The position numbers were made by a program, and so were the translations under genes. Shown here one piece after another: positions 1 through 64,000 of a stretch of DNA of 64,000 bases (positions within the stretch are counted from its first letter, which is position 1; the number at the start of each line of letters is the position of its first letter). The DNA is taken from positions 466,630 to 530,629 of the forward strand of contig NZ_KB905343.1 of assembly GCF_000378765.1 (NCBI RefSeq). Reading direction: 5' to 3'. The notes under the pieces are model-generated. The model ran no database searches. It was not told the origin of the DNA and worked only from the letters and a program-made list of their open reading frames with translations. Source of the DNA: Psychroflexus tropicus DSM 15496 (GTDB taxonomy: Bacteria; Bacteroidota; Bacteroidia; Flavobacteriales; Flavobacteriaceae).

Positions 1-64
1 AAATGATACGCTTATGTTACCTAGCGAATATTAATACAAATGATCCTTTGACGGTCTAATTTTT

Positions 65-96
65 AAAACACCTCTGGTATTCAGAGGTGTTTTTTT
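65..96 (+). terminator. Intrinsic terminator at the left edge
   Basis: A perfect 9-bp stem, ACACCTCTG (68-76) with CAGAGGTGT (82-90) around a GTATT loop, is followed by six T. It would end a plus-strand transcript entering from the left. Two short reading frames close just before it (stops at 32-34 and 57-59), so the tail of an upstream gene may lie in the first 60 bases, but which frame is real cannot be told. A second hairpin with the same GTATT loop follows at 108-122. Confidence 0.8.
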
Positions 97-107
97 ATCG
101 CTTGCTT

Positions 108-364
108 TCTGGTATTCAGAAAAATGCATTATCTTTAATTTGCTGAAAATTCAGCATTAAAATTTAATAGGGATATCTACTTTCCACTTTCGCCGATATC
201 CTTAAAGCGAGAACACTAACATTACGGAAAAATTAGTTTTCTAAACTGGCAATGGGTTGCTGATGTTAATCAGAAGCCCTATTGTATGGATTTTTGTCCC
301 CGTTGGGGACGAAAAGGAAAAGCAAGAGGGTAACACGCTGCGCGATGTTACGGATTCCTTTTCG
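108..364. other. Inverted-repeat-rich region, candidate oriT
   Basis: This non-coding stretch ahead of the mobilization genes holds a series of dyads: TTCTG/CAGAA (108-122), GCTGAA/TTCAGC (142-155), GGATATC/GATATCC (171-201), GTCCCC/GGGGAC (296-310), and a nested cruciform with outer arms CGAAAAGGAA (310-319) and TTCCTTTTCG (355-364) and inner arms GTAACA (330-335) and TGTTAC (346-351). In Bacteroidota mobile elements the transfer origin usually lies next to the mobilization genes, so oriT is a reasonable inference. The nick site cannot be placed by eye. No gene was found between 97 and 450. Confidence 0.45.
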
Positions 365-423
365 TATTTAAATGACTGATAATTAGTCTTTTATGAAACA
401 AGTAAAATTCTAAAACTCAGGAA

Positions 424-477
424 TTTGCGACAAATGCCTTCACAACTCCCATGTTTAGGGAAGTTTTTGCGACAAAT
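424..477. repeat. Direct repeat TTTGCGACAAAT around the bfmA start
   Basis: The 12-mer TTTGCGACAAAT occurs at 424-435 and again at 466-477, a 42-bp period (about four helical turns). The pair sits just ahead of the preferred bfmA start at 487. It could be an operator for the ribbon-helix-helix-like product, or accessory oriT binding sites. This is inference from position and spacing. Confidence 0.5.
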
Positions 478-486
478 CGGCGAGAT

Positions 487-843
487 ATGAACTCTTTTAC
501 TGGCATTAGATTTAAAAAGGATACGGCCAAACGCTTTCAAAACTTTTCACGTCAACACTTCAAATCTCACACTGAAGCTTTGGAAACTATGTTAGACTTT
601 TTCCAGGATAATGAGATCTCTCCTAAAGAAAAATTAGGTCCATCAGCTAAAACATTAGAGACTAAACTTTTGAAACGTATCAATGCGGTCATTGCCATTA
701 TGCGGGATATGGAAAAGAGTCAAACTAAACCTACTCTGGCCATGTTAGAATCTTTATTTCAGGCTGAAAATCAGCCTCATAAGCCTTCTAAGCCCACTTT
801 GATTGTAGAAAAGATAATAAAAGAAAAGAATAAAAATAATTAG
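487..843 (+). CDS. BfmA/BtgA-type mobilization accessory protein
   Basis: This is a small basic protein (118 aa from ATG 487; an upstream in-frame ATG at 451 would give 130 aa). The N-terminus, starting MNSFTGIRFKKDTAKRF, looks like a short DNA-binding segment of the BfmA/BtgA mobilization family of Bacteroides elements; a helical, charged C-terminal half follows. Such proteins bind oriT and assist the relaxase. The 487 start is preferred because the repeat TTTGCGACAAAT lies between 424 and 477 and the shorter product matches the family's usual beginning. The relaxase gene follows after 36 bp, and the coupling protein gene completes a mob operon. Confidence 0.75.
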   Translation: MNSFTGIRFKKDTAKRFQNFSRQHFKSHTEALETMLDFFQDNEISPKEKLGPSAKTLETKLLKRINAVIAIMRDMEKSQTKPTLAMLESLFQAENQPHKPSKPTLIVEKIIKEKNKNN

Positions 844-879
844 CTCAAATAGGCTTACTAATCTTTTAAACTTAGACAC

Positions 880-1932
880 ATGTACATAAGCATTACACCA
901 CAGAAATTAGGAGGTAGTTATTCTCAAAGCTCTGCAGATTTTGTGGCTTATCTTGAGAAGGAAAACCTAGACTTAACCACTGATACTTTAGTCAACGATG
1001 ACTCTAATCTAGAGTATTTCTTCAGTCAACATGAAGACCAGGTTTCTGCAGGTGAAGTCATCAAAGCCATTGACACAAACACGGCTAAACTCAAGAAAAC
1101 TGAGCCTAAATTCTATTCGATTACTGTAAGCCCTTCTAAGTATGAGCTAAAACGCTTACAGAATAATACAGAAGATTTAAAACGTTATACGCGTGAATTG
1201 ATGAAGGAATATGCGGCCTCCTTCCACCGAGAAATCAACGGACGACCCATCTATGTTGATGATATTAAATACTTCGCTAAAATTGAACATCAGCGTCGAT
1301 TTAAAGGGACGGATTGGCAGATCAAAGAAAATCAACCCTATGCTTCTCAAATTCTTGAGCTAAAAACTGAGCTAAGGCAAATTGAAGAGGGGAGGAGGGA
1401 AGGCGATCTAAAGACTTTAAAACGTAAAATAGCGGATTTAGAACACCAAGCTCCACATCAGCAAAACGGTAAGCGCATTGTTCAAGGTATGCTCAAAGCT
1501 GGTGATCAGAGCCACATCCACATCATCGTCAGCCGAAAAGATGACTCCAACTCCTATAGTCTTTCTCCTGGAAGCAAGCATAAAGCTTCTGTTGTAAAAA
1601 TGCACGGGAAACAAATTAAACGCGGCTTTGATCGTGATAGGTTTTATGAACGTGCTGAAAAAACCTTTGACCGACTCTTTGCTTATCAACGTAACTATGT
1701 AGAAACCTACAGAGCAAAAAAGGATTTCATTCAGTCTCCTCATATTTATTTTGCTTCTCTGATGAAACTGCCTAGTAATGAAAAAGCAATGGCATTTAAA
1801 CTAATGCGAGAAAGGGGAGTTCCAACACTTCCCAATATTCCAACAAGCAAGGCACAACTAGCACTACGAATTTTTAAACGCTTAAAACGAGGTGCCGAGT
1901 TAGCTATTAAATCAAGTTCTATAGGCATCTAA
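880..1932 (+). CDS. Relaxase/mobilization protein (BfmB-like, DUF5712 type)
   Basis: A 350-aa protein beginning MYISITPQKLGGSYSQSSADF, the typical start of Bacteroidota mobilization proteins placed in DUF5712. It would nick oriT and stay bound to the transferred strand. The metal-binding relaxase motif is visible as HIHIIVSR (His212 and His214). A charged helical segment lies around residues 160-195, and the C-terminus is rich in Lys and Arg. It lies between the BfmA-like gene and the coupling ATPase (5-bp gap), so the three probably form one operon. The family is known, but the catalytic tyrosine was not identified by eye. Confidence 0.8.
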   Translation: MYISITPQKLGGSYSQSSADFVAYLEKENLDLTTDTLVNDDSNLEYFFSQHEDQVSAGEVIKAIDTNTAKLKKTEPKFYSITVSPSKYELKRLQNNTEDLKRYTRELMKEYAASFHREINGRPIYVDDIKYFAKIEHQRRFKGTDWQIKENQPYASQILELKTELRQIEEGRREGDLKTLKRKIADLEHQAPHQQNGKRIVQGMLKAGDQSHIHIIVSRKDDSNSYSLSPGSKHKASVVKMHGKQIKRGFDRDRFYERAEKTFDRLFAYQRNYVETYRAKKDFIQSPHIYFASLMKLPSNEKAMAFKLMRERGVPTLPNIPTSKAQLALRIFKRLKRGAELAIKSSSIGI

Positions 1933-1937
1933 ATCAA

Positions 1938-3509
1938 ATGGAAAATTTAATGTCAATACTTATATTCATTGCATTAACTAGTGCTGTTTTCTATGTGATG
2001 TATCGCCTCTCTAACTATGCTTTTCTGATTAATTGTATGTTGATTATTTTAATCTTAGCTTATCTGTCAAATGACCAGCCATGGGTGGTAATACTTCTCT
2101 ATATAGTCTGTCCACTTTTATTGATCAATACAGTTTGTTATGTCTTTTTACATAAGGAAACTCCTTCTAGTTCTACAGAGAAAAAATATCAAGTTCGTTT
2201 TAATACCGTTAAAGGAACATTTAAGCTAGATAATATAAAGCGGGGAGCTTCTATTATTGGCTCTGCTGGTAGTGGTAAAACTGAAAGTGCGGTATATGGC
2301 TTATTAAAACATTTCCAGACCCACGGCTTTTGTGGTATCATTCACGATTATAAAGATTTTGAATTAACCGAAATGGCTTATCCCCTTTTTAAGCATGGTC
2401 ACATTCCATTTAAAATTATTTCATTCGATACCATCAATCATAGAGTTAATCCCATTGCTCCGCGTTATTTGGAGAATGAAGAGAGCGTTAATGAAGTATC
2501 AAGGGTGTTGATCGAAAATCTCTTGGAACAACGAGAATCGGGGACCACAGGGACGACTAAATTCTTTAATGACGCTGCTGAAGGTTTGATTGGTGGATTG
2601 ATTTGGAAGCTTAAATCAGATTATCCTCAATTCTGTACACTGCCTCATCTCATTGCGATCTATCAATACCTCGATACCGATAGCTTAGTACAGTTTCTGA
2701 AAACCAATACAACCTCAAGAGCAATGGCTGATGCGTTTATCAGTGGCAAGGATTCAGAACGCCAAACGGCTGGTGTTAAAAGTACCCTGGCCAACGCCCT
2801 CAAGCGTATTAGCACTCAACGTATTTTTTTGACCTTGTCTGCTGATGAAGTGCCACTAAACATCAATAATGAAGCGAATCCTGCCATCATCTCCATTGTT
2901 AATAATCCCAAGTTTGAAACCTCTTATTCTCCTGTGATTGCAACCCTAGTGCATACCATCACTAAACAAATGAGTGTACGTCACTCAAAGCCATCTTTTT
3001 TAATGATGGAGGAGGCCCCGACCCTTCGTTTACTGAATATGCATCGCATTCCAGCGACGCTTAGGAGTTATAATATCTCAACGGTATACGTGATGCAGGA
3101 CAAAATCCAAAACGATATGATGTACGGAGATAAGGCTAGTAAGGCCATTTTAAGTAATTTGTCCTACCAATTTTTTGGTAAAGTTAATGATCCAGATACG
3201 GCCAAATACTATGAGCGCTTTTTTGAAATCATTAAAGATCCCACCAAAAGTGTAAGCAGAGGTCATAATCTTGATTTTGACACTAGAGTGACTACAGGTG
3301 AAAAGGAAATTCCAAAAATCCGAGCGGATGTATTTTTTAGATTGAAACAAGGCGAATTCATAACCTATGCCGATGGAATAGATAAGAAAGTACACTTTAA
3401 GTTGCCTACAATAAAAAGAGAACTACCATCCTCTAAACAGTTTTCTGAGTCTGACCTTGAACTTAATTTTGAGAGGATCTATACTGAGGCTAGATCAATC
3501 TTTGAATAA
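1938..3509 (+). CDS. Type IV coupling protein (VirD4/TraG-type ATPase, MobC-like)
   Basis: A 523-aa membrane ATPase that would deliver the relaxase-DNA complex to the mating channel. Two or three hydrophobic helices occupy residues 3-75. Walker A is GSAGSGKTES at about 108-117. A Walker B-like stretch, SFLMMEEAPT, lies at about 352-361. The family role is established: a hexameric pump at the inner membrane. The gene starts 5 bp after the relaxase stop, suggesting co-transcription. No transcription terminator was recognised after it; the next 530 bp are non-coding or decayed. Confidence 0.85.
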   Translation: MENLMSILIFIALTSAVFYVMYRLSNYAFLINCMLIILILAYLSNDQPWVVILLYIVCPLLLINTVCYVFLHKETPSSSTEKKYQVRFNTVKGTFKLDNIKRGASIIGSAGSGKTESAVYGLLKHFQTHGFCGIIHDYKDFELTEMAYPLFKHGHIPFKIISFDTINHRVNPIAPRYLENEESVNEVSRVLIENLLEQRESGTTGTTKFFNDAAEGLIGGLIWKLKSDYPQFCTLPHLIAIYQYLDTDSLVQFLKTNTTSRAMADAFISGKDSERQTAGVKSTLANALKRISTQRIFLTLSADEVPLNINNEANPAIISIVNNPKFETSYSPVIATLVHTITKQMSVRHSKPSFLMMEEAPTLRLLNMHRIPATLRSYNISTVYVMQDKIQNDMMYGDKASKAILSNLSYQFFGKVNDPDTAKYYERFFEIIKDPTKSVSRGHNLDFDTRVTTGEKEIPKIRADVFFRLKQGEFITYADGIDKKVHFKLPTIKRELPSSKQFSESDLELNFERIYTEARSIFE

Positions 3510-3675
3510 CCGTTTATATAGTTTAATAAACAGTTATATCAAATACGTAAAAATCCTTAACCTATTATACATACTTAATTATTCGACCCCCAGAGTTTTT
3601 ATAATAGTGCTATTTAATACACTATCATATATTTTAATCTATGACTGGTCTTGAAAAAGAAACCTATAAAGTGTA

Positions 3676-3900
3676 TTAAGAAACACTTTTGGATGTATTT
3701 ATCATTAAATAACGTATATCGATGTCCGAAAGAGCATCATAATGCACTTCAATAGAGTTATAAATCAGCATAAACCAAGGAGAGAAACCCTTAAAGAGTA
3801 ACAAAATACTTTCGTAATATTTAGATGGTTAAAAATCGTTCAGGTATTTCATCAGCTTGTTATAGCGGGCCTAGAGGATCACAAGCGCTTTGTCAGACAT
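3676..3900 (-). pseudogene. Possible decayed reading frame with two in-frame stops
   Basis: The interval 3510-4041 has no intact gene. On the minus strand, one frame from an ATG at 3900 to a stop at 3676 gives 75 codons with only two internal stops (codons 10 and 24). Its second half, 50 codons from PSKYYESILLLF onward, is uninterrupted and protein-like in composition. This could be the remnant of a small gene lost between the mob operon and the Fic gene. I do not recognise the family, and chance is possible in AT-rich DNA. Confidence 0.2.
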
Positions 3901-4031
3901 GTTTGGGGATTTAAGGGACAGTTCTTTACATTTAAAGGATCTGGTATAGATTTATGGCTTTGAAATCAATTAATTCAGAAATAAAAGAAAAAAATAACAA
4001 GAGTAAATTTTACTTCTAAGTTTTAAACAAA

Positions 4032-4054
4032 GGTAAATTTAATGTATATTTACC
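4032..4054. promoter_or_regulatory. Inverted repeat ahead of the Fic gene
   Basis: GGTAAAT (4032-4038) and ATTTACC (4048-4054) form a perfect 7-bp dyad with a 9-bp spacer. It covers an upstream ATG at 4042, which argues that the Fic protein starts at the next ATG (4096) and that the dyad is a promoter operator. No regulator can be assigned. Confidence 0.45.
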
Positions 4055-4095
4055 CTCGTTTTAATCACACGAGTACTAATTACCTATATTTTAAA

Positions 4096-5181
4096 ATGAA
4101 AGATTTTAATAAAAGTATACCCTATAATAACTTACCAATGCTACCTCCTAATGCGATCTTAGAAACCACTAGGGTATTACGTAAAACCATCGAAGCGAGT
4201 AGAGCTTTAGCTCAACTTAATGGTATGTTAACTAACTTGCCAAACCCTACATTATTTTTAGATACGATTCATTTACAGGAAGCAAAAGCTAGTTCTGAAA
4301 TAGAGAATATCATTACAACTAATGATGATTTATATAAAAGTTTAGTTGCTGATAAAAAATTTGAGAATTCTGCAACTAAAGAAGTTATCAGTTATAAAGA
4401 AGCGCTTTGGAGAGGATTAAAACTCATTGAAGACCGACCTTTTATTTCAACCAATCTATGTATTGAAATTGTACAAACCATCAAAAAAAATACGGCTGGT
4501 ATTAGAGCAACTCCTGGTACATCCCTAAAAAATATCAAAGGAGAAATTATTTATACTCCTCCAACTGGTGAAGCCGTAATTAGAGAAAAATTAGCCAATC
4601 TTGAGACTTTTGTAAACGGTGAAGATGAAATAGATCCATTGATCAAAATGGCTATTATGCATTATCAATTTGAAGCCATACATCCATTTAGTGATGGCAA
4701 TGGCAGAACAGGGCGAATCTTATTATTACTTTATTTGAAGCTCAAAAATTTACTAGACTCACCTGCTATTTATTTAAGTGATTTCATTATCAGGAACAAA
4801 GCAGACTATTATAAAAAATTACGAAAAGTTACCGAAAACAAAGATTGGGAAGGGTGGATACTTTATATGCTTGAAATGGTAGAGTATACTGCTAATAAAG
4901 GATTAGAACGCCTAAAAGATGTCACTAGATTGATGCAGGAAATGACTGCAGAGATTAAAGAAAAATTACCTAAGGTATATTCTAAAGAGCTTGTTGAAAT
5001 ACTTTTTCGATTACCCTATACCAAAAGAAAGTTTTTAATAGACGCCGAACTAGGTACGCCAAAAACTGTGGGGAATTATCTCATGGATTTAGAAAATGCT
5101 GGGTTTTTAATTTCTGAAAAGGTGGGTAAAGAAAAACTTTATCTCAATCATAGATTAATGGCTATTTTGGAAACTTCATAA
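4096..5181 (+). CDS. Fic domain AMP-transferase with N-terminal inhibitory helix
   Basis: A cytosolic Fic protein of 361 aa from ATG 4096 (379 aa from ATG 4042). The catalytic loop is a full match to HxFxxGNGRxxR: HPFSDGNGRTGR, encoded at about 4681-4716. The N-terminal segment contains SSEIEN at about residues 66-71, matching the [S/T]xxxE[G/N] inhibitory helix of class II Fic proteins, so the enzyme should be self-restrained. Fic proteins usually transfer AMP to hydroxyl side chains of target proteins. The C-terminal region has a winged-helix-like ending (TPKTVGNYLMDLENAGFL). The gene is a single unit between the mob genes and hipBA; no separate antitoxin was seen. Confidence 0.9.
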   Translation: MKDFNKSIPYNNLPMLPPNAILETTRVLRKTIEASRALAQLNGMLTNLPNPTLFLDTIHLQEAKASSEIENIITTNDDLYKSLVADKKFENSATKEVISYKEALWRGLKLIEDRPFISTNLCIEIVQTIKKNTAGIRATPGTSLKNIKGEIIYTPPTGEAVIREKLANLETFVNGEDEIDPLIKMAIMHYQFEAIHPFSDGNGRTGRILLLLYLKLKNLLDSPAIYLSDFIIRNKADYYKKLRKVTENKDWEGWILYMLEMVEYTANKGLERLKDVTRLMQEMTAEIKEKLPKVYSKELVEILFRLPYTKRKFLIDAELGTPKTVGNYLMDLENAGFLISEKVGKEKLYLNHRLMAILETS

Positions 5182-5383
5182 GTTGAACTGAAACAAACAC
5201 TTAAAACTATTTCTGAGATTAATTTTTACCGGCCTCAATTTAAACCTATGGTTTGCTTAAACATATCTTACTAAGTAAGTGGATAGGAATTCACTAATCA
5301 TTAAATCAAAAATTTTGATATTTAGAAGTGTGATTTGTAAAGCGAAAAAATTTTAATTTAAAAGATATGGTAGTGAGATAAAA

Positions 5384-5443
5384 TTGTGTATTATAATAAA
5401 CATTTTAGGTTTTTTTCTTATATTTGTGTATTATAATAAACAT
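5384..5443 (+). promoter_or_regulatory. hipBA promoter with twin operators
   Basis: The 20-mer TTGTGTATTATAATAAACAT is repeated exactly at 5384-5403 and 5424-5443, a 40-bp period. Each copy has the perfect palindrome TATTATAATA at its centre. TATATTTG at 5419-5426 matches the Bacteroidota -7 box TAnnTTTG and overlaps the downstream copy, so a bound repressor would block RNA polymerase. AAGG at 5444-5447 just ahead of ATG 5448 may serve as a ribosome binding site. The layout fits autoregulation by the HipB-like protein. Confidence 0.75.
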
Positions 5444-5447
5444 AAGG

Positions 5448-5711
5448 ATGATAGACGCAGTGACTATAAAGGAGGTAAAACTACAGCTTGGTGAGCTTTG
5501 TAAGCAGAAAAGACAAAGTTACGACATGTCTCAGCAAGACTTGGCCGAAGCGCTGGAATTATCAAGATATACCGTACAGAAATTCGAAAATGGTAAAAAT
5601 GCCACCCTAGATACCGTCTTAAAAATCGTCAACCATTTTGATTTATTAGGGAATTTATACCAGGCCCTTAAAGACTTAGAAAAGAGTAACGACATAAATT
5701 CATTGTATTAA
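5448..5711 (+). CDS. hipB: HipB-like XRE-family antitoxin and repressor
   Basis: An 87-aa helix-turn-helix protein. The HTH reads MSQQDLAEALELSRYTVQKF near residues 27-46. An upstream in-frame TTG at 5424 lies inside the operator and promoter and is not a credible start; ATG 5448 with AAGG ahead is preferred. The stop is followed after 1 bp by hipA. In this family the antitoxin neutralises the HipA kinase and represses the operon by binding palindromic sites, which matches the twin palindromes upstream. Confidence 0.88.
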   Translation: MIDAVTIKEVKLQLGELCKQKRQSYDMSQQDLAEALELSRYTVQKFENGKNATLDTVLKIVNHFDLLGNLYQALKDLEKSNDINSLY

Positions 5712-5712
5712 G

Positions 5713-6978
5713 ATGGCTAAAAATAAAATCATAGACGTTATTTTGTTTGGTCAGGAAATAGGCAAAGTGGGTTATGATATAGATAAACAGGCTTCTTATT
5801 TTCAATACAATCCGGCCTATTTGGAGTCCAATCAATACTCCAAAATATTCCCTTACATATTTAAACGAATAAAACCAGTTCAGGTATTTAATCAATTTGA
5901 AGGAGAAACCTTCAGAGGACTGCCGCCAATGATTGCTGACTCTCTGCCGGACATGTTTGGAAATATTATTTTTAAAGAATGGTTTGAAGCCAAAAATAAA
6001 GCGCTCAGGAAAATTACGCCTTTGGAACAGCTGACTTATGTAGCCAATAGGGGAATGGGGGCGATCGAATACCAGCCATCGGCAAAAATCCCAAAAACAT
6101 CAACGATTCATATCGATGAGATCGTGGAGGTCTTAAAAAAAGTGTTGGATGTAAAAAATGATACGACTGCAGAAGCTTTAAATGATGCAGCCCTTTTAAA
6201 TATTTTCAAGATAGGAACTTCGGCTGGGGGTGCACGGCCCAAAATATTGATTTCAGAACATAAAGAAACGGGGAAAATAATTCCTGGAGATCTAGAGTAT
6301 TCAGACGCATACAACCATTACCTGGTCAAGTTATCTATGAATGAAGACTGGGGCTACAACAAAGAAAAAGTAGAATATGCATACTACCTCATGGCTCAGG
6401 AAGTAGGGATAAACATGATGCCCTCAAAGTTAATAGATAATAAACACTTCGCCACCTTACGTTACGATAGGCAAAATGGAGAAAAACGTCATGTACTCAC
6501 CGTATCTGGCCTCACGGGCTGGGATTTTAAAAAGCCAGAGAACAGTAACTATGAAAATGTATTTAGGTTAGCTTTAGATTTAAAAGTATCTCATAAAGAC
6601 ATTATCGAGCTGTTCAGGCGTATGGTGTTCAATGTGATCTATTATAACATAGATGATCATTTGAAAAACCATTCATTTATCTATAATAAACAAACGAACA
6701 ACTGGTCCTTATCTCCGGCATACGACATTACTTATCCGTTAAATATTAACGCCAATTACACCAATATTTCCAGGGCCTTAGCAATTAATGATAAGAGAGC
6801 AGACATCACCCTTGAAGATGTGCTGACCATAGCAGAAGCCTATGCCATCAAAAATCCAAAAGCTATTATTAGTGATGTACAAAAAGCAAGGCGAAATTGG
6901 TTCGATATGACCAACCAATTAGATATTCCACAAAAAATAGCTTCGTCTATAAATAAAGAATTTAAAGATCTTATTTAA
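5713..6978 (+). CDS. hipA: HipA-family serine/threonine kinase toxin
   Basis: A 421-aa HipA-type kinase with the N-terminal 'couple' domain (about 1-105) and the kinase core after it. The Gly-rich segment GTSAGGARPK lies at about 168-177. The catalytic loop NIDDHLKNHSF lies near 312-322, and the metal-binding Asp is in SPAYDITYP just after. The length is near that of E. coli HipA (about 440 aa). HipA enzymes phosphorylate targets such as aminoacyl-tRNA synthetases and cause growth arrest; the target here is unknown. The gene is coupled to hipB, and a bidirectional-type terminator follows. Confidence 0.93.
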   Translation: MAKNKIIDVILFGQEIGKVGYDIDKQASYFQYNPAYLESNQYSKIFPYIFKRIKPVQVFNQFEGETFRGLPPMIADSLPDMFGNIIFKEWFEAKNKALRKITPLEQLTYVANRGMGAIEYQPSAKIPKTSTIHIDEIVEVLKKVLDVKNDTTAEALNDAALLNIFKIGTSAGGARPKILISEHKETGKIIPGDLEYSDAYNHYLVKLSMNEDWGYNKEKVEYAYYLMAQEVGINMMPSKLIDNKHFATLRYDRQNGEKRHVLTVSGLTGWDFKKPENSNYENVFRLALDLKVSHKDIIELFRRMVFNVIYYNIDDHLKNHSFIYNKQTNNWSLSPAYDITYPLNINANYTNISRALAINDKRADITLEDVLTIAEAYAIKNPKAIISDVQKARRNWFDMTNQLDIPQKIASSINKEFKDLI

Positions 6979-6993
6979 AATAGATGGTTAAAT

Positions 6994-7030
6994 AAGCCCA
7001 AAAAGCCCATAAAAGGGCTTTTGGCTTTTT
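6994..7030. terminator. Terminator between convergent hipA and traN
   Basis: An imperfect but long stem, AAGCCCAAAAAGCCC (6995-7009) with GGGCTTTTGGCTT (7015-7027), is followed by a T run. The A-rich left flank means it could also work for the minus-strand tra operon. Confidence 0.75.
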
Positions 7031-7076
7031 TGCAAAGATAGTTTATGGTAAATACTAAGGAAAAACTCCTGTAGTC

Positions 7077-7931
7077 TTAATTCGGGTTATTGATAAATCG
7101 ATGTGATATATTCACTTTCAAATTTCTCTCACCATAACGTTCGTTGAGTTCCAAAACGGCTCTGCGATCCTTTCCTAATGAGAATTTAGGAAGGACGTAA
7201 ATTAACTTTACCGTTTCATTGGCCTCTACTTTTGAAGGTAAATTATATTTAAAAACGGGTTCTTTGTACAAGTCCTGCAAGGATTTCTTTTTCCCTTTTT
7301 TTCTGGTTTCTACAGAAAATCTTAGGAAATTAAGATCATAATCCAGGCTGGATTTATTTTTGATCTCAATTACAAAGTAGAGTTCTTCTTGATCAAAAAC
7401 AATGTTCTCAACCTTTAATACGATATCTTGTTTTCGATTCCTGATTCTACCAATTCTTTGATTTCTTTTGATCAGATAGGAGCTGAAATACCTATAGTAA
7501 TAGCTTCGATTGTTCAATTGATCTACTTTCTTTTTTTCAGTAACCCTGCTTAGATCTGCTGAGGCTTCATGACCAATACTGCTAGAAGGTGGAATAAAGT
7601 AATTGAGTTTATCAAGCTCTTTCCTGTATTTAATAACATAGGAAAATACTGTACCATCGTTATTCACCACTAGTAGATTACTCTCCTTTCCTGGTTTCGC
7701 TTGTAGTAATCCAAAATATTGGCCCTTCTCGCGATTGTAAGTAAAGACAAAATTTTCTGAACCTGTTATTCCTTGACGAATAGGATCCGGAAAGAATAAA
7801 GCGACGTTTTTGGTATCGTTGGCATAAATGGTGTCAAGCATATTAAGGCTGTGATTAGTCTGAGATAAGCCGTGCTTTGACAGTATGATGAAAAAAATGG
7901 TTAACGCTGTAGTGATGATTTTAGTTTTCAT
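7077..7931 (-). CDS. traN: Conjugative transposon protein TraN (DUF4138)
   Basis: A 284-aa exported protein with a signal peptide ending near SKHGLSQ, so probably periplasmic or outer-membrane-associated. The sequence pattern is that of the TraN/DUF4138 family of Bacteroidota conjugative elements: an early segment on a small beta fold, then KVENIVFDQEELYFVIEIKN. By position and family it corresponds to the VirB9-like outer part of the mating channel. It is the last gene of the tra operon and lies 19 bp downstream of traM. Confidence 0.85.
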   Translation of the reverse strand: MKTKIITTALTIFFIILSKHGLSQTNHSLNMLDTIYANDTKNVALFFPDPIRQGITGSENFVFTYNREKGQYFGLLQAKPGKESNLLVVNNDGTVFSYVIKYRKELDKLNYFIPPSSSIGHEASADLSRVTEKKKVDQLNNRSYYYRYFSSYLIKRNQRIGRIRNRKQDIVLKVENIVFDQEELYFVIEIKNKSSLDYDLNFLRFSVETRKKGKKKSLQDLYKEPVFKYNLPSKVEANETVKLIYVLPKFSLGKDRRAVLELNERYGERNLKVNISHRFINNPN

Positions 7932-7950
7932 GGGTAAGTGTTTTAGTGAT

Positions 7951-8880
7951 TTATAATTCAGGTTTTAGTAAGACTTCATAGTTATTGAGAACTGTAACTT
8001 TTACATTTCGATTATTGCGTTGAAATATGTTTTTAAACCCACTGACTTGTGGCATTCCGGCAATGTTGATATCATCCACCATATCTCCAATAACTTCTGT
8101 CGATAATTGAGCTCTAAAATTATTTTCTACATAAATTCCTTCACTCCCGTCTTCAAGATCAAAGGCCTTGAGCTCTACAGGATGATTCATGATGCTTTGA
8201 ATTTCAATTAGCACTCTATTCGGCTGAAAACTTATAAAACCATAAACAGGGGTATTTCTGGGGATGTATTTATTCTGTATGGTCATAGCCTTAGTCAAGC
8301 GCATTCTTAAACGTGAGTTTGCTTTTACGACTTGATTTCCGTCAACAACTGCATGAAGAATAGGATCTGTTTTATCCAGAAATATGAGGTCTTTGGCTTT
8401 AGGATTTGAAGCAAAGAATAATTGGTGTTCCAACCCCATTTCTTTGGCTTCTGTTTTAAGCTGTTCCTTGAGACCCACTGAGTCAATTTCAATTTGACTA
8501 GGGTTTTCAGACTTTTGTTTTCCTAGATTCTGATAGTTAACATTAGAATATCGACTCCTCTCAACATTAGTGATACTATCCAGGAGTCGATCTTTTTGAA
8601 GGTTGGCTAAATTAGAATTGTAAAACCCAAGAGAATCGATTAGGTTTTCATCGTATACACTTGGTGCATTCGTCTCTCTTTCCTCTTTTATGTCATCAAT
8701 GGCATCCAGTTTGGAATTGTATTCTTTTTGCTCCTCTTTTAATTCTGGGACAGCTGTCTCTTTAAGATTTAATTCTTGAGATTCATCTTCTCCTATAACT
8801 AAAAAGGAATAGGAAATGATGAAAATGACGACTGTCATTAGAACAGCTGTAAACACAATTTTGTTTTTTTCTATTTTCAT
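7951..8880 (-). CDS. traM: Conjugative transposon protein TraM (VirB10-like)
   Basis: A 309-aa inner-membrane protein with one transmembrane helix near residues 9-28. A long charged, coiled-coil-prone linker runs to about 165, followed by a C-terminal domain (about 190-309) with NKYIPRNTPVYGFISF, typical of TraM. Family knowledge places it as the VirB10-like scaffold bridging inner and outer membranes. It lies between traK and traN in the same order as in other Bacteroidota elements; no traL was seen between traK and traM. Confidence 0.87.
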   Translation of the reverse strand: MKIEKNKIVFTAVLMTVVIFIISYSFLVIGEDESQELNLKETAVPELKEEQKEYNSKLDAIDDIKEERETNAPSVYDENLIDSLGFYNSNLANLQKDRLLDSITNVERSRYSNVNYQNLGKQKSENPSQIEIDSVGLKEQLKTEAKEMGLEHQLFFASNPKAKDLIFLDKTDPILHAVVDGNQVVKANSRLRMRLTKAMTIQNKYIPRNTPVYGFISFQPNRVLIEIQSIMNHPVELKAFDLEDGSEGIYVENNFRAQLSTEVIGDMVDDINIAGMPQVSGFKNIFQRNNRNVKVTVLNNYEVLLKPEL

Positions 8881-8909
8881 TGTTCTTGATTTTAGAGTTA
8901 TATAATATT

Positions 8910-9518
8910 TTAAGTCTTAATTCTTTTAAGTGACTTTTCGAAATATTCTGAAATGAGTAAACCGTGTGGATTATTTGGGAAATGACGATCTACTATCATG
9001 AGACGGCCAGTAGAGATAAGCTCATAGCGATCTATTGAAGCCCCACGATTGATTTCAAATACTGTGGTTGTTTGAAATCTATAGTCATCGCCTTGTTCTT
9101 CTATCTTAGAATCAATGCTGACTACTTTTTGGACTAAAGAAAATTGTAATAACCGATTATACACTCCATCCGCTTTCTTTTGGCGATAAAGGTTGTCTAC
9201 GCTACTATTGCCTAACCAAAGCGCCTTCTTCAAGTTTTTTTCATAATTACTTGCGTTAATATTGTAGAAATAGGTGTGAAAAAGGTCAAGATGAGCCAAC
9301 GCTTCCACCTTAAAATTTTCCTTTTGCGTAACCAATTTTAAGGGAATAATACTTCCGTCTGTATTAATTGCAAAAGCGCTATTCATGGCCTTTCTGTGAA
9401 TTGAATATGCGGTATATAGAGAAATTGAACACGATATAAACGCGAAAGCAACTACTGTTAGGACTATAAACCGATTCGTTTTTAATACGCTGTAAATGTT
9501 TTTATAGGAAACTTTCAT
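8910..9518 (-). CDS. traK: Conjugative transposon protein TraK (VirB8-like)
   Basis: A 202-aa protein with one N-terminal transmembrane helix (about 18-38) and a periplasmic domain rich in aromatic residues (HLDLFHTYFYNI). It matches the Bacteroidota TraK family, whose fold and role are VirB8-like: an inner-membrane nucleation factor of the channel. It starts 11 bp after the traJ stop and is co-directional with the rest of the tra operon. Confidence 0.88.
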   Translation of the reverse strand: MKVSYKNIYSVLKTNRFIVLTVVAFAFISCSISLYTAYSIHRKAMNSAFAINTDGSIIPLKLVTQKENFKVEALAHLDLFHTYFYNINASNYEKNLKKALWLGNSSVDNLYRQKKADGVYNRLLQFSLVQKVVSIDSKIEEQGDDYRFQTTTVFEINRGASIDRYELISTGRLMIVDRHFPNNPHGLLISEYFEKSLKRIKT

Positions 9519-9529
9519 TCTTGATAAGA

Positions 9530-10372
9530 TTAACTGGTGAATAATCTGAGGGTAAAGGAGGTAGCACGTTTATAGAGCTTAAATTTTAGAAATACTATGA
9601 AGCCTATCGATCCTAATTGAATCACAGGAGCAAAAAAGCCCTGACCCACATCAGTCCCAAAAAGATTTGACCAGAAATTAGTGTTGATTTCATTATAGAG
9701 TGCATTAACAAACACATTAACTAAGAAAAATGCAGGCACTAACATGTAAACCGCTGCATATAATTTGAAAAATGTATAGCCTAAGGATCTGAACTTTTCA
9801 AATACTGCTAGACTGAGCACAAGTGGAAAAAAAGTTTGCATGATGCCTAAAAGAAAAAAGCGCTCAGCTAAAAAAAGAGGGTAGATGAAAAGATCAAGGA
9901 TCCACAACAAGATGCCTATAACAAAGGCTACTAATTTAAATCCATACAAAGGGGTGACCAGGGCTTCATATAATAGTGTCATCGCATTTTTGGTAGCATC
10001 TATCAAATTGACATCCTCCTCTATGGATATCTCTTGTAATTGAAGCGGAATTAAAGCTGGAGCAGTATCTCGAAATTGATTCTCTATAGAAACTAGTATG
10101 TTATCGAAAAATCCTAGCACCTGAGTAGAAAAAATAACGACGATAACCACTGCAAAATTTTTAGCTAATTCTGAAGGGTTTAGCCCCCAAGTATAGCCCT
10201 CATTTTCAGCAACACCTTCATTGTACTTTTTTAAAATATTGATGAGAAAGAATAGAACAGCTAGTGCTTTCATTCCTCCGATGGTGTATTGTGAAAAATC
10301 ACTGTCTTTGATGGTTTGGAATACCGCATCTACATATTCCAGGCCGATCCCTAAAATTATTCCGGAAGTCAT
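9530..10372 (-). CDS. traJ: Conjugative transposon protein TraJ (VirB6-like)
   Basis: A 280-aa polytopic inner-membrane protein with at least five hydrophobic segments, including ALAVLFFLINIL, NFAVVIVVIFSTQVLGF, LVAFVIGILLWILDLFIYP and FFLVNVFVNALY. The order and size fit Bacteroidota TraJ, considered the VirB6-like translocation component. It is separated from the upstream TraI-like gene by 2 bp, so the two are probably translationally coupled. Confidence 0.87.
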   Translation of the reverse strand: MTSGIILGIGLEYVDAVFQTIKDSDFSQYTIGGMKALAVLFFLINILKKYNEGVAENEGYTWGLNPSELAKNFAVVIVVIFSTQVLGFFDNILVSIENQFRDTAPALIPLQLQEISIEEDVNLIDATKNAMTLLYEALVTPLYGFKLVAFVIGILLWILDLFIYPLFLAERFFLLGIMQTFFPLVLSLAVFEKFRSLGYTFFKLYAAVYMLVPAFFLVNVFVNALYNEINTNFWSNLFGTDVGQGFFAPVIQLGSIGFIVFLKFKLYKRATSFTLRLFTS

Positions 10373-10374
10373 TT

Positions 10375-10950
10375 TTAAAACCCTGTTTCTCTGTTATTGA
10401 TTTTATCCTGCATTTTCCGAAAGGAAATAATATCTCGATAGCGCTTCGTTTTTAATGTAATAGTAGAAACCATTTCAATGGATTCTAATTCCTTTTGTTT
10501 TAAAACTCTTGCCCGTTCTGCATCACTCATTTTTAAAAAATCACTTGATAAGACCTGGTCTATAAAGTCCATCGTTTCTAGGGAATTATCAATGATGCTA
10601 TTGAATGAATTGGTAACGCGATTGATTTCTTCAGGCTTGATGTAAGGTGAGCTTAAGATATTTTGTAAGTCACTTTGCATGACACTGATCAAACGCTGAT
10701 TGTTACGCCCAATCTCCCTCACGGCTTTCAATTGCCTAACCACCGTATTGACTTTCTCCAAATTTTCTTTTTGCTGCTTTAAAAATTCAACTGTCTTAAT
10801 CAGTTGTGTCGTTTGCTTTGCAGATTCTACTAGCGATTTTACTAAACTGACAAAATTGGTATTATCGTAAACCGGCATTCCTTGAGCGTTCGCTTTTTTC
10901 TGCATCAGGAAAAACAAAGCGATGGTGATAATTACAAGTTTTGATTTCAT
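10375..10950 (-). CDS. traI: TraI-like conjugation protein (DUF4141 type, VirB5-like)
   Basis: A 191-aa exported protein: a signal peptide ends after MQKKANA, and the mature part is almost entirely helical (VKSLVESAKQTTQLIKTVEF and the following heptad-like stretches). This pattern and its place between traG and traJ fit the TraI/DUF4141 family of Bacteroidota conjugative elements, which resembles VirB5 minor pilins. It lies 4 bp after traG and 2 bp before traJ. Assignment rests on position and helical pattern more than on a sharp motif. Confidence 0.75.
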   Translation of the reverse strand: MKSKLVIITIALFFLMQKKANAQGMPVYDNTNFVSLVKSLVESAKQTTQLIKTVEFLKQQKENLEKVNTVVRQLKAVREIGRNNQRLISVMQSDLQNILSSPYIKPEEINRVTNSFNSIIDNSLETMDFIDQVLSSDFLKMSDAERARVLKQKELESIEMVSTITLKTKRYRDIISFRKMQDKINNRETGF

Positions 10951-10954
10951 AGGA

Positions 10955-13357
10955 TTATAGTTTAGAGGTGAATTCTTTTATGGCCTTTTCCATGTCATTA
11001 GTCTTTTCATAGAGCTTCATGATTTCTTCATTTTCTCGTCCATCGGTTAAGTAAGCAGCGTAGACTTCTTTAGGAACTTCCAGACGAAACACATTGCTTT
11101 CTTTTCCGATTTTGATAAACATTTCGGTGTATTTTCTTGATCCAGTAAGCTGGTTTTTTATCGATTTCAATTGGTTCATATCATGACTAGTCAAATGAAG
11201 TCGCTTGACTAGTTCTTCATAGCCTTTTTCATTATTCAGACTATAAATGACTTGTGTGTTTTCAAGTATACTGGATGAAGTAGAATTGTTAGGAAGCTGA
11301 TTAATCGATTGTAATATGATACCTATCGCACCATTTTGCTTACGTATAGCTTGATAGTAAAATTCAACACTTTCTAATACGTTTTCAAATTTGAGCTGTT
11401 TGGCAAACTCATCAAATAAAATAATTCCCTTTTCAGCTCGGTTTTTCCAAATGGTTCGTTGTATGGCCGTTTTGATCAGCTTAAGCATCACTGATAATAT
11501 TTTTTTGTTGTCTTTAACTTCATCAAGTTCGAAAACAATCAAGCGTTTATCCTCGATCTTATAGGTTTGATCTTCGCTGACTTCAAACAAAAAACTATAG
11601 ATGCCATCTCCCACGTACTCAGACATGACGTGTAAAAAACTGGTGATATTGAAATAATCTGGATGAATATTGAGCTTATTTAATAGGTCTTGCTTATGTT
11701 GATTTATAAATTGATAAAAGCCGTCTAGTGAGTGATTGTCGTCTGTATTTTCATAATAATACCGTAGTATCTTTTTGATCGAAACTGATTCTGCTTTGGT
11801 TACTTCTAAATCAGAAGCAAACAGTTCAAAGAGGAAAACGGATAACTCTTCTAAACGCTCAGGGGAGAGATCCTTTGCTTCATTGATATAGAAGGGATTG
11901 ATCCCTAGATTTTTTCCGCTTTCGTAGCGAAGTACGGTGTACTGCTCGGGATATAACTTCGCAAATTTGGTATATGACCCTCCTAAATCAATAATAACCA
12001 GACGCACTCCGCTTTCGAAATACTGTCGAAGGATGTTATTGGCTAAAAAAGATTTCCCTTCACCAGTTGGAGCGAAAATGGCAAAATTTCTAGCCTTGAT
12101 TCTTTTCTTATCCTCATCCCAGACGTCTTTCAAGACTGGAATGTTATGTTCCCTATCATTAAAGATGATTCCTGTTTGATCGGACTTATAATTACTGTTA
12201 TTGATATAAAGACAAAGAGCATGCTTTAAATCTGTGACATACAAATCATCATTCGAGAAATTAGATGAAAAGCAGAAGTAACTATTGAGGAAATAATTTT
12301 TTCTTTCCTTGCCTCTAGGATAATAGGGGATAATGTCCAAGTCTTTAAACTCTGTTTTAATTTTTGAACTTATCCTGTTGAGGTCCTTGGGAGTCTTATC
12401 CCAGAAAATGACGTTGAAATGTCCTCGTATAATTCGAGCGTTATCATCTGCATTAATTTGATCCAGTATATGTTGAATCTTCTCGAGAACTATTTTGTTT
12501 TGTGAGCCAAAATTGGAGCTTTTACTTAGCTCTTCTACTTTTTTGTCCAATAACTTGCGCCACTTATGCTTATCATCTAAGTAAAGTATTTGATTCACAA
12601 TATGGTTCTCGTTTAACGTAAGCCCTAAGCCATCAACAAAGCCTTGATGAAATATAAAATCATCTGAAGTGAATTTCTCATTAGGCTTGCTACTCTGTAC
12701 ACTTTCGCCAAAGCACAGTTCGCTATTGATGGCTAGGGCATCAAAATAATTTTCTCCAATATTGACGTGGTTATTGTCAAGTATAATGTCAGTATCAAAT
12801 CCTGTATTGAATCCATTAAAATAGGTGTTTGTCAATTCTAGAATCTGCTCTCTATCGAGTGCAGTGAAGTTTAATTTTCGACTATTGTTGACAAATGAAA
12901 TGGAGTCACTAACTGAACTGATAAAACTTTTTAAGTTGTTTTCTAGCTCTTTAACTTTAGTCTTTGAGACTTTGAGCAGAGGGTTAACGTATTTAGGGTT
13001 ATTAAGAGCTTTGTTTTTTGTGACTATGAAAAATAAATAACACTCATGATCAATGTAGTCTCTCCCTCTAAAGTAGTCTCGCGTAGCTTTTTCTAAAAAT
13101 GTACGATTCGGGAGTTGATCCGAGGAAAACGATCTTTTTTGATAAACATCTTGTTTATGGATTACTGTTCCAACCGGTAATGATTTAAAGGCTTGAAACC
13201 AGGATCCATGAATGTCCTCGAAGTCTTTTTCAGAGAGAGAATACACTTCTGGAAGATGTCCTTTATAGCAGAGAACAATGTTTCCATTGTTGGCAAAAAC
13301 AATATTGTCCTGGATGTCAATGATTGGATGAACTGCAGATAAATTGATCTTAGTCAT
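10955..13357 (-). CDS. traG: Conjugation ATPase TraG (VirB4-like)
   Basis: An 800-aa VirB4-type ATPase that powers pilus assembly and substrate transfer at the inner membrane. The Walker A motif APTGEGKS lies near residues 425-432. The Walker B-like segment GIILFDEFAKQ lies near 640-650, and the downstream GAIGIILQSINQLP fits the family. The N-terminal 350 residues form the VirB4 N-domain. Length is typical for Bacteroidota TraG. It overlaps the 3' end of traF by 8 bp, implying coupled translation. Confidence 0.92.
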   Translation of the reverse strand: MTKINLSAVHPIIDIQDNIVFANNGNIVLCYKGHLPEVYSLSEKDFEDIHGSWFQAFKSLPVGTVIHKQDVYQKRSFSSDQLPNRTFLEKATRDYFRGRDYIDHECYLFFIVTKNKALNNPKYVNPLLKVSKTKVKELENNLKSFISSVSDSISFVNNSRKLNFTALDREQILELTNTYFNGFNTGFDTDIILDNNHVNIGENYFDALAINSELCFGESVQSSKPNEKFTSDDFIFHQGFVDGLGLTLNENHIVNQILYLDDKHKWRKLLDKKVEELSKSSNFGSQNKIVLEKIQHILDQINADDNARIIRGHFNVIFWDKTPKDLNRISSKIKTEFKDLDIIPYYPRGKERKNYFLNSYFCFSSNFSNDDLYVTDLKHALCLYINNSNYKSDQTGIIFNDREHNIPVLKDVWDEDKKRIKARNFAIFAPTGEGKSFLANNILRQYFESGVRLVIIDLGGSYTKFAKLYPEQYTVLRYESGKNLGINPFYINEAKDLSPERLEELSVFLFELFASDLEVTKAESVSIKKILRYYYENTDDNHSLDGFYQFINQHKQDLLNKLNIHPDYFNITSFLHVMSEYVGDGIYSFLFEVSEDQTYKIEDKRLIVFELDEVKDNKKILSVMLKLIKTAIQRTIWKNRAEKGIILFDEFAKQLKFENVLESVEFYYQAIRKQNGAIGIILQSINQLPNNSTSSSILENTQVIYSLNNEKGYEELVKRLHLTSHDMNQLKSIKNQLTGSRKYTEMFIKIGKESNVFRLEVPKEVYAAYLTDGRENEEIMKLYEKTNDMEKAIKEFTSKL

Positions 13358-13628
13358 AGCTTAAGTTGGAATTTCTTTTGTTACTAATTGTTTTTGGAAA
13401 TGCCTTTCCTAAATGGAACAACTGAGGTTGATGTGTTATTTTGGTTAACACACCATATAATGACGTATTAGCAAGTACTACAATACTTATAATGCTCAAA
13501 CTAAAAGAGAAGATGATCAAGAGTAGAGATGCAATAACAGAAATCATCATTAATGCAAATAGGGATAGGGGTAAACCAAAAATGACTGCTTTTTTCCTGA
13601 TGTTTTTATATACCTTATATTTCTTCAT
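13350..13628 (-). CDS. traF: Conjugative transposon protein TraF (DUF4133, VirB3-like)
   Basis: A 92-aa protein with two adjoining hydrophobic helices (about 13-60) and a short basic tail ending NKRNSNLSYD. Such small two-helix proteins between traE and traG are the DUF4133/TraF family, with a VirB3-like role. Its ATG shares bases with the traE stop (ATGA at 13625-13628), and its end overlaps traG by 8 bp. Confidence 0.87.
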   Translation of the reverse strand: MKKYKVYKNIRKKAVIFGLPLSLFALMMISVIASLLLIIFSFSLSIISIVVLANTSLYGVLTKITHQPQLFHLGKAFPKTISNKRNSNLSYD

Positions 13629-13915
13629 CAGACCACAATAGTTACTAAGTAGGTGAATATTCCAACAACAGCTCCTGCGATTAAAACAAAGACAAGAACG
13701 CGGGTTATACCTTTCTTTAAATCTGCATTCTCACCAAAAAAATGTCCAGCATTAAATAGAAAACCTACCAGAAAAATGATACCCAGTAAAATGGGAAACA
13801 CATTTCTAATCGTATTGGAAACATCTTGAACTGAATCTTCAATTCCACCAATTTGAGCAAATAGAGCTGGGGAAAGCATCAATAAAATAATTGAGAAATA
13901 AACTGATTTTTTCAT
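13628..13915 (-). CDS. traE: Conjugative transposon protein TraE (DUF4134, VirB2-like pilin)
   Basis: A 95-aa protein from the ATG at 13915. A signal peptide, MKKSVYFSIILLMLSPALFAQ, is followed by an amphipathic segment and two hydrophobic helices (FPILLGIIFLVGFLF and VLVFVLIAGAVVGIF), the pattern of VirB2-like major pilins. A longer frame starting at 13993 would put 26 extra residues ahead of the signal peptide and is unlikely. It is the first gene of the tra operon. No TAnnTTTG match was found by eye in the 535 bp upstream. Confidence 0.88.
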   Translation of the reverse strand: MKKSVYFSIILLMLSPALFAQIGGIEDSVQDVSNTIRNVFPILLGIIFLVGFLFNAGHFFGENADLKKGITRVLVFVLIAGAVVGIFTYLVTIVV

Positions 13916-14339
13916 AGCGTTAAAGTTTAATGTTATGATGTTTTTTAGCTTTTTAAATTTACATATATTTGAATATAAAGCATTGAAAATCAATATTTTA
14001 AATAAAAAATAATATTTGCATTTGATTGAATTTATTTGATGATATTTTGCATCAAATTCTATGGCTTTTTGAAATCGTAATGACCAGAATTGAAAATTTG
14101 AAGTATAAAAAAGAGCTCGAAAACGTCAATTTTTTGGTTGAAGTTGAAAAAAAGTGAATGGATTCTTTTTTATAAATCATCCGAAACTGATACAACTTAT
14201 GTGAAATTATCAAAAGCACTGATATTCAGATTTAAATTGATTTTCAGAACTAAATTCTAGTAAGACCAAAATGTTAGATCTCAAATTTGTAGAGTCAATT
14301 TTGTAAAAGACTAATTATATTCAATTCAACGATTCAGTT

Positions 14340-14435
14340 ATGAAAGAATTAAGCACAGCAGTCATCATTTTGATCAAGGAAATTATCCAGGCTATCGGTG
14401 AGTGTATTAAAGCGACGAAGTCAAAAGCTCAATAA
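14340..14435 (+). CDS. Possible 31-aa hydrophobic peptide
   Basis: The interval 13916-14449 between traE and the helicase-loader gene holds no large gene. An ATG at 14340 opens a 31-codon frame giving an amphipathic hydrophobic helix (AVIILIKEIIQAIGECI) with a basic tail (KATKSKAQ). Small membrane-active peptides of this kind occur as type I toxins or small membrane proteins, but nothing proves expression. No clear ribosome binding site or promoter was seen. It would be convergent with the gene that ends at 14450. Confidence 0.3.
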   Translation: MKELSTAVIILIKEIIQAIGECIKATKSKAQ

Positions 14436-14449
14436 ACAAAGCTTTACCA

Positions 14450-15112
14450 CTATTTTCGTTTATCTACAGCCTCTTCATCAAAAGCTATTAAATTGAATAG
14501 CTCTCGCATTCGGCTTCGTACTCGATTGCCGTAGCGTTCTTCAAGTTCTTCTGCATTAAGATTAGTTGTAGCATGTGTTTTAATCTTTTTTCTGGATTTT
14601 AAATACAAATCGTAGCGCGACAGAAGGACTTCTCCCATAACGTTTAAATCTTTGCCATAAAACCTGCCCGAGGGCTCTACACCTAAATCATCAAAACAAT
14701 ACAACTTAGAATTACCGAAGTCCTCCACAGTTTTAAAGCCTAAATGATTAAATCCAAATGTGACATTACGACAAGGGATGACTTCATAGGGGCGTTGCAA
14801 TGGAACGATATGCCGGAGTAATTTCATCAAACTGGTTTTACCACAGCCTACTGGGCCCGACAACAGAATCCCTTTTGTTGGATCAATGCCGTATTTATCG
14901 CAATTGGTTTTATCACGGATAAAGTAATTGCAGAGTTTGATAAGAATTGACTCGTCGTCTTTGTAAATTTTAAACTTCTCACCGAAGAGGAGTTTACCTT
15001 TTTCGTTCAAGTAGATGAGAATTTTATCAAAATCATAGCGAACGTTTTTCCCATCAAATTCACCCAGAGAATATTCTTTATCTCCTTCCATTATTTTAGA
15101 GGGGTTGTCCAT
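14450..15112 (-). CDS. DnaC/IstB-like AAA+ ATPase, probable helicase loader
   Basis: A 220-aa AAA+ ATPase from ATG 15112. Walker A is GPVGCGKTSL. Walker B is LYCFDDLGVEP, with the DDLG typical of DnaC-like loaders. A sensor-type segment, THATTNLNAEELEERYGNRV, follows with an arginine-rich RSRMRELF. A longer frame from 15190 would overlap the preceding gene deeply and begins with a Lys/Thr-rich tail; ATG 15112 overlaps it by only 17 bp. Together with the upstream winged-helix protein it resembles the lambda O/P or DnaD/DnaC replication pairs, so it probably loads the host helicase on the excised element. Confidence 0.8.
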   Translation of the reverse strand: MDNPSKIMEGDKEYSLGEFDGKNVRYDFDKILIYLNEKGKLLFGEKFKIYKDDESILIKLCNYFIRDKTNCDKYGIDPTKGILLSGPVGCGKTSLMKLLRHIVPLQRPYEVIPCRNVTFGFNHLGFKTVEDFGNSKLYCFDDLGVEPSGRFYGKDLNVMGEVLLSRYDLYLKSRKKIKTHATTNLNAEELEERYGNRVRSRMRELFNLIAFDEEAVDKRK

Positions 15113-15848
15113 AATTTTTGTGTTTAGTAGTCCGTAAGTTGTCCTCAATTTGGGACGCTTGCTTTTTGTTTGTTTCGTTTTTTTCTGCAAGTAATTCGGT
15201 TCTATCCATCCAATTAATCGCTAGGCCATGCCAGTCTCTAATGGGTTCCCCGTCACTGGTCTTCCAATGCTTAGCTTCATAATGGTTGAAGAATTTTTTT
15301 GCTTCATCGATTTCAAATCCATTTTTTTCAAAAAAAAGAAAAACAGCCTGCCTGCCTTTTGGCTGTTTATTAATATTTACCTGTTTGTTATTGTTTATAT
15401 TAGATACCAACGCTTGTCCACTGATGGGACGGTGTGGGTCCACTACTTGTCCAGTAGTGGGACACTGGTGTCCTAGTTGTGGTTCATTTTTGGGACTGTA
15501 GTGTTCCGCAAGTAGTTCTAGTTTGGGATCGTAATGTCCCATATCTGTACCACTATTAGTATCAAGAACAGACATCTTAATCTTACTGCCTTTGAAAGGA
15601 TTATTCGATGGAAAATACCAGAGGTAACTCCAGGCATCTAAATCGGTCACACATCTGTGATAGGTTGATTTTGAACCTAATTTGGCTAGTCTCATGATTT
15701 CATGTCTACTGACGTAAAATTCATTTGCAAAACGACAGCTGTTCCACTCCTGAAACAAAGCCATGTATAAACTGATATGGGAAGGATTTAGGCGATCGTC
15801 AGAGTGGAATTTTTGAAAAGCTGCGTTGAGAAGCTTTATGTAATTCAT
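15096..15848 (-). CDS. Winged-helix replication initiator-like protein (lambda O/DnaD-like)
   Basis: A 250-aa protein from ATG 15848 (MNYIKLLNAAF). The N-terminal 110 residues form a helix-turn-helix/winged-helix region (VSRHEIMRLAKLGSKSTYHR). A low-complexity linker follows (about 130-165, with PTTGQ and PISGQ), then a DnaD-like C-terminal helix bundle (FFEKNGFEIDEAKKFFNHYE ... IRDWHGLAINWM). This domain order with a DnaC-like partner downstream is typical of replication initiation modules. The DNA of the linker contains repeated TGTCC...GGGAC units. I infer initiator function; the alternative is a transcription regulator. Confidence 0.6.
   Translation of the reverse strand: MNYIKLLNAAFQKFHSDDRLNPSHISLYMALFQEWNSCRFANEFYVSRHEIMRLAKLGSKSTYHRCVTDLDAWSYLWYFPSNNPFKGSKIKMSVLDTNSGTDMGHYDPKLELLAEHYSPKNEPQLGHQCPTTGQVVDPHRPISGQALVSNINNNKQVNINKQPKGRQAVFLFFEKNGFEIDEAKKFFNHYEAKHWKTSDGEPIRDWHGLAINWMDRTELLAEKNETNKKQASQIEDNLRTTKHKNYGQPL
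15415..15484. repeat. Iteron-like repeats inside the initiator gene
   Basis: TGTCCACTGATGGGAC at 15415-15430 and TGTCCAGTAGTGGGAC at 15448-15463 are near-identical 16-mers 33 bp apart. A diverged third copy, TGTCCTAGTTGTGG, starts at 15469. CCACTACT (15440-15447) and AGTAGTGG (15453-15460) form a perfect hairpin. Such clusters inside an initiator gene recall the lambda origin inside gene O. The repeats also encode a weak amino-acid repeat (TTGQ/ISGQ), so a protein-level cause is possible. Confidence 0.4.
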
Positions 15849-15852
15849 AGCC

Positions 15853-16137
15853 TTAAGAATTAAAATCGTGATGAACCCGATTGGCTTCCATGACGCTTTG
15901 AATTTCTGTGGCATCATAGTAAATAATTCCTCCTACTTTGGTATAGGGTAATGTCCCATTAATCCTCAAATTTTGTAAGGTTCCTGGACTTATCTGTAAT
16001 AAATCCATCACTTCTGAAGATTTCAGGTATTTTTTTAATTGTCCTTTACTTTGTTTTGTAAGAAGGATTTTGAGTTCTTCAAGTAGTTCTGTTTTAAAAT
16101 CTCGAAGATCGTCTGAGGTGATAATTGATGTTGGCAT
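15853..16137 (-). CDS. Excisionase-like HTH protein (MerR/HTH_17 type)
   Basis: A 94-aa DNA-binding protein. The C-terminal half carries the HTH_17 pattern (YLKSSEVMDLLQISPGTLQN, then the wing residues LPYTKVGGIIYYDATEIQ). An N-terminal helix (about 8-30) may dimerise. Such proteins in Bacteroidota elements act as excisionases or as regulators of transfer and replication genes. It ends 4 bp before the initiator-like gene, so the two are probably one operon. The 250 bp upstream (16138-16389) show no gene. Confidence 0.82.
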   Translation of the reverse strand: MPTSIITSDDLRDFKTELLEELKILLTKQSKGQLKKYLKSSEVMDLLQISPGTLQNLRINGTLPYTKVGGIIYYDATEIQSVMEANRVHHDFNS

Positions 16138-16389
16138 AATAAAACAAATTTTATGGCTAACACATTCTAATTGATAGTGTCTAGCCTGGTTTAACTTTTG
16201 TTCTATAAAATTGATGCTTTTTAGCTGGCATCATTCACCACATCACTCGTAGTACGTTAGAATTTAACTTTTCATTGAAATTGATTGATAATACTACTAT
16301 TTATTGATTTTAAAGAGGTTTAGCTTATAAAAAATCTGATTGTAATTTAGTAGGTAAACTTGTTCGTAGTTCCTATTGACGTCGACAAT

Positions 16390-17274
16390 TTATTTTTCAT
16401 CGTCTTGCCGCATTTTGGCCTCTAAATCACTAGCAATTTGGTATAAATATTTAGTCCTGGGATCTTTTCTGGCCTTCATTTCACTATAGGTTTTATAGTA
16501 GTTATCAAGTTTGATATTAAAGAAATCTTCAAAAGCTGAAACGATGGTTTTTAGGTCAACTGTTCCGTGGTTAATATCGCCTTGTTGATAAAGGCCGTAG
16601 ATGATTTCTACCAAGGATACTTTAGAGCCAGACCAGACCAGTAATTTAGGTTGACGCTCACGAAAGTTGCCACTGCTGCCTGGTTGAATACGTTCTAATT
16701 TTTCTCTGATGTAATGAATAAAGCGATACAAGGCTTGAATCTTAGCCCATAACATATCGTGACTTGTTGAAAATTCTGGATTTTGATAGTAATTGATGCT
16801 AGGGCTAAACGAGAAGTCTCGTTTCCCTTCACGACTGAAAAATTCATGATCTAAGTAATTGTGGTTTTGCTCCATATAATTGACAAAGCTATTATTGGCC
16901 GAAAAAAACTTATTTATTTTTTTAATCTCTTTTTTTAAAAAACGTACTTTGAATGAATTTCCAGCTTTAGGCAGAGATAATTCACAAGACCTGACCTCGG
17001 TGAAATAAATCAGGTAACTCATAGGGAAAGGCTTGATATTTCTAAAAAAATCAATTTCAGAAGTAGCATCTTCAAAATCTTCTTTATCAACTTGTTTTTG
17101 AAGAGCCGATAAGGTCTTTATACATAAGTTTATGCCGTCATCAGCCTTCTTTAAATCAGGTTTATCTGACCTAATGATAGTTTCGATCTTCTCTCCAAAT
17201 GTCGACATAGCCTTCTCAAACATGAGATTCGTTTTAAATGAAAACAAATAATACCGTTGCTGCGCTTTTTTCAA
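16390..17274 (-). CDS. rteC: RteC-family regulator of element excision or transfer
   Basis: A 294-aa protein with the RteC-type C-terminal region (LLVWSGSKVSLVEIIYGLYQ ... TIVSAFEDFFNIKLDNYYKT ... RKDPRTKYLYQIASDLEAKM). In CTnDOT, RteC activates the excision operon. A second ATG at 17223 (MFEKAMSTFGEK) would remove 17 residues and is an equally plausible start. Its minus-strand neighbour upstream is the oxoamine synthase fusion (42 bp away), so the two may share a transcript. Its presence supports an integrative conjugative element over a plain plasmid. Confidence 0.85.
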   Translation of the reverse strand: MKKAQQRYYLFSFKTNLMFEKAMSTFGEKIETIIRSDKPDLKKADDGINLCIKTLSALQKQVDKEDFEDATSEIDFFRNIKPFPMSYLIYFTEVRSCELSLPKAGNSFKVRFLKKEIKKINKFFSANNSFVNYMEQNHNYLDHEFFSREGKRDFSFSPSINYYQNPEFSTSHDMLWAKIQALYRFIHYIREKLERIQPGSSGNFRERQPKLLVWSGSKVSLVEIIYGLYQQGDINHGTVDLKTIVSAFEDFFNIKLDNYYKTYSEMKARKDPRTKYLYQIASDLEAKMRQDDEK

Positions 17275-17315
17275 TATGGCTTTTTAAAGGGGCACTATTA
17301 AAATCTGTATTTAGT

Positions 17316-19724
17316 CTAATCTTTCCTTAACCAGTCTAAGGCCTCTAGTGCAAAATTGTCACGGGCTTGTATGTAAGCACACTTCTCGACAATTTTTGCA
17401 CCTACTTTACGCTTTTCAAATCCAGCGGTTAGTCCAAAATCAATTCTGGACTGGCTTAGGTCTTTGGCTCTAAGTATGGTTTGGAATAATAGCTGCCTAT
17501 ACACATTGTAGGTTCTTGCATAATTATAATCCATGCCTACTATGGCTGGCGCATAGATAGCATTTGAATTTTTGTAGCAGAACATAACTCCTGCTAATGT
17601 TCGCTCAGTGTCTTTTAAATACAATGAGATAAATTCCCATTGAGGGGATGAATTCATATGCTCAAATAAAGCATAAGGATAACTAAAGGTGTTTAATCCA
17701 ATGTTATTGGCTTTTACAGCTTGGTAAAGTTGAAAGCTTTTGTCCAATTCAGTTTTTGAAAGGTTTTGTTGGATCTGGATTTCAACCTGGTCACGGTAAG
17801 CTTCAATATCATCTCTATAATGCTTTCGTGATCGCTTACTAAGGGTATTTATATATTCCTCTTGAGTGTTCCATTTAAAATTGGAGTATACTGCGGACTC
17901 TGGCATTGCAACTTGTACAAATCCCTTTTTATGCAAAAAGGATTTTATGGACTCATTTTTGGTTGGGAAGTCTCTGAGTATAACATATTGAGCATTTAAG
18001 CGCTTTTCTAATTTTTCTAATTGATCTAAGAATAAATTAAAGGCCTCTTTCCAATAGGGTGAACCTTCACATAGATAAAGATGATCTCCTTCTGTGATCA
18101 TGGAGCCTAAGCAAAGACAGGTGCTGGTATGATAATAAGGTTTATCTTTTCTAATCTTTTCAAGGGCAATGGACACGGATTGTGGCGCAAGCATATCCTC
18201 TTTCCAAATTCCGAAGGAGACAAAAGTGGCGAACACGCATTTTTGGTTCTCATCTTTGACCACAAAATAATAAAATTGATTATTGTGTTCACGATACTTT
18301 TGATCGCTCATGATCTTTTCTAAATCTCTTAACCCATTCCAATCGTAGAAGCCATTCTTTCCTACAGTAGTGTTCCATAATTCAGTTTCGATTTCAGTGA
18401 TAGAAGAGAAACTCTGCAAGTTGAGTTTTGAAGACCTAACCTTAGATCGGTGAGTAGGTTTAGTTCTTTTTCCAAAGGCAAAATTGATGCGTTCCAAGGT
18501 AGTTCCTGTCTCTTCTAAGGCTTTAGGGAACTCTTCAGCTAAAGCATCTGTAAGTGCTTTGATTTCTTCCTTTTGATTATGCCTAGAGATGGTAATTCGC
18601 ATCCCCGTATTCTTTACCGGAACAGCAGGAAAAAAGCCGATGTTGACATAGAAACCTAATCTCATAAGTCTGCTCATGAGATTAAATCCTGTTTCTGGCA
18701 TACCTGCTCCAATATAAAAGACGGGAGAATCATTATCAACGATTATCGGTAAATCTGTTTGGCTAAGACACTGATTGAAATACGAAATACGTTTTGAAAG
18801 TTCATCTTGCAGCGTATAGATCTCATCGCTCAGATGGATTTTTGCAGAGGCTATTGCAGCTCCTACAGACCCAGGTTCCAATTGTACTGAGAAGGTGAGG
18901 GGACCGCCGAAATTTTTGACGCGTTGTTGAATTTCCTTATCCTTACAAACCATTACAGCTCCACTGGCTCCAAAAGTTTTACTCATGGTGCCAAATAAAA
19001 TCACCCGATCTGGTAATTTTTTTAAAATGCTCATGACATAGCCGCTTCCGTGTTTTCCTTTCCAGCTCATACCATGTACATCATCAAAATAGATATGAAG
19101 TTGAGGATATTTATCACAAAGCATCATTAATTCTTCGATTGGAGCATAGTCTCCAAACATAGAATACATGCCATCGGCCATGTACCAAATCTTTTGACAC
19201 CTGGATTGGAGCTTTTTAATCTTATCCTCCAACATGTCTAGGTTATTGTGCCGAATCATTTCAACAGGGACTGATCTCAGTTTTAAAGGAGCAACTGCAC
19301 TTTGCAAACTCCAATGGACCTGGTGGTCCAGGATAACTCCATCTCCATCATTGACAACCGATGGTATAACTCCGAAATGTCCCAGAGTACTGTTTTTTGT
19401 TATGACTATCGGGTGACCGTATATTTCAGTCATCAAACTTTCTAATTCTGCATAAAGCGGATGTGATATATAAGACTTTGAAAGAGGGAATTCTGTTCCG
19501 TAATTTTGAATGGCCTCAATAGCCCCTTGTTTTAATCGCTCATCTTGTTCCAGTCCTAAATAGCCTGTGGTCCCAAAGTGGAAAAGCTTTTTGCCTTTGA
19601 TTTGCACTTGACGACCATTCATATAATCTCCTTCGGCATAAAGATGAATAGCTCCCGATTCTTTTGCATTGGTCATCACTGATACCACAGTATCGAGTAA
19701 GTTGTTGTGTTTAATTTTTGCCAT
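17316..19724 (-). CDS. Fusion of PLP-dependent alpha-oxoamine synthase and GNAT/FemAB-like acyltransferase
   Basis: An 802-aa two-part enzyme. Residues about 40-400 form a fold-type I PLP enzyme of the alpha-oxoamine synthase group (8-amino-7-oxononanoate, 2-amino-3-ketobutyrate and CqsA-like). D214 and H217 in FDDVHG and the PLP lysine K249 in GTMSKTFGASGA are visible. Residues about 430-802 look like a FemAB/BioF2-like GNAT domain (TLSKRSRKHYRDDIEAY ... RIDFGLTAGFEKRKVGAKI). Enzymes of the first class join an amino acid to an acyl thioester; the second part could acylate the product. The natural product is unknown. It is divergent from a STAS-like/AraC pair. Confidence 0.82.
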   Translation of the reverse strand: MAKIKHNNLLDTVVSVMTNAKESGAIHLYAEGDYMNGRQVQIKGKKLFHFGTTGYLGLEQDERLKQGAIEAIQNYGTEFPLSKSYISHPLYAELESLMTEIYGHPIVITKNSTLGHFGVIPSVVNDGDGVILDHQVHWSLQSAVAPLKLRSVPVEMIRHNNLDMLEDKIKKLQSRCQKIWYMADGMYSMFGDYAPIEELMMLCDKYPQLHIYFDDVHGMSWKGKHGSGYVMSILKKLPDRVILFGTMSKTFGASGAVMVCKDKEIQQRVKNFGGPLTFSVQLEPGSVGAAIASAKIHLSDEIYTLQDELSKRISYFNQCLSQTDLPIIVDNDSPVFYIGAGMPETGFNLMSRLMRLGFYVNIGFFPAVPVKNTGMRITISRHNQKEEIKALTDALAEEFPKALEETGTTLERINFAFGKRTKPTHRSKVRSSKLNLQSFSSITEIETELWNTTVGKNGFYDWNGLRDLEKIMSDQKYREHNNQFYYFVVKDENQKCVFATFVSFGIWKEDMLAPQSVSIALEKIRKDKPYYHTSTCLCLGSMITEGDHLYLCEGSPYWKEAFNLFLDQLEKLEKRLNAQYVILRDFPTKNESIKSFLHKKGFVQVAMPESAVYSNFKWNTQEEYINTLSKRSRKHYRDDIEAYRDQVEIQIQQNLSKTELDKSFQLYQAVKANNIGLNTFSYPYALFEHMNSSPQWEFISLYLKDTERTLAGVMFCYKNSNAIYAPAIVGMDYNYARTYNVYRQLLFQTILRAKDLSQSRIDFGLTAGFEKRKVGAKIVEKCAYIQARDNFALEALDWLRKD

Positions 19725-19799
19725 ATTCCTAGAGTTTAGTCTAGTGAAACTATAAAAAGATTCTGTTAGTCAGACGTTTAGATAGAAAATATGCCTAAG

Positions 19800-19828
19800 A
19801 AGTCAAATCTTATATTTTAAAGTCAAAT
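19800..19828. promoter_or_regulatory. Tandem AAGTCAAAT sites in the divergent promoter region
   Basis: AAGTCAAAT or AGTCAAAT occurs at 19800-19808 and 19821-19828, with a third TCAAAT at 19832-19837. The roughly 20-bp period is typical of AraC-type operators. They lie between the synthase fusion and the STAS/AraC genes. Related TCAAATC copies occur at 21266-21272 and 21281-21287, ahead of the MauE-like gene. A link to the AraC regulator encoded at 20329 is inferred. Confidence 0.35.
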
Positions 19829-19937
19829 ACTTTCAAATGCTACCAAAATATGCGGTGTGCCACGATATCTTCATGTATATATTAAGTAATCGTTATTAAT
19901 TTTTTATTTAAATTGTAGAAATAATAGGGGACATTCC

Positions 19938-20306
19938 ATGAAAAGAGGAGAAAAGTATGCACACTTCTGGATAGAAGAGGGCATTCTAAATTTTGTTTAT
20001 AAACCAAATGCTGTAATTGATCTCGAAGCAGCTAAGGCCGTTGTAAAAGCAAGAATTCGTTTTCAAAATGAAATCTCCTATCCTATACTTTGTGACATCA
20101 GACAATTAAAATCAGCAAGCAAGGCCGCCAGAGAATACTTAGCCGAAAGCGGGTGTCTCAAAGCTCTTGCTGTTGCTATTGTAATGGAGAGTGCGTATTC
20201 AGGAACATTATATAAAGCTTATGTCAATATCAGTAATCCCTCAGTACCCACACAGGGATTTAATACCATATCAGAAGCTTTAAATTTCTTAAATCAATTC
20301 AAATAG
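19938..20306 (+). CDS. Small STAS/SpoIIAA-like protein
   Basis: A 122-aa protein with alternating beta and alpha segments: FWIEEGILNFVYKPNAVIDL, then a helix, YPILCDIRQLKSASKAAREY, and a final helix ending in NFLNQFK. This resembles a small STAS/SpoIIAA-like fold seen often in Bacteroidota beside regulators. It lies 22 bp ahead of the PAS-AraC gene, suggesting an operon and a role in signalling through it. TAAATTG near 19909-19915 is a weak -7 candidate. No catalytic residues are visible. Confidence 0.6.
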   Translation: MKRGEKYAHFWIEEGILNFVYKPNAVIDLEAAKAVVKARIRFQNEISYPILCDIRQLKSASKAAREYLAESGCLKALAVAIVMESAYSGTLYKAYVNISNPSVPTQGFNTISEALNFLNQFK

Positions 20307-20328
20307 ACTCCTTTAAACTTATGCAGTT

Positions 20329-21243
20329 ATGTCTACAACTGATTTTAAAACTAGAGTTCATCAAATTTTAGAGTTCATAACTGAAATCACTCTTGGCAAT
20401 TATACGTATACGTTACCCCTAAGAAACCAAAAAGATGAATTAGAACAAATAGCAGTATCTCTGAATACGATGGTTGAAGAAATTGATACAGCAGTTCATC
20501 AAATTAACCATGAAAAAAGCAAAGAGGTTATAGAAAATATAGTTTTTAACCTCGATTGTAACTTTCACATCACCTCTTATTCCACTAATATCAAAGATAT
20601 TCTTGGGTACTCTGATCTGGAGATTTTAAATAGGCCTGTCAAATTTTTAATCAACGGCGACTCCAATTTACCTGAAGACTTGCAAGACCTTTTAGAACAT
20701 ACCTTAGAGAGCGAACCTCCATTCAGAGTTGAGTTTAAGCACCGTGATGGCCTTCAATGGAGTGGCTTAGGACGACTTTATGTAATGGTGACCGAAGGTA
20801 AGAAAACATATAGCTTATCAGTGTTTAAGACTATTTATACCCATGATAAGTTCAATTTAGGCTTAAGTAATAAGCCCCGTTCGTCTACTTTTCCTAGTGA
20901 ATACCGAAGTTTGTTATTGCAAGACCAACGGATTTTGGTGAGAAAACTGCATCAGTATGTTATGGAACGCCTGGACAGGCCTTTACCGAAAATATCTATC
21001 ATTGGCAGAGAAATAGGCTGTAGTGTCAGCAAGATTAAGACCATTTTCAAACGCTTTTATGGAGATACTATATATGCTTACCATAGAAAAAAACGCTTAG
21101 AAAAAGCCCGAACTTTAATTGAAGATACAAGTACGCCCCTAAATGAAATTTCAGAAGAATGTGGGTTCTTAAGTCAGGCGCATTTTTCGAGAACATTCAA
21201 AAAAATGTACGGTTTACCTCCTTCTCAAATCAGAAAGTTTTAA
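20329..21243 (+). CDS. PAS-domain AraC-family transcription regulator
   Basis: A 304-aa regulator. Residues about 10-65 look like a HAMP-type linker (LEQIAVSLNTMVEEIDTAV). A PAS domain runs from about 70 to 175 (ENIVFNLDCNFHITSYSTNI ... DILGYSDLEILNRPV). A C-terminal AraC HTH lies at about 205-304 (KTIFKRFYGDTIYAYHRKKR ... EISEECGFLSQAHFSRTF). No transmembrane helix is present, so the signal is sensed in the cytosol. The STAS-like gene precedes it and a MauE-like gene follows after 91 bp. It may control the divergent synthase gene and the downstream secretion and import genes. Confidence 0.82.
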   Translation: MSTTDFKTRVHQILEFITEITLGNYTYTLPLRNQKDELEQIAVSLNTMVEEIDTAVHQINHEKSKEVIENIVFNLDCNFHITSYSTNIKDILGYSDLEILNRPVKFLINGDSNLPEDLQDLLEHTLESEPPFRVEFKHRDGLQWSGLGRLYVMVTEGKKTYSLSVFKTIYTHDKFNLGLSNKPRSSTFPSEYRSLLLQDQRILVRKLHQYVMERLDRPLPKISIIGREIGCSVSKIKTIFKRFYGDTIYAYHRKKRLEKARTLIEDTSTPLNEISEECGFLSQAHFSRTFKKMYGLPPSQIRKF

Positions 21244-21334
21244 ACAAAAACCTCTCAGGATAAATTCAAATCCTTTAAAATCAAATCAAAAGCTATTAAA
21301 AGTTTAACCTTTATGCTCTCGAAATAGGGCATCA

Positions 21335-21772
21335 ATGAAATTTAAAGGCTACATATATCAATTTATCAGGTTCGCATTTATCGTGTTGATGTTTTATGCA
21401 GCTATCCATAAATTGATGGATTTTACTCAATTCTACAATGATCTTTTAAATAGTCCATTATTTGGAAATAAACACCTAGCTCGATTCGTTTCAGCTTTCG
21501 TTCCTATTGTAGAATTGGCGATTGCTGGGCTTTTGATATCTGCAAAGTATAAAGAATTTGCGATGTATTTAGTCTCTGGTCTCATGCTTCTTTTCTCGCT
21601 TTACATCATCTGGATCATGAAGTTCAGTGCGGATATGCCTTGTTCTTGTGGCGGAATCATTAATAATTTGACCTGGCAGGAGCATCTCCTTTTTAATACG
21701 GGATTTCTACTTTTAGGAATTCTTGGAATTTACATTCAAACTAAAAAGCAAAGGAAGTTTTATAAAGAATAG
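21335..21772 (+). CDS. MauE/DoxX-like redox-associated membrane protein
   Basis: A 145-aa inner-membrane protein with four hydrophobic helices (about 10-28, 48-66, 73-95 and 115-134). The motif MPCSCGGIINNLTW between helices 3 and 4 contains a CxCGG. MauE-like proteins handle thiol redox or heme/quinone maturation and often accompany exported cysteine proteins. Directly downstream is a small exported protein with two cysteines, so disulfide handling of that product is a fair inference. The stop codon lies in a 16-bp palindrome. Confidence 0.75.
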   Translation: MKFKGYIYQFIRFAFIVLMFYAAIHKLMDFTQFYNDLLNSPLFGNKHLARFVSAFVPIVELAIAGLLISAKYKEFAMYLVSGLMLLFSLYIIWIMKFSADMPCSCGGIINNLTWQEHLLFNTGFLLLGILGIYIQTKKQRKFYKE

Positions 21773-21786
21773 TATTGCGCAATACT
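21771..21786. repeat. Perfect 16-bp palindrome between the MauE-like and DUF6520 genes
   Basis: AGTATTGCGCAATACT is fully self-complementary and overlaps the last two bases of the MauE-like stop codon. There is no T run, so it is not a classic terminator. It may be an operator or an RNA hairpin that separates expression of the membrane protein from that of the small secreted protein. Confidence 0.5.
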
Positions 21787-21844
21787 TAGAGCGCCTAAAG
21801 CCTTAAAGTAAGGTCTAGGCATATTGTTTAATTTAAATTTAATT

Positions 21845-22132
21845 ATGATGAAAAATTCAAAATTTTTAATGCCCATGTTGGCATTCGTAATGGCCATAGG
21901 AATGGCATTTGCTAATACAGCAAATGAGCAGTCTTCTGGATGGATCAATTTAAATGGCGTTGCTACTCAATTGAGTACCGACCCATGTCAAGGCCAGGGT
22001 GACACCTGTAAAGTAATTTTTGAGGGGGACGACGAAGAACGAGTTTTCCAGGTTTACACCAATCAAGGTTTACAGGTACCTAAAGCTTCAGGCATAACGA
22101 ATCCTTATTTAATACCAGGAATGCCGCAGTAA
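21845..22132 (+). CDS. Small exported DUF6520-type protein
   Basis: A 95-aa protein from ATG 21845 (or 21848). A signal peptide, MKNSKFLMPMLAFVMAIGMAF, is cleaved near AFA|NTANE. The mature part is about 70 residues with two cysteines in STDPCQGQGDTCKV. The start and composition match the DUF6520 family found beside MauE-like and SusC/SusD genes in Bacteroidota; its function is not established. An upstream TTG frame start at 21824 is disfavoured. A strong terminator follows, so it ends the plus-strand unit. Confidence 0.72.
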   Translation: MMKNSKFLMPMLAFVMAIGMAFANTANEQSSGWINLNGVATQLSTDPCQGQGDTCKVIFEGDDEERVFQVYTNQGLQVPKASGITNPYLIPGMPQ

Positions 22133-22140
22133 TTTGAGTT

Positions 22141-22168
22141 AAGCCCCGAGTCATCGGGGCTTTTTTTT
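22141..22168. terminator. Strong terminator shared by convergent genes
   Basis: A perfect stem, AAGCCCCGA (22141-22149) with TCGGGGCTT (22154-22162), is followed by TTTTTT. It ends the DUF6520 transcript and lies 10 bp from the stop of the convergent M16 peptidase gene. Confidence 0.9.
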
Positions 22169-22177
22169 GTTTTTGAA

Positions 22178-24937
22178 TTAAGGTAAAGCGACAATCTCTT
22201 TTTTGTTAGCCTTTGTAAACATCTCTTTTGCAAGGGTCTTTATATCCTTAGGGCGAATAGATTCAATAAAATTCTCCACTTCACTTTTCTGAGGTGGTAT
22301 TGTATTAAATTGATAGTAGTCATGAATTATACCTAAAGTTTTGACCGGATTTTGTTCCCAGCTATTGATGTATTTAGGACGTATGCTGCTGATTTTTATT
22401 TTATCCAACTGTTCTTCACTCAATTCTTTTCTTTTTAAGTCTCTAATAATTTTATCTACTTCATTTGAAACCTCCTCAACTTGTTCTTCTAACGTCGGAA
22501 TAAAGACAGAAATATTAGCCTGTTCAGATACTTTTTGGTAGTAATAGGAAGCTTTCCAGTAATACATCGCTTTGTTTTCGACATACCTAATTTCAAATAG
22601 TCTATCGCTCAATGCCTTTTTTAAGATTTCAATTTTTAGTCGGTTTTTCCAGTCAGATGGATCTGAACGTTTGATGTATTTTAAAGCTAGCATGGCATTG
22701 GCGTTGGGAATGGATGACACTTTGATTGTTTTAGTAGGTCTCCTTTGCTTGGATGAACTCGTGGATGTTAAGTTTTTTGAAACTCGTTCTTTATTATTGG
22801 GTCCAACAAAGCGTTTTGTGATGTAAGGAAGAAGTTGTTCTGCTTTATAGGAACTACTTATCAAAATGGTAAAATCCTCTGAGTTACCAAAAATCATATC
22901 ATAGACATGATAGGCATTTTGCATAGTGATTTTTTTAGAAGCCTTATATTTTTCATGAACCCCAAGTCTTTTCCTCGGTAGTTTTAAAATTTTATTCACC
23001 CGTGCTCTGGTGTCAGAAAAACTTCTGTCAATGCCTGGATTTAAATAGCTTCTCCATTGGTTAAGTTGCCAATCTTTAAAAGCTAAACTATCCTTTCTAG
23101 GTGAGTCTATGTAATCCTGAAGTAAATCAAAAAAAACAGATAGATTCTGACTACCCAATTTTCCTTTTATTCCGCTTTCGGTTTCCGTGACATAAGGAGC
23201 TATCTTTTGAATGGAATTTATAGTCATGACCTCTTTCAATTCGTACTTATTCAATTGACCTACCCCAGCATTTTGAATGACCTTTGGAGCAAGCATTGCT
23301 TCATAATAATTTTCAGGATCTACATCATTAGCTCCAAAATCCTGAAATGCATGAAATTCTAAGAACTCTCTTTCCTGATCTAAAAATTCTTTGATAATCA
23401 CTTTCTGTCCATTGGCAAATTCGAAAACTCTGGATCCCAAAGGATCTTTTTCTAATTCCTTATAATCAGTTTGTTGGTTTTGTTTCTTCGTAAGAAAATT
23501 CGGATCGTATTGAGTTAGCCATGCTTTTGTTTTTTCTTTCCAATAGGCTTCACCAAAGTCAGAAGAGAAGGGTGCAATGACTAAAAAATCTTTTGTAGGC
23601 TGATCTAGTAATCTTCTTAAAGCTCTATTGAAGTCCTCCATACTAAACTTTTGCCACCAAGCTAAGAGTTCTTTTTTTTCTTTTGCACTTAAAGATTTAC
23701 CCAAACTCTTATTTTCGAGAAAATCTTGCCATCCTTTTGAAGATTTAGGCTCTGAAAGGTTTAAAGCCTCAAGCTTTTGGTTATGTATCTTAGACCACTC
23801 TTTTTTTGAAATTCCTTGATATTTAAGGAGATTCAACAACTTAAACGTTTTCTGTATTGATTTTTCTTCTTCACCCAATACGGATTTTATTGTAATATCA
23901 AGTACTGGAAAGTCAACATAACGTCTTACTACTGTTCTTGTTGGTGAATTGTAGGAATCAAGATGTTTCCAAAAAAAGTTACCAATGGTTTGATTTAATA
24001 TAGGTTTTAAATATTCCCATTGGCTCTCAGATAACTTAGATTTACTTAGGTCCTCCTTCTTAAATAGATGTATTTTAACTTCAGATCTGAACTCTGGATC
24101 TTTGATTTGATTATCGATGGCCATAAATTTTGGAGGGCCAGTGGAGAGTGTTTCTTTACAAATTTTCGTCTGAATAGGTTCAGACTTATTTGAGGTTGAA
24201 AATTTTTTTCGTATTTCAGTTCTAATATGATTTAGATCATCTATTTCACCAACGACCACTAAAGTGCTTAGTTCTGGTCTGTACCACTTTTTTATAAAAT
24301 CTTTCGCTTCCGAAATCTTAAAATTTTGGATATGTGACCACATTAAATCTGGTATAATGGGGGTAGCAACGCATTCTGAAAATTTAGTTCTTATCATATG
24401 GTCTTGAAAAGTGCTAAGTCCAAAATATACTTTTGCTCCTTCTTGATAAAGTGCTCCTTTCTCTGCTTCAAAGTTTTCTTTAGTCGGAAATAACTCACCA
24501 AACAAAGTCTCTTTTAAAAAGGTTAAGCCTTGATCTTGGAGAAAAGCATTGGAAGCAGGAAAATAAAAGTAAAAACTCGTATACTTATGACCTGTGGATC
24601 CACCATAGTTAAATGATTTCGACCTGATTGCCTCTTCCAGTTTTCCATTTTCATTATAGGCTTTGGTACGAAAAGCTGTAAAGGGAAGGTGTTCTATAAA
24701 GTGAGCAAAATCAAATTCATCTTTTTTTTGTCGATTAGATCCAGATCTTATATGTATATCCATATAGATTTGACCATTAGCCTTATTCATTGGCTTTATA
24801 TAGTAAGTAAAGCCGTTATCTAGGGTATCCATAATAACAGGGGCATCGGCTTGACTAAAACTTAGACTGAATTTAAAAGAGAGGAGTAGTATAAGTAGTA
24901 GTTTCATAATTATTTTATTGTGTTTAGTAACCTTCAT
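22178..24937 (-). CDS. Exported M16 (pitrilysin/insulinase) metallopeptidase
   Basis: A 919-aa zinc peptidase with a signal peptide (KLLLILLLSFKFSLSFSQ), so periplasmic or surface-exposed. The inverted zinc motif HxxEH is AHFIEHLPF near residues 82-90, and a downstream Glu in EKGALYQEG fits the third ligand. Length is that of fused two-domain M16 enzymes, with the second, non-catalytic half from about residue 500. It overlaps susD by 14 bp in an operon susC-susD-M16. Family enzymes cut short unfolded peptides in a closed chamber, so the operon probably imports and digests peptides. Confidence 0.9.
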   Translation of the reverse strand: MKVTKHNKIIMKLLLILLLSFKFSLSFSQADAPVIMDTLDNGFTYYIKPMNKANGQIYMDIHIRSGSNRQKKDEFDFAHFIEHLPFTAFRTKAYNENGKLEEAIRSKSFNYGGSTGHKYTSFYFYFPASNAFLQDQGLTFLKETLFGELFPTKENFEAEKGALYQEGAKVYFGLSTFQDHMIRTKFSECVATPIIPDLMWSHIQNFKISEAKDFIKKWYRPELSTLVVVGEIDDLNHIRTEIRKKFSTSNKSEPIQTKICKETLSTGPPKFMAIDNQIKDPEFRSEVKIHLFKKEDLSKSKLSESQWEYLKPILNQTIGNFFWKHLDSYNSPTRTVVRRYVDFPVLDITIKSVLGEEEKSIQKTFKLLNLLKYQGISKKEWSKIHNQKLEALNLSEPKSSKGWQDFLENKSLGKSLSAKEKKELLAWWQKFSMEDFNRALRRLLDQPTKDFLVIAPFSSDFGEAYWKEKTKAWLTQYDPNFLTKKQNQQTDYKELEKDPLGSRVFEFANGQKVIIKEFLDQEREFLEFHAFQDFGANDVDPENYYEAMLAPKVIQNAGVGQLNKYELKEVMTINSIQKIAPYVTETESGIKGKLGSQNLSVFFDLLQDYIDSPRKDSLAFKDWQLNQWRSYLNPGIDRSFSDTRARVNKILKLPRKRLGVHEKYKASKKITMQNAYHVYDMIFGNSEDFTILISSSYKAEQLLPYITKRFVGPNNKERVSKNLTSTSSSKQRRPTKTIKVSSIPNANAMLALKYIKRSDPSDWKNRLKIEILKKALSDRLFEIRYVENKAMYYWKASYYYQKVSEQANISVFIPTLEEQVEEVSNEVDKIIRDLKRKELSEEQLDKIKISSIRPKYINSWEQNPVKTLGIIHDYYQFNTIPPQKSEVENFIESIRPKDIKTLAKEMFTKANKKEIVALP

Positions 24938-26333
24938 TTTGTTCTAGATTTGGGTTTTTCATACGTTCAACTTCTGGGATGGGGTAAAAAATATCTGTGG
25001 GATTCCAGAGTGGTTTTTTGACAGATAAGACTTCGTTTACGGTTTGGGTTCGCTTAAGATCCAACCACCGATGTCCCCATTCAGCAAAGAATTCTTTCCT
25101 TCTTTCTGTGAGTATCAATTCTATTAATTCATTTTCAGAAAGGCCTGGATTAGTTTCAGACACCAAATCAATCTCAGATCTTTGGCGTATTTGATCTAAA
25201 TCTTCAATTGCTCCCGATAGATTTCCTTGTTTAGCTCTCGCTTCAGATCGAATTAGATATTGTTCTGCCAATCGAAATACAGTAGAGTATTCCGTGATAT
25301 CCCCACCTGAGTTATCAAATTGAATTTTGTATTTAAAAGGAAAGTTATAGTCTCTGGTTTCATCGCTAAAAGTACCAACCCAATTGATAAATCTTAAGTC
25401 ATTTTCCTCCCAGATGTCCATGAAATCATCTGATAATTCTACGGGACTGCTATTAGCGAAAATGATGACAAACAAATTTCCTTCTCTTGTATGGCTAAAT
25501 GTACCTCCCCAGCCTTCGGGAGAAATTTGCCAAAGGGCTTCTATGCTGTTGATAAGGAAAACATCATCTAAATCTTCATTTAAATTATACAAGTTACTCG
25601 ATGAAATGACTTGTGAACTATATTGTTCTGCCTGTACCCAGTTCTCTTGATATAAATGTACCCTCGCCAGTAAGGCCCTCACGACAGACGAGTTTATATA
25701 CTTACGGCTATCTTCTGGATAATTTTCATCTGTAAGTTCAAGAGCATCATTGAGATCAATTAAGATTTGAGCATTTACATTTTCAGGTGAGGCATTCGCT
25801 AGTTGTGCGTTGATTTGATAATCGGTATCTAAAACCAGGGGTACATTTTCGTAAAGATGGACTAGGTAGAAATAGGTGAATGCTCTTATAAATTTGGATT
25901 CACCTATAAGTCGATTTCGAGTTTCATCGTCTAAACTAGTAGAATTTTCAGCACCTTGTATGAGTGAGTTAGCCATATAAATGGTACTATAAGCACCAGA
26001 CCAAAGACTAAGATTGTAATCATTTTGAGGTAATACCTCGTTTTCTGAAAATTCAATCATATCTGGAATTGGATTGGTGATTTCAAAATTGTCGCCAGAT
26101 AAGCCTGATAAAAAAGTGACAGACCTATTTCCGCCAGCCGCAAAGGAGGTGTTAAAAAGTTGACTATATAACCCATCCAAAGCACTTAATGCTGATCGAT
26201 TATTCGTGAATAAAGTCTCTCCTGTAATTCTATCGTTTGGAACGTCAACTTCTACAAAGGATTCGCAGGAAGCTAAAAAACTTACTAAACCCAGTAAATA
26301 AATCGCTTTTATGAGTGTTTTGTTTTTAAACAT
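24924..26333 (-). CDS. SusD/RagB-family outer-membrane lipoprotein
   Basis: A 469-aa SusD-like surface lipoprotein. The lipobox is visible as SFLASC. Typical elements follow: an early TPR-like helical region, RALLARVHLYQENWVQAE, and the C-terminal LTERRKEFFAEWGHRWLDLKR signature. It forms the lid of the SusC channel. It is 12 bp downstream of susC and overlaps the M16 gene. The ligand cannot be read from the sequence; the peptidase partner suggests peptides over glycans. Confidence 0.93.
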   Translation of the reverse strand: MFKNKTLIKAIYLLGLVSFLASCESFVEVDVPNDRITGETLFTNNRSALSALDGLYSQLFNTSFAAGGNRSVTFLSGLSGDNFEITNPIPDMIEFSENEVLPQNDYNLSLWSGAYSTIYMANSLIQGAENSTSLDDETRNRLIGESKFIRAFTYFYLVHLYENVPLVLDTDYQINAQLANASPENVNAQILIDLNDALELTDENYPEDSRKYINSSVVRALLARVHLYQENWVQAEQYSSQVISSSNLYNLNEDLDDVFLINSIEALWQISPEGWGGTFSHTREGNLFVIIFANSSPVELSDDFMDIWEENDLRFINWVGTFSDETRDYNFPFKYKIQFDNSGGDITEYSTVFRLAEQYLIRSEARAKQGNLSGAIEDLDQIRQRSEIDLVSETNPGLSENELIELILTERRKEFFAEWGHRWLDLKRTQTVNEVLSVKKPLWNPTDIFYPIPEVERMKNPNLEQNEGY

Positions 26334-26345
26334 AATTCTGATTTT

Positions 26346-29300
26346 TTAAAAATTAATTTCTAATCCTGCCGTTATTGTTCTTAGTTCAGGCAACTGACTA
26401 CTTCCAGGAGATTGTGGATCTAAACCTTGATAATCTGTAAACGTGAAGAGATTCTGTCCAGTAACTATGATTCGTGAGGAGCGAATTAAAGAAGGTAGAA
26501 GCGGAAGTTGGTAACTTAAAGCCAGTGTTCGCAGCCTCACAAAAGAAGCATCTGTAACTAGGAAATTACTATTTAATGCATCGTTATAAGCAAAATTAGA
26601 AGACAGCAATTGTGAAGCTCTTTGTGTCACATTAGTGTCTCCTGGATTTCGCCAACGGTTATCAAAATCACTTTGCAAAACGTTTGACATTCTCCCTGGT
26701 GCTTGTCTAAACAACCGTGGTCCATCTTGCCCCACAAATTCTAAAAGAAATGACAGGCTCAAATTTTTGTAATTGATTTGATTTTGTAATCCTGCAAAGT
26801 ATTGACGGCCAACATCAACGGTAACCACCCTGTCTTCAAAATTTAAAGTACCGTCCTGATTAGCGTCTTCTACCCTAAATAAACCCGTTTCTGGATCAAC
26901 CCCATTAAATCTATAAAGTCTAAGTATATTAAGTGGTTGTCCTACTTCATAAATGTTGGCGTAGGGGGAATCTTCAATTCCTGGATAGGCAACAAGCTTA
27001 TTTCTAGGAAGGGTTAAGTTGAAGTTTGTTTGCCAACGCCAGTTGGACGATTGGAGGCTAATCAAAGTACCTTCAATTTCCCAACCTGTGTTTTCCACAG
27101 TTGCTGGTAAATTGGCTTGTACTGAATTGAATCCAGTTAGCGCTGGAAGACTAAAGCCAACTAATTGATTGGACGATCTGTTCCTAAACCAACTCACTTG
27201 AAATCGAATCCTGTCTTCTAAAAAGCCCAGTTCAATTCCAGCTTCCAATTTTTTATTAGTCTCCCAGGAATAATCTGGGTTAACCAGTTGGGTAGGGAAT
27301 AAACCTCCAGGAGCAGGGGTGGGTGAGTAGGTGTCTAAGTAGCCGTAATCTTGAATCTGATCGTTACCAGTAATCCCATAACTTCCTCTCAATTTTCCAA
27401 AACTTAACCAGGATAAGTTTTTAAAAACATCTTCCTCAGAAAATATCCAAGCCGCACCTATAGCTCCAAAATTGGCAAATTGTTTACCAGGTCCAAAACG
27501 CGAGGAGCCATCCCGCCGTCCTGTAAAATTAAGTAGATAGCGCTCCTTGAGATTAAGACCTATTCTTCCAAAAATAGCATTGTATCTGTATAGGATTTCT
27601 TGATTGTTGGAGACAAATACAGACCCTGCCGCCGCTAGATTACCTACCAATTGTTCATTGGAATAGCCCACTCCGCTTGCCCTTAAATTTTTGGATCTCT
27701 GTTCCTGGAAAGTGGCGCCTACTAAACCATCAATTTGTAAATTTCCTATCTCCGTACGATAGTCTATTTGAGGTTCAATGATCCAAGAGTTTCTATTGGT
27801 CAGCGAATGACTGGATCTGGCTTGTGCATTATCCCTAAACGAAGGATCTAAGGCTTCCACTGGATTTTTTACCAATTCTTCATTGTTTAATGCGGTATAG
27901 CCTGCATTGACTTTAACCAATAATCCATTGATGACTTCAAAACTTAATCCGAGGTTGCTTATTAATTGTTGAGTTTTAGCATTACTTCGATTTAAGGTCA
28001 CAGCCAGTGGATTGGTCCAGGTGGAATCCTCCCAGTTTAAACTACCGTCATCGTTATATAAAGCTGGGGCATTGGGTGGAAGTAATAAGGCGTTACTTAC
28101 AAAATTTGTACTGTTAAACTGATCATTCACATCAACACCATAGTTAACTGAGATCCTTGCTTTAAACCGATCGTCATCTGTTCTATGATTTAGAGACAAA
28201 CCTGAGGACCACTTTTCATAGCCAAAGTCGCCAGGGAAAACAGTCCCTGTTTTGAAATACCCATTAGACATTTGGAAGGAAGTATTTTTACTTCCTCCAG
28301 AAAGCATCACATTGGCATTGGTGGTTTCTGCGGTACCACCAAAGATGGTTTCTTGCCAATCTGTATAGCGGTCTCTGTCCCAAAGGAGAAGGTCTTCTGC
28401 TCTTACAGGTGTTGGTTCTCTATCATCATTGGCAAAGGCTTCTTCTCTCAACTGTATGTAATCTTGGGTGTTGAGAAGGTTTAAACGGCTTTCAACATCA
28501 CTTACCCCAGTATACACCCTGGCACTAACTTTAGTTTTTTGATTATAATTCTCACCATCCTTGGTCGTGATTAGAATGACCCCATTGGCTCCTCGAGATC
28601 CATAAATAGCAGTAGCATCGGCATCTTTAAGGATTTCTATGCTTTGAATGTTAGAAAGATTTAATGTACTTAAGGGGTCGAGACCAGTGGTTGTAGAAGT
28701 AGTTAATCCACTAAAACTATTGAGTGGACTGGAGTCTATAGGCACCCCATCTATGATATACAGGGGTAAGTTTCCATTGTTTTCAAAACCAGTTCTTAAA
28801 CTGCTTTGACCTCGGATTTGTATTTGAGAGGCTGCACCTGGGATCCCCGTTCTTTGTACTACAGAAACCCCAGCCATTCGGCCTGCTAAAGCATCTATGG
28901 GACTTACCACGGGCTGCAATTCTATATCTTCTGCAGTAACCCTAGATATATTCCCTGTACTGTTACGCTTGGTGGTGTTGTAATACCCAGCATTGATTTT
29001 AACTTCTTCAAGGGCAGCAACATCTTCTTCTAGCTGTACGTTGATTTCTCGTTGGCCATTGATTTCTCGAGCAACCGTTTTAAACCCAACATAGGAGAAT
29101 ACCAAAGTGCCATTGGATGGTGCTGTAATGCTATATCTACCATCTTGATTGGTCACCGTACCCTGTGTTGTATTTTTTAAGGACACCGTTACACCAGGTA
29201 TGGGGAGTCCATTTGGATCTTCTACTACACCAGTGATTTCGTTTTGTTGAAAGGGCAGGGGAGTAGTTCTGGATTCTGCATGTGCAGATAGTGATAGGAA

Positions 29301-29363
29301 GAAAAATAGTCCTCCCATATAAATGAGCGCCACCCGTTGGAGGCGCGAATACTTATTTTTCAT
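26346..29363 (-). CDS. SusC/RagA-family TonB-linked outer-membrane transporter
   Basis: A 1005-aa transporter. A signal peptide ends near SLSAHA. A carboxypeptidase-regulatory-like repeat follows (EITGVVEDPNGLPIPGVTVS). The plug domain contains RGQSSLR and DADATAIYGSRGANGVILIT, the SusC signature. The rest is a 22-strand-type barrel ending in phenylalanine (TAGLEINF). With SusD it imports large ligands using TonB energy. No FecR/sigma pair lies nearby. Instead the gene has an unusually long structured leader of about 600 nt with an internal terminator, suggesting control by attenuation. Confidence 0.95.
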   Translation of the reverse strand: MKNKYSRLQRVALIYMGGLFFFLSLSAHAESRTTPLPFQQNEITGVVEDPNGLPIPGVTVSLKNTTQGTVTNQDGRYSITAPSNGTLVFSYVGFKTVAREINGQREINVQLEEDVAALEEVKINAGYYNTTKRNSTGNISRVTAEDIELQPVVSPIDALAGRMAGVSVVQRTGIPGAASQIQIRGQSSLRTGFENNGNLPLYIIDGVPIDSSPLNSFSGLTTSTTTGLDPLSTLNLSNIQSIEILKDADATAIYGSRGANGVILITTKDGENYNQKTKVSARVYTGVSDVESRLNLLNTQDYIQLREEAFANDDREPTPVRAEDLLLWDRDRYTDWQETIFGGTAETTNANVMLSGGSKNTSFQMSNGYFKTGTVFPGDFGYEKWSSGLSLNHRTDDDRFKARISVNYGVDVNDQFNSTNFVSNALLLPPNAPALYNDDGSLNWEDSTWTNPLAVTLNRSNAKTQQLISNLGLSFEVINGLLVKVNAGYTALNNEELVKNPVEALDPSFRDNAQARSSHSLTNRNSWIIEPQIDYRTEIGNLQIDGLVGATFQEQRSKNLRASGVGYSNEQLVGNLAAAGSVFVSNNQEILYRYNAIFGRIGLNLKERYLLNFTGRRDGSSRFGPGKQFANFGAIGAAWIFSEEDVFKNLSWLSFGKLRGSYGITGNDQIQDYGYLDTYSPTPAPGGLFPTQLVNPDYSWETNKKLEAGIELGFLEDRIRFQVSWFRNRSSNQLVGFSLPALTGFNSVQANLPATVENTGWEIEGTLISLQSSNWRWQTNFNLTLPRNKLVAYPGIEDSPYANIYEVGQPLNILRLYRFNGVDPETGLFRVEDANQDGTLNFEDRVVTVDVGRQYFAGLQNQINYKNLSLSFLLEFVGQDGPRLFRQAPGRMSNVLQSDFDNRWRNPGDTNVTQRASQLLSSNFAYNDALNSNFLVTDASFVRLRTLALSYQLPLLPSLIRSSRIIVTGQNLFTFTDYQGLDPQSPGSSQLPELRTITAGLEINF

Positions 29364-29957
29364 AATTTTACGTGAGTTTTTAAATGAAACCTAGTTTTAT
29401 TTAAGCCCAGGCCTTCCCCGCTAGACTGCAATCCTAGGGGAAGGCTTTTTGGCTTAATACCTTTTTTTAAAAAGGGCTAATTCAAATTTTCTTACATAGA
29501 CAAACATTTAGATCATTAAACAATAGTCTCTGTGATGAGACTTTAGTTCCTATTGTAAAAGTGCCCAGAGTCTCAAGGAGACCCCACCCAAGACTGTTAC
29601 TAATAATAGGGAATGTAACAGCGCCCCACGGGATTATTGGTTTGGTTTTCCTGTTCCCGCAAACAGGTTGAGGTTAGACAAATTATAGCAGTTTCTTCAT
29701 TTTCCTTTTATGAAAATTGAAGCTGCAAGCGAGACTTTTATAAATTTTAGAAGAGAGCCTTGAAAATGCAAGTGAGGATAGACGCAAAAAAGGGCGTGAG
29801 AACTCAACTTACCGCATTGGGGTACTGGTATACCATGCAACAATAAGCAAGCTCACGCCCGGGTCGTGAGCATCCTAGCTTATCATCTCGTTGCAAAAAA
29901 TTACCAGTTTTCAATGCGAGATTCAAAGCGAATGCTTCTAATATTTTACTTTAAGAA
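29364..29957 (-). ncRNA. Long structured leader of the susC operon
   Basis: No protein gene was found in 29364-30071. The minus-strand transcript expected from the promoter at 29964-29971 would carry a leader of about 594 nt rich in hairpins: 29650-29667 (CCTGTT/AACAGG), 29594-29621 (CTGTTAC/GTAACAG), 29688-29726 (interrupted GCAG...CTGC stem), 29525-29542 (AGTCTC/GAGACT), 29570-29582 (GTCTC/GAGAC) and 29411-29445 (GCCTTCCCC/GGGGAAGGC). The first 175 nt contain a terminator and a competing hairpin. I recognise no known riboswitch class; this may be a regulatory RNA or a cis attenuator. Confidence 0.6.
29786..29871 (-). promoter_or_regulatory. Antiterminator/terminator switch in the susC leader
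   Basis: Read on the minus strand, segment 1 is GCTCACGACCC (29871-29861), segment 2 is GGGCGTGAGC (29860-29851) and segment 3 is CTCACGCCC (29800-29792), followed by six U (29791-29786). Segments 2 and 3 form a perfect 9-bp intrinsic terminator. Segments 1 and 2 form a perfect 7-bp hairpin that excludes it. This is the classic layout of transcription attenuation. A six-codon frame, ATG at 29873 to TGA, spans segments 1-2 and might act as a leader peptide. Confidence 0.65.
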
Positions 29958-29963
29958 GTTTCG

Positions 29964-29971
29964 CAAATATA
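29964..29971 (-). promoter_or_regulatory. -7 promoter box for the susC operon
   Basis: On the minus strand TATATTTG matches the Bacteroidota -7 consensus TAnnTTTG exactly. No clear -33 box was seen. Transcription would start near 29957 and enter the structured leader. The divergent XRE-type gene starts about 100 bp away. Confidence 0.6.
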
Positions 29972-30071
29972 TTAATGTATGGTAAATATATAAAATAATT
30001 GATTTGTAGCTCATAAAGACTACAGTTTTTTTGTTAAAGTTTTTGAGATTGCTATTTAATAGGGATACAAA

Positions 30072-30329
30072 ATGGATACTTCAAAATTAAATAAGCTATA
30101 TCTTAAAAGATTCGGAGAAAATGTACGTAAACGAAGAATTGAATTGAACCTTAGTTATAGACAACTTGCTCAACAATGTGATGTAGATTTTAGTGCTATA
30201 TCGAAGATAGAGAAAGGTTTAAAAAGCTTTGAATTTTCTACGATTATCGAACTTGCTAAAGGACTAGAAATTCATCCACGTGACTTATTAGACTTTGATA
30301 TAGAATCAGATGATTTTATTAAAAATTAA
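30072..30329 (+). CDS. XRE-family helix-turn-helix regulator
   Basis: An 85-aa protein that is almost entirely a cI/XRE HTH domain (LSYRQLAQQCDVDFSAISKIEKGL at about residues 26-48), with a short acidic tail. It is divergent from the susC leader promoter and could repress it or itself. A possible promoter lies upstream (T-rich stretch ending TTTG near 30030, then TATTTAAT about 20 bp later). Its 3' end overlaps a convergent small gene by 4 bp. The target is unknown. Confidence 0.82.
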   Translation: MDTSKLNKLYLKRFGENVRKRRIELNLSYRQLAQQCDVDFSAISKIEKGLKSFEFSTIIELAKGLEIHPRDLLDFDIESDDFIKN

Positions 30330-30553
30330 AGTTTTGAATAGATCTCTAGTTTATAACCATCTACAAAAACTATTTTATTTAGAATTTTATTGTTTTTAAA
30401 GTCGTACTCAACCTCCACAAAGAATTTTTCTAAGGCATAAAGAGCAAACCTAGATTTAGGTTCTAATCTGTAAATAATGAATTCACCTTTTGTAAATAGC
30501 ATTTTATATTGATCTTCATTTTTTAATAATTTGTATTCTTTTAAAGTCATCAT
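30326..30553 (-). CDS. Hypothetical small protein
   Basis: A 75-aa soluble protein with no recognised domain (YKLLKNEDQYKMLFTKGEFI; FALYALEKFFVEVEYDFKNN). The composition is protein-like and it lies 5 bp after the exported protein gene upstream, so the two are likely co-transcribed. This type of small beta-rich protein is frequent in Bacteroidota accessory regions. No function can be assigned. Confidence 0.55.
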   Translation of the reverse strand: MMTLKEYKLLKNEDQYKMLFTKGEFIIYRLEPKSRFALYALEKFFVEVEYDFKNNKILNKIVFVDGYKLEIYSKL

Positions 30554-30558
30554 GGTAA

Positions 30559-30975
30559 TTAGATCTTGTTTTTATTTAAGGTTAAGCCAAATAACTTAAG
30601 GTATTCAGAGTAATCAAACCACCTTGAAGATTTCCTATTATCACTATTGTGTTTCTCCCATATCTCCATCTTTACTTTTCCGTTTTCATAAATCAAATAG
30701 ACACTATCGTTTGAAAATTGTAGTAGGAAATCATTTTTTTCTTCTTCACTAAATAAACGAAAAACGTGTTTTTTGAATTTTGACATAAATCTCGTTTTAT
30801 CAATTGAGGGTTTATTTATGTACAGAGATGTATAGTCTCCAGAATCACCTTTAATAATTAATTCATAGAACTCTTGATGTTCCAACAGCTGAGCACCTTC
30901 AATTTTTCCAATTATGTTTTGAGATTGAGTTAGGTTTATAAAAATTAAGATGATATTAACTAAAGCGTATTTCAT
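30559..30975 (-). CDS. Hypothetical exported protein
   Basis: A 138-aa protein with a short signal peptide (YALVNIILIFINLTQSQ) and a soluble remainder with many aromatic and charged residues (KKHVFRLFSEEEKNDFLLQF; RKSSRWFDYSEYLKLFGL). No family was recognised. It is the first gene of a two-gene minus-strand unit. The 386 bp that follow (30976-31361) hold no gene, only AT-rich DNA with a diverged copy of the intergenic repeat. Confidence 0.55.
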   Translation of the reverse strand: MKYALVNIILIFINLTQSQNIIGKIEGAQLLEHQEFYELIIKGDSGDYTSLYINKPSIDKTRFMSKFKKHVFRLFSEEEKNDFLLQFSNDSVYLIYENGKVKMEIWEKHNSDNRKSSRWFDYSEYLKLFGLTLNKNKI

Positions 30976-31074
30976 GACAATTATTAAATATTGAAATCCT
31001 TTAGGATCATAATTTATCTAATTTACAAAATGAAATAATTTGTTTTAAATTTTAGCATAATTAATTATTCCTTA

Positions 31075-31140
31075 TATTTATGCTTTTCCGTTATTTGATT
31101 CAATTTTACAATATAATTCGCTAATCAGTTAAACATTTGA
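31075..31140. repeat. Intergenic repeat, copy A (diverged)
   Basis: TATGCTTTTCCGTTATTTGA followed by a TTTTACA stretch, and later CGCTAATCAGTTAAACATTTGATG, align with the boxes TATGCTTTTGCGTTATTTGG (35600-35619) and GCGAGTTGTGTAACATTTGA (43048-43067). It lies 220 bp ahead of the gene at 31362. Similarity is by eye and moderate. Confidence 0.4.
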
Positions 31141-31361
31141 TGTAAAGTTGTAATTTTATAAATATATAATTAATTAGAAGCAACCTTCAAAGAAATTCTT
31201 AAATCAAATAGTTGTTATTAAATATCAACAATAACGATTTAAATATCTGATTAAAATAATTTTACTAATATATATCATACAATCTTGAAACGATATTACA
31301 GCCAAAAATAGTAAACGGATAAATTTAGTAAGAACTAATTAATACTAACCAAAATTAAAAT

Positions 31362-32390
31362 ATGGAAATTGACAAAATTGAGATATCAAAAGTTGATATT
31401 GAAAATAATCAGGTCGAAAAAATTGATTCAACACTTTACGGCGATGAGTTAGTAAACTACCTAGAAGAGTTATTTCAAATTGTAATTGACGGAGGTAGTG
31501 GAAGAAAATTTGAATTTGAGAGAAAAACAACAGAGGTTAGAGCTCAAATCACTAAGATTAATAATCAAGAAGATTTTACCGAAATAACTGATGTAATAGC
31601 GCAAAGACTACTAAATAGTGAAAGTGATGCTCAAGAACGAATGGATGCATTGGGAATAATTATATTAAAAGGAATAGTTGTCCAAGCATTAATTATTGAT
31701 GAAGATCAAGAAAAATTCATAATCTGTAAGGCTGATCATAATGATTTCTTGGATGAAGTAAATTATGAGTTAACAAGAGGTCTTCCTATTAAGAAAAAAG
31801 CTTTTAAAGCATTTGTCTGTGAACTAAATGAAGAAGACAATATTAATGATGTTCTGGTATACGATACAAATCCTAAAGATACTAAATATTGGTGGGCAGA
31901 TTTCTTAGAATTGGAAAAGGTCTTTACAGACGAATATAATACAGAAAAGGCTTTTAATGCGATAGATAAATCTGTTTTTAATGGAATTAAAAAGAAACAT
32001 CCACAGGATTATACATATTTACGGAATAGTACGGTAAGATATTTTCGGTCTAATGATAGGTTTGAAATGAATGATTTTTTAGACAACGGAATTGGAAATT
32101 ATGAACCTTATGATAATGAATTAAATATAAACGAAGTAAAAGATAAAATAAGAGAATTACCAACAAAAAAAAGATCTCCTTTTGACAACCAATTTAACAT
32201 AATTAAAGAAAAGGTTACAGCCAGATTTAAAAGTACAGTAATACTTACAGAACAAATTGATCTACAAATAAAACAAGATATTCCTGAAGATGTAATTTTC
32301 GCTCACGAAGATCCAGATGGTACTAAATATGTGAAAATCCGCTCTGAAAAAGGATACAAATTTTTCATAAAAGATAATGAAGAAAATTAA
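31362..32390 (+). CDS. Hypothetical protein, possibly YejK/NdpA-like; first gene of a two-gene unit
   Basis: A 342-aa acidic cytosolic protein. Its order of segments vaguely recalls the nucleoid-associated YejK/NdpA family: an N-terminal helical region, a central beta region (IIILKGIVVQALIIDEDQEK), a helical middle around WWADFLELEKVF, and a C-terminal ending (DLQIKQDIPEDVIFAHEDPD ... KYVKIRSEKGY). This likeness is weak. The gene is coupled to a membrane protein gene by a 1-nt stop/start overlap (TAATG). A cytosolic sensor paired with a membrane partner is a common layout for phage defence, for example Kiwa, but no such family was confirmed. Confidence 0.55.
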   Translation: MEIDKIEISKVDIENNQVEKIDSTLYGDELVNYLEELFQIVIDGGSGRKFEFERKTTEVRAQITKINNQEDFTEITDVIAQRLLNSESDAQERMDALGIIILKGIVVQALIIDEDQEKFIICKADHNDFLDEVNYELTRGLPIKKKAFKAFVCELNEEDNINDVLVYDTNPKDTKYWWADFLELEKVFTDEYNTEKAFNAIDKSVFNGIKKKHPQDYTYLRNSTVRYFRSNDRFEMNDFLDNGIGNYEPYDNELNINEVKDKIRELPTKKRSPFDNQFNIIKEKVTARFKSTVILTEQIDLQIKQDIPEDVIFAHEDPDGTKYVKIRSEKGYKFFIKDNEEN

Positions 32391-33913
32391 TGAGTATAAT
32401 TGGTTTTATAAATAGAATTTTTCCTGATGCAATAAAATCGAAAGATTTTGAGAACGATGAACGCTTTGAAATATCATATAAATCAAAAACTTTTGAGCCT
32501 CAAAATATAGAGTTAATTGAGGAAAGCTTCAATTTTTTAAGTAATGATGATTCTTTATTATTGACAGTAATTTTTGGGAATTCTGAACCGGTAATTTTGA
32601 ATTCCCAAAATGTAGACTTTAATAAATTTATTGAAGAATTAGAAGGTGAATTTGAATTTCAAGATGAAGAAGAAATTAAAATTATTATTTTAATAAATAA
32701 AAATAATGACCAAGGAGTTATTAATATTTATGATTTTGCCGCCTTTAAAAGAGAATTGATAAAATTAAATTTTGAACAATTTCTAAACGTATTCGATAGA
32801 GCATTTAAGAATAATGAAAACATCATTTTTAGGGTTCATAATTTAGAGTTAGAATTTTATTCTTCGACAATTTTTTTTGTTCCATTCAGAGAGATTAAAC
32901 ATGAAAAACTTATAAAAAAAAATGATCGATTTTTACACATCAAAAAGCTGAACACTGTAAGTAATTTTGATTCTAGCGATAAATATGAGCTTTCTCCAAT
33001 AGACTTTGAGTTATCAAAAGAAAACTCTAAACATATAGACATTTGTGAGATCTTCAAACTATATGCATTAGTTTTATCAGTTATTTATCTTTTTGATATA
33101 AGTTCAGTTTCAGGCAATATCTTAGAATATAAACTGAATGGATATAAATCTTTCAAAGGAAAAATTGATATTTCTAAACTTAAAAACTCCAAATTAAACT
33201 CATATTTACCGATATTTAAGTGGGTTTTTAAAGGAGGAAGCCTAACCGATAAAATTGGATTATCAAGAAATATTATTTCTCTTCATTTTGAGGATAAAGA
33301 TCAAATTTATTTAACAGGAAATCCTTATTTGTCAGTCCAATCCAGTTTTAAATTATATGAAAAAGATAATATAAAGCAATACATTGAATTAAGAAATAAA
33401 ATTTCAGAACAATTAATTGATTTTAATAATAGAGCAAGCAAAATTGTGGAGAATTTTGCAAATGGATTTCAAAAAAGTTCACTAGCTCTATTAAGTTTTT
33501 ATATTTCGACGATCGTAATTAGAGTTTTAAGCAAAGGAGATTTCTTTAATGTTTTCACATTAGACGCAATGATTTTATCAATTGCATTTTTAACAGGTTC
33601 TTTAATTTATTATTTTGTTTCGAGATGGGAGATAAAAAGTCAAAGAACAAGATTTGTCAAAAGTTATCAAAATTTGAAAAATCGGTATCAAGATTTATTA
33701 AATGAAGATGATATAAATAGAATTTTAAATAATGATTCAGATTATCAAGATGATCTCGACTTTATTGATAATAAAAGAAAAAATTATAGTCGTATGTGGC
33801 TGATTATTTTGAGTATACTTTTTATAACCTCAGTGATACTCCATTTTATTTATAATACACATAACTTCTCAAATACTGAATTATACCAAATAATTTATAA
33901 AATTTTCAGATAA
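32390..33913 (+). CDS. Hypothetical protein with three C-terminal membrane helices
   Basis: A 507-aa protein. Residues 1-355 are soluble and mixed alpha/beta, with an acidic stretch (EELEGEFEFQDEEEIK). Three hydrophobic helices follow at about 365-384, 391-411 and 470-490, with a helical linker (RFVKSYQNLKNRYQDLLNED) between the second and third. The start overlaps the stop of the preceding gene, so translation is coupled. A large cytosolic domain with a C-terminal membrane bundle fits a membrane effector of an abortive-infection type system; this is inference, and no known family was recognised. Confidence 0.6.
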   Translation: MSIIGFINRIFPDAIKSKDFENDERFEISYKSKTFEPQNIELIEESFNFLSNDDSLLLTVIFGNSEPVILNSQNVDFNKFIEELEGEFEFQDEEEIKIIILINKNNDQGVINIYDFAAFKRELIKLNFEQFLNVFDRAFKNNENIIFRVHNLELEFYSSTIFFVPFREIKHEKLIKKNDRFLHIKKLNTVSNFDSSDKYELSPIDFELSKENSKHIDICEIFKLYALVLSVIYLFDISSVSGNILEYKLNGYKSFKGKIDISKLKNSKLNSYLPIFKWVFKGGSLTDKIGLSRNIISLHFEDKDQIYLTGNPYLSVQSSFKLYEKDNIKQYIELRNKISEQLIDFNNRASKIVENFANGFQKSSLALLSFYISTIVIRVLSKGDFFNVFTLDAMILSIAFLTGSLIYYFVSRWEIKSQRTRFVKSYQNLKNRYQDLLNEDDINRILNNDSDYQDDLDFIDNKRKNYSRMWLIILSILFITSVILHFIYNTHNFSNTELYQIIYKIFR

Positions 33914-33959
33914 ATTTTACGAAAATATGGTTATCCTGTAGTTGGAATTAATTAAAAAA

Positions 33960-34520
33960 ATGAGTTCAATATTTAAATCGCATCCTATACCGAATGGAAA
34001 TAGTTGGACCATTACATCTAAGCTTGGACATATTTTAAGAACGGCCGAAGAAAAGTATGGTGAAAGGGATAAGTCATATACAATACTAGGTGTGGAGTTT
34101 ACGACCAATGGAAATCCACAAATTTGGTATCCTGACGACTGTAAACATGTTGTTATTCAGATTACAGAAAATTGCATAAATGACATTAACCGTGCTGTAT
34201 TTCAAGTTGCTCATGAATCGATTCATTGCTTGTGTCCGACAGGAAGTCAAAACGCAAATGTGTTAGAAGAAGGATTGGCAAATTTATTTTCTATAATTTA
34301 CTGTCGAGAAAATGGACATGGAAACAATTGGACATCCAACGCACAGAGCTACACAAACGCCAGTAACTTAGTAGAAAAACTCCTAAGTATCGATGCAGAT
34401 ATAATAAAAAAGCTAAGGGCAATTGAACCGACACTATCAAAAGTAGATAAAGATTTGATGATTAGAGTCAATCCAGATATTACTTCAGAATTGGCTGATA
34501 AATTGACCAAAAAATTTTAA
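33960..34520 (+). CDS. Small HExxH metalloprotease-like protein
   Basis: A 186-aa protein from ATG 33960; a TTG at 33942 would add six residues. The zinc motif is FQVAHESIHCL (H85, E86, H89), with a Glu-rich segment VLEEGLANLF (E103, E104) as a possible third ligand, the gluzincin pattern. There is no signal peptide, so it is cytosolic. ImmA/IrrE-like peptidases and small toxin-like proteases share this layout. It stands alone between intergenic repeats. The substrate is unknown. Confidence 0.6.
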   Translation: MSSIFKSHPIPNGNSWTITSKLGHILRTAEEKYGERDKSYTILGVEFTTNGNPQIWYPDDCKHVVIQITENCINDINRAVFQVAHESIHCLCPTGSQNANVLEEGLANLFSIIYCRENGHGNNWTSNAQSYTNASNLVEKLLSIDADIIKKLRAIEPTLSKVDKDLMIRVNPDITSELADKLTKKF

Positions 34521-34540
34521 AAAGAACAATTAATGCTAAC

Positions 34541-34740
34541 ATCTGTAACCTTTACATAGCCCTTCTAAGGCTTTTTTAAGTTGTTTGGATTGAGGTTTTG
34601 GGAGATGAATGACTCTAAGTTTTAGTTTTTCAGTTTATGCTCTCTTGTTATTGAATCGTATTATATTTAAAGATGCGTTTTTGCATAGATAGTTGAGTTA
34701 AATGTCTATTTTTACGGAGATGTGAGAGTTAGTGGTAATT
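34541..34740. repeat. Intergenic repeat, copy B (diverged)
   Basis: This copy carries TGTAACCTTTACATAGCCC (34544-34562), GGCTTTTTTAAGTTGTTTGG (34569-34588), TTTATGCTCTCTTGTTATTG (34634-34653) and a last box, TTTTTACGGAGATGTGAGAG, that ends about 40 bp before the next start codon. The same boxes occur in the same order in the copies near 35.6 and 44.0 kb. No gene was found in 34521-34769. Confidence 0.5.
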
Positions 34741-34769
34741 CTTACATATCAAAATAGACTACTAGAATT

Positions 34770-35312
34770 ATGGCTGAATTTTATCACGTATCTAGGACTA
34801 ATTTGGCAGACATTAATAAGTTTGAATTACAACATTTTAGCGGACACATTGAAACAGAAGGGTTTTATTCTGCCCAAGAATTTAGAGAATATAAGTCCAA
34901 GAACTTTCCAGATGGAATTTCAAAACACGGAGAAATGCATTTACATAAACCATATAAATCAATTGGACAACGATTAGAATTTACTCTAAACGAATTGACT
35001 CTTGAAACTACATTTGAACTTGTAAGAAAATTGAAATTCCCAGAAAGAAAATCTAGATTTGAAATTACATTTGGTTGCCTGACAGTCGATGACGCATTAA
35101 AATTGAAGACTAATACTTTTGGTAACATTGGAGACATTTATAAAGTGAGGTGTCATAAATATTCTGTAGCCGATATGAATCTTGTTAGACAGGCGGGCTG
35201 CATTATTGGATTGCAAGTTGTTGCGGAAAAGTATTGGGGAGGACAATCATCGCCATTCCCATTTTGGGAAGTTTTAATGGAAAATCCTGTAACAATTCTG
35301 GAAAAGATTTAA
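34770..35312 (+). CDS. DUF2441-like hypothetical protein
   Basis: A 180-aa protein beginning MAEFYHVSRTNLADINKFEL. The opening FYHVSR and the late segment IYKVRCHKYSVADMNLVRQA resemble proteins grouped as DUF2441, which have an ADP-ribosyltransferase-like layout; I am not certain of the match. The protein is soluble, with no signal peptide. It is a single-gene unit with a repeat copy on each side. The following 398 bp (35313-35710) hold no gene, only repeats. Confidence 0.5.
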   Translation: MAEFYHVSRTNLADINKFELQHFSGHIETEGFYSAQEFREYKSKNFPDGISKHGEMHLHKPYKSIGQRLEFTLNELTLETTFELVRKLKFPERKSRFEITFGCLTVDDALKLKTNTFGNIGDIYKVRCHKYSVADMNLVRQAGCIIGLQVVAEKYWGGQSSPFPFWEVLMENPVTILEKI

Positions 35313-35401
35313 TTATAAAAAAATAATACTGCACCAATTAATAAACTTTTGTGTGGTTGGAACAGCCTGTTTCGACTCATCGGAAACCGAACATGAATTC
35401 C

Positions 35402-35467
35402 CTGTTGAGGGCCTATCCCGATATCTTCATCGGGGGATCTGGAGCCACTAGGGTCGGCCTGGTTTTC
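35402..35467. repeat. REP-like element, copy 1
   Basis: CTGTTGAGGGCCTATCCCGA (35402-35421) begins a segment with the dyad CCCGAT (35417-35422)/ATCGGG (35429-35434) and ends in GGCCTGGTTTT. A related segment lies at 37114-37176. Such short GC-richer palindromic elements are dispersed in many genomes. Confidence 0.5.
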
Positions 35468-35544
35468 TTGAAATATTATCTAGGGGTAAAATGGTGATTT
35501 TGTCTGGATTGTAGGCTTGGTTAACTTGTAGAAATCCTCTAAAC

Positions 35545-35697
35545 AATGAGTTGTTTTTATCCCTTTTCATGGCTTTTGTAGTTTTGCCTAAGTTGGGTTT
35601 ATGCTTTTGCGTTATTTGGCTAATTTTATAAAAAGATGTGGTTTTGGTGTGGGTATTTGTTATGAACTTGTATTTTTAGGGATGTATAATGAGTTGG
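35545..35697. repeat. Intergenic repeat, copy C
   Basis: One of the two clearest copies. AATGAGTTGTTTTTATCCC, CATGGCTTTTGTAGTTTTG, TTTATGCTTTTGCGTTATTT, GGCTAATTTTATAAAAAGAT and finally TATTTTTAGGGATGTATAAT follow each other, ending about 14 bp before the start codon at 35711. The first four boxes match copy E at 43959-44063 at roughly 75% by eye. Confidence 0.65.
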
Positions 35698-35710
35698 GAA
35701 TAAATTTAAA

Positions 35711-37036
35711 ATGAAGTTTCAGGAAAATATAAAAAGTTGGAAAAAATTCCCAAATGTAGACACTTTAGGCTGCTATCATTGTCTTGGAAACTACATACAA
35801 CTGAATGAGTTTGAGGACGAAACTGAATTTAAAAAGGCAGTATCAAATCCGAGCGCAGATAAAAATAGATTCAGCACCTATTTGCATGAACATCAACATT
35901 ATATTGACCAAGTAAGTACATATTGGGGAATATTAAATATTTATAGAATATTTAGAGCCTTTAACACTTCAATTCTAGGTAATGAACACGATTTTCATCA
36001 TTATAGAAATTTAATACTTAACCTTCAAAGGGATTACTTTTTAGAATATTACACCGAACAATACAGTTTAGTTGAAGGTAGTTATGCTGATCCGTGGAAA
36101 TTTCAATTGACTGTTGGAATTCGTTTTAATTTTGAAGGAAAAGTTAATGAGGATAAACCAATCCATTTTATAACTTTTAGTTCAAGTGATGGACAAAAAA
36201 TAAGTAGAGTTCCAATAAGTGTCGTATCACTTCTAGAAACAACAGCAACGTATATCGAATATAGGTTTCTACTTGATGAAGCTTTAAAATTAGAATCACC
36301 TTATAAGGAATTACAATTAAAGGCACTATCTGCTAAAATTGAGAAGAAGCTTTATCATCCAAAATTAACTTTATACTCAGCCGCTGTTCATCTAACGTCC
36401 GTTTTTTTAAAAATCAACGACCCAATTTTAGGATATAAAATTTCATCTGTTTTTGCCAAAATAGCTCTGAATATACCTGAGTCTTTATTTGATGATGTTT
36501 TAATTCCTAAAGATTTATCCAAAGATGAAGTTTGGTTAAATCGCTCAAAGAAATTTATGAACAATTTTGACAGAGGCTTTTTGTTCTATTTACTTATTAG
36601 AAATTATTCTGAGACTCTCGGAGAGGTTAAAGGTTTAGAAATAGATATTGAGAAAATCTTATCTGCTTCACATTTACCAAATGAAGAAATAATTGAGAAG
36701 CTAATTTTTGAAGAAGTTACCAAACTAGATGTTGAGATATTAATGGAAAGAAATTGTTTCAATAGACAGATTATAGATAGAGTGTTTTTCGGAAATAAAT
36801 TTCGGAAATCAACAGGCCTTGGACAACAAAGAATTCAAGAAGATTTATCAGAATTTATTAGAGATAAACCCCATTTAATTTTTGCATCAACTCTATTTGA
36901 TTATGAGAATTTAGAGTTAAAACCTATTGTAGACAAAGTTATTAAACAACAGGAAATATCAAGAGAAGAATGGTTCAGACTCTACACATACTGTGAGAAA
37001 AGAATTGATGGGTTTAATGAAATTTGCGGTATATAA
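35711..37036 (+). CDS. Hypothetical protein with an HExxH motif
   Basis: A 441-aa cytosolic protein. STYLHEHQHYIDQ contains H59-E60-x-x-H63, a zinc-metallopeptidase motif. A CYHC pair near residues 21-24 might bind metal as well. The long helical remainder (VSLLETTATYIEYRFLLDEA) could supply the third ligand. No family was recognised. It is a single-gene unit flanked by intergenic repeat copies and followed by a REP-like element. It is one of three unrelated HExxH proteins within 8 kb. Confidence 0.6.
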   Translation: MKFQENIKSWKKFPNVDTLGCYHCLGNYIQLNEFEDETEFKKAVSNPSADKNRFSTYLHEHQHYIDQVSTYWGILNIYRIFRAFNTSILGNEHDFHHYRNLILNLQRDYFLEYYTEQYSLVEGSYADPWKFQLTVGIRFNFEGKVNEDKPIHFITFSSSDGQKISRVPISVVSLLETTATYIEYRFLLDEALKLESPYKELQLKALSAKIEKKLYHPKLTLYSAAVHLTSVFLKINDPILGYKISSVFAKIALNIPESLFDDVLIPKDLSKDEVWLNRSKKFMNNFDRGFLFYLLIRNYSETLGEVKGLEIDIEKILSASHLPNEEIIEKLIFEEVTKLDVEILMERNCFNRQIIDRVFFGNKFRKSTGLGQQRIQEDLSEFIRDKPHLIFASTLFDYENLELKPIVDKVIKQQEISREEWFRLYTYCEKRIDGFNEICGI

Positions 37037-37113
37037 AACTTTGCACAATAACTAAGCCTTCGACGCGCCGATAGGCCAGCCTTCGATAAACTCAGCAGAG
37101 CCCGCTGAAGACA

Positions 37114-37176
37114 CTGTTGAGGGGCTGCTCCAATATGTTCATCGGGGATCCATAGCTAGAAGGTTGGCCTGGTTTT
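37114..37176. repeat. REP-like element, copy 2
   Basis: CTGTTGAGGGGCTGCTCCAA begins a segment that aligns with 35402-35467 (about 70% by eye), including TTCATCGGGGATC and GGCCTGGTTTTTT. Just before it, GCCTTCGATAAACTCAGC (37079-37096) resembles the widespread TTCGACAAGCTCAG motif of REP sequences. Confidence 0.45.
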
Positions 37177-37181
37177 TTAAT

Positions 37182-39038
37182 TTAAGAGGACTGTTCTTTA
37201 AAATAATCCCTTGTTTCTTGATCCTTACAATAGATATAACAGCCTTTCATTCCTCTAGTCATTAGAGTTCTGTAGGTGTTTTTGATAATCTCTTTTAAAA
37301 GGGATTTCCAATATTCTGGATCTTTTTTTATACCGCTTTTCCAACCAAATACGGTTCGGTCACCTTTATCTCTTTTAGCGGGTTGAACTAATACCTCTCC
37401 ATTTCTTACAATAAGATCTTCTCCTATAATTACTCCTATGTAGTCAAGTTCAAGACCCTGAGCAGTATGAATGCATCCTATTTCTGTAACTGATTCCTCT
37501 TCTATGACCCACTTTCCCCCATAGTCTGTCATATTCCACTTCATATTAAATCCAAATTCTTCTTCTTTAAAATCAAAAACATCAGGATTTTTTTTACTGT
37601 CCCAAGGCCAGCAATAGCCAGCAACTAACCTTGCTTTATTATTTACTTTATTCTTTTTGAAGATTTCTTGCTGAAGAGCTAATGGATCATCAAAAACTCT
37701 AAAGTCGTATTCATAGTCCAGGCTTTTTAAATCAAAATTTGCAGTATCTCTAATTTGAAGAACATTGTCCAGCCAAGCGAGGTATCCATCAGAGCCATTA
37801 CATCTAAATTGTGATTCAAGCTTAAGTTTTGTAATGCCAATATTTCTTTCTTCAGCAAACTTCTCTATCAAATAGGATTCACCGTAATCATCTACAGAAA
37901 CACGTTGATTTTCATCAATAAAGAATACTGATGACAAAGCAGTTTCAATAATTTCAATGATTTGGTTATGACCTCTTTTTAAAAAGCCAGTTCGTTCTGT
38001 TAGGCGATGAGCCTCATCCACTATAAGTGTATTTATTGCATTTTTTGGAGCATTTATAAATGTACCTGAGCCAACGAACAAGTTTTTAAGTTCGACCTTC
38101 TTTTTAGTTCCTGATAGTTTCTCAAAATAGACATCTCTAGGTGCTGACGTTTTGGTCACATATTGGGACATTTTACCCCTTCTGTTCAATTCTACCAACA
38201 AATTAATAGCTACAACAGACTTACCAGTCCCTGGACCACCTTCTACAATCAGAACGTTTTTATGTTTTTCATTTGACTTAATACCTAAATCAAGAGCTGT
38301 TTCGTAAACTACTTTTTGGTCATCAATCATTACAAACTCTTGATTTCCCTTTATCATGTTTTTTAGGCTATCAGCAAGACTTTTAGTAGGTTTAATTTTA
38401 CCGTTGTCAATGCGAAACATAATATTAGAGTGATCGCCTTCCTTTATAAAACGTTTGATGAATTCCCTTAGTTTTATTGCATCAGGTTGAAGAAAAATAG
38501 GCGCTTTCTCTATGTAATAGCTATAAAAATCACTGGTGATATTTGAGTCCGGTTCGTAGTTATGAAGATAAGCACAGGGATATAAATTTATATGTTCTTC
38601 GTCTACTGTCGCGTTAAAGGATTGTAATAAAGCAGCATAAGACCAAGCCTGATAGGAGGGATGACTTGTTTCTGTAATTCCATGCTGAAATCTTGTTTTG
38701 ACAATCCCATCTTTTAAAGTGGCTTCAGCTTCTTGCCATTGCTTTAATTCAATAATAATAACGTTTTCTTTTCCATCGGAGGTACCTGATACTATAAAAT
38801 CGACTCTTTTTGATGTTTGTGGTAAATGATATTCAATAGAAATACCACAATCTTTAGGGATTTCATTGTCATAAAGTACCCTATCCATATATTGAAGTGA
38901 ATTTTGAAAAGATCTAAGCTCGTTACTAGCTACTTTTTTACCAGTACGTTCCAATATATGTTTTGAAACGATATTATGTATGTTATTGGTTAAGACATCA
39001 TTACTAAAATCCTCTTTAGTCTTATTGTAAACAAGCAT
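37182..39038 (-). CDS. PD-(D/E)XK nuclease fused to SF1-type helicase (DUF2075)
   Basis: A 618-aa protein. The N-terminal part has a nuclease-like core: D80 in KRVDFIV and E97-x-K99 in IIIELKQW, a PD-(D/E)XK pattern. The helicase core of the DUF2075 group follows: Walker A GGPGTGKS (about 267-274), Walker B IVDEAHRL (D341, E342), FIDENQRV, and the late motifs IGCIHTAQGLELDYIGV and TYRTLMTRGMKG. It would unwind and cut DNA or RNA. It is the last gene of a three-gene operon, 22 bp after the MazG-like gene. DUF2075 proteins recur in defence islands. Confidence 0.85.
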   Translation of the reverse strand: MLVYNKTKEDFSNDVLTNNIHNIVSKHILERTGKKVASNELRSFQNSLQYMDRVLYDNEIPKDCGISIEYHLPQTSKRVDFIVSGTSDGKENVIIIELKQWQEAEATLKDGIVKTRFQHGITETSHPSYQAWSYAALLQSFNATVDEEHINLYPCAYLHNYEPDSNITSDFYSYYIEKAPIFLQPDAIKLREFIKRFIKEGDHSNIMFRIDNGKIKPTKSLADSLKNMIKGNQEFVMIDDQKVVYETALDLGIKSNEKHKNVLIVEGGPGTGKSVVAINLLVELNRRGKMSQYVTKTSAPRDVYFEKLSGTKKKVELKNLFVGSGTFINAPKNAINTLIVDEAHRLTERTGFLKRGHNQIIEIIETALSSVFFIDENQRVSVDDYGESYLIEKFAEERNIGITKLKLESQFRCNGSDGYLAWLDNVLQIRDTANFDLKSLDYEYDFRVFDDPLALQQEIFKKNKVNNKARLVAGYCWPWDSKKNPDVFDFKEEEFGFNMKWNMTDYGGKWVIEEESVTEIGCIHTAQGLELDYIGVIIGEDLIVRNGEVLVQPAKRDKGDRTVFGWKSGIKKDPEYWKSLLKEIIKNTYRTLMTRGMKGCYIYCKDQETRDYFKEQSS

Positions 39039-39060
39039 AAGCTTTAGTTTTGGTTAGTGG

Positions 39061-39666
39061 TTACAATTTATCATATTTAGTACTGACCCCTTTAGATTTT
39101 GATATTGGATATTTTTTTGAATTCAACTCTATCTTTTCCAAAATAACTGATTCTAGGTCGATCTCTAAGTCTGTAACTAGATATAATAAAAAAGAAAAAA
39201 TATCAGCTACTTCGTGATCAATTTGTTTTTTGTTCGCTGACGAAATCTCTTTCCAAAGAAAACATTCTAGCAATTCACTAGCCTCGATTGACAATGCCAT
39301 AGCTAGGTCTTTTGGTTTATGAAATTGCTTCCAATCCCTTTCTTCTCTAAATGTTTCTAAAGCTTTAATGATAAGCTTCAAGGAAGAATTTATTCCCTTA
39401 TACAACACAAGTCGAAGTGAAGCTTCCTTTTCGACTTTAGAAAGGCATAAGATCTCGTTTTCAAAAACAATAGCCTTATCTACACTGTTCAACTTTATCG
39501 ACTTGTATCCATTTTCCTCTAGAAATTGATTTATTCTATTTTCAAGTTCCAAAATTGGAGTGATCTTATCTGTTGAAAATAATATATTAAAATTACCTTT
39601 TTCATCTAAAAAGCCGTCATAGGCTGAGGCTTCTTTATCATTTCTTGGGAAGTGAATACTTATCAT
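39061..39666 (-). CDS. MazG-like NTP pyrophosphohydrolase with an N-terminal extra domain
   Basis: A 201-aa protein. The C-terminal half carries the all-alpha NTP pyrophosphatase signature ExxE(12-28)ExxD: E128xxE131 in SIEASELLE and E152xxD155 in HEVADIFSF, after FREERDWKQFHKPKDLAMAL. The N-terminal 95 residues form an additional alpha/beta domain that I do not recognise. Family enzymes hydrolyse (d)NTPs or ppGpp. It lies 10 bp after the TPR-protease gene and 22 bp before the nuclease-helicase gene; such a set could deplete nucleotides during phage infection. Confidence 0.82.
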   Translation of the reverse strand: MISIHFPRNDKEASAYDGFLDEKGNFNILFSTDKITPILELENRINQFLEENGYKSIKLNSVDKAIVFENEILCLSKVEKEASLRLVLYKGINSSLKLIIKALETFREERDWKQFHKPKDLAMALSIEASELLECFLWKEISSANKKQIDHEVADIFSFLLYLVTDLEIDLESVILEKIELNSKKYPISKSKGVSTKYDKL

Positions 39667-39676
39667 GATTTGGTTT

Positions 39677-41617
39677 TTAAAGGGCTTTTTTTGCTAATTC
39701 ATACTCCTCTTGAAAAGGCATACCGAGATCTGAAAGCATTTCGGGGATGCCGAGCGCCCAACTCACGTAGTAATAAGCTAAAGCTTGATAACCTGACATT
39801 TTCTTATTAATAGAAGGTACCTCGTAATTTCCTTTTGATGGATCTATCCCAGTCATTCCAAGCGTAGCAAATTCAAACGCTATTTTTTTAATGTCCTCTT
39901 TGGACCTAGAATTAAAAAAATCTAATGCACCAACCATATACATTACAACAGCAGTATTGATCTCATCACTACCATGTGACTCTATAAATTTTCTACGTTC
40001 TTCAACAATATAATCAGGTTCTTCACTTTCTACACCATATGGGTCCGAATTGACTTCATCGATTACATCTTCTGCAGTTTTTGACTTATTTGTATTTTCT
40101 TTCTTAAGCTCAAATAAACCATCTAAATCTAAGTCTTCAGCCCAATGTTTTAAAAGTTCATACTCTTCTGAAGGTTCTTTATCTTTCGAGTATTCAAGGT
40201 ACTCATGATACAAATTTTCAGCTTGGTTTCTTTCAATTTTATTTGATTTGAATTCAGGAACTAAATCAATTCCGTAGAATTTTTTGTACCAAAGGGCATG
40301 GACCAAGTTTAATATTTTGGATTTAGAAACGATGGATTTCGGCATAATATTAACTACTTCCTTGTCTGTTGTCGCCTTAACTCCGTCTGATATAATTTTA
40401 TACAATGAGAGTAACTGAACTGGCCTTGCTTTAGGATGATTTTTATAAATATTTTGCTCAATAAACAGGTCTATTGGTGTATTAAAAACCTGAGAATTCA
40501 AACCATTAAATAGAGATGTTATTAACTTTTTAATATTTTCTGAGGGTATTCCTTTCTTCGAAAGGCCTGCCCTGAAATTACTCAATTCCTTAAAAAACTT
40601 ATCGAGGTGTGATTGATTTGAAGTAAAAAGAAAATTATTCTGAATTTTTCGAGCCTCAATAATAAACTCAAGGTGATATAACTCATGTAGCATCAAATGA
40701 GGAACAGTCAAATCTTTTTTCTTATAAAGTAACCTATGGTAATCCTTGTTTTTATACTCTGCGACTTCTAATTTAGCAAGAGTATCTATAGTGTTCGAAA
40801 GCTCAATTTTGATTTTTTTCTTCGACTTTTTTATCAAATCATCTTTTTGTTGATGAATATCAGATTCTACTTCAGGTAAATTATTTTTTGTCAGTTCTTT
40901 TGAAATTTCTATTGCCAACTGTTTCGCATTCTCATATACTTCTTCTTTGGGCTTTGAACATTTCAGAGCTGTTACAACCTTATCAAAGGCAAAATCCATT
41001 TCACCTTGATTGTAATATACTAATGCTAAACCATATAAAGCATTTGGGAATTTAGAATTCACTTTAATAGATTCTTCAAAAAAGCTCTTGGCCTCATCCA
41101 AATGATTCTGTTGAGCTAAAAGACTAGCTATATTAGATAAAGAAAGATAATCGTCTGGATCGTATTTTAAAGCAGTATTCCAATAGCTTAAGGCCGATTC
41201 TAACTCAGATCTTTCATGCTGTAAATTTCCCATTAAAATAAGCGCATATGTATTTTTGGGATTCAACTTTAAAGCTGAGATTAAAAAATTTTCTGCTTGT
41301 ACGATATCACCAGTTTGAAAATAAATTTGAGCTAATATCCGATTAAGTTCAGAAGAGTGAGGATATTTTGTAAGTAGACTTTGAGCTTTTTGTAAAGCTT
41401 TATTTAAACTCCCTTTTTCACACAATCCTACTAGATTATTATGGACTTGATCTGGCATCAAGTTTATGTCATCTATATCAATTTCAGCTACACCATCGAT
41501 TAAATTAAACTCAAAATCTTTATAGATTTTTTTTAATTCAGTTATCACATCCTCCTCCTGCTTATTTTTTAGGTTTAATATTTCAGTTAAAACTGATAAG
41601 TCAATCTTAATTTTCAT
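39677..41617 (-). CDS. TPR-repeat protein with an HExxH metalloprotease-like centre
   Basis: A 646-aa cytosolic protein. At least five TPR units occupy about 57-225 (AQIYFQTGDIVQAENFLISA; LYGLALVYYNQGEMDFAFDK). The central part has LMLHELYHLEFIIEARK with H311, E312 and H315 and a nearby Glu at 317 or 321, a zinc-protease pattern. An acidic stretch lies near 500-545, followed by a C-terminal helical domain. The layout of TPR sensor plus protease resembles caspase-like TPR-CHAT proteases in function class only. It is first in an operon with a MazG-like enzyme and a nuclease-helicase. The 273 bp upstream separate it from a divergent gene. Confidence 0.7.
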   Translation of the reverse strand: MKIKIDLSVLTEILNLKNKQEEDVITELKKIYKDFEFNLIDGVAEIDIDDINLMPDQVHNNLVGLCEKGSLNKALQKAQSLLTKYPHSSELNRILAQIYFQTGDIVQAENFLISALKLNPKNTYALILMGNLQHERSELESALSYWNTALKYDPDDYLSLSNIASLLAQQNHLDEAKSFFEESIKVNSKFPNALYGLALVYYNQGEMDFAFDKVVTALKCSKPKEEVYENAKQLAIEISKELTKNNLPEVESDIHQQKDDLIKKSKKKIKIELSNTIDTLAKLEVAEYKNKDYHRLLYKKKDLTVPHLMLHELYHLEFIIEARKIQNNFLFTSNQSHLDKFFKELSNFRAGLSKKGIPSENIKKLITSLFNGLNSQVFNTPIDLFIEQNIYKNHPKARPVQLLSLYKIISDGVKATTDKEVVNIMPKSIVSKSKILNLVHALWYKKFYGIDLVPEFKSNKIERNQAENLYHEYLEYSKDKEPSEEYELLKHWAEDLDLDGLFELKKENTNKSKTAEDVIDEVNSDPYGVESEEPDYIVEERRKFIESHGSDEINTAVVMYMVGALDFFNSRSKEDIKKIAFEFATLGMTGIDPSKGNYEVPSINKKMSGYQALAYYYVSWALGIPEMLSDLGMPFQEEYELAKKAL

Positions 41618-41890
41618 CCTTGAGTTTTAGTGAGAAATACAAATGTAAAGGATTAAATGATTTTAATTTTTTAAAAATATTTTATTGTTACGAAAAGTAG
41701 AAAACTTGTTTAATGATCAAACCTTCTAATGAATTTGATTTATCATGTTCATTAGATATGTTTATCTCATAGATAGCTTAAAATGTGTAATTTTTTAGTT
41801 AAACCGTTATAAAATAAATATTTGTTGTAAATTGCTAGAAGATAGCTGACTAAGGCTTTTTTAAAATTTTTGAAATCTAATCTTTAATTT

Positions 41891-42796
41891 ATGTCACATA
41901 ATTTCTCCAGAAAATTTAAACTTCCAAACCAAGCTTATGAATTTCTAGATATCCCCACAAACGAAGAAGATATTTTAGCTTTTATTGACCCTTTCTTGAT
42001 TGAAAAAAATAAATCTGATATTTTTATTAAAAAAGTTAGTCAAAGGCTTCAAGAATTTTTAAGAGAACTCAATAATTCTTATATTAAAATAAATGATTAT
42101 AAAAATGGTATTCCATTTTTAAATCATCTGCATGAACCAAATGAATTCCACCTAGGTTATTCTTCATCTAATAAAGGAAAAGCAATTTCAAAATCAAAAT
42201 CTGAAGAAATATTTTATGCACTAAGAGGTAACAGATTCGCCAGTCAAGCCTTTTCTATAACTAATGAAGCTCATAATGTATTATTACTTGTAAAGGGAAT
42301 AGGACAAGATATTATGTCTGATATAATCTCAAATGTATGTAGAGATATTTTCTCAGAATTTACAGTTTCCATTTGCACAAAATATATGATTAGTAATGAA
42401 TATTTGAAAAATGTTACTATAGAATATTATAATTCAAAAAGTAAAAAATGGGATACAAAAAAAGTAAAACTGCCATTTATTAATTCTAAGATAATATTGC
42501 TTCCAGCTGATATTTTATCTGGTAAGCGAGAATATTCGTCAAGATATAATTGGTTTATTTCTAAGAATTATCTTTCAAAAGAGGTCCTAGAAAACAAAAG
42601 ACCCTCAAATAGTAAAATGGTTACTGAAATGAAGGATGGTACCAAAAAAGCAATAATAAAGGAAATTTATAATCAATATAGAAAACCGAAAGATGAATTG
42701 ATTGAATTTGTATTACAATATCCTAATTCTCTAGATGAATTTATGGAATATGCAAAAGTTCATTATCCTAAATTGAATTTAGATAATTTAAAATAA
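41891..42796 (+). CDS. Conserved hypothetical protein of a defence-island type
   Basis: A 301-aa protein with no signal peptide or membrane helix. Notable segments are AFIDPFLIEK near residue 31 and VKGIGQDIMSDIISNVCRDI near 128-147. I have the impression of similar 'G-x-D-x-x-S-D' proteins in defence islands but cannot name a family or activity. It is divergent from the TPR-protease operon (273-bp gap), so a shared regulatory region is possible. The next 305 bp (42797-43101) hold only a repeat copy. Confidence 0.55.
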   Translation: MSHNFSRKFKLPNQAYEFLDIPTNEEDILAFIDPFLIEKNKSDIFIKKVSQRLQEFLRELNNSYIKINDYKNGIPFLNHLHEPNEFHLGYSSSNKGKAISKSKSEEIFYALRGNRFASQAFSITNEAHNVLLLVKGIGQDIMSDIISNVCRDIFSEFTVSICTKYMISNEYLKNVTIEYYNSKSKKWDTKKVKLPFINSKIILLPADILSGKREYSSRYNWFISKNYLSKEVLENKRPSNSKMVTEMKDGTKKAIIKEIYNQYRKPKDELIEFVLQYPNSLDEFMEYAKVHYPKLNLDNLK

Positions 42797-43024
42797 TAAA
42801 TATACCTCATTCGGTAAATTGCAAAAAAAAACGGATGTTTTAAATATAAGTGTAATTTTAAAAATATAAAAAATATCCAACAAGTCATTGTACCAAATTC
42901 TAAAATTCACGAAAACCATTGCTATTAGTAACAAAATAGTTGAAATATGATAGATATTTTTTAGTGAAAATTTTTGATTTGCTTATTGATAAGACCAAAA
43001 AAGGGAAGCCTACATTTGATGTAA

Positions 43025-43067
43025 AAATGTACTTTTAGGGATATTTAGCGAGTTGTGTAACATTTGA
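43025..43067. repeat. Intergenic repeat, copy D (right-hand box)
   Basis: TGTACTTTTAGGGATATTTA followed by GCGAGTTGTGTAACATTTGA matches the last box of copies B and C and part of copy A. TTGTGTAAC (43053-43061) is the exact reverse complement of GTTACACAA at 43914-43922, so the two genes between are flanked by 9-bp inverted ends. The start codon at 43102 follows. Confidence 0.5.
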
Positions 43068-43101
43068 CTGAAGCGATAGAATTTAATTTAAAATAATATC
43101 A

Positions 43102-43536
43102 ATGGCAATATTTGGTGCAGGTTCTAATTGGGAAGGAAAAGAGATTAAAGAAGATTTTTTTAATAACGAAAATTACGTGATTGGTTGGGACATAAGTGAT
43201 GGGGAAGATTTATATAACCAGATATCAAGCATAAAAGTTGGGGATATTATTTATCTGAAAGCTAATAAACCAGGTTCTCTTGATTTGAGAGTGAAAGGAA
43301 TAGGTATTGTAAAAAAATCACTTGTTAATCAACTGTTTGACAAAAGAGAGAATTTATCGATAAACAGAAGAAATTTTGAACTTCCAGTAAGATGGATTGT
43401 GAAAAATGAATTTCATATTAGCATACCCTCAAATACGGGAAAATTAACGAATGTAAGAGCAGCTACTTTGTATGAAGAATTTTTGCCATTCGTTCAAGTT
43501 GAAATTTTGGACAAACTTTTTAACGAAATTAAATAA
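43102..43536 (+). CDS. PUA/EVE-like domain protein (tentative)
   Basis: A 144-aa protein that seems to be a single small beta-barrel: FGAGSNWEGKEIKEDFF, then IKVGDIIYLKANKPGSLDLR and VKGIGIVKKS. The pattern 'xVGDxIYLKA...VxGIGxV' is like PUA/EVE/ASCH domains, which read modified bases in RNA or DNA and often accompany restriction or other defence genes. The match is by eye only. It lies 7 bp ahead of a membrane-anchored coiled-coil gene in the same repeat-flanked unit. Confidence 0.5.
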   Translation: MAIFGAGSNWEGKEIKEDFFNNENYVIGWDISDGEDLYNQISSIKVGDIIYLKANKPGSLDLRVKGIGIVKKSLVNQLFDKRENLSINRRNFELPVRWIVKNEFHISIPSNTGKLTNVRAATLYEEFLPFVQVEILDKLFNEIK

Positions 43537-43543
43537 TAAGCAA

Positions 43544-43909
43544 ATGACAAATTTTGAATTAATTGCATTAGGTATTTCTTTGATAGCAATATTTGTTGCT
43601 TTTTGGCAAGGTTTTCTTGCTAAATCACAATTGGAAGAAGCTAAAAGAACAAAAACAGAAACGGAAAAAGTATTAGATGAAATTAAAAGCAAAGTTCAAC
43701 GGGTTGAAACTATTTCGGATGAAACAAGAAAAGATGTTAAAGAACAAATATCGAAGCTAATTGATAAACAAGATGAAAACTTTAAAGTTTTATTAAATGC
43801 ACCGAAAGAAAGTAGTCAAAATGAAATGTTAATGACTTTCTTACCTAAATTAATGGAAAATCCAGAAATGATGGAAAGACTAATTGATATCGGAAATCGG
43901 CAGAAATAA
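43544..43909 (+). CDS. Membrane-anchored coiled-coil protein
   Basis: A 121-aa protein from ATG 43544 (a longer frame from 43472 would overlap the preceding gene). One N-terminal transmembrane helix (FELIALGISLIAIFVAFWQG) is followed by a long charged coiled coil (KSQLEEAKRTKTETEKVLDE to about residue 75) and a short C-terminal region (LMTFLPKLMENPEMMERLID). No enzyme motif is present. Its pairing with the PUA/EVE-like gene and shared inverted-repeat ends suggest a two-gene unit. Confidence 0.65.
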   Translation: MTNFELIALGISLIAIFVAFWQGFLAKSQLEEAKRTKTETEKVLDEIKSKVQRVETISDETRKDVKEQISKLIDKQDENFKVLLNAPKESSQNEMLMTFLPKLMENPEMMERLIDIGNRQK

Positions 43910-43913
43910 AAAC

Positions 43914-44114
43914 GTTACACAATATTTGTAACCTTCGCATAAGCCACTAAACTCTAAAAATGAGTCGTTTTAAGCTCTTTCCAGGGCTTTTATAGTTTTG
44001 ATTGGGTTGGATTTAGACTTTTGCGTTATGTGGTTAATTTTACAAAAACATGGGTTTGTAGTGTAATCTATCCATGTAAACGTTTATTTTATACACAATA
44101 ACTAGTTGGTGACA
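43914..44114. repeat. Intergenic repeat, copy E (fullest copy)
   Basis: The copy begins with GTTACACAA (43914-43922), then TGTAACCTTCGCATAAGCC, AATGAGTCGTTTTAAGC, AGGGCTTTTATAGTTTTGAT, TTTAGACTTTTGCGTTATGT, GGTTAATTTTACAAAAACAT, and ends ACTAGTTGGTGAC, 22 bp before the start codon at 44137. The ends are near-reverse complements. No coding capacity was seen in 43910-44136. Confidence 0.65.
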
Positions 44115-44136
44115 ATCTATAAAATCAAAATTCTGA

Positions 44137-44694
44137 ATGATAAATGAATATCAAAAAAGCATAAGAAAACAATTTGAATATTATAAATCTGTTGGAGAAA
44201 AAGCTTTTGACCAACTTGAAGAAAGGGATTTGTTTTGGCAATTAAACGAACAATCAAATTCTATCGCAATAATAATAAATCACCTTTGGGGAAATATGAA
44301 ATCTCGTTGGACTGACTTTTTGACTTCAGACGGAGAAAAAGAATGGCGGAGTAGGGATTTGGAATTTGAATCAGTCATCAAAACCAAAGTTGAACTAATT
44401 GAAAAATGGAATGATGGATGGAAGTGTTTGTTTGAAGCATTGGACTCTATAACTAAAGATAATTTTGATACAAAAGTCTATATCAGAAATCAAGAGCACT
44501 CAATAATTGAGGCGGTAAACCGACAATTAGCCCACTACTCCTATCATATTGGTCAATTGGTATATATTGGAAGAATGATTAAAGGAAATGAGTGGGATGG
44601 CTTAACTATTCCAAAAGGCAATTCAGATGAATTTAATAGAGAAAAATTTTCAAAAGGTAAACATAAAGGACATTTTTCTGACGATTTAAAATGA
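44137..44694 (+). CDS. DinB-superfamily protein (DUF1572)
   Basis: A 185-aa four-helix-bundle protein. IAIIINHLWGNMKSRW carries the first metal-binding His, and LAHYSYHIGQLVYIGRMIKG carries an HxxxH pair, the DinB/YfiT-like histidine pattern of DUF1572 proteins. Members are metal-dependent enzymes, often thiol transferases, of unclear substrate. It is a single-gene unit immediately after repeat copy E. No signal peptide is present. The following 178 bp lead into the Panacea-toxin pair. Confidence 0.82.
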   Translation: MINEYQKSIRKQFEYYKSVGEKAFDQLEERDLFWQLNEQSNSIAIIINHLWGNMKSRWTDFLTSDGEKEWRSRDLEFESVIKTKVELIEKWNDGWKCLFEALDSITKDNFDTKVYIRNQEHSIIEAVNRQLAHYSYHIGQLVYIGRMIKGNEWDGLTIPKGNSDEFNREKFSKGKHKGHFSDDLK

Positions 44695-44860
44695 TAGAAA
44701 ACTGGCTATGATTGAACGTAAATAGACTCTTTGGCTTAATTCAATGCTATTTAGCTATCTTTAGTCTACGGCAGAAAGAATCTTGCGGATCTCCGCTACG
44801 AAATCATATCCAGAGACTTTACTCTTCAAATGAACTTAATGTTTAATCAGAATTTTTTAC

Positions 44861-44868
44861 TATTTTTG
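44861..44868 (+). promoter_or_regulatory. -7 box of the Panacea-toxin operon
   Basis: TATTTTTG matches TAnnTTTG exactly and ends 4 bp before the GTG start at 44873. With the usual distance from -7 box to start site, transcription would begin at or next to the GTG, giving a leaderless mRNA. Confidence 0.55.
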
Positions 44869-44872
44869 CAAA

Positions 44873-45448
44873 GTGGAAAAAGCAACTTACATAAGATTAT
44901 CTAACACTCAAATAGATAAGGTAGGGAATGCTATTGTTTACTTGTCCAATAAAATTCCTAATTTATCCAAAACCAAAGCCTTAAAGCTTATCTATATTTT
45001 AGACGAGTTGTCTATCAAAAAGAGTGGGATCCCTTACTTTAATTTGAAGTATAAAGTTTGGAAATTCGGGCCAGTTTCTGAAGAAATCTTTATTGATCTA
45101 TCATCAGAAACTACCTTGTTAAAAAAGTATATTGAAAGATCTTCTGATGAAGGTACAACTATAATAAGACCAATTTCTGATTTTAATGACGATGAATTCT
45201 CAGATAATGATATTGATTTATTAGATTTTGTTGTTGAACGATTCGGTCAACAAACAGCTAAAGAGTTAGTTTCTTATACACATAGGAAAACCTCGCCTTG
45301 GTACAACACTGCTCTGGAAAACTCCGTTTTACAATTATTAGAAAGCGAAGAGATAAATAATACTGAAATTCTCATTGACATGGGTTTATTAGTAAGTCAC
45401 GATGATAGAAAAAAAATGGTTTATGATGATTATCAGGAATCACACTAG
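44873..45448 (+). CDS. Panacea (DUF4065) domain antitoxin
   Basis: A 191-aa protein with the Panacea/SocA-like pattern: an N-terminal segment LSKTKALKLIYILDELSIKK, FNLKYKVWKFGPVSEEIFID and a later FGQQTAKELVSYTHRKTSPW. Panacea domains are versatile antitoxins that neutralise many unrelated toxins encoded next to them. It starts with GTG only a few bases after a -7 box. The downstream gene begins 2 bp after its stop, the typical coupling of an antitoxin-toxin operon. Confidence 0.85.
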   Translation: MEKATYIRLSNTQIDKVGNAIVYLSNKIPNLSKTKALKLIYILDELSIKKSGIPYFNLKYKVWKFGPVSEEIFIDLSSETTLLKKYIERSSDEGTTIIRPISDFNDDEFSDNDIDLLDFVVERFGQQTAKELVSYTHRKTSPWYNTALENSVLQLLESEEINNTEILIDMGLLVSHDDRKKMVYDDYQESH

Positions 45449-45450
45449 AA

Positions 45451-45897
45451 ATGTTTGAGGAAGGTAATATCATTTATTTTGACCCATTTTATTTTAAAAA
45501 TGGTAATAAGGCTAAACCAAAATATTTTGTAGTTCTCAAGAATCAAGATAATTTAAATATCCTGGCATCTCTCCCAACAAGAAAAGATTCTATTCCTGCT
45601 AAAGATGAAATTGATGCTGGTTGCATAGATCTGCCAGACATTAATTTAAACTGTTTTGTAATTTCCCACTCTGAGGAAGTTACAGATTGTGGCAAATGTT
45701 TTGATTTTAAGACTTATATATACGGACATCAAATCGATATGTACGATACCGAATATCTAAATGAGATTTATCCTATTGAAAATTCTGATTACGAAATTTG
45801 GGGTAAGATGAAAGGTGACATATTTGTTGAATTAATTAGTTGCCTAAAGGGTTCTAGAGCTGTTAAGAGAAAATATAAAAAGCTTTTAAACCAGTGA
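45451..45897 (+). CDS. Putative toxin partner of the Panacea antitoxin
   Basis: A 148-aa soluble protein. EGNIIYFDPFYFKNGNKAKP followed by KYFVVLKNQDNLNILASLPT has the opening of a small MazF/PemK-like beta barrel (GDIVYFD...KPRPVVVL), but the match is not strong and the rest is divergent. Four cysteines and two histidines occur in the middle. Its place 2 bp after a Panacea gene makes it a toxin candidate by context; the target is unknown. Confidence 0.6.
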   Translation: MFEEGNIIYFDPFYFKNGNKAKPKYFVVLKNQDNLNILASLPTRKDSIPAKDEIDAGCIDLPDINLNCFVISHSEEVTDCGKCFDFKTYIYGHQIDMYDTEYLNEIYPIENSDYEIWGKMKGDIFVELISCLKGSRAVKRKYKKLLNQ

Positions 45898-45912
45898 TAA
45901 AGTAATCAGTTA

Positions 45913-45996
45913 TTCTAACCATTTACAAGCCACTATAATTTTAAAAATAAAATGTTTTTAAGTCCTTTTCAGGGCTTTTATATTTTTGATTGCGTT
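45913..45996. repeat. Intergenic repeat, copy F (left half only)
   Basis: TCTAACCATTTACAAGCCAC (45914-45933), then AAGTCCTTTTCAGGGCTTTT and ATATTTTTGATTGCGTT align with the left half of copy E. The right half (TATGCTTTTGCGTTAT onward) is missing, so this appears to be a truncated copy at the end of the repeat-bearing region. Confidence 0.5.
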
Positions 45997-46040
45997 AAAA
46001 TCCTAGACAAATAAATAAAATTCTACATTGCAAGTTAAAG

Positions 46041-46073
46041 TTAAGGTGTTCAAAAGAATACTTATCACCTTAA
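46041..46073. promoter_or_regulatory. Inverted repeat ahead of the GlxA-like gene
   Basis: TTAAGGTG (46041-46048) and CACCTTAA (46066-46073) form a perfect 8-bp dyad with a 17-bp loop. A -7-like TAGATTTTG follows directly, then ATG 46092. It could be an operator or a weak terminator for the preceding toxin gene. Confidence 0.4.
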
Positions 46074-46091
46074 GATTTAGATTTTGTAAAA

Positions 46092-47054
46092 ATGCATAAT
46101 AAAAATTCAGAGTATCATTATCGAGCTGTATTTCTGGTGCCTCCAAGCGTTCATTTATTAGACCTAACAGGACCTGCCCATATTTTTTATGAAGCTAAAA
46201 GTTATGGTGCACCTATTGAGATCTCTTATGTTAGTCTTAGTAATGAATCAGAAGAAAAATCAACTGCCGAAATATCTTTAGGAAAACTTAAGCGCTTTAA
46301 TGATTTCGTTTTAGGTCCAAATGATTGGCTTATTATTCCGGGACTGGAATCTGAGCTTTTGCTGAATGAGGTCTTTTTGAAGGAACACGTTCAATTCTAC
46401 GAGTGGCTGCTGCTACAACATCAGCAAAAAGCGAAGATATGTGCAGTATGTACTGGAGCATATCTGCTAGCTAAAGCAGGCTTATTAGATGGAAAGAATT
46501 GTACTACTCACTGGAAATATCTTAGCGATTTTAGATATAGATTTCCTGATGCTAAATTATGTGCAGACAGACTATTCGTAAAAGATCAAAATATTTACTC
46601 TACAGCAGGTATTTCTTCAGGTATTGACTTATCACTCTTTCTACTTGAAGAGCAATTCGGATCTGTTGTCGCTTCTGAAATTGCCAGAGAAGTTGTAGTC
46701 TATCTCCGCAGAACTGCCTCTGACCCCCAACTAAGCGTTTTTTTACAGTACAGAAATCATATCGAAAACCAAGTGCACCAAGTTCAGGATTTATTGGCTC
46801 AGAATCTGAACAAAAAATTCACTATTGAAGATCTAGCGGAACATGCTTATATGAGTCCTCGTAACTTGACAAGGTTATTTAAAAAAACGACAGGTATTAC
46901 CATCGGGAAATACATCGAAAAGCTAAGAGTAGAAAGGGCTATGCATCTTTTAGCAGAGGGCAAAAAAATGGATGAAGTAGCAAGTGAATGCGGTCTCAAA
47001 AGTACAAACCAGCTTCGGAGCTTGCTTAATAAATATAAAGCTTCTATTCATTAA
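46092..47054 (+). CDS. GlxA-family regulator (DJ-1/PfpI domain plus AraC HTH)
   Basis: A 320-aa regulator. Residues 1-190 form a DJ-1/PfpI-like domain, with the nucleophile-elbow cysteine in ICAVCTGAYLLAKAG. The C-terminal AraC HTH (about 222-320) reads FTIEDLAEHAYMSPRNLTRL then MDEVASECGLKSTNQLRSLL. The PfpI part in such proteins senses a small molecule. Directly after its stop lie two TTTGTCCTT repeats (47072 and 47093) in front of a protein that itself contains a PfpI domain, so it is a likely direct regulator. A close paralogue is encoded at 53594. Confidence 0.88.
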   Translation: MHNKNSEYHYRAVFLVPPSVHLLDLTGPAHIFYEAKSYGAPIEISYVSLSNESEEKSTAEISLGKLKRFNDFVLGPNDWLIIPGLESELLLNEVFLKEHVQFYEWLLLQHQQKAKICAVCTGAYLLAKAGLLDGKNCTTHWKYLSDFRYRFPDAKLCADRLFVKDQNIYSTAGISSGIDLSLFLLEEQFGSVVASEIAREVVVYLRRTASDPQLSVFLQYRNHIENQVHQVQDLLAQNLNKKFTIEDLAEHAYMSPRNLTRLFKKTTGITIGKYIEKLRVERAMHLLAEGKKMDEVASECGLKSTNQLRSLLNKYKASIH

Positions 47055-47071
47055 CATACTCCTGAAATTTA

Positions 47072-47129
47072 TTTGTCCTTATTCTGCGCATCTTTGTCCT
47101 TTTTGATCCTATCAACTTTTTTAGATTTG
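47072..47129 (+). promoter_or_regulatory. Tandem TTTGTCCTT operator and promoter, copy 1
   Basis: TTTGTCCTT occurs at 47072-47080 and 47093-47101, exactly 21 bp apart. TAGATTTG at 47122-47129 matches the -7 box TAnnTTTG. ATG 47150 follows. The same arrangement occurs at 54535 and 63938. Direct repeats two helical turns apart next to a -7 box are typical of AraC-type activators. Confidence 0.75.
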
Positions 47130-47149
47130 ATTTATCAATTAAAGATGAT

Positions 47150-49267
47150 ATGAAAAAAATAATCTTAATATTTCCTTTATTGTTTTTTATATGTGCTGCG
47201 ATAGCGCAAAATTCTAGCTCAAAAGAAGACTCTACCTACATCTGCCCGCCTTGTGATAACTCTTGCGATCAGGAAGTGTATTCAGAACCAGGTATTTGCT
47301 CTCAATGCAATATGGCACTGGTAAAAAGAGAACTACCTAAAACTATTGCGTTTTATCTGCAGGATGGGGTAGAAGTATTGGACTTTGCAGGACCTCTTGA
47401 AGTTTTTTCTTATGCGGGCTATGAAGTATATACAGTTTCCAAAAACAGGCAACCTATAAAGTCACAGGGAGTGCTTACCATAACTCCTGATTACAGTATA
47501 GATGATGCTCCTCAGGCAGATATTTTGGCCTTCTTTGGAGGCAATGCCAGCTCAGCATATGAAGATGAAAACATAATAAACTGGATAAGACAACAGCAAG
47601 GGGTACAGTATTACTTTTCTGTATGTACAGGTGCCTTCATATTAGCTCAGGCAGGTATTCTGGATGGAAAAATTGCTACTACCTTTCATGATGCATTGCC
47701 CGATCTAGAAGCTGCGTATCCGGCAATAGATGTAAGGAAAAATGTTCGCTTTGTAGATAATGGTAACATCATTACCACAGCGGGTATCTCTGCTGGTATA
47801 GACGGAGCATTGCACCTGGTAGCTAAACTTAAGGGATTTGAGGCTGCCAAACGTACTGCATACTACATGGAATATGACAACTGGGAAGTTGGAAACGGTC
47901 TAATACTTTCAGACGATGATCCATATCCAAAGCAGATTTCTTATAAAAAGCTTCAAGAGTATGAGGGGGAATATGAATACATAAATAATTCTTCTCTACT
48001 AATTTTCGCCTCGGAACTTGATACCACGCTTTATGCGCTCATTGATGGTGCCAAGTATCCTTTAAATTATATGGATACTAATAAGTTCACTGATATTCAG
48101 GGTAAGCCTGTCATTTTCCAAAGAGATAAAAAAAGTAAAGTTAAAAGTTACAAAACTGAAGGAAAGACATTTGCTTTTCTCAACGATGATTTTGATAGGT
48201 CGATAGTGTATCCTAGAAAAGAATTATATGGCATTCCTGATTCTTATGCTTATCAGGTGCCGAAAGACCTGAATGATGGTTTATCGGTAGGGAATTTAGA
48301 AACTACTTTTGATAATTCTCAACCTATTATTGAAATGGTGAAAGAAACCATTATGGGACACTATCCAGATGTGCATAGTATACTCATACACAAAAATGAC
48401 AAGCTAGTATTAGAGGAATATTTCTATGGTTACGATAAGAACACACCTCATCAATTGAGGTCTGCCACTAAGCCATTTATTGGCGGAGTCCTTGGAATTG
48501 CTATTGACAAGGGGTTTATTAAAAGCGAGGACGATAGACTTTTGCCTTATTTCAATTCCAGATATCAGGAAATCGCAAATATGGATGACAGGAAAAAAGA
48601 TATAACCATTGAAAATTTCCTAAGGTATCGGCACGGCATGGACTGTGAGAATAATAATCCTGAAAGCGAAGGTTATGAGTTGAAAATGATGCAAAGTGAA
48701 GATTGGGTCAAACATACACTTGATCTACCCATGGTCAAAGAGCCCGGTCAAACCTCATCTTATTGTACAGGATGTCCTCTCACTTTGGGTAGTTTAGTCG
48801 AGATTACCACTGAAAAAAATATCGAAGATTTTGCGGAAAAGAACCTATTTGAACCATTAGGAATCTCGAATTACGACTGGACTTTTGAACCAAATCAGAA
48901 AAGCATAAATATGTTTAGTCAAATGTATATCACCCCGAGGGACTTAATAAAATTAGCTAAACTTTATAAAGATGGCGGTAAGTGGAAAGGTAATCAAATT
49001 ATTTCTGAAGAATGGGTTAATAAAACATTTGATACAGAAGAAGGAGATTACGGATACGGATGGGAACATAAGTATTTCATTATTGACGGCAAGAGATATA
49101 ATTCTTATTTAGCTACTGGAAATGGAGGGCAGAAAATAAACATTTGGCCAGAATTGGATATGATTACGGTATTTACAGGCGGAAATTATAATTCATATGC
49201 ATTGTATGGTAAAAGTACTCCGCCCAATGAAATGATTCCTAAGTATATATTGAAAGCTTTGGAATAA
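47150..49267 (+). CDS. Exported fusion: metal-binding, PfpI and serine beta-lactamase-like domains
   Basis: A 705-aa periplasmic protein. A signal peptide ends near ICAAIAQ. A heavy-metal-binding-like knuckle follows (YICPPCDNSC ... PGICSQCNMALV; about residues 25-60). A DJ-1/PfpI domain spans about 63-250 (YFSVCTGAFILAQAGILDG). A C-terminal class C beta-lactamase/CubicO-like domain lies at about 395-705 with SxxK as SATK. The second motif YxN is replaced (SYCTGC), and the third is GNGG without His or Lys. It may be a hydrolase or an inactive binding protein. It is probably controlled by the GlxA-like gene upstream. Confidence 0.82.
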   Translation: MKKIILIFPLLFFICAAIAQNSSSKEDSTYICPPCDNSCDQEVYSEPGICSQCNMALVKRELPKTIAFYLQDGVEVLDFAGPLEVFSYAGYEVYTVSKNRQPIKSQGVLTITPDYSIDDAPQADILAFFGGNASSAYEDENIINWIRQQQGVQYYFSVCTGAFILAQAGILDGKIATTFHDALPDLEAAYPAIDVRKNVRFVDNGNIITTAGISAGIDGALHLVAKLKGFEAAKRTAYYMEYDNWEVGNGLILSDDDPYPKQISYKKLQEYEGEYEYINNSSLLIFASELDTTLYALIDGAKYPLNYMDTNKFTDIQGKPVIFQRDKKSKVKSYKTEGKTFAFLNDDFDRSIVYPRKELYGIPDSYAYQVPKDLNDGLSVGNLETTFDNSQPIIEMVKETIMGHYPDVHSILIHKNDKLVLEEYFYGYDKNTPHQLRSATKPFIGGVLGIAIDKGFIKSEDDRLLPYFNSRYQEIANMDDRKKDITIENFLRYRHGMDCENNNPESEGYELKMMQSEDWVKHTLDLPMVKEPGQTSSYCTGCPLTLGSLVEITTEKNIEDFAEKNLFEPLGISNYDWTFEPNQKSINMFSQMYITPRDLIKLAKLYKDGGKWKGNQIISEEWVNKTFDTEEGDYGYGWEHKYFIIDGKRYNSYLATGNGGQKINIWPELDMITVFTGGNYNSYALYGKSTPPNEMIPKYILKALE

Positions 49268-49659
49268 TGCCAGCACATAACAAAGAATACAGATAAAAAA
49301 CAATTGTTTTTATCTATTTATTTGAAACAGAATTAATGTAAACTCATGGATTTTTTATACCATAAATTACTAACTCGTGTGCAAAACCATTAGAAATATG
49401 TCGATATAGAAATCTTTTTAGTAAATTTAAAATGGTCAAGATAAATTGACTCTTTAACCAGTCTTATAATTAATAATTATTATTAATCCGGGCCATATTT
49501 TACCTAAGATTTTAATGATATAATTAAAATCTGATTAAAAATTCAAAACTGGTCATTTTACCTCTCCCTAAAAAAAGGAATGGATATTCGTATTTTTACA
49601 ATTCTTTGATATCTAGTTCTTTTACTTTTGGCATAAAATTTCCCAACAAATTCAAAATA
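49268..49659. other. Intergenic region with a weak AT-rich hairpin
   Basis: GATAAAAA (49292-49299) and TTTTTATC (49307-49314) form a hairpin shortly after the preceding stop and may terminate it. TATTTTTA at 49591-49598 is a near match to the -7 box for the next gene. No other gene or repeat was seen in these 392 bp. Confidence 0.4.
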
Positions 49660-51147
49660 ATGTCCAAATTATATTATAAAAGAAATTTATTTTCCGTTGA
49701 TCATTTTCAAAAGAAAAAATCAATTACAGTATTATTTCTTATATTTTTATTAGCAAGCTGTAATGAAAATGCTAACACTAATACAGGCAATTTATTTAAT
49801 ACAGCAGGTGCTTCAAAAGAGATTAATCAGGAGCAAAACAAATATTTAAAGTATAATTCGAAGAGTATTACTTTAACCAATGCAACTATTATTGATGGAA
49901 CCGGTGATACCATAAAACAAAATCAAACACTTCTTATTGAAAATGGTGTATTCAAATCAATAGGAAATGATGGTGAAATTAATATTCCTAAGATCTCAAA
50001 AATAGTTGATTTAAAAGGGAAAACAATCATTCCAGGTATTATTGGGATGCACAACCACCTTCATATACCCAGGTTTCCTGATGTTGGTGAAATAGCATCC
50101 AAATTGTATTTAGCATCAGGGGTAACAACTATTCAGACCTGTGGTGCAGCCTCTCCTTATAAAGAGTTAGAGTTATCAAAAAAGATAGCTGAAGGAAACG
50201 TGGTAGGTCCTGACATTATTCCTAGTGCTCCGTTTATTACAGGATTAAGTGGTAATCCTAATATGATTATTCCCAGAAACGAAACACATTTAAGAGGTAC
50301 CATGCAGCACTGGTTAAGGCAGGGAGTAAAGTGGTTTAAGGTTTACAGGAATATAGCTCCAAACGATTTAAAAATCGTGATTGATGAAGCGCATAAAAAT
50401 GATGCTAAAGTAAGGGGACATTTATGTTCGATTACCTTTGAAGAAGCATCCAATTGGGGAATTGACGGCATAGAACATGGATTAAACAGCACAAGTGATT
50501 TCAGAACAAATAAAGAATTTGGTGTCTGCGTAGGTGGTAGAGAATATATGAATAAAATTATTATTGGAAGCAAAGAAGTTAAAGACTTACATAAATTAAT
50601 GATAAATAACGGAGTCGCATTAACTTCTACTCTTTCCATTTACGAGGCTAGTATACCTAACAGGGCTTATGCTGATGAAAGGACTTTAGAAGCTATGTCT
50701 CCCTTTTTGAAAAATGAATATAAGGAAAGAAGAAAAACGTTTGATGCAAATCTGAATAACCTAACAAGAAACAATAGCTTAAAACGCATCATGCAGTTTG
50801 AATACCAATATTTTAAAATGGGTGGCTTGCTATGCAGTGGTGTAGATGCAGGAAGACACGTTCTTCCTGGCTTTGGTGACCAACGCAATTATGAACTTCA
50901 TATTGAAACAGGCTTTTCAACCGAAGAAGCTATTCAAATTATGACTAGTAACGGAGCCAAGGCATTGGACCGTTCTGATATAGGGACAATTGAAGTAGGT
51001 AAAAGAGCTGACTTAGTTATCTTGGATGGTAATTTAAAGGAAAATTCAGCTGTAATCAAAGAAGTAGAAACCGTATTCAAAAATGGGATTGGGTATGATT
51101 CTGAAATCATACTATTAGAAACAAAAAACAAATTCGGTCTAGAATGA
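49660..51147 (+). CDS. Amidohydrolase-family lipoprotein
   Basis: A 495-aa protein from ATG 49660; an upstream TTG frame start at 49606 is disfavoured. A lipobox is seen in FLIFLLASCNEN, so it is anchored in an envelope membrane. The amidohydrolase core follows: HxH in GMHNHLHI, a likely metal-bridging Lys in KWFKVYRN, His in VRGHLCS and GIEHGLN, and the catalytic Asp in GVDAGRH. The C-terminal TIEVGKRADLVILDGNLKEN is typical. Related enzymes hydrolyse cyclic amides, dipeptides or imidazolones. It overlaps the next gene by 4 bp (ATGA). Confidence 0.88.
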   Translation: MSKLYYKRNLFSVDHFQKKKSITVLFLIFLLASCNENANTNTGNLFNTAGASKEINQEQNKYLKYNSKSITLTNATIIDGTGDTIKQNQTLLIENGVFKSIGNDGEINIPKISKIVDLKGKTIIPGIIGMHNHLHIPRFPDVGEIASKLYLASGVTTIQTCGAASPYKELELSKKIAEGNVVGPDIIPSAPFITGLSGNPNMIIPRNETHLRGTMQHWLRQGVKWFKVYRNIAPNDLKIVIDEAHKNDAKVRGHLCSITFEEASNWGIDGIEHGLNSTSDFRTNKEFGVCVGGREYMNKIIIGSKEVKDLHKLMINNGVALTSTLSIYEASIPNRAYADERTLEAMSPFLKNEYKERRKTFDANLNNLTRNNSLKRIMQFEYQYFKMGGLLCSGVDAGRHVLPGFGDQRNYELHIETGFSTEEAIQIMTSNGAKALDRSDIGTIEVGKRADLVILDGNLKENSAVIKEVETVFKNGIGYDSEIILLETKNKFGLE

Positions 51148-52067
51148 AATTCCTCATATTACATAAAATTGTAACTTTAGGTATAACATTCTTAATCCTT
51201 TCTCCTTTTAGTTTTTCAGCACAAACTGTCGAGAACCTTATATATTTGGGGCAAAAACCGCCTAAAATTCAGCCTGAATTATTTGCTCCCGATATCATTT
51301 CTAAGAAAAACAAATCACTATTTGGCTCGGTGTTTAATAAAGGCGGAACTGAATTTTACTATGGGGTAGATGTAAATGGAAAATCAGAGATTTGGTTCAC
51401 TAAGTTAGAAAATAAAGAGTGGACTAAGCCTGAAACATTGCTTTCTCTCAATCATTATAATGCTAACGACCCTTTTCTTTCAAATGATGAAAATCAGCTG
51501 TATTTTATATCTAATAAAGCTAACTTGAGCGATACGATTAGTGATAGTTATAACATTTGGTACATCGAAAGGGATGGAAAAGATTGGAATCTAGAAATAT
51601 TTAAGGTAGATACAACTGTCAATTCCGATAGGAATGAATATTATATGTCATTTACTTTAGATGGGAGTATGTATTTTTCTTCAAATGTTGACGCTCCGCC
51701 TGATAGTCAGCATAACTTTAATATTTATAAGTCAAAATATAAAAATGGTGCTTTTCTTAAATCAATACCAATGGATGAATCCATAAACACAAAAGATTAT
51801 GAAGCAGATGTATTCATTGCTCCTGATGAGTCCTATATCATTTTTTGTAGCATAAGAAAAGAAGGTTACGGTCAAGGTGACTTATACATCAGTTTTAAAA
51901 ATGATGATGGTAATTGGACAAAAGCCAAAAATATGGGAGAGATTATTAATACCGAAGGACACGAGCTTTGCCCATTTATAACAAAGGACGGTAAATATTT
52001 TTTCTACACTAGTAATAAAAAGATTTACTGGGTTGATTCGAAAATTATAAATTCTTTAAAAGACTAA
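51144..52067 (+). CDS. Exported PD40/TolB-like beta-propeller protein
   Basis: A 307-aa exported protein with a signal peptide ending near SFSAQ. Repeated WD40-like PD40 blades are visible: NDPFLSNDENQLYFISNKAN, then YYMSFTLDGSMYFSSNVD, ADVFIAPDESYIIFCSIRKE and LCPFITKDGKYFFYTSNKK. Such propellers bind ligands or partner proteins in the periplasm. It overlaps the amidohydrolase gene by 4 bp, and the deacetylase gene follows after 10 bp, so the three form one operon. Confidence 0.83.
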   Translation: MKFLILHKIVTLGITFLILSPFSFSAQTVENLIYLGQKPPKIQPELFAPDIISKKNKSLFGSVFNKGGTEFYYGVDVNGKSEIWFTKLENKEWTKPETLLSLNHYNANDPFLSNDENQLYFISNKANLSDTISDSYNIWYIERDGKDWNLEIFKVDTTVNSDRNEYYMSFTLDGSMYFSSNVDAPPDSQHNFNIYKSKYKNGAFLKSIPMDESINTKDYEADVFIAPDESYIIFCSIRKEGYGQGDLYISFKNDDGNWTKAKNMGEIINTEGHELCPFITKDGKYFFYTSNKKIYWVDSKIINSLKD

Positions 52068-52077
52068 ATAAAAAGTG

Positions 52078-53016
52078 ATGCCATTTAAGTTTAAAATAAT
52101 AGCATTTTGTGTTATTAGCCTAATTAACACATCTGTTTCTGCCCAACAAAAGTCTATTTCTATCACCATAGATGATGTGCCTAACACTTCAAAATATGAA
52201 AAAGACAATTTCTCTGCCACTTTGCTAAATGTTTTGGATTCTCTCAAAATACCATTTACCATTTTTATCAATGAAAGTAAAATCACAAAAAATAGTTTTG
52301 AAGCAGCGAATAAGAAACTGTTGAAGAAGTGGATTGAAAATGATCAATCGATAGTTGGAAACCATAGTTATAGTCATTCTCGATATTCTGAAGTGGGATT
52401 TGATAACTTTATAAATGATATTGAGCAAGGTGAAATATTGACCAAAAAATATGCTTCTTTATATGACAAAAATCATAAGTATCTACGTTTTCCATATAAT
52501 GATTTGGGTCAAGATTCTACTCAACATCTACAAATCAGAACTTTTTTAGAATCAAGAAACTATTTAATAGCTCCATTTACAATTGAAAGTTCCGATTGGA
52601 TGTTTAATTATGTATATGAATACTATCTCAACAAAAAAGAATATAAAAAAGCCACAGCCATTGGAAAGCAATATGTCGAAAAGACTATTGAGTTGGTGAA
52701 ATTTTATGAAGTACTGAGTGAATCAATTTATAATCGCCCTATTAACCATATCTATTTATGTCACGACAATTCCATTAATGCAGATTATTTGACCCAAATT
52801 GTAGAAGGATTTGAAAAAGTGAATTACAAGATTGTAAGCTTTAAGGAGTCACTAAAAGATCCAATCTACCAGCAGAAAGATTTCTACTACCAAAAATGGG
52901 GTATCAGTTGGTTATATAGATGGATGAGAAGTTCAAAAGAACGATATGCTTGGATGGGTCAAGCACCCGACTTATCAGACATTGAAAACACATATAACAA
53001 CATTTTGATCAATTAA
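52078..53016 (+). CDS. Exported polysaccharide deacetylase (NodB-like)
   Basis: A 312-aa protein with a signal peptide (MPFKFKIIAFCVISLINTSV). The NodB motifs are present: ITIDDVPN with the catalytic Asp pair, and GNHSYSHSRYSE with the zinc-binding HxxxH, then LRFPYNDLG. It would remove N-acetyl groups from surface glycans or peptidoglycan. An in-frame GTG lies 3 bp upstream. It closes the operon that starts at 49660. Confidence 0.88.
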   Translation: MPFKFKIIAFCVISLINTSVSAQQKSISITIDDVPNTSKYEKDNFSATLLNVLDSLKIPFTIFINESKITKNSFEAANKKLLKKWIENDQSIVGNHSYSHSRYSEVGFDNFINDIEQGEILTKKYASLYDKNHKYLRFPYNDLGQDSTQHLQIRTFLESRNYLIAPFTIESSDWMFNYVYEYYLNKKEYKKATAIGKQYVEKTIELVKFYEVLSESIYNRPINHIYLCHDNSINADYLTQIVEGFEKVNYKIVSFKESLKDPIYQQKDFYYQKWGISWLYRWMRSSKERYAWMGQAPDLSDIENTYNNILIN

Positions 53017-53560
53017 CGTGGATTCAGTGTTAGTAGAAAAATCGATAGGCAGAAAGGATAAATGCATAAAACGATTTATATAAAAAATAGACGAGTTAGT
53101 TCTAAATTTAAGTGTTTTGGTTTAAATCAAACATTATGCTTAATCGAAAACTTCGTACTTTAAATTCCCTTAATTATCATACACTAAACCCAATATGGAA
53201 GTTCAAATAATATATGCTTTATTCAATATCTTAACGCTACAAATTAAGAAGGTGGATTTTATTCCAAAGTGTATATCGAATTTATTTTTGAAAAGGAAAA
53301 GTCATAGAATAACAATTATGAATCAAATCTTTTTTAAAAATACTTAAGATTTCAGGCAACGCAAATGGATTTTTATGCGTCTCTATGAATAGAGACTAAT
53401 TTATAACTGTTTAACTTATAAAATTACATAAAGACTTAGTGTAAATCATAAAGTACAGAGAGCAACTAAGCCAAAAGTTTCAACCTATTTTTATAAACAG
53501 CTGATTCTTGAAAGGCTAGACCTCCAATTAAAACGAAAACATCTAGTTTGAAACTAATCA
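53017..53560. other. Gene-free interval
   Basis: About 545 bp of AT-rich DNA without an open frame of note on either strand. No TTTGTCCTT site, strong hairpin or copy of the 30-46 kb repeat was seen. The end of this interval contains ATACATAAT (53561-53569), which aligns with ATGCATAAT, the start of the paralogous gene at 46092. Confidence 0.4.
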
Positions 53561-53593
53561 ATACATAATCCTATCACCAAAATTCTACTCATA

Positions 53594-54532
53594 GTGCCCT
53601 CTAATGTAAACTTACAAGATGTAAGTGGTCCTGCTCATATTTTTAACGAAGCTAGAGAACTCGGAGCTAATATAGAAATGCATTTTGTATCGATGAGTGA
53701 TAAATTTGAAATCAAAAGTAATTCAGGTTTATTCTTTACTAGATTAAAGCATTTTGAAGTATTCGAATTATCAAAAAATGATTTTGTCATTATTCCTGGT
53801 TTAAAATTCGAGCTTTTAAATAATACTGACTTTTTAAATCAAAGCAAACCTTTCTTTGATTGGCTGCATTTTCAATACTCTAGTGGTGTAAATGTATGCT
53901 CAATTAGTGAAGGTATGTTTTTACTTGTTGAAGCGGGAATTTTAAATAGCAAAGAATGTAATTCTCATTGGAACTATATATCTCAATTATATTATGGTTT
54001 TCCAAACGTTAATTCAGAAGAAAATAGATTGTATGTAGCTAAGGATAATTTATTTGCTAGCGTAGGAGTATCTGCTGGTGTTGATTTATCTCTGTATATA
54101 ATAGAGAACTTATTTGGGCCTAAAATTTCATCTGATATTGCTCAAAAAGCAGTTCTGTATTTTAAACGAAACAAGTCAGACTTAAAAATTAGTATTTTTC
54201 TCCATCATAGAAATCATACGGATACAAGGATTCATGATGCACAAGATTATATGTTAGAACATTTATCTTCTCCAATTACAAATAGTGATATAGCAGAACA
54301 TGTAAATATGAGTATGAGAAACCTTACAAGACTTTTTAAAAAAACTACAGGGGTTACCATAGGTACTTATTTAGAGAAAATTAGAGTTGATAGAGCCTTG
54401 AACTTACTATCAAATAACAATAAAGTTGAATCTGTGGCTAAATTATGTGGATATAAAAATTCAAATCAATTAAGAATACTGCTTAAACGTCATAAACGTA
54501 TTCTACCAAAAAATATTTCTCTTCTAGACTAA
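53594..54532 (+). CDS. GlxA-family regulator (PfpI plus AraC HTH), paralogue with an altered start
   Basis: A 312-aa paralogue of the regulator at 46092. The PfpI-like domain keeps the cysteine (NVCSISEGMFLLVEAG), and the AraC HTH is intact (ITNSDIAEHVNMSMRNLTRL; VESVAKLCGYKNSNQLRILL). The frame extends upstream to ATA at 53561, where the paralogue has ATG (I-H-N against M-H-N), so the original start seems to have mutated; GTG 53594 is the first standard start and cuts into the first beta strand. It may be poorly expressed. A tandem TTTGTCCTT site begins 2 bp after its stop. Confidence 0.75.
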   Translation: MPSNVNLQDVSGPAHIFNEARELGANIEMHFVSMSDKFEIKSNSGLFFTRLKHFEVFELSKNDFVIIPGLKFELLNNTDFLNQSKPFFDWLHFQYSSGVNVCSISEGMFLLVEAGILNSKECNSHWNYISQLYYGFPNVNSEENRLYVAKDNLFASVGVSAGVDLSLYIIENLFGPKISSDIAQKAVLYFKRNKSDLKISIFLHHRNHTDTRIHDAQDYMLEHLSSPITNSDIAEHVNMSMRNLTRLFKKTTGVTIGTYLEKIRVDRALNLLSNNNKVESVAKLCGYKNSNQLRILLKRHKRILPKNISLLD

Positions 54533-54534
54533 AT

Positions 54535-54593
54535 TTTGTCCTTATTCAGTGAGTTTTTGTCCTTTTATAATAATACTAACAGATTTATATTTA
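54535..54593 (+). promoter_or_regulatory. Tandem TTTGTCCTT operator and promoter, copy 2
   Basis: TTTGTCCTT lies at 54535-54543 and 54556-54564, again 21 bp apart, and TATATTTA at 54586-54593 is a near -7 box at the same distance as in the other copies. The placement implies that transcription starts near 54600 and that translation starts at ATG 54617. Confidence 0.72.
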
Positions 54594-54616
54594 CAATGTT
54601 AAAAATCATTTTAATA

Positions 54617-56032
54617 ATGAAAAAAATTACATTAATTGTTCTAATACTATTTGTTAATCCTTCTTTTGGACAAAATGAAAAAGCTGAAAATAAAGTTACG
54701 ACAGCAAATTTCATTATAAATTATAACAAGGGAAATTATAATGAGATATTTATGATGTTTGATGAAGTAATGAAAGAGACATTGCCATTAGACAAGACTA
54801 CAGAATTTTTAAAAAGTCTTAAAACTCAAGCAGGTAATATTACAGATAGAGAATTCGTAACCTATGAAAATGGAACTTATGCTGTATACAAAGCAACCTT
54901 TGAGCGTGCTGTTTTAAGCCTTAATATTTCAGTAGATAATAATTCAAAAATAAATGGATTATTTATTGAACCCTTTACCGAAGAAATAATCAAAGGAAAT
55001 ATTGTTAATAACCTGTCTGTTAAAAAAGATTCAATCACGAAAAGCCAATCTGAAATCATATTTCAGAACTCGAAAGTATTTCCAAATCAAACACAATTGT
55101 CTATTGCTATAATTGACAATGGGAGAGTTAATTATTATGGAATAGAAAAAGAAAGAGACACTCTTTCAAACATCGATAACCAAAAGAGTGTATTTGAAAT
55201 TGGTTCGATTTCAAAGGTTTTTACATCTACATTATTAGCAAAATTTGTATTAGAGGGAAAACTAAATTTAAATGAGAACATCAATAATTACTATAAAGTT
55301 CCTTTTAATAAGAATACAAAAACATCTTTTATTGAATTAGCTAACCATACTTCTGGACTCCCACGTTTACCTTCAAATTTGGATCTATCAAAAGTAAATC
55401 CTGAAAATCCATATAAAGATTACAAGCAAGTAGAATTAGAACATTATTTAACAACTCAGCTTGAATTATCTAATAAAGGGAATTATCAATACTCCAACAC
55501 AGGTTCAGGATTACTTGGTTATACTTTAAGTAAGATTGAGAATGAGACTTATGGAGGACTCCTTCAAAAATATATTTTTTCTAAATATGACATGATAAAT
55601 TCTACTGTAGATATCAATAAAATAAAAGGTGACTTAGTGAGGGGTTTAAATAGCGAAGGAATTATAGTTCCTAATTGGGAATTTTCAGCTTTAGCTGGAG
55701 CAGGTGGAATTTTTTCAACAGTTGAAGATCTATCGCATTTTGCTCTTTCTCAATTTGACGCCACTAACAAGGAACTTAAGCTTACGAGAGAAAAAACGTT
55801 TGTAGTAAATGAAAACATGGATATGGGATTAGGATGGCACATATTAAAGTCTCAATCAAAAAATTCTTGGTATTGGCATAATGGAGGTACTGGCGGTTAT
55901 TCATCATCAATGGTAATCGACGATAAATCAAAAAATGGAGTAATTATTTTATCAAATGTATCTGCATTTAATCCCAATATGGGAAATATAGACAGGCTTT
56001 GTTTTGCATTAATGAAAACACTTGAGAGATAA
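54617..56032 (+). CDS. Exported serine beta-lactamase-like hydrolase
   Basis: A 471-aa protein from ATG 54617 with a signal peptide (KKITLIVLILFVNPSFGQ). Residues about 25-120 form a DUF3887-like domain (NFIINYNKGNYNEIFMMFDE). The class C beta-lactamase/penicillin-binding-like domain follows with complete motifs: SxxK in GSISKVFTS, YxN in YQYSNTG and HxG in WHNGGTGG. Earlier starts (TTG 54536, ATG 54596) lie in the operator or at the predicted transcript start. It probably hydrolyses a peptide or ester in the periplasm and is likely controlled by a GlxA-type regulator. Confidence 0.87.
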   Translation: MKKITLIVLILFVNPSFGQNEKAENKVTTANFIINYNKGNYNEIFMMFDEVMKETLPLDKTTEFLKSLKTQAGNITDREFVTYENGTYAVYKATFERAVLSLNISVDNNSKINGLFIEPFTEEIIKGNIVNNLSVKKDSITKSQSEIIFQNSKVFPNQTQLSIAIIDNGRVNYYGIEKERDTLSNIDNQKSVFEIGSISKVFTSTLLAKFVLEGKLNLNENINNYYKVPFNKNTKTSFIELANHTSGLPRLPSNLDLSKVNPENPYKDYKQVELEHYLTTQLELSNKGNYQYSNTGSGLLGYTLSKIENETYGGLLQKYIFSKYDMINSTVDINKIKGDLVRGLNSEGIIVPNWEFSALAGAGGIFSTVEDLSHFALSQFDATNKELKLTREKTFVVNENMDMGLGWHILKSQSKNSWYWHNGGTGGYSSSMVIDDKSKNGVIILSNVSAFNPNMGNIDRLCFALMKTLER

Positions 56033-56137
56033 AATGACGCTCAAATACTTAAATATATATCGCTTTAGCATATTTTTTATAGGATTGATTAAAGAATGTA
56101 ACAAAAATTAAAGCTTCACGTATTTAAATTTAAATAA

Positions 56138-57175
56138 ATGACTAAAATAATATTCATAATATATTTTGTTCTTATAGGATCTACAGCTAATGCGCAAATC
56201 ACTCAAGAACTTCTTGATTTCAAATTTGAGGGCAATAAACTATCAGGTGTTTTAAATCTTCCACAAAATTCTGAGCCAAAAGGAATTGTATTAATAGTCC
56301 ATGGATCTGGACGAACAAATGCTATTGCTCAAGATTCATATCTAGATGTCCGTAAAGCAATACTTAAAGCAGGATACGGTACCTACATGTGGGATAAAAT
56401 GGGATGCGGTAAAAGTGAAGGTACATTTAATTATAACCAACCTGTTCAAAATAGCGCCCTGGAAGTAATAGCAGCCATTAAAAATTTAAAAGCAAAGAAA
56501 ATCTTAGGGTCGGATCAAATAGGCCTCTGGGGCATTAGCAGAGCTGGATGGATAAACCCAATAGTTATTAATAATTACAATGACATTAAGTTTTGGATTT
56601 CTGTAAGTGGTGTAGATGAAAAGGAAAACTTTAAATACCTTTTAAAACAAAACTTAAGGATTAATGGGCATCCAAAAGATTCTGTTCAATTAATAGTAGA
56701 GGAATGGGTAAAAGGTACAAAAATTACTCATTCAGGTGGAGAATTTAAAGAATTTCAGAGAGCAACAACTAACCTCAGTAACAATCCCTTTTGGTTGAGG
56801 TTTACAAATGGGGGAGTTACAGAAGAAGGCTATTACAACTACCAGCATAGTTTTATGAGAGAAGAAATAGATGAGGCTTCCGGGTTACAAGTATATGTTG
56901 AGAACTTTGATACTATTTTATCGGGTGTCAATTGTCCAGTTTTAGCATTATTTGGAGAAAATGATATGAATGTAGATTGGATGTTGACTAAATCATTGTA
57001 TGAAAAAGCATTAAACAACACAGACTTAACTATAAAATCTTTTCAAGGCTGTAACCACAATATGTTTAATTCTAAAACGGGTGGATTCTATGAATTTCAG
57101 GATAATAATTTACCAAGAAAAAGATGTGATGGCTTTTTGGATTCAATTACTAATTGGCTCAAAGAAATGAGTTAA
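56138..57175 (+). CDS. Exported alpha/beta hydrolase
   Basis: A 345-aa protein with a signal peptide (IIFIIYFVLIGSTANAQ). The fold motifs are clear: oxyanion region VLIVHGSGRTN, nucleophile elbow WGISRAGW (Ser), acid in LFGENDMNVDW, and His in FQGCNHNMF. Related Bacteroidota proteins act as acyl-ester or peptide hydrolases. It is 105 bp downstream of the beta-lactamase-like gene and 56 bp ahead of the TlpA-like gene; these may form one transcript of exported enzymes. Confidence 0.85.
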   Translation: MTKIIFIIYFVLIGSTANAQITQELLDFKFEGNKLSGVLNLPQNSEPKGIVLIVHGSGRTNAIAQDSYLDVRKAILKAGYGTYMWDKMGCGKSEGTFNYNQPVQNSALEVIAAIKNLKAKKILGSDQIGLWGISRAGWINPIVINNYNDIKFWISVSGVDEKENFKYLLKQNLRINGHPKDSVQLIVEEWVKGTKITHSGGEFKEFQRATTNLSNNPFWLRFTNGGVTEEGYYNYQHSFMREEIDEASGLQVYVENFDTILSGVNCPVLALFGENDMNVDWMLTKSLYEKALNNTDLTIKSFQGCNHNMFNSKTGGFYEFQDNNLPRKRCDGFLDSITNWLKEMS

Positions 57176-57231
57176 TATCATCTAGAGATATTAAAGTTTA
57201 AAATTAAGTTATCTAACAAAAATAATACAGT

Positions 57232-58617
57232 ATGAATACCAAAAGTGTTTCAATTTTTTTCTTAATTATGATAATTGTATTTAATTATTCTTGCAAAAAA
57301 GATGAGTTAGATAGCAGTTTGATATTCTCAGGTAAAATAGAAAGTCCTAATTCCGATACTTTAAATATTTTAAACAAAAATCAAGAGATAATCGAGTCTA
57401 TCATTTTAAATAAGGACAAAACGTTTATAGACACCTTAAACCTATCAAAAGGCTTTTATAGTTTTACAAATGGCAAAGAAAGTACAAAAGTCTTTTTAAA
57501 ACCTAATTATGACTTGAGTCTATCTTTAAACACAAAGGAGTTTGATGAATCCATAAAATATGAGGGAAAAGGTGCAAATGAGAACAACTACCTTGCAAAA
57601 AAATCACTTTTAGAAGAAAGTTTTGGAGATTTGAATTATTATGGATTCTACGGAAAACTTTCCGAAAGCGAGTTCCTTAAGCTTACAGATTCTTTATATA
57701 ATCTTCAAAAAGACTTATTAGTAAAAAGTGTTGATTTAGACAAAGACTTCTTTTTTATTGAATCTAAATCTATTGAATTTGAAAAATTAAATAAAATCTC
57801 TACTTATGAAAACCTGCATAGGTTTGTAACAGGAAATAAAGAATTTAAAGTCTCTGAAAATTATCCTAATGCTTTTAAGAACGTAGATTTATCTAATGAG
57901 AGCCTTTTGATTTCTCCTAATTACCTTTCTTACATTCAATCTTATTTAAGAAAGCTATCTAATGATAGAATGGCTGAAAACGATGATAATTTTGATCCTA
58001 CCTTAGAATATGTAAAAACAATTAGAAAAGAAGTCAACAGCGATATAATAAAAGAAGAGTTATTGTATGATGTAGGAAAATGGGAATTAAATTACACTAA
58101 AAAGTTAGATAGTGTTTTTAATATAATAAGTTTAGCACTAACAAATGATAGGTATTTAAGTGAAGTAACTGTAAAATACAAAGAATTAAAAAAAACAGAA
58201 AAAGGAGCTATTTCACCAGTGTTTGAATTGAATGATATCTATGGGAAATCTATTTCACTTAATGATTTTAAAGGAAAATTAGTTTACATAGATATTTGGG
58301 CAACATGGTGTTTACCTTGTATCATAGAAATGCCCTATTTAAAGAAAATGAAAAACTATTTTAAAGGGAAGAATATTCAAATTATTAGTATTTGTAAAGA
58401 CGACAGTGAAAAAAATTGGAGAAAGATGGTGGAAGAAAAAGAATTAGGTGGAATTCAAGTTTTTGCACCAGATAATGGCATTTCATTTTTCAAAGATTAT
58501 TCTGTTCAAGGAATTCCTAGATTCATTTTAATAGATAAAGATGGTAAAATAATTGATGCAAATGCAAAAAAGCCGTCTGATCCTGAACTCCAAAAAGAAA
58601 TTGAAGAGTATTTATAG
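57232..58617 (+). CDS. TlpA-like thioredoxin lipoprotein
   Basis: A 461-aa lipoprotein (lipobox-like VFNYSCKK). An N-terminal DUF4369-like beta domain (about 25-120) and a helical middle are followed by a C-terminal TlpA/ResA-type thioredoxin fold (about 325-461). The active site is ATWCLPCIIEMPYL (CxxC), and the cis-Pro lies in QGIPRFILID. It would reduce or isomerise thiols in the periplasm. The frame is intact and the length typical for Bacteroidota TlpA proteins. Confidence 0.88.
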   Translation: MNTKSVSIFFLIMIIVFNYSCKKDELDSSLIFSGKIESPNSDTLNILNKNQEIIESIILNKDKTFIDTLNLSKGFYSFTNGKESTKVFLKPNYDLSLSLNTKEFDESIKYEGKGANENNYLAKKSLLEESFGDLNYYGFYGKLSESEFLKLTDSLYNLQKDLLVKSVDLDKDFFFIESKSIEFEKLNKISTYENLHRFVTGNKEFKVSENYPNAFKNVDLSNESLLISPNYLSYIQSYLRKLSNDRMAENDDNFDPTLEYVKTIRKEVNSDIIKEELLYDVGKWELNYTKKLDSVFNIISLALTNDRYLSEVTVKYKELKKTEKGAISPVFELNDIYGKSISLNDFKGKLVYIDIWATWCLPCIIEMPYLKKMKNYFKGKNIQIISICKDDSEKNWRKMVEEKELGGIQVFAPDNGISFFKDYSVQGIPRFILIDKDGKIIDANAKKPSDPELQKEIEEYL

Positions 58618-58799
58618 GGGAAAAAATAAAACGATGCTTACGATAATCTACATGGATAAACGTCAACCATAACTGTCTTTTTTAGTTATCTAAAATATTA
58701 AACCATAATGTTAGTTTGAAACTTGTGTAACATGTTAGGAATTACAAGACTCAATAATAGTAAAATTAATCAATAATCAAATTTGAAATTGAAAAGTAG

Positions 58800-58898
58800 A
58801 CTAGTAAAGATATTTCTGACGAATTCAATATTGGAATGAGTACTAAGAAATCGCTTGTGAGTAATATTTTTAATCAAACTAAAAGTCATGGCGAGTAA
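58800..58898 (+). pseudogene. Fragment of a LuxR-type HTH gene
   Basis: The interval 58618-59203 contains a 33-codon remnant in frame, TSKDISDEFNIGMSTKKSLV then SNIFNQTKSHGE and a stop. It aligns with the LuxR HTH of the intact gene at 62015 (SNKDISNELSISVSTVKTHV NNIFKKKK). An in-frame TAG immediately upstream (58797-58799) and no open frame before it show that the rest of the gene is lost. TTGTGTAAC, an end box of the 30-46 kb repeat, occurs nearby at 58723-58731. Confidence 0.55.
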
Positions 58899-58922
58899 AT
58901 AATTTAAACTTAAATAGAAAAG

Positions 58923-59096
58923 ATGAAAACAATATTAAATATAAAAATTTTTAAAAGAGTCTTATTATTTACTCTTAGTGGTTATATAATTGGATTAGTT
59001 ATTTCGCACATCAATTTATTCGGAAGTAGTCAAAATGCCTCTTTGATGTGTGCTTTTGGAGCAATGGCATTTTCTATTTTAAGTTTGAAAAATTAA
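58923..59096 (+). CDS. Small two-helix membrane protein
   Basis: A 57-aa frame from ATG 58923 to TAA 59096. Two hydrophobic helices (RVLLFTLSGYIIGLVISHI and SLMCAFGAMAFSILSL) are linked by a short polar turn, with basic residues at the N-terminus as in inside-out insertion. It lies between the LuxR remnant and the GldB-like gene. No ribosome binding site stands out, and no family was recognised. Confidence 0.45.
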   Translation: MKTILNIKIFKRVLLFTLSGYIIGLVISHINLFGSSQNASLMCAFGAMAFSILSLKN

Positions 59097-59203
59097 AAGC
59101 TTGATATGCTGAATGAATAAAAGTAAAATAAAAATCAATAATAAAATATCTTAATCATTTTTTCATAAGGTATAAAAATGAATTCGTCAATAATAAAATA
59201 AAA

Positions 59204-60559
59204 ATGAAAAAACTATTAATTAATTGTTTACTACTACTAACTATTATCTATTCTTATGGTCAAAATGTAACCAATATAGAAATTGATAAAGATTATTCTG
59301 ATATCAACTTTGAGAAAGAATTAAACTATAAAATTAAATTAAAAAAAGGTGAAGTTTATTATTTTACAGTTTTGCAGCAGGGCATTGATGTGGAATTGTT
59401 TTTTTATGACAAGGATATAGAACTAATTACTCAAAAGGACACACCTAACGGTATAAACGGAGAAGAAAAATTAGAATACTTAGCATCTGAAACTGGATTG
59501 TTTTATTTAAGAATTAAACGACTTGAAGAAAATGGTAATCCAGAACAAGGGGTATTAAGTATTCGTATCAACAAACTTTCTGGTAAAGAGAAAAAATACA
59601 AAAAGAAAATAATCAAAGCTTTAGCCCTGGAGAACAAGAAGTCTGTTCAAACAATAGATATCGATCATTTTTGGGAAGCATTTGATCATTTAGAGAATTG
59701 TAAAACGATGCAAGATAGTGTTGATGTTTTTCAAAGATTATATATAGACCGAGCTACAGATGGGCTTTTGGATTTTATGGTATATACTGAAATGTCAGCC
59801 GAAGCAATTGCAGCAACAGTAGCTGCAGTGCCTAAATTTTATAACTCTGTAAGGGAAAATACTTATCAGGTAAAACAAATGGAGCCTGTTATCGAAGAAA
59901 TTGTGGAAAAATTTAAAAAAAATTATCCAAAGTTTGAGCCCCACAAGATTACGTTTTCAATAGGTATTTTAAGATCAGGAGGAACCGTTTCCGAAGACTA
60001 CCTACTCATTGGTTCGGAGCTTGCAGCAGCAACAAACAAAACAGACTTGTCTGAGATTCCCAGTGAAGCTTTAAAAGCACAATTGTCAGGTAGTAAAAAT
60101 GTTGAGCAAAGAATTAAAAATTTTGTTGCACATGAATATGTTCATACACAGCAACCACCCGCAAGTTATGCTGATGACGCTATAAGATGTCAACTTCTTT
60201 ATAGAGCAATGAGAGAAGGGTTTTGTGATTTTATTGGAGAATTATTGTCAGGTAGCCAAATCAATGAAATAGCGCTGGAGTATGGTAATCAGCATGAAAA
60301 AGAATTATGGCAAGACTTTAAAGATGAATTGTGCAATAGCAATTCTGAGAATTGGTTTTATAATTATTCAACAGTAGAAGAAAAACCTGCTGATCTAGGT
60401 TATTATATTGGGTATAAAATAGCACAAGCTTATTACAACAAAGTAGAAGATAAACAACAAGCTGTGATTGATATCATTGAAATGGATGATCCTATTTCAT
60501 TCCTTCAAAAAAGTGGTTATGATCGTCAAAAAAAATTCAGTAAATCAGTAGATGAATAG
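59204..60559 (+). CDS. Exported GldB/DUF2268-like metalloprotease-type protein
   Basis: A 451-aa exported protein (signal peptide ending near YSYGQ). An N-terminal bacterial pre-peptidase-like domain (about 25-125; FEKELNYKIKLKKGEVYYFT) is followed by a zinc-protease-like domain: VAHEYVHTQQP (HExxH) and EGFCDFIGELLSG with a possible third ligand, then DLGYYIGYKIAQAYY. The second part resembles the GldB/DUF2268 group of Bacteroidota. It is followed after 23 bp by a small membrane protein gene, so an operon 59204-61888 is likely. Confidence 0.75.
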   Translation: MKKLLINCLLLLTIIYSYGQNVTNIEIDKDYSDINFEKELNYKIKLKKGEVYYFTVLQQGIDVELFFYDKDIELITQKDTPNGINGEEKLEYLASETGLFYLRIKRLEENGNPEQGVLSIRINKLSGKEKKYKKKIIKALALENKKSVQTIDIDHFWEAFDHLENCKTMQDSVDVFQRLYIDRATDGLLDFMVYTEMSAEAIAATVAAVPKFYNSVRENTYQVKQMEPVIEEIVEKFKKNYPKFEPHKITFSIGILRSGGTVSEDYLLIGSELAAATNKTDLSEIPSEALKAQLSGSKNVEQRIKNFVAHEYVHTQQPPASYADDAIRCQLLYRAMREGFCDFIGELLSGSQINEIALEYGNQHEKELWQDFKDELCNSNSENWFYNYSTVEEKPADLGYYIGYKIAQAYYNKVEDKQQAVIDIIEMDDPISFLQKSGYDRQKKFSKSVDE

Positions 60560-60582
60560 TTGAAAAAAGTAAGAATATAAGC

Positions 60583-61230
60583 ATGAAAGAATCAATGCAA
60601 AAAATTAAATCACTTCTTCAAAAAACTACTAAATACTTTTTTGATTTTTTAGTTGTTTTTATAGGTGTTTTTCTAGCATTTTGGCTGAATGCTCGAAAAG
60701 AAGAGCAAAACAAGGAAGAAGAACAAGTTCAAGTTTATAGAGCTATTTATGAAGACATGAATGCCTTTTACCTTTCAGGACGTGAAGAAAATAAAAACGG
60801 ATTTGTCAATGTTTTTCAAAATTATGAAAGCAAGCTGGATAGTCTTATATCCATAAAGAAAATACCAGCTAACATGAGATTTTTTGGAGATTATTGGCAT
60901 TTAGAAATAGTTAATTCGTTATCAAGAGGAGAAAAATTAACAACTATAGATGCTGAATTATTTAAAGGATTAGCCAACTTTAATACTTCCCATCAAATGT
61001 TTATTCAAGAAATTGAAAACTTTAACCAAAAATATGAAACTTATATTACAGTTCACTACGAAGAAGGAATGGACTATTTTTATAAGCTAGATTCGAATGA
61101 ACCTGTAGAACGAATTAAAACATTACAGAAACGATTAAACCACATTATTAGTCTTGCACAAATGCTGGTTAAGACTGCAGAAAACGCTAAAATGAATCTT
61201 AATCGAGAATTTAATTTTGAAAATGAATAA
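60583..61230 (+). CDS. Single-pass membrane protein (DUF6090-like)
   Basis: A 215-aa protein with one N-terminal transmembrane helix (FFDFLVVFIGVFLAFWLNAR), a charged coiled-coil start (KEEQNKEEEQVQVYRAIYED) and a helical periplasmic domain. The pattern 'VVFxGVFLAFWLNxxxE' is frequent in Bacteroidota proteins grouped as DUF6090. No enzyme motif is seen. Its end overlaps the next gene by 8 bp, so translation is coupled. Confidence 0.65.
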   Translation: MKESMQKIKSLLQKTTKYFFDFLVVFIGVFLAFWLNARKEEQNKEEEQVQVYRAIYEDMNAFYLSGREENKNGFVNVFQNYESKLDSLISIKKIPANMRFFGDYWHLEIVNSLSRGEKLTTIDAELFKGLANFNTSHQMFIQEIENFNQKYETYITVHYEEGMDYFYKLDSNEPVERIKTLQKRLNHIISLAQMLVKTAENAKMNLNREFNFENE

Positions 61231-61888
61231 AATTTATCAAATCTTGTGGATTGTTTTTTTAGTTTTTAGTTGTAAAGAAGACCCTTCTCAAAGTGATTCA
61301 ACACACCGAAAAGTTGAGTTCAATCAAATTCTTGCAGACGAGTTAAAATCAATGGCTGAAATTGACCAATTAGCAGCATCCAATTTTGTTCCACCTACAA
61401 CTTATTCTCATTTATCATTGGAAGAATGGGAGTCATTTCAAGATAGCGTATATACTACTCATCAACTCCGACTAAAAGAAATTTTTAAAGAACATGGATT
61501 TGTTGGCTTTGATTTAGCAGGAGAAGAAGGATCAAGAAACTTTTGGCTGATGGTTCAACATTCAGATCAATATCCACAATTTCAAAACGAAGTTTTGAAA
61601 AAAATGAAAATGGAAGTCGATAAAAAAAATGCAGATTCCAGTATATATGGATTGTTAGTGGATCGAGTAAAAATTAACACTGGTCAACCTCAAATTTATG
61701 GTACTCAAGTAGATTACAAGATGAATCCATGCCAAGCATTTCCTAAGAATTTGGTTGACCCCGAAAATGTAAATAAAAGAAGAAAAGAAATTGGACTTCA
61801 ACCAATTGAAGAGTATTTGAATATGATGACTCTCATGAATTGTGATCGGTTAAAAAAACTTGAAGCTAAAAAGCAAGAGTTAAACTGA
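61223..61888 (+). CDS. Lipoprotein with a DUF6624-like domain
   Basis: A 221-aa protein from ATG 61223 (a TTG at 61217 is disfavoured). The N-terminus ILWIVFLVFSCKED contains a lipobox, so it is a lipoprotein. The segment FWLMVQHSDQYPQFQNEVLK with GTQVDYKMNPC resembles the DUF6624 group. The function is unknown. It ends the operon begun at 59204. Confidence 0.65.
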   Translation: MNKIYQILWIVFLVFSCKEDPSQSDSTHRKVEFNQILADELKSMAEIDQLAASNFVPPTTYSHLSLEEWESFQDSVYTTHQLRLKEIFKEHGFVGFDLAGEEGSRNFWLMVQHSDQYPQFQNEVLKKMKMEVDKKNADSSIYGLLVDRVKINTGQPQIYGTQVDYKMNPCQAFPKNLVDPENVNKRRKEIGLQPIEEYLNMMTLMNCDRLKKLEAKKQELN

Positions 61889-62014
61889 TGTGAAAGAAAG
61901 TCTTGTAGTCTAAAAGGGGAGTGGAGATTTAGTATATAACTTAAAGATCATTTGACGATTAAAAAATGATAATAGATATGTCCTTTGAGGTTAAATATAT
62001 TTCCTTAAAATATA

Positions 62015-62446
62015 ATGCATCTAAAAATTAATAAACTACTTCTAGCCCTAGCAATTATTGGAGCCATCTGTATCTGTTATTCTTTAATACAACAAAAGGA
62101 TAGGATTTCAAGCTTTAATACCAAACAAGCAGAAATCATCGTAATAGATTTAAAAGATCATAATGAGATTAATTATTTATTAATTTTAGGCATGTTCTTA
62201 CTCCTACCTTCATTGGTGATTTTTATGGTGAGATACTTTGGTGTATCTAATACCAAGATTAATGATAAAACGAGTTTGACTCAAAAAGAAAGTGAGGTTT
62301 TAATATTAATAGAAAGAGGCTATTCCAATAAAGACATCTCAAATGAACTATCTATTAGTGTAAGTACGGTCAAGACACATGTCAATAATATATTTAAGAA
62401 GAAAAAAGTAACCAAAAGAGTTGAATTAATTCAAAATTGTAGTTGA
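62015..62446 (+). CDS. Membrane-bound LuxR-type transcription regulator
   Basis: A 143-aa protein with two transmembrane helices (LLLALAIIGAICICYSLI and YLLILGMFLLLPSLVIFMV) framing a short periplasmic loop, then a C-terminal LuxR HTH (LTQKESEVLILIERGYSNKD, SISVSTVKTHVNNIFKKKK). A DNA-binding domain tethered to the membrane without a receiver domain suggests direct envelope signalling. An aspartyl protease gene follows after about 90 bp; proteolysis-linked signalling is a possibility only. Confidence 0.82.
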   Translation: MHLKINKLLLALAIIGAICICYSLIQQKDRISSFNTKQAEIIVIDLKDHNEINYLLILGMFLLLPSLVIFMVRYFGVSNTKINDKTSLTQKESEVLILIERGYSNKDISNELSISVSTVKTHVNNIFKKKKVTKRVELIQNCS

Positions 62447-62539
62447 AAAAGAGGTACTAATACTAAAATCCACCCTGCTTCATTTCTTTGACTTGCCAAT
62501 TTATAGTTGTTTAGCAAACAAATTATAAATGAATCAATT

Positions 62540-63805
62540 ATGAAAATAATTTTCACAGTACTTCTCATTACTTTTTTACTACAGCCTGTTTTTTCACAAG
62601 ACATCGAACAATGTAGAGAGATAGTTAAAATAACTACCCATGGAGTCAATAAAAAATCATCAATTCAATTAGAAAGCTATCTAGCACCAGAATTTGAAAT
62701 CGCAGGTCGAAAAGGTGAAATTGCAAAAATAGTTTTAAAACAACTTTTCTCACAATTGGGAGATTCTATTCAATCTTACACTGAATTAAGTTCAGAATTA
62801 ATCGAAAATTCATTGGTACTAGTTTATACCATGGAATACAGTAAAATGGGACATAAAAAGGCAACTTTCGTTTTTGATGATAAGAACCAGCTCAAAAGTT
62901 TAGAATTATTTGAAATGGAAGTAAAAACAATGGATAATTCTAATAGGTATATCTCAAAACCAAAAGAAGATGTCATTAGAATTCCTTTTTTTAAGATTGG
63001 TAATTTAATGGCTGTAGAAGTTATGTTAAACAATGAAAAAAGAATTTTTCTCTTTGATAGCGGCTCGCCAAAAGTGATCCTTAACTCTAATTACTTTTTA
63101 AAAAGCGATAGCTTAAAAACGAAAAGCATTTCCTCTTCAAAGGGAGCAGGAGGGAGTATTTCAGGAATGGATATTAAAAAGTTAAAAAAGCTTGAATTTG
63201 GTGGTATTACAATGGAGAATCAAGACATGCTAACTCTGGACATTTCTCATTTAGAAAAAGGACTTAATACTAACATAGAGATTTATGGACTTATAGGTTA
63301 TGAACTGATTAAAGATTATGATTTACTTTATGATTTTGAAAGAAAGGAACTTACTTTGATAAATCCTAGTTATTATAATCAGTATAAAAATGAGCATTTT
63401 TTGAATTCTAAACTATCAATTTTACCATTCGATTTATCAAGTCACATCCCCGTTTTTAAAGCTAGTATTGGTAATGAAGAGTATTCTTTCGGTCTTGATT
63501 CTGGTGCTGAAAAAAATCTTATGGATGATGATTTGTTAGCATCAATGTCCAAACACTTAAAAGGTACTTCGATTGATACTTTATCTGGAGCTGATAAAAA
63601 TAGGATAGAAGTAACAAAGGGACTGATTGAAGAAACCAAAATTGGACAAACCAAAATCAAAAATATGGAAACAGTATTCAGTGATATGTCACATTTAAAT
63701 GATGGTTATAAACTTCAACTAAATGGTTTAATGGGCTATGAATTATTATCTACGCAAAAAACATTAGTAAGTTATCATAGAAAACAAATGATGTTCATAG
63801 AATGA
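62540..63805 (+). CDS. Exported retropepsin-like aspartyl protease
   Basis: A 421-aa protein from ATG 62540 (a TTG at 62507 is disfavoured) with a signal peptide (KIIFTVLLITFLLQPVFSQ). Residues about 20-125 form a DUF3887/NTF2-like domain. Two Asp-protease motifs follow, FLFDSGSPKVIL and FGLDSGAEKNLM, one in each half, with matching hydrophobic-Gly segments (YGLIGYELI and NGLMGYELL), as in two-lobed retropepsin-like enzymes. It is probably periplasmic. The substrate is unknown. Confidence 0.83.
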   Translation: MKIIFTVLLITFLLQPVFSQDIEQCREIVKITTHGVNKKSSIQLESYLAPEFEIAGRKGEIAKIVLKQLFSQLGDSIQSYTELSSELIENSLVLVYTMEYSKMGHKKATFVFDDKNQLKSLELFEMEVKTMDNSNRYISKPKEDVIRIPFFKIGNLMAVEVMLNNEKRIFLFDSGSPKVILNSNYFLKSDSLKTKSISSSKGAGGSISGMDIKKLKKLEFGGITMENQDMLTLDISHLEKGLNTNIEIYGLIGYELIKDYDLLYDFERKELTLINPSYYNQYKNEHFLNSKLSILPFDLSSHIPVFKASIGNEEYSFGLDSGAEKNLMDDDLLASMSKHLKGTSIDTLSGADKNRIEVTKGLIEETKIGQTKIKNMETVFSDMSHLNDGYKLQLNGLMGYELLSTQKTLVSYHRKQMMFIE

Positions 63806-63937
63806 AAGTCAAATTTTTACTTGATGAAGTAAAACACAGAACTTTAATATTGCCCTTTTAAAATATGAATTCAAAAAGACATCTCTTATAAGTATTGAAG
63901 GTTACTACTTTCCACAATACGCTTTTTAAGCAGTGGA

Positions 63938-63996
63938 TTTGTCCTTATTCAGTGAAAGTTTGTCCTTTTATCGTTTAATAGTATCATCTATATTTA
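63938..63996 (+). promoter_or_regulatory. Tandem TTTGTCCTT operator and promoter, copy 3
   Basis: TTTGTCCTT occurs at 63938-63946 and 63959-63967 (21-bp period), and TATATTTA at 63989-63996 is the -7-like box, as in copy 2. A regulated gene should start just beyond the right edge. Most bases from the first repeat to GTCCTTTTAT are shared with copy 2. Confidence 0.7.
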
Positions 63997-64000
63997 CATT

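Follow-up and report, generated by a model that had tools for sequence, protein, structure and literature searches.

Architecture of the operon

The window, a 64,000-nt stretch of the Psychroflexus tropicus DSM 15496 genome (contig NZ_KB905343.1), carries an operon of three genes on its minus strand. The first gene, here called the leader, encodes a protein of 646 aa with TPR repeats and an HExxH domain (39677..41617), followed by the gene for a MazG-like NTP pyrophosphohydrolase of 201 aa (39061..39666) and the gene for a PD-(D/E)XK nuclease fused to an SLFN-g3 helicase, with 618 aa (37182..39038). The intergenic gaps are 10 nt between leader and MazG and 22 nt between MazG and helicase, which confirms the co-directional layout of the original prediction.

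That prediction also took the three genes to be one system whose members stay together in other genomes. The trio is adjacent in other genera and in a defence-related setting, with examples in Psychroflexus, Mesohalobacter, Salegentibacter, Formosa, a ‘Microcystis phage’ record and others, and it does not form a single fixed system: the MazG-helicase pair lacks the leader in 9 of 13 Flavobacteriaceae genomes, and the leader also heads other operon types.

The genes flanking the operon are strain-specific. Nine of the ten further window proteins scanned with PADLOC have no match, and the tenth, which is TraG-like by Pfam, shows weak matches to mad8 (2e-10) and HerA (5e-6). A GC-rich stretch (37040-37170), single-copy in the genome, adjoins the operon.

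The MazG-like protein and the nuclease-helicase

The MazG-like protein matches the Pfam family PF12643 above its curated cut-off (E 5e-13, residues 124-201, 49.5 bits versus 27), and the predicted ExxE...ExxD residues are intact (E128, E131, E152, and D155; 39202..39285), with the motifs beginning at E128 (EASE) and E152 (EVAD), placing the protein among the MazG-like enzymes. It differs from its PF12643 kin in an N-terminal extension of about 95 aa (39382..39666), delimited in an alignment of 11 long forms and assigned to no family; many loci carry a 109-aa MazG without it. A permissive motif pattern, allowing K at one site, matched 48 of 50 MazG sequences, and in L071, one of the two misses, the pattern failed and the residues are not at fault. 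A candidate for a free-standing copy of the N-terminal domain in L106 was rejected (BLASTP E 0.003 over 20 residues, hhalign probability 1.2).

The third protein is an SLFN-g3 helicase, with a PF09848 match over residues 260 to 606 (1.7e-98, 330.6 bits versus a cut-off of 24), a Walker A motif (GGPGTGKS, residues 267-274; 38217..38240) and a Walker B motif (LIVDEAHR, residues 338-345; 38004..38027). Its N-terminal nuclease is assigned by the motif D80...E97-x-K99 (38742..38801), and both the nuclease core and the helicase motifs agree with the original prediction. In some relatives, a GIY-YIG domain stands in place of PD-(D/E)XK (L033, Pfam 4e-5). We take PF09848 to be the family formerly named DUF2075; SLFN-g3 stands for Schlafen group 3, which is kin to the vertebrate Schlafens.

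Among 397 Flavobacteriaceae genomes, 15 carry this MazG, and the helicase gene is next to it in 13 of them. A leader stands in front of the pair in only four of these 13 genomes. The MazG-like protein and the nuclease-helicase are a two-gene unit in their own right.

Domains and predicted structure of the leader protein

The TPR repeats of the leader span residues ~68 to 221 (40955..41416), where Pfam TPR families match (TPR_1, 5e-17) and the AlphaFold2 model, with a mean pLDDT of 89.5, shows helical hairpins. The HELYH sequence named in the original prediction is present at residues 311 to 315 (40673..40687) as a putative zinc-binding and catalytic motif, and the sequence NTPIDLFIE (40457..40483) includes N379, D383, and E387, one of which may be the third metal ligand. 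All six residues (H311, E312, H315, N379, D383, and E387) are invariant in 50 of 50 aligned sequences, comprising the window copy and 49 of the 80 loci described below, picked by hand for length; residues N379 to I386 lie inside one of the two patterns used to find the relatives, and E387 lies outside both.

The HExxH motif and N379/D383/E387 sit on two confidently predicted helices, and three predicted strands precede the HExxH helix. An HExxH helix after strands, followed by a downstream acidic helix, is the usual zincin order. The leader shows the HExxH motif and a conserved candidate for the third ligand of a zincin, without a peptidase-family or fold match: residues 305 to 393 match no Pfam or NCBIfam family at an E value of ≤0.1, the HExxH domain has no match among PDB sequences, and a Foldseek search of the C-terminal model against the PDB gives no hit at an E value of ≤0.001 (best E 1.3). 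Fold searches with the full-length model place TPR-type proteins on top among the matches listed. Since the HExxH domain has no family, PDB-sequence, or fold match, it is the motif that carries the name peptidase, and the fold of this protease-like protein may be one so far unseen.

Operons headed by leader relatives

A full-length leader query matched TPR repeats in 74 of 100 genomes, so the region after the repeats was used instead. Relatives were identified with two peptide patterns, leaving out three weak partial matches (E 7e-7 to 7e-4), and the counts below refer to the best 80 of 104 relatives. On viral contigs, 48 pattern matches included no relative. The genes around the loci were called with a simple ORF-calling script, not with an annotation pipeline.

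The leader precedes MazG together with a PD-(D/E)XK- or GIY-YIG-helicase, and also McrBC-like pairs; where MazG is missing, it precedes BREX, restriction-modification, DISARM-like, and PLD-helicase operons. The next gene downstream is co-directional and no more than 60 bp away in 57 of the 76 loci with a next gene; the same holds upstream for 10 of the 71 loci with a gene on that side, indicating that the leader arrangement exceeds chance. In 8 of the 76, the downstream gene runs in the opposite direction. In the 76 loci whose downstream sequence covers 600 bp or more, MazG follows on the same strand within 1 kb in 49, at a distance of ≤10 nt in 44 of these 49 and of 0 or less, with overlapping stop and start, in 25.

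The remaining 27 loci have no such MazG, and in 15 of them the leader is followed, in its own orientation, by a defence operon, recognised or candidate. These are BREX (L049, L066, and L102), type I (L069 and L093), type II/IIG-like (L107), type III (L050, L085, L097, and L108), two nearly identical DISARM-like loci (L095 and L099), a PLD-helicase (L113), a Ppl-like operon (L055), and a T5orf172 nuclease (L104). One or two short ORFs separate the leader from the operon in L055, L066, and L097, and an Xre-like gene lies on the downstream side of the leader in L066. In the other 12 loci, no clear defence operon follows the leader directly (L048, L067, L087, L089, L100, L110, L111, L115, and L116, as well as L091 with a DUF4062 protein, L109 with a convergent MazG-GIY-helicase pair, and L114 with a 98-aa fragment). 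In L126, the vestige of a deleted leader is still found at the head of a BREX-like operon.

On a quick leader tree with 14 open forks, from which L050 was omitted for length and in which 14 rows are unlabelled, 66 labelled tips imply no fewer than 26 shifts of partner class. The leaders of L059 and L056 are 92% identical over the compared columns, yet they have different partners. The labels were set by hand from Pfam and PADLOC scans of representatives, BLAST comparisons with a small number of seeds, and look-alikes. L052, L060, L061, L074, and L117 are called McrBC-like by look-alike only, the labels of L073 and L114 come from truncated genes, and L047 was assigned by BLAST and does not match the ExK pattern. 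For the 19 GIY-YIG loci, the label derives from BLAST matches to L033, the short GIY pattern matching none of them, and L045, with a short MazG, has no partner label. No domain was found that is common to all leader partners.

Poly-G tracts near the start of the leader gene

A tract of 7 to 13 G near codon 20 or 39 of the leader gene occurs in 22 of the best 80 of 104 relatives. Twelve of these copies are out of frame (OFF) and 10 are in frame (ON). Among non-pathogenic carriers, Pedobacter puniceum has an OFF copy and Flavobacterium sp. RSP15 an ON copy. Each species is represented by a single assembly, in many cases a metagenome bin, and homopolymer errors may affect these calls. Runs of at least seven G or C number 23 in 42.6 kb of 5' windows versus 8 in 1,052 kb elsewhere, where two fall in TPR-labelled ORFs and one in a helicase-labelled ORF. 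The enriched 5' coding homopolymer by which phase-variable genes are recognised is thus found in relatives and not in the window's own leader copy, which has no poly-G tract.

The ON and OFF states require 8 changes on the tree, which is within the range of shuffled states (3 to 10, mean 7.6) and indicates no tree signal. In-frame and out-of-frame copies mixed without tree signal are a mark of phase variation, and the poly-G tract appears to switch the leader on and off in some species. Each of the 12 OFF copies has a labelled partner, though not every partner can be called intact: the helicase is split in L058, the L085 type III gene seems short, and contig ends truncate the L073 helicase and the L069 and L093 genes.

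Comparison with known systems

The closest parallel is given by gated nuclease-protease pairs, namely, the Hachiman/AVAST trypsin-like protease with an MBL nuclease and the caspase-nuclease ‘canu’ (PMC12799240, in the excerpts available). There, as for the leader, a protease gene was repeatedly acquired by unrelated defence systems. In those pairs, however, a trypsin-like or caspase protease acts on an MBL-type pro-nuclease, whereas the leader has a TPR-HExxH architecture, no fixed nuclease partner and, in some relatives, phase variability. Pfam finds no MBL-type nuclease and no trypsin-like or caspase protease domain in the three operon proteins.

Homopolymer slippage likewise switches a defence gene in the phase-variable brxX of BREX and in phasevarions, as excerpted from PMC6326788 and PMC12707154; in these cases the switched gene is a methyltransferase, and here it is an accessory leader whose family heads many system types. 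The window MazG and helicase share their catalytic domains with the PF12643 and PF09848 families. MazG is distinguished by the setting of the leader loci, where it stands close behind the leader and ahead of nuclease-helicases or McrBC-like pairs, and the helicase by its N-terminal nuclease. A type I restriction-modification/DarTG island is likewise described with a metallopeptidase gene at its side (PMC12255303, available in part); that protein is an M48 peptidase, and the leader, which matches no peptidase family, is set apart from it by family assignment alone. The MoxR-vWA and related conflict systems include TPRs and, rarely, a metallopeptidase among the effector domains; the window operon has no vWA or MoxR partner, and a word search of that paper does not find MazG (PMC7159879).

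In PADLOC 2.0.0 (2023), the window leader matches PDC-M71B (9e-4) in the TPR region only, the leader of L034 and the window MazG have no match, and the nuclease-helicase matches PDC-S41, AbiO, and Nhi over parts of the protein; leader, MazG, and helicase-nuclease are not modelled in this release. The matches listed by word searches in open-licence PMC papers include no account of the leader family, nor of MazG with an SLFN-g3 helicase as a system. By word search, TPR, tetratricopeptide, zincin, and MazG are absent from a BREX survey (PMC12839542), and PMC11090510, PMC12458937, PMC12265719, and PMC7159879 deal, in the parts available, with other systems. MazG is among the uncharacterised predicted defence domains in DefensePredictor (PMC13092281, available in part).

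Proposed function and alternative explanations

We suggest, with a probability of about 0.4, that the operon combines two modules and that the leader equips DNA-attacking immune systems with a switchable, protease-like arm. In the first module, the helicase-nuclease would attack foreign DNA and MazG would clean or deplete nucleotides, as their families suggest; the sensor-protease and the nucleotide depletion of the original prediction are likewise putative roles. The second module would be the portable leader at the head of varied DNA-attacking defence operons. Its TPR superhelix may recognise a protein made or altered during infection, upon which the zincin-like domain could cut phage or host proteins, giving a DNA-cutting system a protein-cutting arm. 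Poly-G slippage near the gene start in many relatives suggests that this arm seems costly or useful only conditionally, and the lack of a domain common to all partners suggests that the leader acts outside its partner.

A broader claim, which we hold to be more doubtful, is that the family represents an immune component of a new class, namely, a portable TPR metalloprotease, phase-variable and of unseen fold, in front of BREX, type I/II/III/IV restriction, DISARM-like, and helicase-nuclease operons, adding a protein-cutting arm that populations switch through poly-G slippage. Annotation usually treats a defence system as a closed set of genes, and the leader family would be one plug-in common to many unrelated systems, through which immunity could be tuned at a single common point in lineages where it is switchable. 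It would also add a protease-like family without a known fold, and the MazG and Schlafen-type nuclease-helicase pair would be a free-standing candidate defence unit.

An activating protease, which cleaves the partner nuclease and thereby turns it on, would follow the logic of the known protease-nuclease pairs (PMC12799240, in part) and would suit a leader that overlaps or almost touches MazG; however, the partners, which include HsdM, BrxA, McrB-like proteins, and SLFN helicases, have no obvious common cleavable element, and the MazG-helicase pair lacks a leader in 9 of 13 genomes, which makes activation unlikely. The leader might instead degrade or limit DNA-attacking partners that could harm the host, comparable to the ClpXP-mediated restriction alleviation established for EcoKI (PMC11109961, in part). 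A required restraint should hardly be so dispensable as a leader that is often off or missing: of the 22 leaders with a poly-G tract, 12 are out of frame, all partner-labelled and with some partner genes cut or split, and the leaderless MazG-helicase pairs point the same way, so that the leader would add to its partner rather than restrain it, and we consider restraint quite improbable. ImmA/ImmR is the model for a metalloprotease that cuts an Xre repressor, and the leader could turn on its defence operon in this manner where an Xre-like HTH gene lies directly upstream (L042 by Pfam; L059, L061, L064, L074, L101, and L106 judged by eye from the sequence). The remaining 73 loci, inspected by eye for same-strand genes at up to 200 bp, showed none, nor was one seen beside the window operon, and derepression is very improbable.

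The HExxH domain may instead have a structural role, or may serve a different chemistry by binding metal or nucleic acid, in line with the missing family and PDB fold matches; the invariance of HExxH and of the downstream acidic helix in all 50 sequences, with three predicted strands before the HExxH helix, follows the zincin order and renders this distinctly unlikely. Lastly, a TPR gene could lie near defence genes merely through the clustering of such genes, as the strain-specific flanks of the window operon and the 12 of 27 MazG-less loci with no clear defence operon directly behind the leader would allow. We regard this as the least probable explanation in view of the asymmetry between downstream and upstream neighbours (57/76 versus 10/71), the stop/start overlap with MazG in 25 of 49 loci, and the L126 vestige, a deleted leader that nevertheless heads a BREX-like operon.

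Operon composition and genomic setting

The three genes of the original prediction and the gaps between them were borne out: all lie on the minus strand and comprise 646 (39677-41617), 201 (39061-39666) and 618 codons (37182-39038), with 10 and 22 nt between them. The first protein, here called the leader, a name that also covers its relatives, has Pfam TPR repeats at about residues 68-221 and, by motif reading, HELYH at residues 311-315. Protein 2 is MazG-like (PF12643), with ExxE...ExxD intact and an extension of about 95 aa at the N-terminus, and protein 3 joins a PD-(D/E)XK motif set to a PF09848 helicase. Residues 46-108 of the MazG extension weakly match an octanoyl-[GcvH] N-octanoyltransferase model in NCBIfam (3e-4, far under the curated cut-off).

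Both flanking genes are strain-specific, the left one being found in 1 of 27 genus genomes and the right one (41891-42796, plus strand, divergent from the operon, related at 1e-18 to the PADLOC candidate defence family PDC-M36A) in 2, with the own genome included in each count and the second copy at 30% identity. Because of these genes and a TraG-type conjugation ATPase (Pfam; 10955-13357, minus strand) 24 kb away, we regard the operon as sitting in variable DNA, and the ATPase suggests that the window's left part holds an integrative conjugative element. Adjoining genes for a SusC-like TonB receptor, SusD and an M16 peptidase at 22178-29363 (minus strand) form a nutrient-uptake locus ordinary for Bacteroidota, and 47150-49267 (plus strand) encodes one 705-aa protein with DJ-1/PfpI, beta-lactamase-type and heavy-metal-binding domains, adjoining an AraC/DJ-1 regulator.

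The leader gene and its relatives

A search with the part of protein 1 behind the TPR repeats gave 104 relatives in the species-genome collection, the best 80 loci of which (numbered with the prefix L) were kept; by title most of these belong to Bacteroidota, the rest being Chlorobiaceae and others. The leader is rare: evenly drawn samples, both including the own genome, gave 4 clear matches among 397 Flavobacteriaceae genomes and 3 among 395 from the class, and MazG stands behind it in all six distinct genomes from these samples. Outside species genomes, relatives occur in one phage-collection record and two plasmids, and none were found in the viral contigs searched. The phage-collection record (L040; PP438423.1, "Microcystis phage Mwe-JY31") holds all three genes with ParA and recombinase genes, the latter serine-recombinase-like and accompanied by a coupling-protein-like gene by eye, and appears to be not a phage but a plasmid or mobile element. 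On the Marivirga plasmid p1 (L039), the leader is broken into frames and the helicase is, by eye, in pieces; a 204-aa MazG separates the two.

Across an alignment of 50 sequences, the window's and those of 49 loci picked from the 80 for length, H294, H311, E312, H315, N379, D383 and E387 never vary, which is partly built in for residues from N379 to I386, lying inside one pattern of the relative search, while HExxH and E387 are in no pattern. The AlphaFold2 model (mean pLDDT 89.5 for the whole leader, 91.2 for the C-terminal part) shows strands, the HExxH helix (305-324) and a long helix (359-393) with N379, D383 and E387, an order that we take to fit a zincin with a putative zinc site. The N-x3-D-x3-E/N spacing is similar to the one in DUF2201, a family of putative metallopeptidases, the likeness being one of spacing alone. 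The domain has no peptidase family match in Pfam or NCBIfam and no match among PDB sequences, and Foldseek with the C-terminal model found no fold in the PDB (best E value, 1.3). Word searches of open-licence PMC papers found no description of the family.

A stable MazG-helicase pair with an optional leader

The TPR-HExxH gene leads what stands behind it, since in 57 of the 76 loci with a next gene that gene is co-directional and at most 60 bp away, versus 10 of 71 for the upstream gene. Among the 76 loci that extend 600 bp or more past the leader, 49 have a co-directional MazG no further than 1 kb behind it, and in 44 of these the distance does not exceed 10 nt. Behind these 49 MazG genes stand, by our labels, a PD-(D/E)XK helicase (20 loci besides the window), a GIY-YIG helicase (19), a McrBC-like pair of AAA_5 and DUF2357-PDDEXK_7 proteins (8) or a T5orf172 protein (1), with L045 unlabelled. 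In the genome holding L125, leader and MazG precede a type III methyltransferase gene.

Of the 397 Flavobacteriaceae genomes, 15 carry this MazG, with the helicase as the next gene in 13, of which only 4 have the leader; MazG also adjoins the helicase in all nine genomes matching the window helicase at E <= 1e-30, five of these matches covering the helicase half only. MazG and helicase-nuclease thus form a stable two-gene pair to which the leader is optional.

The MazG relative at L105:9199-9825, still in its operon, is probably inactive, as the residues aligned to E131, E152 and D155 are replaced. A tandem pair of SLFN-g3 helicase genes follows leader and MazG in L098, L053, L077, L118, L119 and L120. 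A protein of about 235 aa, endonuclease/exonuclease/phosphatase-like by eye, lies between leader and MazG at L047:9265-9972 and L068:9272-9982; the L047 copy has no PADLOC match.

Other defence operons and partner exchange

Of the 27 loci without MazG, 15 have a known or candidate defence operon in the same direction behind the leader, set apart from it by one or two short ORFs in 3 cases: BREX (BrxA-BrxB-BrxC in L049 and L102, BrxF-BrxC in L066), type I (L069, L093), type III (L050, L085, L097, L108), type II/IIG-like (L107), DISARM-like with DrmD helicase and methylase (the nearly identical L095 and L099), PLD-helicase (L113), Ppl-like (L055) and T5orf172 nuclease (L104). The remaining 12 showed nothing clear directly behind the leader. 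In L126, a BREX-like operon (BrxF, BrxC) begins with a 96-codon leader vestige, made of about the first 30 codons (by eye) and about the last 65 (BLAST), whose stop overlaps the start of the following gene.

Change counts on a quickly built tree (80 leader proteins) were compared with 200 label shuffles. Across 66 labelled tips, partner class changed at least 26 times (shuffles, 33-43); MazG presence required only 6 changes (11-17) and the effector following MazG 15 across 49 tips (17-26), and no shuffle was as low as observed for any of the three. Since the changes are below the shuffles yet many, partners track the leader tree in part and are often swapped; the leaders of L059 (GIY-YIG helicase) and L056 (McrBC-like pair) are 92% identical over the compared columns.

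A poly-G tract at the leader start

Several leader genes seemed to start about 100 codons late, with the first ~21 codons upstream in another frame and a run of G at the break. Of the 80 loci, 22 carry such a tract, 7-13 G long, which lies at codon 19-21 in 20 of them and at codon 39 in the other 2. The reading frame is kept in ten copies (657-663 codons) and lost in 12, which stop at codon 22-25 or, for L079, at codon 69; the window's copy has no tract. The 42.6 kb surrounding leader starts hold 23 G/C runs of at least 7, versus 8 in 1,052 kb from other parts of these loci. Tract presence tracks the leader tree (11 changes versus 13-22 in shuffles), whereas the intact or broken state has no tree signal (8 versus 3-10, mean 7.6). 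The pattern looks like phase variation, making the leader apparently switchable in some relatives, though homopolymer assembly errors may explain part of it. The available passages of PMC6326788 and PMC12707154 describe phase variation for brxX of BREX and restriction methyltransferases; here the switched gene would be a leader common to many systems.

Possible role of the leader

The original prediction of a three-gene defence system holds for the neighbours and the defence setting and was too narrow otherwise, the stable unit being the MazG-helicase pair and the leader being optional and also placed before other defence operons. The portable leader is the interesting part. If it were a needed restraint or antitoxin for its partner, broken copies should not be followed by effector genes, as they are (some of these being cut or split), nor should helicase pairs exist without it; a single substrate shared by the partners is likewise spoken against, as no domain common to all of them was found. 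For these reasons we favour the leader as an added, switchable protein-cutting arm, of which the observations cover the gene-level part. Infection would trigger it, the TPR part may serve as the recognition surface, and its protein cutting would act beside the helicase-nuclease, which would cut DNA, and MazG, which would hydrolyse nucleotides. That the leader cuts a repressor is a live alternative for seven loci, in which an Xre-like gene lies directly upstream of it.
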